A stretch of DNA of 38,079 bases, taken from assembly GCA_004195325.1 (NCBI GenBank), contig SDWO01000034.1, forward strand, positions 1 to 38,079, in the 5' to 3' direction. The position numbers and the translations under genes are program-made. The first letter of the stretch is position 1; every line of letters starts with the position of its first letter. The notes under the pieces are model-generated. The model was given only the letters and a program-made list of their open reading frames with translations, was not told where the DNA came from and did not search any database. This stretch comes from Candidatus Izemoplasma acidinucleici (GTDB lineage Bacteria; Bacillota_I; Bacilli_A; Izemoplasmatales; Izemoplasmataceae). This document shows positions 1-38,079 of the stretch, in pieces.

Positions 1-19
1 AGATGTGTATAAGAGACAG
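1..19. other. Nextera/Tn5 mosaic-end adapter (artefact)
   Basis: The first 19 bases are exactly the Tn5 mosaic end used in Nextera tagmentation libraries, and the last 19 bases of the window are its reverse complement. This is untrimmed adapter, not genomic DNA. It truncates the minus-strand helicase gene, and the codons read through it must be ignored. Confidence 0.97.
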
Positions 20-1326
20 GAGTAAAAACTTAAATGGACAGAATGGTAATCAATACTAAAATCAAAGCCTGAGTCTTTAGTTAACTCACGGAATTGGTTT
101 AAGTATTCAACAACATTAAATTCAGTTTCGTCAGAAACATCTAGTTTTAAACTAGAGAAATCTAACGCCAAATCAAGCTCTAGCTTCTTCATTAGTGACT
201 TGTTCAAAAGCACTTCAGAGTTGTCATAAGACAATTTATAGACATTTTTGTAGTTGCTTGTTTCAATGTTTACAGGAAGAAAAACGAGTGGTGAATTAAT
301 TTCCTCATCTGGATTCTTTGGGTTTTTCCACTGAACAAAGGCTAAAGAAAGAAAAAGTATATTGATTCCTTGTTCTTCGATATGTCTTTTGGAGTTCAAA
401 TAAATCTTATCAAATCGTGACTTAAGGTCTTCTTGATTATAATTTACGTAGAATATTTTTTGTGGCTGTTTGTTTTTACTTAATATAAAATCATTCTCAT
501 CTGAACTTGTTTGAACAGTGTTTAACATATCAAAAACTGCTAAAACAGCGTCGTCTATAGTCGACAGATAGACAATGTCTAAATTATTTGTTACTTCTGC
601 CGATAGATTTTTAACTTCCTTTTTATTTCGTTTTGGGATGAATATCTTTTTTACACCTTTTTCGTAAGCAAATGATAACTTTTCTTCGATTGATGAAACA
701 GAAGTTATTTCTTGCTTCTTATTAATTCCTCCTAAAAATGCATAATCCTTAGGAATTCCTTCTCCTCGTAGCACACTAATTATCGCTAAATAAAGGGGTA
801 GTTGGTTCGAATTTATTTCTTGATCAATTTGACGCTTAAATCCTGAGAAGTTGATATTTTTATTATATATGTTGTCTTGTAAAATACTAAATTTGGTGAA
901 ATCTTTTTTAACATCTTCGTATAGTTTTTTTACAACTTCAAAATGTTTTTCTTCACCTTTTGTATTGTAAATAAGTTGGCTATCTCCATCATCAATTGTG
1001 AATTTCAGAGTTAATAAAGACGGTTTGTTTGTGGTACTTAGAATATTTACAGTTTGGATTGCTCCAATTTTTTCTAAGGATTTGTTACTAATGTGCTTAG
1101 AATCAGAAAGGAGTTTCCCATCTTTCTTTTTTCCTTCCATGCTTAAGAAAGAAAAAGGATTCTTTTTAATAACAAGATTATAAAAAGAGTCTAAATCTTC
1201 TACACTAAAGGATAAACCCTTATTAAGTGTAATTTTACTATTTATCATTCGATTATTGAATGATGTGTCTAAAAGATGGTTTCTTGCGCTTGTAATCATT
1301 GATCCAACTACTGATTTTTTCTCCAT
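20..1326 (-). CDS. DUF4011-type helicase, N-terminal part, with a nested Lon/RadA-like domain (truncated by contig end)
   Basis: An open frame runs from ATG at 1326, seven bases after GAGGTGAT, to the adapter, giving 435 genuine residues without a stop. Residues 13-62 match the start of the DUF4011 domain (LLDTSFNNRMIN, where the family has LLDLSLRNRLLN). Residues 283-435 match its later part (HIEEQGINILFLSLAFVQW, then SPLVFLPVNIE). Between them, residues about 88-262 resemble the S5-fold domain shared by Lon protease and RadA: LAIISVLRGEGIPKDYAF, then GVKKIFIPKRN. The Lon GPSAG catalytic serine motif is not visible, so the domain is probably not a protease, although a lysine in the IEEK motif is kept. 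DUF4011 proteins usually continue into SF1 helicase motors and often a Vsr/DUF559-type nuclease, and some are linked to phage defence. None of those parts is visible here. The domain assignment is by eye. Confidence 0.72.
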
Positions 1327-1417
1327 ATCAATCACCTCTATATATAGTAAAAAGAAGGAATTAACTTCCTACTTTTATTGCTAGTAATTCGTCCAAGTAA
1401 GTGTTTTTCTCTTGTTT

Positions 1418-1446
1418 ATTATATATTTTTTTAGGCAAAAACTCAA
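1418..1446 (-). promoter_or_regulatory. Promoter for the DUF4011 helicase gene
   Basis: On the minus strand TTGAGT (1446-1441) is followed after 17 bases by TATAAT (1423-1418). The untranslated leader would be about 85 bases. It is divergent from the asnS promoter, about 30 bases away. Inferred from consensus only. Confidence 0.5.
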
Positions 1447-1473
1447 TAATTAATCAAAATCGAATTTCTTTAG

Positions 1474-1501
1474 TTGACAATATATTACGATTTGGTATTA
1501 T
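1474..1501 (+). promoter_or_regulatory. Promoter of asnS T-box transcript
   Basis: TTGACA at 1474-1479 is a perfect -35 hexamer. After 16 bases comes TATTAT at 1496-1501, preceded by TGG, an extended -10. Transcription should start near 1508, just ahead of T-box stem I. Confidence 0.75.
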
Positions 1502-1507
1502 ATTGTT

Positions 1508-1731
1508 ATAAAACGTTGATTGGAAAAGTAATACTTAACACTATGCAAAGCGAGTCTAGGTTGGTGAAAGCTAGAACATAAGAAAAGTATGAATAACACC
1601 ATGAGTGATGGAAGAATTAATTAGAACCATTCGTATACCTGCGTTAAAGGTCGAGCGCTCAGAAATGAGAACTAAGGTGGTACCGCGGAAATATATTCGT
1701 CCTTAAACAGTTTGTTTAATGGCGTTTTTTT
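1508..1731 (+). promoter_or_regulatory. T-box riboswitch leader, asparagine-specific
   Basis: The leader has T-box hallmarks. In stem I, GGTGAAAG (1563-1570) is followed by an AAC triplet (1595-1597) after the AAGTAT strand, in the specifier position, with a purine after it; AAC is an asparagine codon, matching asnS downstream. The T-box core AAGGTGGTACCGCGG lies at 1674-1688. TAAGG (1673-1677) can pair with CCTTA (1701-1705) to form the antiterminator, and this excludes the terminator at 1698-1724. The core's UGGU (1678-1681) would pair with the CCA end and the discriminator base of uncharged tRNA. Uncharged tRNA-Asn should therefore allow read-through into asnS. Confidence 0.93.
1698..1731 (+). 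terminator. T-box-controlled terminator
   Basis: CGTCCTTAAAC pairs with GTTTAATGGCG with one mismatch and one G-T pair, followed by seven T (1725-1731). It shares CCTTA with the antiterminator, so the two folds exclude each other. Confidence 0.85.
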
Positions 1732-1752
1732 ATTATAAAAAGGAGGAACATT

Positions 1753-3141
1753 ATGAAATATTCAGTAAGAAAGCTATACAAGGAATACAGTGACTTAGAT
1801 CAAAAACAGATTACATTGTTTGGTTGGGTAAGAAACAATCGTGCTCAGAAGGAGTTTGGATTCATTAATTTAAATGATGGAACATTTTTTGAAACAATCC
1901 AAGTTGTTTATGAGAGTGAGTTTTTAAATAATTTTAAAGATGTTCAAAAATTCAGAGTTGGAAGCGCGATTAAAGTAGAAGGTATTTTATTGTGTACTCC
2001 TGATAGAAAACAACCATTTGAAATAAAAGCTAGATATGTTGAATTAATTGGTGATTCACAAGAGGACTATCCAATTCAACCTAAAAGACATACAAGAGAA
2101 TTCTTAAGGGAAAACGCTCATTTAAGACCTAGAACAAACTTATTTAGTGCTGTGTTTAGAGTGAGAAGTGTTTTAACACATGCAGTTCATACATTCTTTC
2201 AAGAAAGAGACTTTGTGAATTTAGCAGCACCGTTAATCACGGCTAGTGATGCTGAAGGAGCAGGAGAAACATTTAAAGTAACTACTTTAGATTTAGATAA
2301 GCCTTCTCGTACAGAAGAAGGAGAAGTTGATTACAATAAAGACTTCTTCCAAAAGAAAACAAACTTAACAGTATCTGGACAGTTAGAGGCAGAAGCTTGG
2401 GCAATGGCATTTAGAGATGTTTATACTTTTGGTCCTACATTTAGAGCTGAAAACTCAAATACAACAACGCATGCATCTGAATTTTGGATGATTGAACCAG
2501 AAATTGCCTTCGCAGATTTAAAAGATGATATGCAATTAGCTGAGGATATGGTTAAATACATTATCAAATATGTAATGGACCGTTGTCCTGAAGAAATGGC
2601 ATTCTTCAATAAATTTGTACAAAAGGGACTTTTAGATAAACTTAACAGTGTTGTAAGTAGTGCTTTTGAGATTAAAACACACAAAGAAGCAATTGAAATT
2701 TTACTTGAGTCTAACCAAAAGTTTGAAAACTTACCAAAACATGGTGAAGATTTAGCGACAGAACATGAAAAATTCTTAGTGAAGCATTTTGATGGTCCTG
2801 TATTTATTACAGATTGGCCAAAAGACATTAAAGCCTTCTATATGAGGTTAAACGATGATAATGAAACTGTAGCAGCAATGGATTTATTGGTGCCTGGTAG
2901 TGGAGAATTAATCGGTGGATCTCAACGAGAAGAGCGTTTAGACTTATTAGAAAAACGTATGGACGAAATGAATGTACCAAAAGAAGATTTATGGTGGTAT
3001 TTAGATTTACGTAAATACGGAGGATGTAAACATGCAGGGTTCGGACTTGGATTTGATAGAATGTTGATGTACTTAACTGGTGTTGAAAACATTAGAGACG
3101 TAATCCCATTCCCAAGAACACCTAGAAACTGCGAATTTTAG
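1753..3141 (+). CDS. asnS: Asparaginyl-tRNA synthetase
   Basis: Class IIb aminoacyl-tRNA synthetase that charges tRNA-Asn with asparagine in the cytoplasm. It has 462 residues, the usual length. An N-terminal OB-fold anticodon-binding domain (about residues 1-110, with [19 protein letters not shown]) is followed by the catalytic core. Motif 2 is seen as [21 protein letters not shown]-like sequence near residue 228, and motif 3 as [15 protein letters not shown] near residue 430. AENS and [12 protein letters not shown] favour AsnRS over AspRS, and the asparagine specifier in the T-box upstream agrees. The start is set by AGGAGG seven bases before the ATG. The gene is a single transcription unit ending at the terminator at 3146. 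Confidence 0.96.
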
Positions 3142-3145
3142 TATT

Positions 3146-3176
3146 AAAAAAGGACCTTAATGGTCCTTTTCTTTTG
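3146..3176. terminator. Bidirectional terminator between asnS and the SPFH operon
   Basis: AGGACC (3151-3156) pairs with GGTCCT (3162-3167), with A-rich sequence before and T-rich sequence after. It can end both asnS and the minus-strand operon. Confidence 0.85.
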
Positions 3177-4079
3177 TTATTTTTTATCGCTTTTGAATGT
3201 TTCTGCTAAAGTTCCTGCTATACCAACCATACCAGCTAAATCAGATGGGATGATTAATTTTGTTGCTTGTCCTTTAGATACTTCAACCATAGCTTTGTAA
3301 GCTTCTAAACGTAAGAATGCTTCATCTGCTCCGGCTTTTTTGATTAAACTAATACCTTCAGCTGTTGCTGATTGTACTGTTAGAATTGCTTGTGCTTTAC
3401 CTTCAGCTTCTTTAATTCGTACTTCTTTTTCAGCTTCAGCGCGTAGAATTCTAGATTCTTTTTCACCTTCAGCGTTTAATATTGCTGATCTTTTATTACC
3501 TTCAGCTAATAAGATAGATTGACGTTTTTCACGTTCTGCACGCATTTGTTTTTCCATTGCTTCACGAATATCTTTTGGTGGAAGGATGTTTTTAACTTCA
3601 ACACGGATAATTTTAATTCCCCATGGATCCGTTGCTTCATCTAAGATGTTTCTCATTTGAGTATTGATTAAATCACGTGATGTTAATGATTGATCTAACT
3701 CTAAATCCCCGATGATATTACGTAATGTAGTTGCTGCTAAGTTTTCAATAGCTTTTAATGGACGTTCCACTCCATAAGTATATAACTTAGGATCAGTAAT
3801 CATATAGAATACCACTGTATCTATTTGCATAGTTACATTATCTTTTGTGATAACAGGTTGTGGTGGAAAATCTACAACTTTTTCTTTGATTGATACTTTT
3901 TGTTTTATACGATCAAAGAATGGAATAATCCAATGTAACCCTTGATCCAAAGTTTGGTGGTATCCTCCTAAACGTTCAATAACAACACGGTTTGCTTGTG
4001 TTACTAATGTAAACGCAATAGATACAAAAATTAATGCTACTCCTACTAAAACTAGTACGATAACTAATGCTGGTGCCAT
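3177..4079 (-). CDS. SPFH/stomatin-family membrane protein (QmcA/YbbK-like)
   Basis: A 300-residue protein with one N-terminal membrane helix (about 4-27). An SPFH/band-7 domain follows (about 28-190, with NRVVIERLGGYHQTLDQGLH and the family-typical FPPQPVITKDNVTMQIDTV). Next is a long coiled-coil rich in Ala, Glu and Lys (about 175-245) with repeated AEGEKE/AEAEKE units, then a short tail. Such proteins oligomerise into membrane microdomain scaffolds and are typically paired with NfeD proteins, as here. The start follows AAGGAGGAATTAAT. It is the last gene of the minus-strand operon that begins at 5479. Biochemical function is not known beyond scaffold or protease-partner roles reported for the family. 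Confidence 0.9.
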   Translation of the reverse strand: MAPALVIVLVLVGVALIFVSIAFTLVTQANRVVIERLGGYHQTLDQGLHWIIPFFDRIKQKVSIKEKVVDFPPQPVITKDNVTMQIDTVVFYMITDPKLYTYGVERPLKAIENLAATTLRNIIGDLELDQSLTSRDLINTQMRNILDEATDPWGIKIIRVEVKNILPPKDIREAMEKQMRAEREKRQSILLAEGNKRSAILNAEGEKESRILRAEAEKEVRIKEAEGKAQAILTVQSATAEGISLIKKAGADEAFLRLEAYKAMVEVSKGQATKLIIPSDLAGMVGIAGTLAETFKSDKK

Positions 4080-4167
4080 ATTAATTCCTCCTTATTTTTA
4101 AAACGGGTAATTAACCCCTTTATACGTCACTTGTGTTTGTGACATAATATCTCTTACAGTTCTCTTT

Positions 4168-4686
4168 TTAGCAGAGAACCCTATTAGTGCTACATCGAAT
4201 GTAAACCCAGAAGAAATGTTTCCACACTACTTCTCTACTGAATATTGTGTACCATTTAACGTTACCCGTTAATTCGATACCCATTAAACGCCTTCCAAAT
4301 GAATTTCCTTTAAGAATTAGCATATAGAAAAAGTATATTGAAACAAATGTTATAAATCCATAAGCTAGTGTCATTAAGAAATTCCGAAGAACAGCTCCGT
4401 ACTCTTCTTCATTATCAGCGATGAACTGATCATATAATTCTGCATATTTTTCATGATATACATCTTCTGTAATTAATTCTGCATCTAAATCTTCTTGTAA
4501 AGCTACACCATCGTCTGCCAAAATAGCTGTATTTGCATCGTATGTTGCAACTAAAACGTCGTAATTTTCAATACTGTCAGTGATGATTGTTCCTACAAAT
4601 AAGCTGTGCATAGTTATAACGATAAATAGTATCGGTAATGCATCAACCATATAAGAAACAATGCGCCTAGATAAATTCGCTTTCAT
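4168..4686 (-). CDS. RDD-family membrane protein, C-terminus frameshifted
   Basis: The open frame has 172 residues: a first membrane helix (about 11-33), a long acidic loop (about 40-100) and two more hydrophobic segments (about 103-130), then the RDD-like GNSFGRRLMGIEL. The last dozen residues (VYIRCSTNRVLC) do not look native. In another frame the DNA continues with SSGFTFDVALIGFSAKKRTV and RDIMSQTQV to a TAA at 4098-4100, which is a typical RDD C-terminus. A one-base shift in or near the three T at 4219-4221 would restore a protein of about 195 residues ending at 4098. This is either a real recent frameshift or a sequence error. The ATG overlaps the nfeD stop (TAATG), so the two are translationally coupled. 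RDD proteins have no single established role. Confidence 0.75.
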   Translation of the reverse strand: MKANLSRRIVSYMVDALPILFIVITMHSLFVGTIITDSIENYDVLVATYDANTAILADDGVALQEDLDAELITEDVYHEKYAELYDQFIADNEEEYGAVLRNFLMTLAYGFITFVSIYFFYMLILKGNSFGRRLMGIELTGNVKWYTIFSREVVWKHFFWVYIRCSTNRVLC

Positions 4687-5090
4687 TATTTGATACGATC
4701 AACAACAAGTTTTACGCCTTCAACAGCTAAAACTTCCACTTTCTCATCAATATCGATATCATCTTCACTAGTAGTTACAGCCATCCAGTATTTTCCATCA
4801 ATCATTTTCGTACAATTTGCAACTTTTCCAATCAGCCGGTCCGTATTTGTATGGACGACGTTGGTTTTTAAGTATTTCTTTGTTATTGGTCTTACTAAAG
4901 CAATTAACATTAACGAAGTTACAACGAATACAGTGATTTGTATCCATAAAAGCGCTCCTGCAATAGCTAAGATAAATGCGAATAATGCTCCTGCACTAAA
5001 CCAAATACTTGTAAGGTCCATTGTGTTCATCTCAATTAAAGCTGCTACAATAATTAAAACAAACCAAATAATTATTTCATATTCTATCAT
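4686..5090 (-). CDS. NfeD-like membrane protein
   Basis: A short (134-residue) NfeD protein without the protease domain of long NfeD forms. Residues 1-70 hold hydrophobic segments (EIIIWFVLIIVAALIEM, then FSAGALFAFILAIAGALLW). Residues about 80-134 form the OB-fold-like domain (LIGKVANCTKMIDGKYWMAV to the end). NfeD partners SPFH proteins, and the SPFH gene lies two genes downstream. The ribosome binding site AGGAGGA sits inside the end of the preceding gene, two bases separate the genes, and its stop overlaps the next start. The RDD gene between nfeD and the SPFH gene suggests a three-protein membrane module. Confidence 0.88.
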   Translation of the reverse strand: MIEYEIIIWFVLIIVAALIEMNTMDLTSIWFSAGALFAFILAIAGALLWIQITVFVVTSLMLIALVRPITKKYLKTNVVHTNTDRLIGKVANCTKMIDGKYWMAVTTSEDDIDIDEKVEVLAVEGVKLVVDRIK

Positions 5091-5092
5091 GG

Positions 5093-5479
5093 TTAATCCT
5101 CCTCTTTATTCAGATCTATAATTAGAGCTGAATCTTCTTTACTCCATTTAGCACTAAATTTACAAGAATTATTATTCTCGAAATTCAATTGTAGAGCATC
5201 TGAAACTTCTTTCATAAACTTCTTATTGCTAACTCTAGCATAACTAGGTTTTAGAGTGATTCTATGTCTTTTCTCTAAAGGGATAATCCCTAACTCTAAA
5301 TCCTCTTTTGATAGAGGTTTAATAGCAATACGTTTTCCTTGTAGATCTAAACCTAAAAGGATTAACTTCTTATGTGCAGTTTCAAAGTGAGAACTTGCAA
5401 CTTTGTTTAATGTAATATTAGTTTCATACAACGTTGCTATACCATCAGTAGGTTTTTTGTTTGCCCATATAAAAGCCAT
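5093..5479 (-). CDS. Unknown soluble protein, first gene of the nfeD/SPFH operon
   Basis: A 128-residue protein without membrane segment or signal peptide, rich in Lys and Glu, that I do not recognise. It has a mixed alpha/beta look: MAFIWANKKPTDGIATLY, a basic middle (KRHRITLKPSYARVSNKKF) and a strand-like acidic end (ALIIDLNKEED). It starts after GGAGGTG, has a good promoter at 5512-5540, and is tightly linked to nfeD (two-base gap, with the nfeD ribosome binding site inside its last codons). Its role is therefore probably tied to the membrane module, but nothing in the sequence tells the function. Confidence 0.8.
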   Translation of the reverse strand: MAFIWANKKPTDGIATLYETNITLNKVASSHFETAHKKLILLGLDLQGKRIAIKPLSKEDLELGIIPLEKRHRITLKPSYARVSNKKFMKEVSDALQLNFENNNSCKFSAKWSKEDSALIIDLNKEED

Positions 5480-5511
5480 TTTAACACCTCCAAATTCATT
5501 TTTATACCTTA

Positions 5512-5540
5512 ATTATACTCTGATATTATTCTATTTGCAA
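5512..5540 (-). promoter_or_regulatory. Promoter of the nfeD/SPFH operon
   Basis: On the minus strand TTGCAA (5540-5535) is followed after 17 bases by a perfect TATAAT (5517-5512). Transcription should begin near 5505, about 26 bases before the ATG. The divergent ttcA-like gene has its own TATAAT at 5583-5588. Confidence 0.7.
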
Positions 5541-5613
5541 GAAAATTATTTTTAATTATTTTTATTTCTTCGTTCCTTAATGTATAATTGGTTTACGAGA
5601 AAAAGGTGATCTT

Positions 5614-6432
5614 ATGAATGAAGTGTTAGCAAAGCAATTTGAAAAAGATATTATAAAGAAATATAGAGGCGGATTATGGAGTAAATTCATAAAAGCCATA
5701 AAGAAATATGACATGATTAAAGAAGGAGATAAAATCGCTATTGCAATGAGTGGTGGAAAAGATAGTTTACTACTAGCTAAGCTCTTTCAAGAATTACAAA
5801 AGCATCCATTAGTTAATTTTGATATAGAGTTTATAAGTATGGATCCAGGATTTAGTCCTGAGAACCTAAAAATGCATTTTGAAAATGCAGAAATGTTGGG
5901 AATCCCATTAAATATAGGGCGTTCTGATATATTTGAAATAGTAGGTAAAATAGCAAAAGATTATCCTTGCTATATGTGTGCAAGAATGAGAAGAGGATTC
6001 TTATATAACATGGCTAAAGAGAAGGGTTGCAATAAACTTGCTCTCGGACATCATTTTGATGATGTTATTGAAACTACAATGATGAATATACTGTACACGG
6101 GGTCATTTAAAACTATGTTACCTAAAATTAGAGCAAAGAACTTTGAAGGTATAGAACTAATAAGACCGATGTACATGATAAAAGAACATGATATTATCAA
6201 AATTATGAAATCAAGTAATATCGAAACTATGGACTGTGGTTGCGAGATTACTGCTTGTAGTACATCTAGTAAAAGATATCAAACTAAACTACTGATAAAG
6301 GAACTTGTTAAACAAAGTCCTGACATTGATAAGAACATCTTTAGAGCAGCAGAAAACGTACAACTTGATGGTATATATAGATGGACCAAAAATAAAAAAG
6401 AATACACACAATATGATGACTGGAACAAGTAG
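5614..6432 (+). CDS. TtcA-like tRNA thiolation enzyme (PP-loop ATPase)
   Basis: A 272-residue member of the TtcA/TilS-like PP-loop superfamily. The ATP-binding SGGKDS motif is near residue 47. The CYMCARMRRGFLY stretch gives the C-x-x-C pair, and LALGHHFDDVIETTMMN is the conserved following motif. TtcA adds sulfur to cytidine 32 of tRNA using ATP and an iron-sulfur cluster held by such cysteines. Additional cysteines near the end (MDCGCEITAC) could supply a third ligand. In low-GC Gram-positives related proteins are often only named ATP-binding protein, so the exact tRNA target is inferred. The start follows AAAAGGTGATCTT. It is a single gene with promoter TATAAT (5583-5588) and terminator at 6433. 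Confidence 0.82.
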   Translation: MNEVLAKQFEKDIIKKYRGGLWSKFIKAIKKYDMIKEGDKIAIAMSGGKDSLLLAKLFQELQKHPLVNFDIEFISMDPGFSPENLKMHFENAEMLGIPLNIGRSDIFEIVGKIAKDYPCYMCARMRRGFLYNMAKEKGCNKLALGHHFDDVIETTMMNILYTGSFKTMLPKIRAKNFEGIELIRPMYMIKEHDIIKIMKSSNIETMDCGCEITACSTSSKRYQTKLLIKELVKQSPDIDKNIFRAAENVQLDGIYRWTKNKKEYTQYDDWNK

Positions 6433-6454
6433 AAGATGCGACTGCATCTTTTTT
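6433..6454 (+). terminator. Terminator after ttcA-like gene
   Basis: AAGATGC (6433-6439) and GCATCTT (6444-6450) form a 7-bp stem with a GACT loop, followed by a T run. Confidence 0.88.
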
Positions 6455-6521
6455 CTTTGAAAACATTTTCATAGTGTATGTTAGCCATTCGCGTTATATT
6501 ATAGTAGTAGGAGTGATTATT

Positions 6522-8246
6522 ATGATAAAGGAATATTCGCAGAATAGAAGTAACGTTATAATGAATTTTAGTTTGAAGTATTGTGAGACACAAGAAGAGC
6601 TTTTGAACAGCAAAGGCTTTAAAAAGGTATTGCAAAAATACGTCTTAAATCTTGAAAAAAAAGATTTGGCTCTTTTTGACAAAGTGTCTTTGCTATGCGG
6701 AAAAACACAAGTTAATAAAACCTTTTTAGAATTATTTAAGTTACTTATTGTTTTAGATAAAAAAGAAGTAATTTTACTTAATAAATCATATAAATCTTTA
6801 TTCAAAAACAGTGATATTCTAATTGATTTTGTTGAAGGCTTATATTCACACTGGAGAAAACTTGAAAGATATGCTTTGATTCAAACAAATGAGTCAGATT
6901 CAGGTATTCAAAATGTGAATTTTGTTGAAGCAACCGATAACTTTGCCAACTTAGTGTTAAATACTTACAGACGTATTGAAGAAAGTATCTTGGGATCCCA
7001 ACATTCAGTTTATAGACAATTATCTGCCGGGATCAATGCGGGAGTTGTACTTAATAATGCAAAGAAAGAATTAAAAGGTGATTTTGAAGTGCTTGATGGA
7101 ATTTCATTTATTAAGCAAATTGTTTTAACACCACCTTTTGTTATTTATCCAAAGAAAAATAAAAGATCAGGATTGTTTGAAGAGGTATTTGAGAATCCAA
7201 TCAAAGATCTTCCGTTAAATAAATCTCATTATTTTTGTTTTCCGGCCAAGGTAGGGAAATCCCTTGCATTTGTATATTTCCATAGAAGATATATGAATCA
7301 CGGAATTAGTCTCTGTAATTTGTTTGAATTAGCCAAGCCAGAAGAGTATTTGCACAAGCAACCAAACTTAGTTTATGTATTTGGACAAAAAATAACTTCA
7401 GATAAGAAGAAAACTGTGTTTTACCAGGACAAAAAAAGTGATATTTATGTAGGTTTTACAGCTATGCATGATGAAATTGATTATTTCGGTTACATGAAAA
7501 AAATGATTTTAACATTACACAATGTAAGAATGATTAATCAGAATAAACTTCCAATTCACGGAGCTATGGTAAATGTTACTCTGAAAAATGGGAAACAAGC
7601 AAATATCGCTATTGTTGGTGATAGTGGTGCCGGGAAATCAGAAAGTTTAGAAGCCTTTCGTAAATTGTCAGGAAAATATTTGAAAGAAATCAAAATCATA
7701 TTTGATGATATGGGGACTTTTGAAGTTGAAAATTCAAAAGTATATGGGTACGGAACAGAAATCGGAGCTTTTATTAGATTGGATGATTTAGAACCAGGTT
7801 ATGCATTTAAAGAAATGGATCGAGCAATATTTATGAACCCAAATAAAATCAATTCAAGATTACTTGTTCCGGTAGCTACATACAATGACATTACCAAAGG
7901 GTATAAAGTGGATATTCTACTTTATGCGAATAATTACGAGAACAAAAGAGTACCTATTAAGATTATAAAGGACAAAGAAGAAAGTATAAGTATATTCAAA
8001 AAAGGATTAAGAAAAGCAAAGGGAACAACGACGGAAAAGGGTATAGTTGAGTCATATTTTGCTAATCCATTCGGTGTTGTACAAAGAAAAGAACAAGTAG
8101 AAATACTAATTGAAAAAGTATTTAGTAATCTATATAAAAACAAAGTTGAAGTAGGCGTTATCTATACTAAATTAGGTATTGAAGGACAAGAACAAAAAGG
8201 TCCAGAAAAAGCAGCAAAAATGCTCTTTGAATGGATAATGAATTAA
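6522..8246 (+). CDS. PEPCK/HPr-kinase-like P-loop protein
   Basis: From the ATG at 6522, seven bases after AGGAGTGA, the product has 574 residues. An upstream in-frame start at 6474 lacks a ribosome binding site and is rejected. The C-terminal half has the P-loop GDSGAGKS at 366-373, after HGAMVNVTLKNG, and IIFDDMG further on that could bind metal. This arrangement is typical of the PEP carboxykinase/HPr kinase fold. Proteins like this in Clostridia and relatives are usually labelled phosphoenolpyruvate carboxykinase. The N-terminal half (about 1-250) is helical, Lys-rich and not recognisable to me. No PEPCK active-site set can be confirmed by eye, so catalysis of the PEP/oxaloacetate reaction is uncertain, and a kinase or regulatory role is possible. 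It stands alone between two terminators. Confidence 0.7.
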   Translation: MIKEYSQNRSNVIMNFSLKYCETQEELLNSKGFKKVLQKYVLNLEKKDLALFDKVSLLCGKTQVNKTFLELFKLLIVLDKKEVILLNKSYKSLFKNSDILIDFVEGLYSHWRKLERYALIQTNESDSGIQNVNFVEATDNFANLVLNTYRRIEESILGSQHSVYRQLSAGINAGVVLNNAKKELKGDFEVLDGISFIKQIVLTPPFVIYPKKNKRSGLFEEVFENPIKDLPLNKSHYFCFPAKVGKSLAFVYFHRRYMNHGISLCNLFELAKPEEYLHKQPNLVYVFGQKITSDKKKTVFYQDKKSDIYVGFTAMHDEIDYFGYMKKMILTLHNVRMINQNKLPIHGAMVNVTLKNGKQANIAIVGDSGAGKSESLEAFRKLSGKYLKEIKIIFDDMGTFEVENSKVYGYGTEIGAFIRLDDLEPGYAFKEMDRAIFMNPNKINSRLLVPVATYNDITKGYKVDILLYANNYENKRVPIKIIKDKEESISIFKKGLRKAKGTTTEKGIVESYFANPFGVVQRKEQVEILIEKVFSNLYKNKVEVGVIYTKLGIEGQEQKGPEKAAKMLFEWIMN

Positions 8247-8267
8247 AAGCCCATTTGGGCTTTTTTT
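8246..8267 (+). terminator. Terminator after PEPCK-like gene
   Basis: AAAGCCC (8246-8252) pairs with GGGCTTT (8257-8263) around an ATTT loop, followed by T residues. The stem begins at the last base of the stop codon. Confidence 0.88.
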
Positions 8268-8310
8268 CTTGTGTGTTACAATTAGAATATATAGTTTTAA
8301 GGAGGCAATC

Positions 8311-8685
8311 ATGAACAAAGTAAAACAGTTATTTGATATAGACAAACAATTTTGTAAAGAATGCCAAGTAGACAAGGAAAAAGCATGGATGAAATATACT
8401 GCTAGAAAAAGCATAATGGGAACAGGATTACATAACCCATATATTACAGATTTAGTACAAATAGAAAGTGGTATAAAAAGTGTGTTTGCATTAGAGGGAG
8501 TCGACTTTACATGGGAACCGGTTCACGGCTTCATTAGTGATGATGAAACATTAGGAGTTACAACAGGAACATATATAAGAAAGCATATTGTTGATGGAAA
8601 AGAAGTAACTGCACTAGGGAAATACTGCACTACTTGGAAAAAAGAAGATGGACAATGGAAAATAGTATTAGATATTGGTAATTAA
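8311..8685 (+). CDS. NTF2-like protein (SnoaL/DUF4440 type)
   Basis: From the ATG at 8311, six bases after AAGGAGG, the product has 124 residues. The in-frame ATG at 8269 lacks a ribosome binding site and lies next to the preceding terminator. The N-terminal helix (LFDIDKQFCKECQVDKEKAW) is followed by strands ending in GKYCTTWKKEDGQWKIVLDIGN. The pattern of a helix, then a T-x-x-W..DG.WKIV..I ending, is typical of the SnoaL/DUF4440 group of NTF2-like folds. Members range from small enzymes to orphan ligand-binding proteins, so no reaction can be assigned. It is monocistronic and shares a terminator with mnmE. Confidence 0.72.
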   Translation: MNKVKQLFDIDKQFCKECQVDKEKAWMKYTARKSIMGTGLHNPYITDLVQIESGIKSVFALEGVDFTWEPVHGFISDDETLGVTTGTYIRKHIVDGKEVTALGKYCTTWKKEDGQWKIVLDIGN

Positions 8686-8709
8686 AAAAAGCGCAATTGC
8701 GCTTTTTTA
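8684..8709. terminator. Bidirectional terminator between the NTF2-like gene and mnmE
   Basis: The perfect palindrome GCGCAATTGCGC (8691-8702) is flanked by A residues on the left and T residues on the right. It serves both converging genes. The mnmE stop codon (8707-8709) lies in the T run. Confidence 0.92.
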
Positions 8710-10056
8710 TTTACCTAAACAGAATTTGCTGAATAATTCATCTAGAAGTGAGGTAGAGGAAGTATCTCCAATTATTTCACCTAGGACATTCCATGCGTTC
8801 TTTAAATCAATTTCTGCCATATCGATAGGCATTTGATCACTTATAGCCTGTAGACTATCTTTTAAACTAGATAGTACTTCATTTAGTTTAGCTATGTGTC
8901 TTGCATTTGATATATATGTTTGATCACTTACGTTAACTTCTCCAGATAAGAACATATCTCTGATTATTAATTCCAAGTCTTCAATTCCGGTCTTATTTAA
9001 AGCACTTACGCTAACACTGTGTTCGAAATGATGATTTAACTCTTTAGATAAATCCGTCTTGTTGATTATGATGATTCTTTTTTTGTGCTTGGTTATTTCG
9101 AGTAATTCATTATCCTCTTTTGTAAGTTTCTGATTGTTATCCAGAACAAATAGTATTAATTCAGCTAGTTCAATTGCTTTCTTAGCCTTATCTATACCAA
9201 TTCTTTCTATTATATCTTTTGAATCTCTGATACCGGCGGTATCAATCAAATTAAGGATAATTCCCCCAATATTAATATTACCTTCAATAGTATCTCTTGT
9301 TGTACCTTGTATTTCAGTTACTATTGCTCTTTCTTCTCTAAGTAGGGCATTTAACAAACTTGATTTACCGACATTTGGTCTTCCGATAATTGCAGTCTTT
9401 AAGCCTTCTTTAATGATTTTTCCAAATTGAGCTTTTTCTAATAAGATTGTAATTTTATCAACGAGTTTTTCGACATCTGGTTTTATAATATTCGTTGATA
9501 ATTCAATCACATCATCATACTCAGGATAATCAATATTTACTTCAATATGAGCAATTGTATTTAGTAGCTCATTACGTAAATCGGTAATCAAATTATAGAT
9601 TACACCATCTAATCCCTTATTTGCTAAAGATAAACTCATATCTGATTTTGCTTCTATAATATCCATAACTGCTTCTGCTTGGGTCAAATCAATACGTCCA
9701 TTTAAAAATGCACGTTCAGTGAACTCGCCTGGACTTGCTGGTCTAGCACCATTAATTAGTAGTAGTTCTAAGATCTTATTCGCAACAAAAACACCACCAT
9801 GACAATTGATTTCTACAACGTCTTCAGTCGTGAATGTTTTAGGCGCTCTAAACACAGTAACTAGAACTTCATCAATGTTTTCTTTTCCATTGAAGATATG
9901 TCCATAATGAACTGTATGAGAGGCTACTTTTTCAAGGTTTTTACCCTTGAATACTCTACCTACTATAGAGATAGAATCCGCACCACTAAGACGTACAATA
10001 CTAATTGCACCTTGACCTAACGCAGTACTTATTGCTGCTATTGTTTCTGTATTCAT
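8707..10056 (-). CDS. mnmE: tRNA modification GTPase MnmE (TrmE)
   Basis: A 449-residue GTPase that, with MnmG, makes the carboxymethylaminomethyl group on uridine 34 of certain tRNAs. The N-terminal tetrahydrofolate-binding domain covers about residues 1-117 (TIAAISTALGQGAISIVRLSG, then ASPGEFTERAFLNGRID). It is followed by helices and the inserted Ras-like G domain with GRPNVGKS at 225-232, DTAG, and NKTD. The C-terminal FCLGK is the family's conserved ending that supplies the catalytic-site cysteine. The start is set at the ATG at 10056, after GGTGATATTT; an upstream TTG at 10068 is less likely. MnmG is not in the window. Confidence 0.95.
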   Translation of the reverse strand: MNTETIAAISTALGQGAISIVRLSGADSISIVGRVFKGKNLEKVASHTVHYGHIFNGKENIDEVLVTVFRAPKTFTTEDVVEINCHGGVFVANKILELLLINGARPASPGEFTERAFLNGRIDLTQAEAVMDIIEAKSDMSLSLANKGLDGVIYNLITDLRNELLNTIAHIEVNIDYPEYDDVIELSTNIIKPDVEKLVDKITILLEKAQFGKIIKEGLKTAIIGRPNVGKSSLLNALLREERAIVTEIQGTTRDTIEGNINIGGIILNLIDTAGIRDSKDIIERIGIDKAKKAIELAELILFVLDNNQKLTKEDNELLEITKHKKRIIIINKTDLSKELNHHFEHSVSVSALNKTGIEDLELIIRDMFLSGEVNVSDQTYISNARHIAKLNEVLSSLKDSLQAISDQMPIDMAEIDLKNAWNVLGEIIGDTSSTSLLDELFSKFCLGK

Positions 10057-10123
10057 AAATATCACCAACTTAATTATACCACAATGTTATTTTTTATAGT
10101 ATAATACATCTTAGGTGATTATA

Positions 10124-10600
10124 ATGAAAAAAACAAAAGGTTTTAAATATTATGCATTTATATTTGCAGTCTCTGCTGTTGCAATAGCGATTTACGCTAT
10201 ATTTGTATCAATAAGAGGAGACATTAAAATTGATTTTCAATCAGTAGTATACCTACTTTTTCTACCAGTTATGTTTACTGGTTTGTTATTTATATTCGAT
10301 AAGTTATTTGGGTTAATAATTCCCGCTAAATACAAAGAAGGATCAGGGGAAATGACAGAATTTGAACAATTCCATGGTGAAGTAAATGCACTAGTTGATT
10401 CTAGTACCTCATTCTCGATAGAAGAGTATCGTAGATTAAGGGAAAGTGTTAAATTTCAAAAGGCAATTAGTCAAGTGTTCACAGTTAAGAAACATGGTGA
10501 AAACCCAGAGTTAACTTGGGAATATTTATCAAGGAAATTCAAAAAAGGATCAAATGAATGTGTCGCATTAAACTTAATAATAGACTCAGTAGAAAAATAA
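10124..10600 (+). CDS. Small two-helix membrane protein, unknown
   Basis: 158 residues from the ATG at 10124, after TTAGGTGATTATA. The in-frame GTG at 10115 is part of that ribosome binding site. Two membrane helices (about 10-32 and 42-64) are followed by a soluble cytoplasmic domain of about 90 residues (EFEQFHGEVNALVDSSTSF onwards) with no motif I can name. A TATAAT at 10100-10105 precedes it and a terminator follows at 10614, so it is a single-gene unit between mnmE and dnaX. Confidence 0.7.
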   Translation: MKKTKGFKYYAFIFAVSAVAIAIYAIFVSIRGDIKIDFQSVVYLLFLPVMFTGLLFIFDKLFGLIIPAKYKEGSGEMTEFEQFHGEVNALVDSSTSFSIEEYRRLRESVKFQKAISQVFTVKKHGENPELTWEYLSRKFKKGSNECVALNLIIDSVEK

Positions 10601-10613
10601 ACAGAAATTACTG

Positions 10614-10639
10614 AAAAGACTATAAAATCTAGTCTTTTT
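10614..10639 (+). terminator. Terminator after the two-helix membrane protein
   Basis: AAAAGACT pairs with AGTCTTTT across an eight-base A/T-rich loop, ending in a T run. Confidence 0.8.
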
Positions 10640-10686
10640 GTTTTATAATAGATATACGGATATTTATCCATTTTAGGAGTGATATT

Positions 10687-12618
10687 ATGGCGTACAAAGC
10701 ACTTTATAGAACGTATAGACCAAACAGTTTTGAAGAAATAGCAGGCCAAGAACATATAACAAGAACATTCAAAAATGCCTTGAAAAACAATAAAATAGCA
10801 CACGCTTATTTATTTAGTGGACCAAGAGGAACAGGGAAAACAACTATAGCTAAAATAGTAGCCAAAGCTGTTAACTGTGAGCATGCTCCAGTATCTGAGC
10901 CTTGTAATGAATGTGATATTTGTAAAGGAATTGACAATAATTCTGTGACAGATGTTATAGAAATTGATGCTGCTTCAAATAATGGTGTAGATGAAATAAG
11001 AGAAATAAGAGATAAAGTAAAATACTTACCAGGACTTGGAAAGTACAAAGTCTATATTATAGATGAGGTACACATGCTTAGTACTGGTGCTTTTAACGCG
11101 TTACTAAAAACGCTTGAAGAACCACCTAAACATGTAATCTTTATTTTAGCAACAACAGAACCTCATAAAATTCCTGCAACAATTCACTCTAGATGTCAAA
11201 GATTTGATTTCAGAGGAATTAGTGTTCCGGATATCATTAGTAGATTAAACACTATTATTGAAGAAGAACACATTGGGATAGAGACAGAAGCTATTAAAGT
11301 TATAGCTGAAGCAGCTGAGGGTGGAATGAGAGACGCGATTAGTTTATTAGATCAAGTAGTATCTTATTCAGACACAGATGTTCAAGTCGATGACGTACAC
11401 GCAATTAGAGGTACGGTATCAAATGATCGATTACTTCAAATAGCCAATGCTATTTACAAAAATAACTCTGTTGAAGCAATTACGGTTTTAGATGAACTTG
11501 TTGCTATTGGGAAAGAATCACAAAGATTAGTTGAAAATCTAATTAAGTTTTATAGAGATTTACTGATATTTAAAAACACACGTTCATCAGAGGAATCACA
11601 ATTATTGTTTTCTAAACCAGAATTCTTATCTTTAGCAGATAAAGCAAGCAATAATCTAGTGTTTTTCTATATAGATGTATTGAATAAAGCTAGAAATGAT
11701 ATGAAGTTCACAAATAACGCAAAACTATATATGGAATTAGCACTTATAAAAATGGTTGATAAAGTAGAAAAACAAGAAATTGTAATTGAAGATGAATTTT
11801 CATCTTTGCAAAGAAGCATCAAAGCACTACAAGAACAACTTTCAAAAGTTGAATCTATGAAAACAGAAGTAAAAGTTATAGAAAAAGTAGTGGAACAACC
11901 AAAAGAAGAAATCGTAATGAGTAAAGAAGTAATAAGTGAAGCATTTGATGCTACTCAAAGCTTCGGAACAGTGAATGCTACTCCAGAAGTAAAACAAAAA
12001 GAAGTAGTAGAAGCAAAAGAAGAACAATCAGAAGAACCAGAAACAGAGGAAAGCTCAGACCTAGATTTATTTAGTTTACCTGAAGAAGAATTCGAAGAAA
12101 TAGAAGAGCCTTATTCTACATATGATATAAGATTGGTAGAAGACGTACTAAACAACGGAGACAGAGAAACAAAAATAAGATTAAATAAAAGATGGTTTGA
12201 TATTGAACGATACGTAGAACCTGAAGATCTACAATATGCCAAACTAATTAGTAGCGGTAGAGTTGTAGCGACAAACGGTTCTTTAATGATAATTGAATAT
12301 CCAGCCCCATCTACTTGTAACAGAATGATGAAAGATGAAATAAAGAAGAAAATCGCAAAATTACTATCAGATTTCCATGAAAGCGAGTTAGATTACCTTG
12401 CTTTACCAACTGAAGTTTGGAAAGAAAAAAGCGGGGAATTCCTTAAAAAATGGAAAGAAGATAAAGACAGATATATTACATTAACACCAATTGAACACCC
12501 AGGACTAAAAGAAATCAAAACAGTACATCACGAAGTAGAAGATATGACTCCAGATAGTGTTAGGGAAGCTTATAACATGTTTGGTAAAGATAACGTAAAA
12601 GTAAGAAAAGGGGAATAA
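10687..12618 (+). CDS. dnaX: DNA polymerase III subunit gamma/tau
   Basis: 643 residues, the clamp-loader ATPase subunit that opens the beta clamp during replication. AAA+ domain: Walker A GPRGTGKT at 45-52, a zinc finger with Cys 64, 73, 76 and 79, and the Walker B region IIDEVHML, followed by ATTEPHKIPATIHSRCQ. The collar domain (about 240-365) is followed by a highly acidic, Glu/Val-rich linker (about 390-480) and a tau-like C-terminal domain. No ribosomal frameshift site was looked for in detail. The start follows TTTTAGGAGTGATATT. It is first in the dnaX-ybaB-recR operon, with TATAAT at 10644-10649 as its likely -10. Confidence 0.96.
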   Translation: MAYKALYRTYRPNSFEEIAGQEHITRTFKNALKNNKIAHAYLFSGPRGTGKTTIAKIVAKAVNCEHAPVSEPCNECDICKGIDNNSVTDVIEIDAASNNGVDEIREIRDKVKYLPGLGKYKVYIIDEVHMLSTGAFNALLKTLEEPPKHVIFILATTEPHKIPATIHSRCQRFDFRGISVPDIISRLNTIIEEEHIGIETEAIKVIAEAAEGGMRDAISLLDQVVSYSDTDVQVDDVHAIRGTVSNDRLLQIANAIYKNNSVEAITVLDELVAIGKESQRLVENLIKFYRDLLIFKNTRSSEESQLLFSKPEFLSLADKASNNLVFFYIDVLNKARNDMKFTNNAKLYMELALIKMVDKVEKQEIVIEDEFSSLQRSIKALQEQLSKVESMKTEVKVIEKVVEQPKEEIVMSKEVISEAFDATQSFGTVNATPEVKQKEVVEAKEEQSEEPETEESSDLDLFSLPEEEFEEIEEPYSTYDIRLVEDVLNNGDRETKIRLNKRWFDIERYVEPEDLQYAKLISSGRVVATNGSLMIIEYPAPSTCNRMMKDEIKKKIAKLLSDFHESELDYLALPTEVWKEKSGEFLKKWKEDKDRYITLTPIEHPGLKEIKTVHHEVEDMTPDSVREAYNMFGKDNVKVRKGE

Positions 12619-12620
12619 CT

Positions 12621-12926
12621 ATGAATCCAGGTATGATAAAAAAACTTCAAAAAATGCAAAGAGAAATGATGAATGTTCAAAAAGAATTAGAGGCATCAAC
12701 ATTTTATGGTAGTGCCGGTGGAAAAATGGTTGAAGTGGAATTTTTAGGAAACAAAACAATGAAAAACATAACAATCAATCCAGAAGCTTTTGAAGATAAA
12801 GATGATATTGAAATGATTCAAGATACAATAACATTAGCAGTAAATGATTGTATCAAGAAAATAGAAGATGAAACACAAAGTGTTATGGGACAATTCACTG
12901 GTGGTGGAGTTCCAGGCTTATTCTAA
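12621..12926 (+). CDS. YbaB/EbfC-family nucleoid-associated protein
   Basis: A 101-residue protein two bases after the dnaX stop. N-terminal MKKLQKMQREMMNVQKELEA-type helix, a central strand region (KMVEVEFLGNKTMKNITINP) and a long C-terminal helix give the family fold. A Gly-rich end (FTGGGVPGLF) is typical. Family members bind DNA as dimers and sit between dnaX and recR in most Firmicutes, as here. The ribosome binding site AAAGGGGAATAACT lies in the end of dnaX, suggesting coupled translation. Confidence 0.95.
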   Translation: MNPGMIKKLQKMQREMMNVQKELEASTFYGSAGGKMVEVEFLGNKTMKNITINPEAFEDKDDIEMIQDTITLAVNDCIKKIEDETQSVMGQFTGGGVPGLF

Positions 12927-12938
12927 GGGGGCTTTAAT

Positions 12939-13538
12939 ATGAAATACCCTGATAGCATCGAACAACTTATTGAAAGCTTAAGAAGATATCCTGGTGTGGG
13001 TAAGAAAACAGCTGAAAGATACGCTCTTTTTACAGTTAACAGGATGGATCATGAAGCAATCGATAAAATTATAGAGGCTTATCAAAAAATAAAAACGGAT
13101 ATATTTAATTGTCCGATCTGTGGAAACATCACAGATACAGACCCTTGTTATATATGTGTTGATGATTCAAGAGATAAAGAAACGATAATCGTTGTAGAAG
13201 AAGCAAAAGATGTTATTGTTATGGAGAAAACCAATAAATACCACGGATTATACCATGTTCTAAATGGTGCGATTTCACCATCAAACGGTATTGGACCAGA
13301 CAACATAAACATTAAAGAACTATTAGAACGATTAAAGGATGAACAGGTAAAAGAAGTTATACTAGCCACAAACTTAAGTAATGAAGGTGAAACAACAGCG
13401 AGGTATATCTCAAGATTGTTAATCGACACGGACATCTTGGTTACACGAATAGCTCACGGTATTCCAGCTGGTGGAAATATAGAATACGCTGATGAAATCA
13501 CTATCTTCAAAGCACTTGAAGGTAGAAGAAAAATATAA
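12939..13538 (+). CDS. recR: Recombination mediator RecR
   Basis: 199 residues, full length. RecR forms a ring clamp on DNA and with RecO loads RecA at gaps. Helix-hairpin-helix near the N-terminus (LRRYPGVGKKTAERYAL), a four-cysteine zinc finger (Cys 58, 61, 70, 73), a Toprim domain (TIIVVEEAKDVIVME, then LATNLSNEGETTARYI), and a C-terminal Walker-B-like segment (RIAHGIPAGGNIEYAD). Twelve bases separate it from ybaB, with AAGGGGGCTTTAAT as ribosome binding site. It is the third gene of the conserved replication/repair operon. No clear terminator follows before the small gene at 13612. Confidence 0.96.
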   Translation: MKYPDSIEQLIESLRRYPGVGKKTAERYALFTVNRMDHEAIDKIIEAYQKIKTDIFNCPICGNITDTDPCYICVDDSRDKETIIVVEEAKDVIVMEKTNKYHGLYHVLNGAISPSNGIGPDNINIKELLERLKDEQVKEVILATNLSNEGETTARYISRLLIDTDILVTRIAHGIPAGGNIEYADEITIFKALEGRRKI

Positions 13539-13573
13539 AAATATAAAAATTCATAAAATTTACACATATTTAT

Positions 13574-13582
13574 TGTTATAAT
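13574..13582 (+). promoter_or_regulatory. Extended -10 promoter ahead of the small membrane gene
   Basis: TGT followed by TATAAT (13577-13582). No good -35 is present. It would give the gene at 13612 its own transcript in addition to read-through from recR. Confidence 0.5.
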
Positions 13583-13611
13583 GTAGGTAGAATAATTAGA
13601 GAGGTGATAAT

Positions 13612-13875
13612 ATGTTACAAACTTTCCGTGATTTTTTAGAAGAATCAATACTGGGACAATTCGGAGAATCAATAAGTGCGATATTTGATAGTCTACATGA
13701 TATGGTAGATGGATTAGATCCTGTATCTCAAATCGGGGTATTAGTACTAGGTGGTATTATTACAATATTAGGTACATTTTCATTAATTAAAAAATTATCA
13801 AAATTAATATTTGTAGTCATAGTAGTATTTGCGATTTGGTACGTTTTGACTAATCCGGGAATCTTACCATTTTAA
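13612..13875 (+). CDS. Small membrane protein downstream of recR, unknown
   Basis: 87 residues after GAGAGGTGATAAT. An amphipathic N-terminal half (FLEESILGQFGESISAIFDS) is followed by two membrane helices (about 43-62 and 64-82). I do not recognise the family. In Bacillus, recR is followed by small genes including the membrane protein BofA of similar size, but sequence resemblance is not evident, so this is only a positional parallel. A strong terminator follows. Confidence 0.7.
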   Translation: MLQTFRDFLEESILGQFGESISAIFDSLHDMVDGLDPVSQIGVLVLGGIITILGTFSLIKKLSKLIFVVIVVFAIWYVLTNPGILPF

Positions 13876-13886
13876 ATTAACAAGAT

Positions 13887-13909
13887 AGGACACAAAAGTG
13901 TCCTTTTTT
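13887..13909 (+). terminator. Strong terminator of the dnaX-recR region
   Basis: AGGACAC (13887-13893) and GTGTCCT (13898-13904) form a perfect 7-bp stem with an AAAA loop, followed by T6. Confidence 0.92.
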
Positions 13910-13911
13910 GT

Positions 13912-13930
13912 TACAGTCAAACTGTTTTTT
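13912..13930 (+). terminator. Second, weaker terminator hairpin
   Basis: ACAGT (13913-13917), loop CAA, ACTGT (13921-13925), then a T run to 13930. It directly follows the strong terminator. Confidence 0.55.
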
Positions 13931-13992
13931 ATGAAAACCCTTTACTTTTTGAAAAATTGACTAGTTATTGATTCACACAAACAATATACCCC

Positions 13993-14014
13993 AACGGCCT
14001 ACCTAGGCCGTTTT
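13993..14014. terminator. Isolated GC-rich hairpin before the ABC operon
   Basis: AACGGCCT (13993-14000) pairs perfectly with AGGCCGTT (14005-14012) around ACCT, followed by TTTTAATTT. It lies upstream of the operon promoter at 14085, so it is either a third terminator or an attenuator or operator. The rest of 13931-14084 holds nothing else I can support. Confidence 0.6.
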
Positions 14015-14084
14015 AATTTACTTAACTCTATCAAAAAACAATCAAAATATTTTCTAAAATTATATAGAAAATTAACCGGATTTA

Positions 14085-14093
14085 TGGTACTAT
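14085..14093 (+). promoter_or_regulatory. Extended -10 promoter of the ABC transporter/nuclease operon
   Basis: TGG followed by TACTAT (14088-14093), with no good -35. Start predicted near 14100, about 34 bases before the ATG. A weak -35 suggests that an activator may be involved, but no site was recognised. Confidence 0.55.
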
Positions 14094-14133
14094 AGAGTGT
14101 TAAAAAAAGTTAATTTTGACAGGAGAGATAAAT

Positions 14134-15219
14134 ATGGAGATTAGACTAGAGAATATCACAAAGATATTTCAAGCAAAAGATAAAACAGAGACAGTAGCTG
14201 TAAATTCTTTTGATTTAACAATTCCATCTGGAAAACTAGTAGGGTTATTAGGACCTTCTGGTTGTGGAAAATCAACAACCTTATATATGATTGCTGGGCT
14301 TTTAGAGCCTAACAATGGAAAAATATATTTTGGAGATGAAGATGTAACTGATATGTCACCAGAACATAGAGGAATAGGATTAGTGTTTCAAAATTATGCA
14401 CTATATCCACATATGACAGTTCGTCAAAACATTATGTTCCCATTAGAGAACATAAAGGTACCAAAAGATGAAGCTTTAGTAATGGCACAAGATATGGCTG
14501 ATTTAGTAGGTATCGGAGAATTAATGAATCGTAAACCACGTCAATTAAGTGGTGGACAACAACAACGTGTTGCTATTGCAAGAGCACTTGTTAAAAAACC
14601 AAGAGTATTATTATTAGATGAACCGTTATCAAATTTAGATGCTCGATTAAGATTACAAACTCGTGAAGAAATTAAGCGTATCCAACGTGAAACTGGGATT
14701 ACAACTATTTTCGTTACACATGATCAAGAAGAAGCTATGAGTATTAGTGACGAGATCGTTCTAATGGAATTAGGTTTAAAACATAAATTCTTAGGAACGC
14801 CACCAATTAACATCTTTAATGGTGAAATCAAAAAAGGAACATTAATGTTTAATGATTTCAAAATCGGTCCTCATGACGGTGCTGATGGAGAATGTGTTAT
14901 TGGTATAAGACCTGAAGGATTTACAGTTGTTAAAGAAAAAGGAAAAATAGAAATGGAAGTTGCGTATGTTGAGACAATTGGTAGAGATACTACATTAGTC
15001 TTCGAATACAAAGCTCCAGCAGATTTTGAAGAGTTAGAAGCAGAAGGAGTAAATACTAAAGAAGTTTCTGATGAGCCAGTAGAAATCAAAATGGTTACCA
15101 AAACATTCAAAGTTATTGTTGACGCATCATACAAATTTAAGCCAGGTGATGTGGTAAACTTAGATGTCAAGTCTAATAAATTATATGTATTTAATAAAGA
15201 TACTGGAGAATACATCTAG
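14134..15219 (+). CDS. CUT1-type ABC transporter ATPase (MsmX/UgpC-like)
   Basis: 361 residues from the ATG at 14134, after AGGAGAG; an in-frame TTG at 14116 precedes that site. ATPase of a binding-protein-dependent importer. Walker A GPSGCGKST at 40-48, signature LSGGQ at 138-142, Walker B VLLLDE at 158-163 and switch His196 are all intact. The C-terminal TOBE/OB domain is present (ECVIGIRPEGF onwards). The linker after the nucleotide-binding domain (about 211-222) is shorter than in MsmX/MalK relatives: roughly 18-20 residues normally lying before the FLGTPPIN-like motif are missing. The stop overlaps the next gene's GTG start. Substrate cannot be told from the ATPase. The operon context argues for products of nucleic acid breakdown, not proven. 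Confidence 0.9.
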   Translation: MEIRLENITKIFQAKDKTETVAVNSFDLTIPSGKLVGLLGPSGCGKSTTLYMIAGLLEPNNGKIYFGDEDVTDMSPEHRGIGLVFQNYALYPHMTVRQNIMFPLENIKVPKDEALVMAQDMADLVGIGELMNRKPRQLSGGQQQRVAIARALVKKPRVLLLDEPLSNLDARLRLQTREEIKRIQRETGITTIFVTHDQEEAMSISDEIVLMELGLKHKFLGTPPINIFNGEIKKGTLMFNDFKIGPHDGADGECVIGIRPEGFTVVKEKGKIEMEVAYVETIGRDTTLVFEYKAPADFEELEAEGVNTKEVSDEPVEIKMVTKTFKVIVDASYKFKPGDVVNLDVKSNKLYVFNKDTGEYI

Positions 15220-16139
15220 TGCTTGAAAGAGAGAGTAATTTAAAGGCCTGGCTATATCTTGCGCCAGCATTATTATTGTTGAGCGTATTCACATTTTACC
15301 CTTTATTCAACTCATTTTACCTAACATTCTTAGTAGGATATAATTACTTGAAACCAGATAAAATATTCGAAGCATATACTTTAGTTGGAAACTTCAAAGA
15401 AGTGCTATCAGATAAACTGTTTCATCAAGCACTTAAGAACACTGTTGTTATCGTATTCGTAAGTGTACCAATAAGTGTTATCGTTTCATTGCTAATTGCA
15501 GTTGCCTTAAATGGAATTAAGAAATTACAAGGAACATTCCAAACTATTTTCTTCTTACCATATGTAACAAATGCAATCGCAGTTGGGATGGCATTCGCGT
15601 TTATCTTTAATACTAATTACGGACTTGTAAACCAATTCTTAGGTTGGTTTGGAATGGATCCCGTTAAATTCGTTACTCTTGGAGCAACTTGGGGTACCTC
15701 AATGATTGCTTTACTTGTTTATACAATTTGGGGAGGACTTGCATTTAAAATAATGGTCTTCTTAGCAGGATTACAAAATATTGATAAGCAATACTATGAT
15801 GCAGCTAAAGTAGATGCAACACCAAGATCTAGAGTATTAAGAAGAATTACAATTCCTTTACTTTCTCCAATGATTGCATATATTACAATCACATCATTTA
15901 TTGGAGCATTTAAAGCTTACCGTACAGTAATCGGTATGTTTGGGGCTTCACTCGCTCCTCCAGGATTATTACCAAAAGATTCGTTAATCACAATAGTTGG
16001 TTACATTTATAGTTATATTTATGATACTGCACCTGGGGCTATTTCAATAGCAGCAGCAGCAGCAGTTATCTTGTTTGTTATCACTTTAGTCTTTACTTTT
16101 ATCCAAATGTGGGTTAGTAAAAAGAGAGTTCATTTCTAG
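15219..16139 (+). CDS. ABC transporter permease, MalF/UgpA type
   Basis: 306 residues with a GTG start that overlaps the preceding TAG (TAGTG); GGAGAA lies ten bases before it. Six membrane helices are expected, the first at about 9-29 (AWLYLAPALLLLSVFTFYPL). The cytoplasmic EAA loop, which docks on the ATPase, is seen as YYDAAKVDATPRSRVLRRIT followed by IPLLSP. It pairs with the next gene to form the membrane channel. Length is usual for this family (about 290-310). Confidence 0.92.
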   Translation: MLERESNLKAWLYLAPALLLLSVFTFYPLFNSFYLTFLVGYNYLKPDKIFEAYTLVGNFKEVLSDKLFHQALKNTVVIVFVSVPISVIVSLLIAVALNGIKKLQGTFQTIFFLPYVTNAIAVGMAFAFIFNTNYGLVNQFLGWFGMDPVKFVTLGATWGTSMIALLVYTIWGGLAFKIMVFLAGLQNIDKQYYDAAKVDATPRSRVLRRITIPLLSPMIAYITITSFIGAFKAYRTVIGMFGASLAPPGLLPKDSLITIVGYIYSYIYDTAPGAISIAAAAAVILFVITLVFTFIQMWVSKKRVHF

Positions 16140-16150
16140 GAGGCTGACAT

Positions 16151-17209
16151 ATGGAAGATAAAAATACATTCATAGACAAAGTAAAAGATTCTATGAGTAA
16201 GTTCACTGAGAAAGTGAAAGTAAGTGCAAAAGAGTTCTGGAGTAACCTAAAATCTTTATTTGTTAAAGGTGATGGGGAAAAAGAACAAAAAAGATTAAGT
16301 GAGAAACGAAGACGAGTGATAAGAAAAGCAGGAATATATACATTCCTACTTGTATTTGCAATTATAATAATTATACCTTTCTACTTCATGTTAATAACTT
16401 CATTAAAAGATGTAGATAAAATTTACGAAGAAATCCCACCGAGTTTATGGGTAAAATTCAAAGATATGATGTTTATCAACTATAAAGCATCATTAGAAAA
16501 CTTTGATTACTTTGTTTATATGAAAAACACAATCGTTGTTGCATTCTTTGCTACAATGGGTGTACTAGTTACAACAATATTAGCATCATTTGCCTTTGCA
16601 AGATTAAATTTCAAAGGTAGAGATTTATTATTCTTAGGATTCTTAATGACAATGATGATTCCAGGAGAAATGTTCGTAATAACAAATTACTTAACAGTTT
16701 CTGATTTAGGGTTATTAGGAAAAGAAGGCGGGTTATTCAGTGGGTTAGTCTTAGCTGATGGATCACAGTCGGCTCTACAAGCCAACATAGCCTTGATCAC
16801 ACCGTTTATGACAAGTGTGTTCTACATCTTCTTCTTAAGACAAGCATTCAAACAAATACCGGATGAGTTATATTTAGCAGCAAAAGTTGATGGAACAAGC
16901 GACTTTAAATATTTAAGAAGAATCATGGTACCAATTGCTGCACCTACAATTATTACAATTACGATATTAAATATGATGGGTACTTGGAGTGCATTTATTT
17001 GGCCAAACTTAGTGGCTGATGACGAAAAGTATCGACTAATAACAAATGGTCTGCGTAAAGCGTTTAGTGTAGTTGGTACTGGTGAAAGACCAGCATTCAA
17101 CTTGCAAATGGCAGCGGCTATGTTAGTAACACTACCATTATTAGTAGTATTCTTTTTACTTAAGAAATACATTATGCGTGGAGTTTCAAGAAGTGGAATC
17201 AAGGGTTAA
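16151..17209 (+). CDS. ABC transporter permease, MalG/UgpE type, with N-terminal extension
   Basis: 352 residues, against about 280 in most relatives. The extra part is a basic, amphipathic N-terminus of about 65 residues (MEDKNTFIDKVKDSMSKFTE onwards, with KRLSEKRRRVIRKAG just before the first helix). The core has six helices and the EAA loop LYLAAKVDGTSDFKYLRRIM, then VPIAAP. The extension should lie in the cytoplasm on the inner membrane face, where it could contact the ATPase or nucleic acid; that is a guess. Ribosome binding site AGGAGGCTGACAT. It forms the channel with the previous gene. Confidence 0.92.
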   Translation: MEDKNTFIDKVKDSMSKFTEKVKVSAKEFWSNLKSLFVKGDGEKEQKRLSEKRRRVIRKAGIYTFLLVFAIIIIIPFYFMLITSLKDVDKIYEEIPPSLWVKFKDMMFINYKASLENFDYFVYMKNTIVVAFFATMGVLVTTILASFAFARLNFKGRDLLFLGFLMTMMIPGEMFVITNYLTVSDLGLLGKEGGLFSGLVLADGSQSALQANIALITPFMTSVFYIFFLRQAFKQIPDELYLAAKVDGTSDFKYLRRIMVPIAAPTIITITILNMMGTWSAFIWPNLVADDEKYRLITNGLRKAFSVVGTGERPAFNLQMAAAMLVTLPLLVVFFLLKKYIMRGVSRSGIKG

Positions 17210-17246
17210 ATATAACCTTAATATATCTAAATAATAGGAGGAAACA

Positions 17247-18725
17247 ATGAAAAAGTTATTATCGTTAACATTACTATTAGTATCAGTTGTAGTTTTAGCT
17301 GGATGTGCTACAAAAACTGCTCCTGAAGAGGAAATAGATTGTGAATTATATCCAAACGCTATTCAATGTAAAGTAGCTGATCCTGACAACCCTCAACCTG
17401 GGATTGTTGAAGTATTAGACACATTACCTGCTGAAGATATCACAATAGATTTCTGGCACGTTTACGGGCAAGAAAAAGAAGCTTTATTATTAGATTATAT
17501 AACTGAATTTGAAGCGTTATATCCAAATATCACTGTAAATGCAACATCACAGGGTGGATATGATGATTTACGTAACAAAACAATCTTAGCAATGTCAGCT
17601 GGGACTACACCTACTATGTTAGTAGCGTACCCTGATCATATTGCTGGATACCTAGAAGGGGATGCAGTTATTCCTCTTGATGATTTCATTTATGATGACG
17701 TTTGGGGTATCGATATTACAGACTTCATAGATTCATATATTGAAGAAAACAGACAGTATCAAGGTGGATTTATGTATTCAGTACCTTATAGTAAATCAAC
17801 TGAAATGATGGTTTTCAACAAAACAATATTTGAAGCAAATGGAATAACTATTCCAATGGATGCACCATTAAGTTTTACTGATTTAGAAGGATTTATGTCT
17901 ACAATGGTTGGTACAGGTGCTGATCAATGTGAATACTTAATCAATTATGATTCAAGTGCAAACTTATTTATTAACAGCGTTCGTCAATGGGATGGTGGAT
18001 ATACAAATAGTGCTGGAGAAATCTTAGTTGATGACGAAAACACTGTTGCTATGTTAACTTATTTAAAATCAAAATTTGAAAACAAAATGATTGCATTACC
18101 TCTTGCATGGGATCAACAATATGGTTCTACAAACTTCAAAGCTGGAGATTCTTGTATGACTGTTGGTTCAACAGCGGGTATTAGTTATAATATTCCTGAT
18201 GTAGGAACATTTGAAATTGGTATTGCACCAGTTCCTCAATGGGATGAAGATCATATGTCAGCTGTACAACAAGGTCCAAATGTTGGAATTATGGAAAATA
18301 GTACACCTGCAGAACAATTAGCTGCATGGTTATTTATTAAATATATTACAGGTACAGAACAAACGGCTAAATGGTCTATGTTAACTGGTTATTTACCAGT
18401 ACGTATCAGTGGTTATGAATCAGTTGCTTATCAAGAATTCTTAAGTATTGCTGGAATGGATGCAGCTGGAACTTTAGATGATTATGTATTTAGTCAAGAT
18501 TTACAAGATTTATTAGGAAACCCAGCAGATTATGTTTATGAATCAATGACTGCAAATGCTGCAGCAGTCCAAGTAGATTACTATGAATATGATTTTGCAT
18601 TCTCTATGGTACACGCATCTTCTTCAGATGCTAGACTACAAGCAGGAATCATCACAGAAGCTGTTTATGGTGGAACTGTTACAGTTCAAGAAGCCCTACA
18701 GTCAATGTTGGACGATTTAAGCTAG
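17247..18725 (+). CDS. Extracellular solute-binding lipoprotein (CUT1 type)
   Basis: 492 residues with a lipoprotein signal peptide (MKKLLSLTLLLVSVVVLAGC, lipid-modified Cys20). The mature part is a type-1 binding-protein fold as in UgpB/MalE (ITIDFWHVYGQEKEALLLDY at the start of the domain, then STEMMVFNKTIFEANGI and WLFIKYITGTEQTAKWSM). It should be anchored outside the membrane and hand substrate to the two permeases. After AGGAGGAAACA, 37 bases from the permease, it has the strongest ribosome binding site of the operon, as expected for the most abundant component. Ligand unknown: the fold class is usually linked to sugars or glycerol phosphates, while the neighbours suggest nucleotides or oligonucleotides. 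Confidence 0.92.
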   Translation: MKKLLSLTLLLVSVVVLAGCATKTAPEEEIDCELYPNAIQCKVADPDNPQPGIVEVLDTLPAEDITIDFWHVYGQEKEALLLDYITEFEALYPNITVNATSQGGYDDLRNKTILAMSAGTTPTMLVAYPDHIAGYLEGDAVIPLDDFIYDDVWGIDITDFIDSYIEENRQYQGGFMYSVPYSKSTEMMVFNKTIFEANGITIPMDAPLSFTDLEGFMSTMVGTGADQCEYLINYDSSANLFINSVRQWDGGYTNSAGEILVDDENTVAMLTYLKSKFENKMIALPLAWDQQYGSTNFKAGDSCMTVGSTAGISYNIPDVGTFEIGIAPVPQWDEDHMSAVQQGPNVGIMENSTPAEQLAAWLFIKYITGTEQTAKWSMLTGYLPVRISGYESVAYQEFLSIAGMDAAGTLDDYVFSQDLQDLLGNPADYVYESMTANAAAVQVDYYEYDFAFSMVHASSSDARLQAGIITEAVYGGTVTVQEALQSMLDDLS

Positions 18726-18748
18726 TATATATAGAAAGTGTGATTTAA

Positions 18749-20194
18749 ATGATTAAAAAGTTTTCATTACTATTAATGATAATAACTGTTTTAACTCTTA
18801 CCGGTTGTAAAACCGGTGAGACTAAAACAGACATAGATGTTGTATATGAAGTGAAAAACGAGTTTACATTCGAAAACTTTGATATCACAGAAAATATAAT
18901 AATTCCATCAACTTCTAATGAAGGTGTTACAGTGGTTTGGGGTTCAAGTTCTCCTCAATATTTAACTGTTGACGGGACAGTAACTAGACCAACGTTTCAA
19001 GATGGAGATAAAGTTGTAAGTTTGTCAGCTACGATTACTTTGAACGACGCAGTTGCGATTGCATCATTTACGTTTACGGTTCTAAAGGAAGAACGAACTT
19101 GTATAACATGCTATACAGATGATTTAACAATAGACTTTAACTACGAGAGCACAAGTTTCATCGCAGATGGTACTGGTATTGTAGATTTAGTAAGTTGTGT
19201 TGATGGTGACACAGCGATATTCACAGAAGGAAATGGAACATTCAGTGTAAGATTTCTAGGAATCAATACTCCGGAATCTACATATAAGTTTGAACCATGG
19301 GGTAAACCAGCAAGTATATTTACTTGTGACAAATTAACAGAAGCAACAACAATAGTACTTGAATATGATGCTTCAACTACAAGAACTGATGGAAATGAGA
19401 GATACCTTGCATGGATATGGTACGACGGAAGATTGCTTAACTTAGAATTAGTCGAAGAATCATACTCTGGAAGTAAAGGTGTTGGAGGACTTAAATATGA
19501 AAGTTTATTCTACGATGCAGAATTTGCTGCGCAGGATTACGACTTACGTATTTGGGGAGAAGATGATCCTACATTTGATTATAGTTTAGATGGTATTCAA
19601 TTAACTATTGAGGAATTAGTAACAAATCAGGAAGATTATATTGGTTTAAAGGTCGTAATTAGAGGTGTCATTACCCGAACTATAGGCGGACATCCATATA
19701 TACAATCCGGAGACTATGGTATCTACTTATACAAAGGTTTTCAGTCTACTAGCGGACTTGCAGAAGGAAATGAAGTTTTAATTTCTGGATTAAACCTTAC
19801 ATATCATCCTGATAAAGAAACAGGGGCATTACAGTTAACCGGATTCACAAGACAGAATTACTCTGTTGAGAGTACAGGAAATGTAATTGTTCCAAACATC
19901 ATAACTATCGATGAATTATCTAGAGATTCTATTGGTAGTTTAGTCCAAATGGACGATCTTACTGTCGTAAGTGTTTATGAGAACCCTGACGACGACGCTT
20001 TCACTGTAACTGCAGAAGACGGAGAAGGAAACACAGTAGTAATTAGAAGAGATGATTCTATTTCTGCTGATGTAACTGGAGATTTGTTTACCGTAGGTGC
20101 AGAATTTAGTATTATTGCACCTCTAGGAAGATACATGGGTGAGTATCAATTACTTATCGCACACTTAGAGGATGTAACATTCATTACAGAATAG
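18749..20194 (+). CDS. Surface lipoprotein with Ig-like, staphylococcal nuclease (SNase) and OB-like domains
   Basis: 481 residues with signal MIKKFSLLLMIITVLTLTGC (Cys20 lipidated). Ig-like domain about 30-112 (VTVVWGSSS..DGTVTRP); SNase domain about 143-272; OB-like nucleic-acid-binding region about 285-480. Compared with S. aureus nuclease: Asp152 and Asp154 (DGDT) match Asp19/Asp21, Arg168 matches Arg35, Glu176 matches catalytic Glu43, and Arg218 matches Arg87. The calcium ligand Asp40 is Asn173 (GINTPE). Substrate should be DNA and RNA outside the cell. The SNase-plus-OB order recalls Bacillus YhcR. Its ribosome binding site (GTGTGAT) is weak. Position directly after the importer genes is shared with mycoplasma nucleases of this family. 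Confidence 0.87.
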   Translation: MIKKFSLLLMIITVLTLTGCKTGETKTDIDVVYEVKNEFTFENFDITENIIIPSTSNEGVTVVWGSSSPQYLTVDGTVTRPTFQDGDKVVSLSATITLNDAVAIASFTFTVLKEERTCITCYTDDLTIDFNYESTSFIADGTGIVDLVSCVDGDTAIFTEGNGTFSVRFLGINTPESTYKFEPWGKPASIFTCDKLTEATTIVLEYDASTTRTDGNERYLAWIWYDGRLLNLELVEESYSGSKGVGGLKYESLFYDAEFAAQDYDLRIWGEDDPTFDYSLDGIQLTIEELVTNQEDYIGLKVVIRGVITRTIGGHPYIQSGDYGIYLYKGFQSTSGLAEGNEVLISGLNLTYHPDKETGALQLTGFTRQNYSVESTGNVIVPNIITIDELSRDSIGSLVQMDDLTVVSVYENPDDDAFTVTAEDGEGNTVVIRRDDSISADVTGDLFTVGAEFSIIAPLGRYMGEYQLLIAHLEDVTFITE

Positions 20195-20224
20195 AGAAGA
20201 AGAAAGAAGGAGGAAGTACAAACG

Positions 20225-20698
20225 ATGTTGAAAAAAATATTAACACTAACACTTATTTTTGTTGGAATCTTTACTTTAACCGCTTGCGGTGGAGATGATG
20301 AACCTACGCTATCTGATTTAGATAAGCTTACAGAAGCATTTGACGGTTTAGCTTTACCAACGGCAATTGATGGACAATTAACTTTATTAGATACTGGATT
20401 ACATGGGGTTACCATTACATGGGAATCAAATAAACCCGCTGTAATTTCTAACACTGGTCTGATCACGAACCCATCATTTGGGGAATTAGATCAAACTGTT
20501 ACATTAACTGCTACATTAGTTTTGGGTGAAAACTCATTTGCAAAAGACTTTGAGGTAGTTGTATTAGCTACTACAGTTGAAACTGATTTAGCTAAAGCAA
20601 ACAGATTAATCGTTTCATTAATCTTTGCTAATTTGACTGTTACAGATACTGTATCTTTAGTATCAGAACATCAAAGTTTCCCTGTAACATGGACTTAA
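20225..20698 (+). CDS. Ig-like surface lipoprotein, N-terminal fragment (frameshifted)
   Basis: 157 residues after AGGAGGA. Lipoprotein signal with LTAC (Cys21), then one complete atypical Ig-like domain (about 33-118; VTITWESNKP, then QTVTLTATLVLG) and the first third of a second. It ends at VTWT followed by TAA. In the next frame the DNA reads straight on as DLTATYVVGTETITKEF, the end of the same type of domain. Compared with domain 1, about 27 codons are missing between the TW and LTAT motifs and only two bases remain, so a deletion of about 79 bases caused the frameshift. The gene therefore should be read together with 20689-23838. Confidence 0.82.
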   Translation: MLKKILTLTLIFVGIFTLTACGGDDEPTLSDLDKLTEAFDGLALPTAIDGQLTLLDTGLHGVTITWESNKPAVISNTGLITNPSFGELDQTVTLTATLVLGENSFAKDFEVVVLATTVETDLAKANRLIVSLIFANLTVTDTVSLVSEHQSFPVTWT

Positions 20699-23600
20699 CA
20701 GCTACTTATGTTGTTGGAACTGAAACAATTACTAAAGAATTTACATTTACTGTAACTGCATTAGAAACTGCAGCAGGATTTACAAGTGTATTAGATCTTC
20801 ATACTAATGCTGTATATACTGAAACTGTTGTGTTCACAGGTGTTGTTACTGCAATGATGGAAAAAGGATTCTTTATTAGTGATGGAACGCATAACCTTAG
20901 TGTTTACAAAAACGAGGTTGTAACTGGAATCGCTGTTGGAGATGAAGTTACAGTTAAAGGGGCATACTTAAACTATAATTCTTTATACCAAATAAGTAAT
21001 ATTGAATCTATAGTAGTAAACTCTTCTGGAAATGCTGATCCATTAAAAGCTGCTGCTGTTGTTAAAACTGTAGCTGAATTATTAGCTTTAGATTCATCAT
21101 TAAAAGAGATGCATGGTGCATTCTATGTTGTTACTGGTACAATTGCAATACTTGGTGATTTCGGTAATGTATTCTTAGTTGATGGTGATGATGAAATATT
21201 AGTATCTTACTATTCTCTTCCAACTTCTATTACTGCACTTGAAGCAGAAGTAGGAAAAGAAGTAACTATTACTGTATTCTATTACACTGAACACGATACA
21301 AATGGACATATCGTTGCATTTGATGGTTTAGCGGATGATATTACAACTAACGCATTATCAGATGTTGATGCTATCGCAGCTGATGTTGCTGGTTTAGACG
21401 CAATGGTTGTTAACGTAAGCGTTGGAACAGTTGTATTACCAACTGAAGGTGCTAACGGTACTACATTCACAAACTGGGCTTCTGATACAGTAGCTGTGCT
21501 AGATAATGATGGTACATTTGTTGCATTAGGTGTTGCTACGACTACTGTTACATTAACTGCTACTGCTACAAAAGGTTCAGAAACTGAAACTGTTTCAGTT
21601 GAAGTTGTTGTTCCTGTATTAAGTACAGTTGAAGAAGTTCTTAATATGGATGACGACGCTTACTTCTCAGTAAGTGGTGTTGTATACGAAATTACATATT
21701 ACGGATTCTACATCGAAAATAATGGTGACTTTGTATTCTTATATAACAAAGAATATGCGGGACCAATCGTTGTTGGAGATGAAATACAATTACTTGGACA
21801 AAGAAGTACATATAATGGCTTAATTCAAGTTAATGCAAAATCAGATATAGAAATTTTATCAAACTTAAATGATGTACCGACAGCTGTAGCAGGAACTGTA
21901 GAAGCAGCTAAAAATGATATGTATCAAAGAGGTACTTATTATACAGTTACAGGTACATATTCAATTGAAGCTGGTGCTGATGGTTATGATGACTTTATCA
22001 TTATTGGAGCAACTGGTGAAAAATTAGAATTGTATTATAGATCAAATGTAGCTGAATTAATTACATTTGATGGACAATTAATTACAATCGATATATTAAC
22101 TTATCACAATGGTTTAGCTTTATACATGGGTGAAGCAGCAGATGTTGCTGTAGGTACACCTTTTACAGATTTAAATAATGCTCAAGCTGTAGCTGATTTA
22201 TTAATGATTAACCCAATGGTAGAAATGAATTTAGTATTGCCTGTTGAGAATACTTTAACTGTTGCTACAATTACTTGGGCTTCTGATAATGAAGCTGTAA
22301 TTGATACTGATGGTGCTGTTACAAGAGTATCTGGAAGCGATACTACTGTTACATTAACAGCTACTATTGTTGTTGGTGGAGCTACTGTTACTAAAGACTT
22401 CGTTCTTACAGTAAAAGACGCTGATGATATGGTTGTTTTAACTGTTTCTGAAGCTTTATTACTTGCGGATGGAGAAAATGTATTAGTTAAAGGTGTAATC
22501 ACTGGTAAGTATAAGAATGAAAGAATTATCCAAGACGAAACTGGAGCTGCTATTTGGGTAGACAGTGATGTTTTTGGAGAAATTGGAGATGAAATTCTTG
22601 TACGTGGTGATTTAGGATTATATCCATATAACGATAATAACAATAGACAAATAGATAACGCTACTTTACTTGATACTTTATCAACAGGTAACGCTCTAGT
22701 TGTTTCAGCTGTAACTGATGTTGCTGCGATATTTGCAGAAAAAGACTTAATGCATCGTTATACAGCTACATTAACTCTTACACTTGTTGATGGATTCGGA
22801 TATGCTCTATTTAATACAATACCAGTAGACTATACTGATCCTGTAGAAACTTTAGATGAGCAAGGATTCAAATTTAAAATAAGTACTTTTGCTCCATATT
22901 TTGAAAATATATATACTGTTGGAGATATGATTGAACTTACATTTACTATACAATCATATAGTTATGACAATATAGCTATGGTTAATGTTGTATTACCTGC
23001 TTTAACTGATGCTCAAGCATTAGGTGAAGCTATGGCTGCTGTTGATGTTGCTACTCCTGTTACTGCAGACGTTGAATTACCTACAGAAATGTACGGTGTT
23101 GCAATTGCATGGGTTTCAGATAACGCTGCTATCACTGATATGGGTGTTGTTACTATACCTGCAATCGGTGTTGCTGATGCAACAGTTACTTTAACCGCTA
23201 CTTATACTATTGGTGTTGAAACTGATACAGAAGTATTTATTGTTACTGTACCTGCAGAATTACCACCTGTTGCTGCTGCTCCTTTATTCTTTAGTGAGTA
23301 TGCTGAAGCTGCTGGTGGATCTTGTAAATATGTAGAAATTTATAACCCTACTTTAGAAACTGTTAACTTAGATGGATATACTATTGTAAGACCTAATGAA
23401 GGAGATTTATTTAATACTCTTTATGAGGTTGACACTTTAACAGGAATGTTATTACCTGGAGAAGTAATTGTTGTTGGAGGTAGTGCATGTGGTAATAGTG
23501 GTGATGATAGTTTTGCTACTTGGACATTTGGAACAATGGACTTCGTAAGTTCTGATGCTGCTGCTTATTTCAATGGTGATGATGCTTTAGGATTATTCTT

Positions 23601-23838
23601 TGGGGATACTTTACTTGACACTATTGCACAAGAAGGAGAAATAGCTCCGGATACTGGTGCAAGCTGGTTTGTTGGTAATGGAGATTTACTGGACGGATAT
23701 ACTATGGAAAACTGTACAATGATTAGAATTCCATCTGTTACATCTGGAGAAACTGATTGGGAAGTTGGACAACTTCAGTGGATCGTTCTTGCTGATGATA
23801 GAGATTATTCTAATGTTGGAGTTCACACAGTAGATTAA
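20689..23838 (+). CDS. Giant Ig/OB-repeat surface protein with lamin-tail domain, C-terminal part
   Basis: 1049 residues in the frame following the break at about 20690; the ATG at 20689 is not a real start, as it lies inside a domain and lacks a ribosome binding site. Repeating modules are seen: an OB/DUF5689-like pair (FTGVVTAMMEKGFFISDG, then AVGDEVTVKGAYLNYNSLYQ), an Ig-like domain (WASDTVAVLDNDG..VTLTATAT), then the same order again up to three times. The protein ends in a lamin-tail domain (about 850-1045; FFSEYAEAAGGSCKYVEIYN, GYTI, LLPGEVIVV). OB and lamin-tail domains occur with extracellular nucleases such as ExeM. No nuclease active site is seen, so it is probably a DNA-binding or scaffold protein. 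Third surface gene of the operon; a terminator follows. Confidence 0.82.
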   Translation: MDLTATYVVGTETITKEFTFTVTALETAAGFTSVLDLHTNAVYTETVVFTGVVTAMMEKGFFISDGTHNLSVYKNEVVTGIAVGDEVTVKGAYLNYNSLYQISNIESIVVNSSGNADPLKAAAVVKTVAELLALDSSLKEMHGAFYVVTGTIAILGDFGNVFLVDGDDEILVSYYSLPTSITALEAEVGKEVTITVFYYTEHDTNGHIVAFDGLADDITTNALSDVDAIAADVAGLDAMVVNVSVGTVVLPTEGANGTTFTNWASDTVAVLDNDGTFVALGVATTTVTLTATATKGSETETVSVEVVVPVLSTVEEVLNMDDDAYFSVSGVVYEITYYGFYIENNGDFVFLYNKEYAGPIVVGDEIQLLGQRSTYNGLIQVNAKSDIEILSNLNDVPTAVAGTVEAAKNDMYQRGTYYTVTGTYSIEAGADGYDDFIIIGATGEKLELYYRSNVAELITFDGQLITIDILTYHNGLALYMGEAADVAVGTPFTDLNNAQAVADLLMINPMVEMNLVLPVENTLTVATITWASDNEAVIDTDGAVTRVSGSDTTVTLTATIVVGGATVTKDFVLTVKDADDMVVLTVSEALLLADGENVLVKGVITGKYKNERIIQDETGAAIWVDSDVFGEIGDEILVRGDLGLYPYNDNNNRQIDNATLLDTLSTGNALVVSAVTDVAAIFAEKDLMHRYTATLTLTLVDGFGYALFNTIPVDYTDPVETLDEQGFKFKISTFAPYFENIYTVGDMIELTFTIQSYSYDNIAMVNVVLPALTDAQALGEAMAAVDVATPVTADVELPTEMYGVAIAWVSDNAAITDMGVVTIPAIGVADATVTLTATYTIGVETDTEVFIVTVPAELPPVAAAPLFFSEYAEAAGGSCKYVEIYNPTLETVNLDGYTIVRPNEGDLFNTLYEVDTLTGMLLPGEVIVVGGSACGNSGDDSFATWTFGTMDFVSSDAAAYFNGDDALGLFFGDTLLDTIAQEGEIAPDTGASWFVGNGDLLDGYTMENCTMIRIPSVTSGETDWEVGQLQWIVLADDRDYSNVGVHTVD

Positions 23839-23860
23839 TTATTACACATTATTAAATAAA

Positions 23861-23890
23861 AACATCACTTGTAAAAGTGGTGTTTTTTTT
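23861..23890 (+). terminator. Terminator of the ABC/nuclease operon
   Basis: AACATCACTT (23861-23870) pairs with AAGTGGTGTT (23875-23884) around GTAA, with a single G-T pair, followed by T residues to 23890. Confidence 0.9.
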
Positions 23891-23938
23891 ATGCTTTTAA
23901 AGTATAATATAATGTTGTTAATACAAAGAGGTGTTTAT

Positions 23939-25078
23939 ATGAAAAAAGTACTATTACTTGCATTAACTTTAGTATTGGTTTTAACAGGTTGTGCAAAAGA
24001 TGAACCTGAAACAGGCGCATATTATATTCTTCCTGATCTTAATGGGTTTACGTTAAATGAAATAGAAAACCTATTTGAACCAAAAGACAGAGAGTATAAA
24101 ATTGTTTATGAAACTGTAGAAGATGAAAATTTAGAACTTCAATTTATCATGTATATAGATTCAAATACTGGAGATATGGTAAATAGTTCAGATGAAATAA
24201 CGATTAAAGTGTATCCTGAGTTTACAGGAGTAAGAACCTTTGGAAGACTACCGGACTTAACTGGATTAAGTGAAGATGAAGTAATACTTTATTTTGAAGA
24301 GTATAATATCAGTCTCTCATTTAGTGAGACACAAAGCATACACGAAGATGAAGTACCAGGTACTTTTTATGGATATAGTAGTAACAAAAGCATTGGAGAT
24401 AGATTCTACTTTAACAACACTCTAGGAATCATTATGTACAAAGAAGCTGTTAATCTAACCGAATTCTTTTTCCCAGTTGAATTGGAATATGATGGTCCTC
24501 TACTTGATGAATCATTTGCAGAGGTAGATGCTGTTGATCCAAGGGGTGGATACTTTGAAGTTACCTTAAAGTATTGTACAGATGGGGATACTGCTGTATT
24601 TCATTATCCACAATATATATATGATTTAATTGAAAGTGGTGCAAAATCAGTTCGCTTTCTAAATATGGACACAGAAGAAACATATTATGGTGGGGAAGAA
24701 GAGTGGGGGAAGCCAGCAAGCGTATTAACTTGTGATTTACTAACAAGTGCACAAAGCATTATCCTTCAAACCGATCCAGGAGATGCTCTAACAGGAACTT
24801 ATGGTAGACTACTAGGTTGGGTCTGGGTTCAACTTCCAGGAGAAGAAGAATACTTCTTATTAAACTATATGATTGTAAAGCAAGGACTAGCTCGTGTTAA
24901 GTACGAATTTGGTGCTGGAGAGACAATAAGTTATGGTAATTATACCTATAATGAATGGATGCATATCGCTGAAGATTATGCCGTTAATAATGATCTAGGA
25001 CAATGGGGAGATTTACTTGATTACTATTGGGATTATCAAACCGATTCTCCAGATTATAATAAGTGGAATAACGAGTAA
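23939..25078 (+). CDS. SNase-like lipoprotein with PASTA-like repeats
   Basis: 379 residues from the ATG at 23939, after AGAGGTG; an in-frame ATG at 23891 adds residues before the signal peptide and overlaps the terminator. Lipobox LTGC with Cys18. Two PASTA-like repeats (about 28-95 and 102-168; LPDLNGFTLNEIENLF and LPDLTGLSEDEVILYFEEY) precede an SNase domain (about 205-360). Key residues are all kept: Asp215/Asp217 (DGDT), Arg239, Asp244 (calcium ligand, Asp40 in S. aureus), Glu247 (Glu43) and Arg290 (Arg87). The proline of the usual DTPE motif is Glu246. It is a separate unit with TATAAT at 23903-23908, between two terminators. Of the two nucleases this is the one with a complete active site. 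Confidence 0.86.
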   Translation: MKKVLLLALTLVLVLTGCAKDEPETGAYYILPDLNGFTLNEIENLFEPKDREYKIVYETVEDENLELQFIMYIDSNTGDMVNSSDEITIKVYPEFTGVRTFGRLPDLTGLSEDEVILYFEEYNISLSFSETQSIHEDEVPGTFYGYSSNKSIGDRFYFNNTLGIIMYKEAVNLTEFFFPVELEYDGPLLDESFAEVDAVDPRGGYFEVTLKYCTDGDTAVFHYPQYIYDLIESGAKSVRFLNMDTEETYYGGEEEWGKPASVLTCDLLTSAQSIILQTDPGDALTGTYGRLLGWVWVQLPGEEEYFLLNYMIVKQGLARVKYEFGAGETISYGNYTYNEWMHIAEDYAVNNDLGQWGDLLDYYWDYQTDSPDYNKWNNE

Positions 25079-25084
25079 ACAAAG

Positions 25085-25110
25085 ACCATATCAAAGGATA
25101 TGGTTTTTTT
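25085..25110 (+). terminator. Terminator after second nuclease gene
   Basis: ACCATATC (25085-25092) and GATATGGT (25097-25104) form a perfect 8-bp stem with an AAAG loop and a T run. Confidence 0.92.
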
Positions 25111-25141
25111 AATGCATTTTATATGATTTATAGTGAGATTA

Positions 25142-25150
25142 TGATATAAT
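25142..25150 (+). promoter_or_regulatory. Extended -10 promoter of the DHH pair
   Basis: TGA followed by TATAAT (25145-25150), 27 bases before the ATG at 25177. No convincing -35. Confidence 0.55.
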
Positions 25151-25176
25151 ATAATGTTATTTCGGAGGCTGAAATT

Positions 25177-26115
25177 ATGTATAATAAAATCAAGGAATTA
25201 ATTGAAGAATATAGTACTATAATCATTCATCGACATTTCAATCCAGATGGAGATGCTTACGGAACTCAAATGGGACTAAAGAGCATTATTAAACTGAATT
25301 ATCCTAATAAATCAGTTTATGCTGTAGGAGATGTAAATCAATTTTCCTTTGTTGGTGAAGTTGATCATATTGATGACAGTGTTTATAAAAATGCTTTGGT
25401 TATCATTGTTGATGTGAGTGTTTCACACTTGATTAGTGATGATAGATATAAATTGGCTGATCATGTTATTGTTATTGATCATCATTTAAACGCAAGCAAT
25501 GTAGCGGATACAGAATTAAATGATCCAACTCATATTGCATGTGCACAAATAATTGCTGATTTCGCAATAGAAATGAATTTAGAAGTAAATAAAGAAGCTG
25601 CGAGAGCACTATTCACAGGAATCGCAACGGACAGTGGTAGATTTAAATATCCAGCAACTTCAGCTAAAACTTTTGAAATTGCTGCATTCTTAATAGGTAA
25701 AGGGATAGATATCCAAGAAATATACGAGAGGTTATATACAGAAACATTTAACTTCAAGAAATTACGCGGGTACTTTATCAACAATTTCCAACTAACAAAG
25801 AAAAAAGTAGCATATATGAAAAACGACTTAACTGTTAAAGAACATTTCAACGTATCGACATTCATTGTCTCACGAGGAATGGTAAATCAGATGGCAGATT
25901 TAGAAGACGTCGAAATTTGGGCTAATTTCACGTTAAACGAAGAACAACAAGTATTTGTAGAACTAAGAAGTAAAAGACACTCTATCGTCCATGTAGCACG
26001 CAAATATGGCGGAGGAGGACATGCTTTGGCATGCGGTTGTACATTGAATAGTCTAGAAGAGAGTGATTTAGTGTTAAATGACCTAGATCAACTATTAGAG
26101 GAAGTGAACCAATGA
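25177..26115 (+). CDS. DHH/DHHA1 phosphoesterase, NrnA-like (first of a pair)
   Basis: 312 residues. NrnA proteins degrade very short RNA or DNA oligonucleotides to mononucleotides and can remove phosphate from pAp, with manganese. Motifs: HRHFNPDGDAYGT near residue 20 (the usual HxxPDGD), DVSVSHLI (motif II), IDHH with Asp101-His102-His103 (DHH), and TDSGRFKY (motif IV). The DHHA1 domain ends in YGGGGHALACGC (the GGGH substrate-binding motif). All metal ligands appear present. Ribosome binding site CGGAGGCTGAAATT. Its TGA stop overlaps the next ATG (ATGA), the only TGA stop in the window. It likely completes degradation of oligonucleotides imported from the surface nucleases. Confidence 0.93.
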   Translation: MYNKIKELIEEYSTIIIHRHFNPDGDAYGTQMGLKSIIKLNYPNKSVYAVGDVNQFSFVGEVDHIDDSVYKNALVIIVDVSVSHLISDDRYKLADHVIVIDHHLNASNVADTELNDPTHIACAQIIADFAIEMNLEVNKEAARALFTGIATDSGRFKYPATSAKTFEIAAFLIGKGIDIQEIYERLYTETFNFKKLRGYFINNFQLTKKKVAYMKNDLTVKEHFNVSTFIVSRGMVNQMADLEDVEIWANFTLNEEQQVFVELRSKRHSIVHVARKYGGGGHALACGCTLNSLEESDLVLNDLDQLLEEVNQ

Positions 26116-27074
26116 ATTTAGAAAAATTAACAGAGATAAAGAATACAATTGAAGAATTTGACACGATTGTCATATTTCCACATGGTAGACCTGATGGAGA
26201 CTGTATCGGAACTTCATACGGATTAAAGAACATTATTGAACAAACATATCCAAATAAAAAAGTATATGTATCGGGAGAATCAAGCTTGTTTACAAGTTAT
26301 ATAGGATCTCCTGAATTAGTTGACGAAGATATATTAAGTGGTGCCTTAGCAATAAGTGTAGATACTGCTAATAGTAGTCGTATCGCTGATCAAAGATTTA
26401 AAGAGTGTAAAAAACTAATCAAAATTGATCATCATATTCCACAAGAAGGATTTGGAGATATCGATTATGTCGATACATCTCGTCCAGCTGCAGCATTAAT
26501 CATCTTAGATTTATATATGGCTTTCATAGGTGAATTAAAGATGAACGTTGATGGAGCTAAAGCTTTATTCTTCGGTATTCTTACAGATACAGGAAGATTC
26601 AAGTATAGTGGAGTAAACGGAGATACATTTAGAAATGTAGCTGCGTTATATGACTTAGGACTAGAAACAAATGAAATCTATGTCTATTTAGATCAAAGAA
26701 GTGAAGAACAAACAAGATTTAGAGGATTCTTACTTCAAAACTATGTAAAAACAGAAAACGGAGTTGTCTACTTCAAAGTGTTACCTGAATATCTAGAAAG
26801 ATTCAACGTATCACTAGATGAAGCAACTGCTTTAGTAAATGATTTAGGAGCATTCGCAGATTGTCCTGTATGGATTTTATTTGCTGAATACGAAGAACAA
26901 ATCGTAAGAGCTAGAATGAGATCACGTGGTATCGCTATAAACGAACTTGCAAACAGGTTTGATGGTGGTGGACACAAGAACGCATGTGGTGCTAATTTAG
27001 GTACTTGGGATCGTGCTGAAGAACTTATTGATGCATGTGATCAATTAGTAAAAGAATATAAAGAGTCGATTTAA
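26112..27074 (+). CDS. DHH/DHHA1 phosphoesterase, NrnA-like (second of a pair)
   Basis: 320 residues, a diverged tandem copy of the previous gene. FPHGRPDGDCIGTSYGLKNI near residue 22, SVDTANSSR, IDHH with Asp106-His107-His108, TDTGRFKYSG, and C-terminal FDGGGHKNACGA are kept, so both copies should be active. Four-base ATGA overlap means translational coupling. The ribosome binding site AGAGGAAGTGAACC lies within the end of the first gene. Two NrnA proteins could differ in oligonucleotide length or in preference for DNA, RNA or pAp. The stop codon sits in the loop of its own terminator. Confidence 0.93.
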   Translation: MNLEKLTEIKNTIEEFDTIVIFPHGRPDGDCIGTSYGLKNIIEQTYPNKKVYVSGESSLFTSYIGSPELVDEDILSGALAISVDTANSSRIADQRFKECKKLIKIDHHIPQEGFGDIDYVDTSRPAAALIILDLYMAFIGELKMNVDGAKALFFGILTDTGRFKYSGVNGDTFRNVAALYDLGLETNEIYVYLDQRSEEQTRFRGFLLQNYVKTENGVVYFKVLPEYLERFNVSLDEATALVNDLGAFADCPVWILFAEYEEQIVRARMRSRGIAINELANRFDGGGHKNACGANLGTWDRAEELIDACDQLVKEYKESI

Positions 27075-27087
27075 TCGACTCTTTTTT
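27061..27087 (+). terminator. Terminator overlapping the end of the second DHH gene
   Basis: AAGAGTCGAT (27061-27070) pairs with ATCGACTCTT (27074-27083) around TTA, followed by T residues. The coding region's last four codons form the left arm and the TAA (27072-27074) lies at the loop. Confidence 0.9.
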
Positions 27088-27103
27088 ATAATTTTTCTTT
27101 TTG

Positions 27104-27125
27104 TTAAGATTGTGTAAAGATTGAT
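27104..27125 (+). promoter_or_regulatory. Candidate Pho box (two 11-bp direct repeats)
   Basis: TTAAGATTGTG and TAAAGATTGAT lie head to tail and match at 8 of 11 positions. The 11-bp period is that of PhoB/PhoP binding sites. The next genes are a phosphate transporter and PhoB/PhoR-like proteins. Assignment is inference. Confidence 0.4.
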
Positions 27126-27208
27126 TATTTTATCGTTATATTGTTTATTTAGTATTATTTATATGTTATATTTTCATTGGAATTTAACAATATAACGGAG
27201 GTATAAAT

Positions 27209-28924
27209 ATGATCTTAGTAGTTACTGAATTAATCAATATGTCAGAAATCGAATGGACAGAAACAATATTCAAATTACTTGGTGGGCTTGGAATTTTCTT
27301 ATATGGGATAAATATGATGGGAGATTCATTAAAGGCATTAGCAGGTAATAAGATTAAGGTTATAATTGAGAAAACAACTTCTAGACCAGTCTTTGGTGTA
27401 CTAATAGGGATATTAGTAACAGGACTAATCCAATCATCAAGTGGTACAACTGCGTTAACAGTTGGGCTTGTACGTGCTGGACTAATGACCTTACCACAAG
27501 CAGTAGGTATTATATTAGGAGCTAACATAGGAACGACTGTTACATCTGTTTTAATCGGATTAAAGATTAAAGATTATGCATTACCAATTATCGCAGCAGG
27601 TAGTTTCTTAATCTTCTTCTTCCAAGGTAAGAAATACAAAAACCTAGGTGGAGTATTATTAGGATTTGGGATGTTATTCTTTGGATTAGATGTAATGGGT
27701 GGAAAACTAAAAGAATTGGCTCATACATTTGAATTCGTTGACATGATTGAAAGAGTAGCTGACGCACCAATTATCGGGTTAGCACTAGGTGCTGTATCAA
27801 CGGCGTTAATTCAATCAAGTAGTGCAACAATTGGGATATTACAAACCATTTATAGTGAAGCAGGAGGCGCATTTCCTTTAATAAGTGCCGTAGCAATACT
27901 ATTTGGAAATAACATAGGAACTACAGTTACTGCAGTACTAGCATCTATAGGTGGTAGTGTTGCCGCAAGAAGAACCGCGTTAGCACATGTATTATTTAAT
28001 CTTGTTGGATCATTAATGTTCTTCATGTTTATCGGACCATATACAGCATTAATATCAAACTTGGCTAGATGGACAGGGTTAGCACAGTCTGATGCACTTG
28101 TAATTAGTTATGCACATATGGGATTCAATATTATTAATACATTAATCATGTTCTGGTTTATTAAACAACTTGTATGGATCGTTACTTATCTAATAAAAGG
28201 TGATGATGGACTTGTCGAAGTTGATATAGCTGGTTTACATGAAGAGTTAATTAAAGAATCACCTATTCTAGCTTTAGAGGCAGCTAAGCTAGTTGTTCAA
28301 AACATGGGTGAAGTAACTAGACAAATGTTAGAAACAACAATCAATTATTCATATAAAAATGATAAAAAATTATTCGATAACGGAATGCAGTTGGAAGAAG
28401 TACTTGATACGATTGATAAGAAAGCACATGATTACCTAGTACTTATTGCTCAAGGTGGATTAGATGGTAAAGCATCACATTCTCAAGCTGAGTATGTTGA
28501 TACAATCAGAGACTTTGAACGTATTGGTGATCACTGTACAAATATATTGCAATTCTTCGAATTACGTTACGATGACAAAGTTAAATTAAGTGAAGATGCA
28601 TTTAAAGAACTAACTAAATTATACGATGTTGTTAGAACAACGATGGACTTAACATTAAAGGCTTTTATGTATCAAGACAAAGAAATAGCCAAAAAAGTTA
28701 CTGAATATGAAGACGTTATCGATAAATTAGTAATTAAGAACAGAAAACGTCATATTAGAAGAATCAACTCAAATGAATCAACAGAAACACAAGATCAGTT
28801 ATATATCGATATATTAACAAATATAGAGCGTATTGGTGATCACTGTGAAAACATCGTAATTAATGTCATACAAGACCAATACTATAATGAGGAAATGGAT
28901 TACGAAGCATTACTTGATCAGTAG
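27209..28924 (+). CDS. Na+/phosphate cotransporter with PhoU-like tail (NptA/YjbB type)
   Basis: 571 residues. The Na/Pi cotransporter II core (about 15-330) has the two inverted repeats with the signature QSSS (GLIQSSSGTTALTVG, then ALIQSSSATIGILQT) and the paired GANIGTTVT and GNNIGTTVT motifs. The C-terminal cytoplasmic part (about 345-565) is PhoU-like, with two FERIGDHC/IERIGDHC motifs that can bind metal. It should import phosphate with sodium. Ribosome binding site CGGAGGTATAAAT. The Pho-box-like repeat upstream and the PhoB-like gene downstream, 75 bases away, indicate control by phosphate supply. Confidence 0.93.
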   Translation: MILVVTELINMSEIEWTETIFKLLGGLGIFLYGINMMGDSLKALAGNKIKVIIEKTTSRPVFGVLIGILVTGLIQSSSGTTALTVGLVRAGLMTLPQAVGIILGANIGTTVTSVLIGLKIKDYALPIIAAGSFLIFFFQGKKYKNLGGVLLGFGMLFFGLDVMGGKLKELAHTFEFVDMIERVADAPIIGLALGAVSTALIQSSSATIGILQTIYSEAGGAFPLISAVAILFGNNIGTTVTAVLASIGGSVAARRTALAHVLFNLVGSLMFFMFIGPYTALISNLARWTGLAQSDALVISYAHMGFNIINTLIMFWFIKQLVWIVTYLIKGDDGLVEVDIAGLHEELIKESPILALEAAKLVVQNMGEVTRQMLETTINYSYKNDKKLFDNGMQLEEVLDTIDKKAHDYLVLIAQGGLDGKASHSQAEYVDTIRDFERIGDHCTNILQFFELRYDDKVKLSEDAFKELTKLYDVVRTTMDLTLKAFMYQDKEIAKKVTEYEDVIDKLVIKNRKRHIRRINSNESTETQDQLYIDILTNIERIGDHCENIVINVIQDQYYNEEMDYEALLDQ

Positions 28925-28999
28925 GGAATCAACTTAGTTTCTATAACAAAGTAACTTAATTAAAACAATTATGTTATTATAGGATTGGAGGCTGATAAT

Positions 29000-29665
29000 A
29001 TGGCAAAAATCTTAATTATTGAAGATGAGAAATCAATCCAGAGAATAATTGAATATGACCTAAAACAACTTGATTATGATGTAGATTCAGCGTTTGATGG
29101 ACTAGAAGGATATAACAAAGCATCTTCAACAGTATATGATGTCATCCTATTAGACCTAATGTTACCAAGCATGAATGGGATGGAAATCTGTAAAAAATTA
29201 AGAAGTGAAGATAATAATGCATATATTATAATGCTTACAGCTGTCGATGATGAATACAATGTTATCAAAGGCTTTGATGTTGGAGCTGATGATTATGTCA
29301 CTAAACCATTCAGTCCAAGAGAACTTCTAGCTAGAATTAAAGCTGGACTAAGAAGAAAAGGGTTATCTAACAATCAAGATATACTGTCATATAATGACTT
29401 AAAAATAGTCCAATCAAGTTATGAAGTATTTAGAGGAAATGAAAAATTAGACTTAACTTTAAAGGAATTTGAACTGTTTGTTTTTCTTGTTATAAACAGA
29501 GGAAAAGCACTATCTAGAGATCAGCTATTAACTAATCTTTGGGGATTTGGTTATGATGGTGATAGTAGAGTGGTAGATGTTCATGTATTTAAGTTGCGTG
29601 AAAAGCTAGATCCTAAGAATGATTATATCAAAACAGTACGGGGTATCGGATACAAATTAATCTAG
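29000..29665 (+). CDS. PhoB/OmpR-family response regulator
   Basis: 221 residues from the ATG at 29000, after TTGGAGGCTGATAAT; the in-frame TTG at 28985 is part of the ribosome binding site region. Receiver domain about 1-118 with phosphoacceptor Asp52 (LLDLMLPSMNG), Thr80 and Lys102. OmpR-type winged-helix DNA-binding domain about 128-221 (FELFVFLVINRGKALSRDQL, then DVHVFKLREKL and IKTVRGIGYKLI). Beside a phosphate transporter and with a PhoR-like kinase downstream, it is most probably the phosphate regulator, but OmpR-family specificity cannot be read from sequence alone. No phoA or pst genes are in the window. Confidence 0.88.
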   Translation: MAKILIIEDEKSIQRIIEYDLKQLDYDVDSAFDGLEGYNKASSTVYDVILLDLMLPSMNGMEICKKLRSEDNNAYIIMLTAVDDEYNVIKGFDVGADDYVTKPFSPRELLARIKAGLRRKGLSNNQDILSYNDLKIVQSSYEVFRGNEKLDLTLKEFELFVFLVINRGKALSRDQLLTNLWGFGYDGDSRVVDVHVFKLREKLDPKNDYIKTVRGIGYKLI

Positions 29666-29671
29666 TATACA

Positions 29672-29698
29672 AAAGACAGATAGTTTATCTGTCTTTTT
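29672..29698 (+). terminator. Terminator between regulator and kinase genes
   Basis: AAAGACAGATA (29672-29682) pairs perfectly with TATCTGTCTTT (29686-29696) around GTT, then TT. It separates the kinase gene from the regulator gene. Confidence 0.9.
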
Positions 29699-29788
29699 AA
29701 TGAGATTCACAATATATAAACACATATATTTGATTTTTAATGTGTGATATACTATTTAAGTATTAGTTTATTTTATAAAAAGTAGAAT

Positions 29789-29817
29789 TTGATGAAAAAC
29801 AATAGGTACTTTATAAT
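29789..29817 (+). promoter_or_regulatory. Promoter of the histidine kinase gene
   Basis: TTGATG (29789-29794), 17 bases, TATAAT (29812-29817). Start near 29824 gives a leader of about 12 bases holding only the ribosome binding site. A further extended -10, TGATATACT, lies at 29745-29753. Confidence 0.6.
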
Positions 29818-29835
29818 ATAACTTGAGGTGAGAAT

Positions 29836-31065
29836 ATGAACATTAAGAGAGACATAGCAAACATATCAATTTTGTATTTAATCGCTTTGCTATATATTAT
29901 TATTGGTAAAGATACAGTTGGAATCGTTGTTATAACTGGGATCCTTTTTGTCATTACAATTGTTACATATATCTCAATTCAACATAAACTTGATGAAGAA
30001 AAAGAAACATCACTTGAAGTTGTTCTACAAAGACTAGATAAAACTCAAAAAGAAAATGAAGAAACATATAAACAATTCTTGTCATTATCTAAAACATTAG
30101 GTAGTGGAGTCTTCATGGTTGCTGAATCAGGGGAAATTACATTCTCAAATAAAGATGTTAAAAACTATTTTGGAATTAACTTCGATAAAAAGGATTATAA
30201 CGAAATAGTTGAAATCAAACCACTTCACAAATTTGTTAACAAGGCTTATCTAACTGAAAAAGCACAAAGGGAGCAAATCACTTATAATGATCGATATTAT
30301 GATTTAATTAGCACACCTATTTTTGAACAGGATATCTTTAACGGAACACTCATCTTAGTTCACGATATAACTTTGATCAGAAATGCAGAGAAATTCCAAA
30401 AACGATTCACCGCAGATGTCTCTCATGAATTAAGAACCCCACTTTCAGCCATTAAGGGATTTAGTGAGATTCTTAATAGAGAAGAAGAAGTGAATAAAAA
30501 AGATAGAAATGAGTTTAACAAACTTATTCAAAAAGAAGCAGAGAGAATGGAAATCATCTTAAGTGATTTAATGGTTATTAGCAGACTAGATAGAATTGAT
30601 TATGAACTAGAATTACTTCCGGTGAATATAAAAGATATAATTGAAGAATCAGTTATGGTTCTACAAACTAAAATAACAAACAAAAATCTTTCGTTATCTA
30701 TCAATATTGAATCTTGTGATTTAGAAGTTAATAAAGTTAAAATGACACAAGTTATTCTAAATCTGTTAAAAAACGCAATAAATTACACAGATGAAGGGAC
30801 TATTGATGTATCTGGAAGAATAGAAAAAAACGAATATGTAATTGACATAAAGGATTCAGGAATTGGTATTCCAAAAGACAAATTGGAAGTCATTTTCAAA
30901 CGATTCTATCGTATTGATAAAGCGCGTAGTAGAGATACAGGCGGTAGTGGCCTTGGATTATCAATTAGTAAAAATGTTGTCCTTAAACACGGTGGAGATA
31001 TTTCAGTTCAAAGCGAGTTAAACAAGGGCTCAGTATTCACTATAAAACTACCTATTATAAAATAA
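29836..31065 (+). CDS. PhoR-like sensor histidine kinase
   Basis: 409 residues after GAGGTGAG. Two membrane helices with almost no outer loop (about 10-26 and 30-51) are followed by a coiled linker, a PAS-like domain (about 85-180; GSGVFMVAESGEITFSNKDV), and a dimerisation domain with the phosphorylated His197 (DVSHELRTPLSAIKG). The ATPase domain follows, with N box (LLKNAINYTDEG), G1 (DSGIGIPKDKL) and G2 (GGSGLGLSI). Lack of a large outer domain fits PhoR kinases that sense through transporter/PhoU contacts, here perhaps the PhoU tail of the neighbouring transporter. Pairing with the regulator at 29000 is inferred from position; a terminator and 170 bases separate them. Confidence 0.88.
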   Translation: MNIKRDIANISILYLIALLYIIIGKDTVGIVVITGILFVITIVTYISIQHKLDEEKETSLEVVLQRLDKTQKENEETYKQFLSLSKTLGSGVFMVAESGEITFSNKDVKNYFGINFDKKDYNEIVEIKPLHKFVNKAYLTEKAQREQITYNDRYYDLISTPIFEQDIFNGTLILVHDITLIRNAEKFQKRFTADVSHELRTPLSAIKGFSEILNREEEVNKKDRNEFNKLIQKEAERMEIILSDLMVISRLDRIDYELELLPVNIKDIIEESVMVLQTKITNKNLSLSINIESCDLEVNKVKMTQVILNLLKNAINYTDEGTIDVSGRIEKNEYVIDIKDSGIGIPKDKLEVIFKRFYRIDKARSRDTGGSGLGLSISKNVVLKHGGDISVQSELNKGSVFTIKLPIIK

Positions 31066-31154
31066 GGACTTAGCTTCTTATTTTCTTCTTGTGTTATCAT
31101 AACCTTTAATATATAATTATTAAGCACTAAATCATTTAAAAGTATGATTGATTA

Positions 31155-31163
31155 TGCTATAAT
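31155..31163 (+). promoter_or_regulatory. Extended -10 promoter of the DUF1934-rpoE unit
   Basis: TGC followed by TATAAT (31158-31163), 22 bases before the ATG at 31185. The -35 is weak. Confidence 0.55.
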
Positions 31164-31184
31164 ATTTTTTAGCGTGGTGATAAA

Positions 31185-31559
31185 ATGAATAAAATAAAAT
31201 TAGAATTTAAAATTACATCACAAGAAAGCAATGTGGAATTTTCTACTATTGCCGAGTATAAAGATAATCGAATCAAATTTGAAGACCCAGATGGAATCTT
31301 AAATTACATCATTATCAAGGATGAAACCATTGAGTATTATAAAAAAGGTGAAATCGATATGAAGTATAAATTTGATTTAGACAAAGTAACAAAAGGTTAT
31401 TATAAAGTCATGGGAACAGAATTTGATTTTGAAATCGTGACAAATGAACTTAGAATTGAAGAAGAAAAAATAGTAATTATGTATGACTTATATCAAGACC
31501 AGGAACGTGTAAACCAATCTACGATATCATTGGTTTATGAATCAAAGGAGGAATCGTAA
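31185..31559 (+). CDS. DUF1934 (YwiB-like) beta-barrel protein
   Basis: 124 residues after GTGGTGATAAA. The alternating strand pattern fits the small barrel of DUF1934/YwiB (calycin-like): IKLEFKITSQ at the start, DDE-type turns, then YYKVMGTEFDFEIVTNELRI and ISLVYESKEE. YwiB-type genes lie near argS and rpoE in Bacillus, and here the gene overlaps rpoE by one base (TAATG), which supports the call. Function unknown in the family; a ligand-binding barrel is only a structural guess. Confidence 0.7.
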   Translation: MNKIKLEFKITSQESNVEFSTIAEYKDNRIKFEDPDGILNYIIIKDETIEYYKKGEIDMKYKFDLDKVTKGYYKVMGTEFDFEIVTNELRIEEEKIVIMYDLYQDQERVNQSTISLVYESKEES

Positions 31560-32263
31560 TGTCAATAGAAGTATTATCACTAGTGGATATTGCCGAACTA
31601 GTATTAAGAGAAATAAAAGAACCTTTAAGTGTGTATGATTTATACGACAAAGTTTGTGAAAGAAAAGTTATTTCTAAAGAGGAAAAACTTGCTTATATTT
31701 CACAATTTTACGCTGACATCACTACATCTGCGAAATTCGTTTACGTTGGATTAAACACTTGGGACTTAAAAGACAACCAAAAAATTGAATTGTGGGAAAA
31801 AGATGGATCTTACTACAAAGAGTATACTGAAATCGATTTACCAGAAGAATATAAAGTTAAGGTAAAACCAACAGCAAAAGCACTAAAAGCTGCTGCTACT
31901 AAACTTGCTAAAGCAGAAAAAGCCGCTGCTGCAAAAATTGCAAAAGCTGAAAAAGCTGCTGCAGTAAAAGCAGAAAAAGCTGCTGAAAAAGCTGCTGAAA
32001 AAGCTGCTGCAACTACTGAAACTGTTAAAGTTGATAGTGATACAGTAGTAGATGCAAAAGTTAAAAAAGCTAAAATAGTCAAAAAAGTTGTAGAAACTGA
32101 AACAGGTGCTGTTAAGGTTACTAAAAAAGATAAAGATGGAGCTATCACTCCTCCGGAAGCTGGAGCAGTAGGCGAAGAAACAGACGAAGGATTATTCAAT
32201 GAATTTGATGAAGAAAAATACAATGAATACATGGATACATACGAAGATCAATATAAGGACTAA
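31559..32263 (+). CDS. rpoE: RNA polymerase delta subunit with enlarged Lys/Ala tract
   Basis: 234 residues, longer than the usual 170-200. The N-terminal HARE-HTH domain (about 1-95) carries the family's VYDLYDKVCERKVISKEEKL and FVYVGLNTWDLK. Residues about 99-192 are a low-complexity Lys/Ala tract with repeats of AEKAA/AKAEKA. The C-terminus (about 206-234) is a short acidic tail (EETDEGLFNEFDEEKYNEYM). In Bacillus the delta subunit has a short lysine tract and a long acidic tail; here the proportion is reversed. Delta speeds recycling of RNA polymerase and tunes its response to the initiating nucleotide. The next gene, pyrG, has a start-site dependent leader. The ATG overlaps the previous stop. 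Confidence 0.9.
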   Translation: MSIEVLSLVDIAELVLREIKEPLSVYDLYDKVCERKVISKEEKLAYISQFYADITTSAKFVYVGLNTWDLKDNQKIELWEKDGSYYKEYTEIDLPEEYKVKVKPTAKALKAAATKLAKAEKAAAAKIAKAEKAAAVKAEKAAEKAAEKAAATTETVKVDSDTVVDAKVKKAKIVKKVVETETGAVKVTKKDKDGAITPPEAGAVGEETDEGLFNEFDEEKYNEYMDTYEDQYKD

Positions 32264-32276
32264 TTATTAAAAAAGA

Positions 32277-33978
<1,702 letters not shown>

Positions 33979-34004
33979 AAAAGCACTTTTTAAGTGCTTT
34001 TTCT
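33979..34004. terminator. Bidirectional terminator between pyrG and the DUF3021 gene
   Basis: AAGCACTT (33981-33988), loop TTT, AAGTGCTT (33992-33999), with A residues on the left and T residues on the right. Confidence 0.92.
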
Positions 34005-34005
34005 T

Positions 34006-34437
34006 TTATTTAATTTCATTTTTGTTCTGGATTTCTTTCAAGCGATGATTATACTCTTCTTCGTTGATTCTGAAATACATCCAAATTCCAAACAATACTA
34101 CCGCTGGAACAAATAAGATATAAAATACAATATCAAAACCTACACTGAACTCACCACTAGTAAGATAGGTAATCAACATATAAACCCCTGTTGAAGCCAG
34201 AATAGTAACTACTATCATTTGAACCAAGAACGATACATTATCTTGTGCATTCTTATTTGTCTTGTGTGATCTATACTCAAAATACTTATGTAATCCTGTT
34301 GCGGCGAAGGATATAAACATAGCACTTCCTAAAAATTGTACCAGTTCCCAAAAGTCTAAATATTCAAATGCAATTCTAATACCTAGAATCGCTATTCCAA
34401 TTGCTGCGTAAATTTTCATCATTAAAAATGTTCTCAT
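34006..34437 (-). CDS. DUF3021-like four-helix membrane protein
   Basis: 143 residues with four hydrophobic segments (about 8-25, 34-48, 70-92 and 99-121) and a charged C-terminus. It follows the LytTR gene by ten bases, with AGGAGGAATTAT as ribosome binding site. Small four-helix DUF3021-type proteins encoded directly after a LytTR regulator lacking a receiver domain form a known pair in Firmicutes. The membrane partner commonly inhibits the regulator. This role is inferred from gene order; sequence similarity could not be measured. Confidence 0.72.
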   Translation of the reverse strand: MRTFLMMKIYAAIGIAILGIRIAFEYLDFWELVQFLGSAMFISFAATGLHKYFEYRSHKTNKNAQDNVSFLVQMIVVTILASTGVYMLITYLTSGEFSVGFDIVFYILFVPAVVLFGIWMYFRINEEEYNHRLKEIQNKNEIK

Positions 34438-34447
34438 ATAATTCCTC

Positions 34448-34972
34448 CTACATACCTAAGATATAACGAAATTCCTTAATATAATGTCTGGTGACTTCTA
34501 ATTGGATTCCGTTATTTAGTTCTAATGTCAACTTACCATTAAAGGTAGGTTTTATTTTTGAGATGTGATGCAAAGATACAATGTATGATTTTGAAATTCG
34601 AATAAAGAGTTTACTCTTATACATTTCTTCTAATTCATATAGTTTTAACTTCGTACTATACTCATTACCCTTTGTATGAATGTATGTATCATTATTAATT
34701 CCTTCAAAATATCTAATATCCTTTAAATGAATCAATTCTAACTCTTCACCCTTTTTACCAAGAATATGATTATTGCTCTTTTTGAAATAGCCGGCTTTGC
34801 TAAGCAATAATCTTACTTCTTGCTTATTATAAGATTCAAATACAATATTGATACAGTCATTTATAGGTGGAAAACCATTCTCAATAAGGGCATAAACACT
34901 ATCCTTTTGAATTTGGATTCCTAAATCATTTTCAATTGTCTTTTGATCTGTTTTTGATTTAATTACCTTCAT
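34448..34972 (-). CDS. LytTR-domain transcriptional regulator
   Basis: 174 residues from the ATG at 34972, after GAGGTGAAAGAT; an in-frame GTG at 34981 is inside the ribosome binding site. The LytTR DNA-binding domain covers about residues 72-174 (IRYFEGINNDTYIHTKGNEY, then FIRISKSYIVSLHHISKIKP and LELNNGIQLEVTRHYIKEFR). The N-terminal 70 residues form no receiver domain. With the membrane gene downstream it is a LytTR regulatory system of the HdrM/HdrR or DUF3021 kind. A two-copy site typical for this family lies 58 bases upstream (35030-35059), so it probably regulates itself. Confidence 0.88.
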   Translation of the reverse strand: MKVIKSKTDQKTIENDLGIQIQKDSVYALIENGFPPINDCINIVFESYNKQEVRLLLSKAGYFKKSNNHILGKKGEELELIHLKDIRYFEGINNDTYIHTKGNEYSTKLKLYELEEMYKSKLFIRISKSYIVSLHHISKIKPTFNGKLTLELNNGIQLEVTRHYIKEFRYILGM

Positions 34973-35009
34973 ATCTTTCACCTCGTCCTCATTATATTAG
35001 ATATAAATC

Positions 35010-35015
35010 ATTATA
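35010..35015 (-). promoter_or_regulatory. Extended -10 of the LytTR-DUF3021 operon
   Basis: On the minus strand TGT precedes TATAAT (35015-35010). The expected -35 is poor (TCACTT) and overlaps the proximal LytTR repeat, as in activator-dependent promoters. Confidence 0.6.
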
Positions 35016-35029
35016 ACAATAAATCCAAG

Positions 35030-35059
35030 GTAAAGTGACATATTCATAATGTAAAGTGA
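35030..35059 (-). promoter_or_regulatory. LytTR operator: two 9-bp direct repeats with 12-bp spacer
   Basis: GTAAAGTGA occurs at 35030-35038 and again at 35051-35059 (TCACTTTAC on the coding strand). Perfect 9-bp repeats spaced 12 bases, 21 bases centre to centre, are the standard LytTR binding architecture. It lies immediately upstream of the operon's -10. Confidence 0.72.
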
Positions 35060-35091
35060 AAATCAGAAAATGAGAGCGTATTTGAGCATAT

Positions 35092-35112
35092 GACAAAAAT
35101 ATATTATTTGTC
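35092..35112. repeat. Inverted repeat upstream of tldD
   Basis: GACAAA (35092-35097) and TTTGTC (35107-35112) are separated by nine bases. A related GACA/TGTC pair occurs at 35163-35173 (GACAAAGTGTC). Possible operator; no protein can be named. Confidence 0.35.
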
Positions 35113-35182
35113 TCTTTTACACAGGGTGCGAAACGGCTTAACAAGGCCATAAAAAGCATTATGACAAAGTGTCGTTTTTTGC

Positions 35183-35212
35183 TTGTTTTTTAATGTTTTT
35201 ATATGATATAAT
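35183..35212 (+). promoter_or_regulatory. Promoter of tldD-pmbA
   Basis: TTGTTT (35183-35188), 18 bases, TATAAT (35207-35212) with TGA before it (extended -10). Leader of about 32 bases ends in AAAGGAGGA. Confidence 0.65.
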
Positions 35213-35250
35213 TACAATATGATAAAAATACAAATATAAAGGAGGATTTT

Positions 35251-36645
35251 ATGTTAGACAAAAAACTAATTACAAAAATCCTAGAAGCAGCGTTAACTAC
35301 AAACGCAGATTTTGCAGAAGTATTTATTGAAGATAAGTTTTCTACTTCAGCATCATTATTATCAAACAAAGTTGAATCAGTAAACAACAGTATTGATTTT
35401 GGTGTAGGTGTTCGTGTTGCTAAAGGATTCCAAAGTGTATATGGGTACACAAATAGTCAAAAAGAAGAGGAACTAGTTAAACTAGCTTCTGATTTGGCAC
35501 AATCTTTCCCTGGAGAACCTCAAGGTGTTACATTTGAACTGGAAGAGATGAAAGTTGGAGATGCTCATAAAATTAAAATGTTACCATCAGAAGTAACAAT
35601 ACAAGATAAAATTGCTGTTATGAAAAGAGCAAATACAGCTGCTAGAAAATACAGTGAAGAAATTTCGCAAGTAGCAGTTCGTTTCCAAGATTATGCACAA
35701 AAAATCTGGGTAGCAAACACTGAAGGGACATATGTACATGATGTACGTGTCCGTACTAGATTGGCAATCAATAGTGTTGCTGGAACAGATGGTGTTATGC
35801 AAAGTGGATTTAATGGTCCTGGTGGACATTATGGTTTTGAATTCTACTCTGAACAAATCAATGTAGAAGATGAAGCTACAGAAGCTTCAAGAATCGCTGT
35901 AACAATGTTACACGCAGATGAATGCCCAAGTGGTAAGATCCCAGTTGTTATTGACAATGGATTTGGTGGAGTTATTTTCCATGAAGCAGTTGGACACAGT
36001 TTAGAAGCAACAAGTGTTGCTAAAGGAGCTAGTGTATTTACTGGTATGAAAGGTAAGAAAATCGCATCTGATTTAATTACAGCTATTGATGATGGAACAA
36101 TCCCTAATGCATGGGGTAGTGCTACATATGATGATGAAGGTAACCTTCAAAAACGTCGTGTGTTAATCAAAGATGGAGTACTAAATTCATATATGATCGA
36201 TAAACTAAACGCAAAACGTATGGGCGACAAATGTACAAATAGTGGACGTCGTCAATCTTATAGATTCGCTCCAACTTCACGTATGACAAATACGTATATT
36301 GATAATGGAGAATCTACATTTGAAGAAATTATCGCAGCTACTAAATATGGTTTATACGCCAAGAAAATGGGTGGAGGAAGTGTTAATCCTGCTACAGGAG
36401 ACTTCAACTTTGCTGTTGGTGAAGGATATATGATTAGAGATGGTAAAATCGCTGAAGCAGTTCGTGGAGCTACATTAGTTGGAACTGGTAAAGAAGCGTT
36501 ATTAGGAGTAGATATGGTTGGAAATAACTTGAAGACAGCACAAGGTATGTGCGGAAGTTCTTCAGGAAGTATACCAACTGATGTTGGACAACCTACAATC
36601 CGTTTGTCAGAAATGACTGTCGGCGGAAGAAAGGGGGCAAACTAA
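35251..36645 (+). CDS. tldD: Metalloprotease TldD
   Basis: 464 residues. TldD and PmbA (TldE) form a heterodimeric protease that degrades unfolded or modified peptides, with zinc bound by the HExxxH motif, here HEAVGH at 244-249. The N-terminal domain (about 20-110, ADFAEVFIEDKFSTSASLLS) and the C-terminal barrel (MGGGSVNPATGDFNFAVGEG, then TAQGMCGSSSGSIPTDVGQP) are family-typical. The start follows AAGGAGGATTTT. The stop overlaps the pmbA start by one base (TAATG). No peptide substrate gene is next to it in the window, so a housekeeping role is likely. Confidence 0.93.
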   Translation: MLDKKLITKILEAALTTNADFAEVFIEDKFSTSASLLSNKVESVNNSIDFGVGVRVAKGFQSVYGYTNSQKEEELVKLASDLAQSFPGEPQGVTFELEEMKVGDAHKIKMLPSEVTIQDKIAVMKRANTAARKYSEEISQVAVRFQDYAQKIWVANTEGTYVHDVRVRTRLAINSVAGTDGVMQSGFNGPGGHYGFEFYSEQINVEDEATEASRIAVTMLHADECPSGKIPVVIDNGFGGVIFHEAVGHSLEATSVAKGASVFTGMKGKKIASDLITAIDDGTIPNAWGSATYDDEGNLQKRRVLIKDGVLNSYMIDKLNAKRMGDKCTNSGRRQSYRFAPTSRMTNTYIDNGESTFEEIIAATKYGLYAKKMGGGSVNPATGDFNFAVGEGYMIRDGKIAEAVRGATLVGTGKEALLGVDMVGNNLKTAQGMCGSSSGSIPTDVGQPTIRLSEMTVGGRKGAN

Positions 36646-37952
36646 TGAATTTTGATAAATTATTTGCCTTGGCCAAAGAAAAAGGTCTTGAAGATATCCA
36701 GGTAACAGTTTCAGGTGGAACAGAGTTTGACGTGGAAGTGTTCAAAGGAGAATTAGATAAATATACAATCGCAGATACTGCTAAATTAAATGCTAAAGGT
36801 ATTTATAAAGGAAAAATGGGTACAGTTCAAACCGAGATAATTAATGATACAATATTTGACTTTATCGTTGATAGTATTATTAACAGCGCTGAACAAATCG
36901 ATAGTGAAGATGAAGTTTTCATCTATGCTGGAGATAAAGAGTATCCTGAAATAACAGGGTTATTGAATCTAGAATTAGATAAAGTAGCAGCTAAGCAAAA
37001 AATAGAAGATACATTCAATTTAGAGCAATTGGTTTTAGCAAAAGATGACAGAATGAACATGGTTCAAGCATTCTATGGTGAGGGAACTACTAAAGTTGTC
37101 ATCCAAAACTCAAAAGGTCTAAAACTTGAAAAAGAAGTAAACAGCGCAATGTTTGGTGTTTATGCTATCGCTAGTGATGGAGAAGATCAACGTACTGCTT
37201 TTGAGTTTATTTTTACAAATGACTACAATGATTTCGATTTCGAAGACTTAGCAACGAAAGCTGCTAAAAAAGCAGTTGCCTTATTAGGAGCTAAACCATG
37301 TGAATCTGGAGAATATGAAATACTATTGTCAGCAGCAGCTTCAAATAGCCTTTTACATCCATACGTTGGGATGTTTAGTGCGGAAGCAGTTCAAAAAGGT
37401 GTATCTTTATTAAAAGGTAAAATCGGAGAACAAATCGCAAATAAATTAATAACTATCGTTGATGATCCATTTAAAGCCAAATCACCAAAATCAGGATCGT
37501 TTGATGATGAAGGTGTCTCAACTAAATATAAAGAGTTAGTATCAAAAGGTAAATTAACAGGTTATATGCACAGTTTAAAAACTGCCAAAAAAGATAATGT
37601 AGGAGCAACAGGAAACGGGTCTTCAGTAAGACCTACTAACTTCTATATCTTACCTGGAGAAGCAAAATATGATGATTTAGTAGCTTCAATGAAAAAAGGA
37701 TTGGTTATTACTGATTTGGCTGGGACTCACGCTGGTGCGAACGCAATTAGTGGAGATTTCAGTTTACAAGCTTCAGGATTCCTTGTTGAAGATGGTAAAA
37801 TAATTCGTCCAGTTGCTTTGATCACAGTGGCAGGTAATTACTTAGAATTATTAACAAATGTAGAAGCAGTAAGTAACGATTTAGAGTTTAATTTTGGGTT
37901 TATTGGAAGTCCATCATTAAAAATCAAATCATTGGTTGTTTCTGGACTATAA
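36645..37952 (+). CDS. pmbA: TldE/PmbA, inactive-subunit partner of TldD
   Basis: 435 residues, the second half of the TldD/TldE protease. It lacks the HExxxH motif, as expected for TldE. The core is recognised by FDDEGVSTKYKELVSKGKLT, AKKDNVGATGNGSSVRPTNF and SGDFSLQASGFLVEDGKI. The ribosome binding site AAAGGGGGCA lies inside the end of tldD, so synthesis of the two subunits is coupled. It ends in a hairpin terminator at 37959. Confidence 0.92.
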   Translation: MNFDKLFALAKEKGLEDIQVTVSGGTEFDVEVFKGELDKYTIADTAKLNAKGIYKGKMGTVQTEIINDTIFDFIVDSIINSAEQIDSEDEVFIYAGDKEYPEITGLLNLELDKVAAKQKIEDTFNLEQLVLAKDDRMNMVQAFYGEGTTKVVIQNSKGLKLEKEVNSAMFGVYAIASDGEDQRTAFEFIFTNDYNDFDFEDLATKAAKKAVALLGAKPCESGEYEILLSAAASNSLLHPYVGMFSAEAVQKGVSLLKGKIGEQIANKLITIVDDPFKAKSPKSGSFDDEGVSTKYKELVSKGKLTGYMHSLKTAKKDNVGATGNGSSVRPTNFYILPGEAKYDDLVASMKKGLVITDLAGTHAGANAISGDFSLQASGFLVEDGKIIRPVALITVAGNYLELLTNVEAVSNDLEFNFGFIGSPSLKIKSLVVSGL

Positions 37953-37958
37953 AAAAAG

Positions 37959-37980
37959 AAGGCCATGAAAGTGGTCTTTT
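37959..37980 (+). terminator. Terminator after pmbA
   Basis: AAGGCCAT (37959-37966) pairs with GTGGTCTT (37971-37978) with two G-T pairs around a GAAA loop, followed by T residues. Confidence 0.85.
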
Positions 37981-37993
37981 CTTTTAGACTTTT

Positions 37994-38054
37994 TTGATAT
38001 TATTGAGTTATATGTTAAAATATGGTTACTGAAAAGTTTTCGCAAGAAGAGGTG
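37994..38054 (+). promoter_or_regulatory. Promoter and ribosome binding site of a gene beyond the window
   Basis: TTGATA (37994-37999), 16 bases, TAAAAT (38016-38021) with TGT before it. AGAAGAGGTG at 38045-38054 is a ribosome binding site. The start codon would fall where the adapter begins (38061), so the gene itself is lost. Confidence 0.6.
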
Positions 38055-38060
38055 TAACTA

Positions 38061-38079
38061 CTGTCTCTTATACACATCT
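38061..38079. other. Nextera/Tn5 mosaic-end adapter (artefact), inverted copy
   Basis: Exact reverse complement of bases 1-19. Untrimmed library adapter ends the contig. Confidence 0.97.

Follow-up and report, generated by a model that had tools for sequence, protein, structure and literature searches.

A large surface lipoprotein of Ig-like, OB and lamin-tail domains, with no recognisable nuclease domain, in a DNA-use gene cluster of Candidatus Izemoplasma acidinucleici

Described DNA-use loci and the cluster of Ca. Izemoplasma acidinucleici

Extracellular DNA in the seabed is a large source of phosphorus, nitrogen and carbon. The wall-less bacteria of the group treated here count among the organisms specialised in using it. 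The host of the DNA analysed here (the window, 38,079 nucleotides of contig SDWO01000034.1) is one such wall-less, DNA-eating bacterium of sediments. For another class of polymers, polysaccharide utilisation loci encode non-catalytic surface glycan-binding proteins beside hydrolases and an importer.

From the "DNA-degradation loci" of Ca. Izemoplasmatales, Wasmund et al. 2021 (PMC8289736) described a protein of 1,049 aa that has lamin-tail and nucleic-acid-binding domains and, by their account, a nuclease domain. Cultured relatives degrade DNA and induce genes of the cluster on DNA or RNA (PMC8397711, PMC10470597); a gene annotated EddB was induced about 20-fold (PMC8397711) and a hypothetical protein about 27-fold (PMC10470597). 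In the Mycoplasma hominis group (MAG_5030-5070), the excerpts of PMC3585158 place an SNase lipoprotein, a P80-type solute-binding lipoprotein and an ABC transporter in one cluster, as here, so the pairing of importer and nuclease is already known. The same excerpts mention no large protein of OB, Ig and lamin-tail domains (LTD), which is the extra element of the locus described here. DNA degradation by the extracellular endonucleases ExeM and Xds depends on their OB region (PMC6085458, PMC6746945).

Similar to the loci of PMC8289736, the present locus brings together nucleases, an ABC transporter, phosphohydrolases (here of the NrnA type) and phosphate transport. The neighbours of the large gene are the following.

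14116-15219, + strand: MalK-type ATPase of an ABC importer
15219-16139 and 16151-17209, + strand: permeases of the ABC importer
17247-18725, + strand: substrate-binding lipoprotein (SBP), completing the importer span 14116-18725
18749-20194, + strand: SNase lipoprotein 1, with Ig, SNase (PF00565, 3e-10) and OB pair (19595-20191)
23858-23887, + strand: intrinsic-terminator-like hairpin, 13 pairs and then a T-rich tail, directly 3' of the large gene
23891-25078, + strand: SNase lipoprotein 2, with a weak PASTA-like part and SNase (PF00565, 5.8e-7)
25177-27074, + strand: two DHH/DHHA1 phosphoesterases (NrnA-like)

The order is thus ABC ATPase, two permeases, SBP, SNase 1, large protein, SNase 2, two NrnA-like hydrolases, Na/Pi cotransporter, response regulator and histidine kinase. 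The position of the large gene between two nuclease genes, as proposed from the sequence alone, was confirmed. Between the ATPase and the large gene the intergenic gaps are -1 to 37 bases, and terminator-like hairpins lie on both sides of this stretch (13993-14012 and 23858-23887); the large gene is therefore probably the last of the importer operon. The Na/Pi cotransporter, followed by the response regulator and histidine kinase (27209-31065), lies directly 3' of the DNA-use cluster, which suggests a phosphate link. As minor features, SNase 1 (18749-20194) has N in the motif INTPE where most relatives have D, and the SBP (17247-18725) matches the P68 surface lipoprotein family and UgpB weakly.

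Clusters with the large gene were found in Izemoplasmatales, Haloplasmataceae and other families of Bacilli (29 loci examined, on contigs that include Ca. Izimaplasma HR2, ZiA1, UBA5603 and Haloplasmataceae). Wherever the contig shows an upstream gene in these 29 loci, it is SNase 1 or the SBP, and NrnA genes lie near the large gene in loci of Izemoplasmatales and of other Bacilli families where the contig shows them. A look for the gene next to SNase genes in related genomes had been proposed with the sequence-only reading; SNase 1 is absent directly before it in L050, L066, L067, L071 and L072. In its own genome the large protein is present in a single copy, and a search found it nowhere else there.

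Reading frames and architecture of the large protein

The sequence-only reading had treated 20225-23838 as one gene product. The interval consists instead of two open reading frames in different frames, ORF A ending at 20698 and ORF B opening at 20689. Their features are listed here.

20225-20698, + strand, frame 2: ORF A, 157 aa, N-terminal part of the large lipoprotein
20225-20287, + strand: signal peptide of ORF A with lipobox LTAC
20336-20569, + strand: Ig-like domain 1 (aBig_2; Pfam PF20578, E=3.9e-21)
20600-20757, + strand: Ig-like domain 2, interrupted by a frame break and a deficit of about 79 bases at 20686-20698
20689-23838, + strand, frame 1: ORF B, 1049 aa, rest of the large lipoprotein
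20758-21372, + strand: OB pair 1 (AF2 pLDDT 94.7; Foldseek to HIN-200/CST/POT1/RPA; NF033681 positions 2-145 of 546)
21355-21606, + strand: Ig-like domain 3 (aBig_2)
21601-22188, + strand: OB pair 2 (hhalign to OB pair 1, prob 100; AF2)
22171-22416, + strand: Ig-like domain 4 (aBig_2)
22417-23004, + strand: OB pair 3 (hhalign to OB pairs 1 and 2, prob 99)
23002-23256, + strand: Ig-like domain 5 (aBig_2; best Pfam stretch aa 774-856)
23266-23835, + strand: lamin-tail domain and C-terminus (PF00932, E=1.1e-8; Foldseek to the lamin Ig fold)

ORF A is preceded by a strong Shine-Dalgarno sequence, AGAAGGAGG. The ATG of ORF B has no Shine-Dalgarno or other ribosome-binding site and falls inside an Ig domain, which ruled out ORF B as an independent gene. 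In intact copies of Ig domain 2 the stretch from the conserved W to LTAT is 32 residues; in the present gene TGG is followed after only 2 bases by TTAACAGCTACT. The 79 bases missing there also put the rest of the gene into another frame. Where the N-terminus of a relative is complete, the gene is one intact lipoprotein ORF of about 880-1630 aa with the lipobox in frame, whereas in the present assembly the lipobox is out of frame with ORF B; the copy here is therefore mis-assembled or broken. Ca. Izimaplasma HR2, for instance, carries an intact homologue (L037, 6184-9852). A programmed frameshift at 20689 was ruled out, since Ig domain 2 is short by about 26 residues and there is no slippery run. 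No decay is seen, since ORF B remains open and is 25-43% identical to its relatives in alignments. Because the downstream coding is conserved, the break most likely arose in the assembly or by mutation only very recently. The same draft genome holds a second frame break, in a secreted 5'-nucleotidase-like protein with a C-terminal LTD split over two frames (L074, contig C127, 1693-3267 and 3183-3857, - strand); it too affects a surface gene of nucleic-acid catabolism, and it makes an assembly error plausible for the large gene. In another genome, a homologue of the large protein is also in two frames, apparently through a small indel near the third Ig domain (L069, about 11781-12656, - strand).

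The length of ORF B equals that of the 1,049-aa protein of PMC8289736. This suggests, without proving it, that the published call is ORF B, and the two are probably the same protein; the published product would then lack the N-terminal part with the lipobox, which is cut off by the frame break. The large protein is thus probably not new and was previously described with a nuclease domain (PMC8289736), so that the claim of the sequence-only reading to know of no described protein of such role and architecture in this group does not hold.

The modules are arranged as SP-Ig-(Ig)-[OB-OB-Ig]x3-LTD. The repeated Ig-like domains noticed in the sequence match aBig_2 with E=4e-21 in ORF A and E=7.5e-40, over three stretches, in ORF B (Pfam). 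The lamin-tail end was likewise recovered with PF00932 (1.1e-8), at 35.8 bits in ORF B against a gathering score of 34.3 and at 41.6 bits (E=2.1e-10) in the search of its own genome; the LTD was matched in 7 of 17 aligned members. The AF2 model of ORF B has a mean pLDDT of 75; most OB regions reach 80-90, and the C-terminus is poorly modelled. OB pair 1 was modelled with five-stranded OB barrels (AF2 pLDDT 94.7, and Foldseek). In Foldseek the OB pair matched HIN-200, CST, POT1, RPA, SSB and S1 OB proteins, and nearly all of its best 50 matches are nucleic-acid-binding OB proteins. Whole HIN domains gave TM-scores of about 0.4; the HIN-200 folds therefore match, and the mutual arrangement of the OBs may differ. 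Sequence matches to solved OB proteins were below threshold (E of 0.02 and worse). The full ORF B model matched lamin Ig folds and, through the Ig repeats, S-layer and adhesion proteins. The pairs had been called OB/DUF5689-like in the sequence-only reading: the OB part was upheld by AF2, Foldseek and an S1_2 match in Pfam (25.1 bits, cut-off 21.8), but DUF5689 (PF18942) gave nothing above the cut-off in the large protein. It is present in the SNase protein, to whose OB pair those of the large protein are homologous by profile.

OB homology to nucleases and the absence of a recognisable nuclease domain

The three OB pairs are homologous to one another (hhalign prob 99-100). They are also homologous to the OB pair at the C-terminus of the neighbouring SNase lipoprotein (prob 97-98; 96.8 in a second comparison). 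With the catalytic domain of the SNase, the OB profiles gave no alignment in hhalign. A second link leads to the ExeM/NucH family (NCBIfam NF033681), with E=7e-9 and 35 bits, where the curated cut-off is 300; the match covers profile positions 2-145 of 546, the non-catalytic first quarter only. The LTD of a homologue matches the LTD region of ExeM with E=3e-22. The large protein thus carries an OB region and LTD homologous to those of the extracellular endonucleases ExeM, Xds and NucH (NF033681, NF033680), in agreement with the earlier remark that OB and lamin-tail domains are commonly joined to extracellular nucleases. Unlike those enzymes, it is without the catalytic EEP domain, has the OB pairs three times, spaced by aBig_2 Ig domains, and bears a predicted N-terminal lipid anchor.

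Profile searches found no nuclease domain in the large protein or in 23 scanned homologues, as expected from the lack of any catalytic motif noted in the letters alone. The C-terminal EEP catalytic domain (PF03372) had no match in the large protein or its homologues, the SNase domain (PF00565) none in ORF A or ORF B, and searches of Pfam, NCBIfam and PDB sequences revealed no hidden catalytic domain. Ig, OB or LTD modules account for every segment of the protein. Structure prediction and profile searching, which the sequence-only reading had proposed as a check, returned OB, Ig and LTD modules and no hidden enzyme domain. This differs from the 1,049-aa protein as described in PMC8289736, and the absence of a nuclease domain would correct that description. 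The published "nuclease" label probably goes back to the ExeM/YhcR-type OB region.

Possible role in holding or presenting nucleic acid

The separate, non-catalytic surface lipoprotein that the sequence-only reading placed among nuclease and importer genes is encoded in a cluster conserved across Bacilli families. From its modules and setting we infer contact with nucleic acid and a presenting role, and we see an even chance that, without being an enzyme itself, it binds nucleic acid at the cell surface or presents it to the nucleases and importer of the cluster. Anchored by its N-terminal lipid, the protein would be an accessory of DNA utilisation. Its Ig-spaced OB pairs and its lamin-tail end would bind nucleic acid or oligonucleotide products, or present them, close to the ABC importer and the lipid-anchored SNase; capture of DNA would be a plausible role. 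Such a role would be akin to that of the non-catalytic surface glycan-binding proteins of polysaccharide loci, an analogy only, as the folds are unrelated and the substrate is different. A wider reading is more tentative and may well not hold: the protein would be a conserved, dedicated non-catalytic receptor or scaffold for extracellular nucleic acid, arisen from an amplified accessory module of the neighbouring nuclease, and would belong to a system that does for nucleic acids what polysaccharide utilisation loci do for glycans, in Izemoplasmatales, Haloplasmataceae and other Bacilli.

The charge of the protein bears on these readings. ORF B has a pI of 4.05 and a net charge of -119, and all OB pairs are strongly acidic (modules 1 and 2 at -17 to -36 net per ~200 aa). 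Across 26 sequences, not one column of OB modules 1 and 2 is conserved as Lys/Arg, and several columns are mostly D/E or aromatic; one Arg column is kept in module 3, and the SNase OB pair has several basic columns. The acidity and the absent conserved basic residues weaken the case for nucleic-acid binding without excluding it, and sugars and proteins are further known ligands of OB folds. The acidity was not accepted as a proof that DNA is not bound: the SBP, both SNases and other surface lipoproteins carry about equal charge per residue, so it does not discriminate by itself. As a charge control, a full ExeM/NucH nuclease of the same phylum was sought, with none found in 195 genomes.

The acidic, non-basic OB modules 1 and 2 would suit a structural stalk or assembly platform, in which the Ig/OB/LTD chain would hold or dock the SNase lipoproteins and SBP through protein contacts and would not itself bind nucleic acid. 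Such contacts are often made by OB and Ig folds, and the variable length of relatives (879 to 1631 aa) is as expected of a spacer. We hold this to be rather unlikely, as the OB pairs are specifically common to the SNase enzyme and ExeM/NucH, aromatics are conserved in them and the stand-alone gene persists without an adjacent SNase 1 (L066, L067, L071, L072). A general surface-layer or adhesin protein of the wall-less cell, in the cluster but not specific for nucleic acid, is improbable: the S-layer and adhesion matches of the full model through its Ig repeats and another Ig-rich lipoprotein of the genome (L053) agree with it, and the conserved linkage to importer, nuclease and NrnA genes in several families and the absence of further copies in the genome speak against it. 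Least probable is a nuclease of an unrecognised type. The nuclease domain stated by Wasmund et al. 2021 (PMC8289736) and the ExeM/NucH match would call for it, but that match is confined to the OB part (2-145 of 546), the known modules cover every segment, and the large protein and 23 homologues gave no nuclease domain.

Should the largest surface protein of this DNA-use cluster indeed be no enzyme, a different reading of the cluster is called for, and the protein becomes a candidate, open to direct testing, for the means by which such cells hold DNA or present it. The main gains are that the nuclease claim is corrected, that the gene has a frame break, that its OB module recurs in the SNase and that the cluster is widespread.

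Some related loci carry further genes beside the large one. An extra gene lies between the large gene and SNase 2 in L036 (14532-15782) and L038 (9708-10958); in L036 it encodes a lipoprotein with a metallo-beta-lactamase fold and an Ig domain, and in L038 it has the same size. In the UBA5603-type loci L049, L051 and L052, a second relative of about 616-632 aa follows directly after the large gene; without a nuclease domain, the 616-aa relative of L049 combines an LTD with aBig_2.
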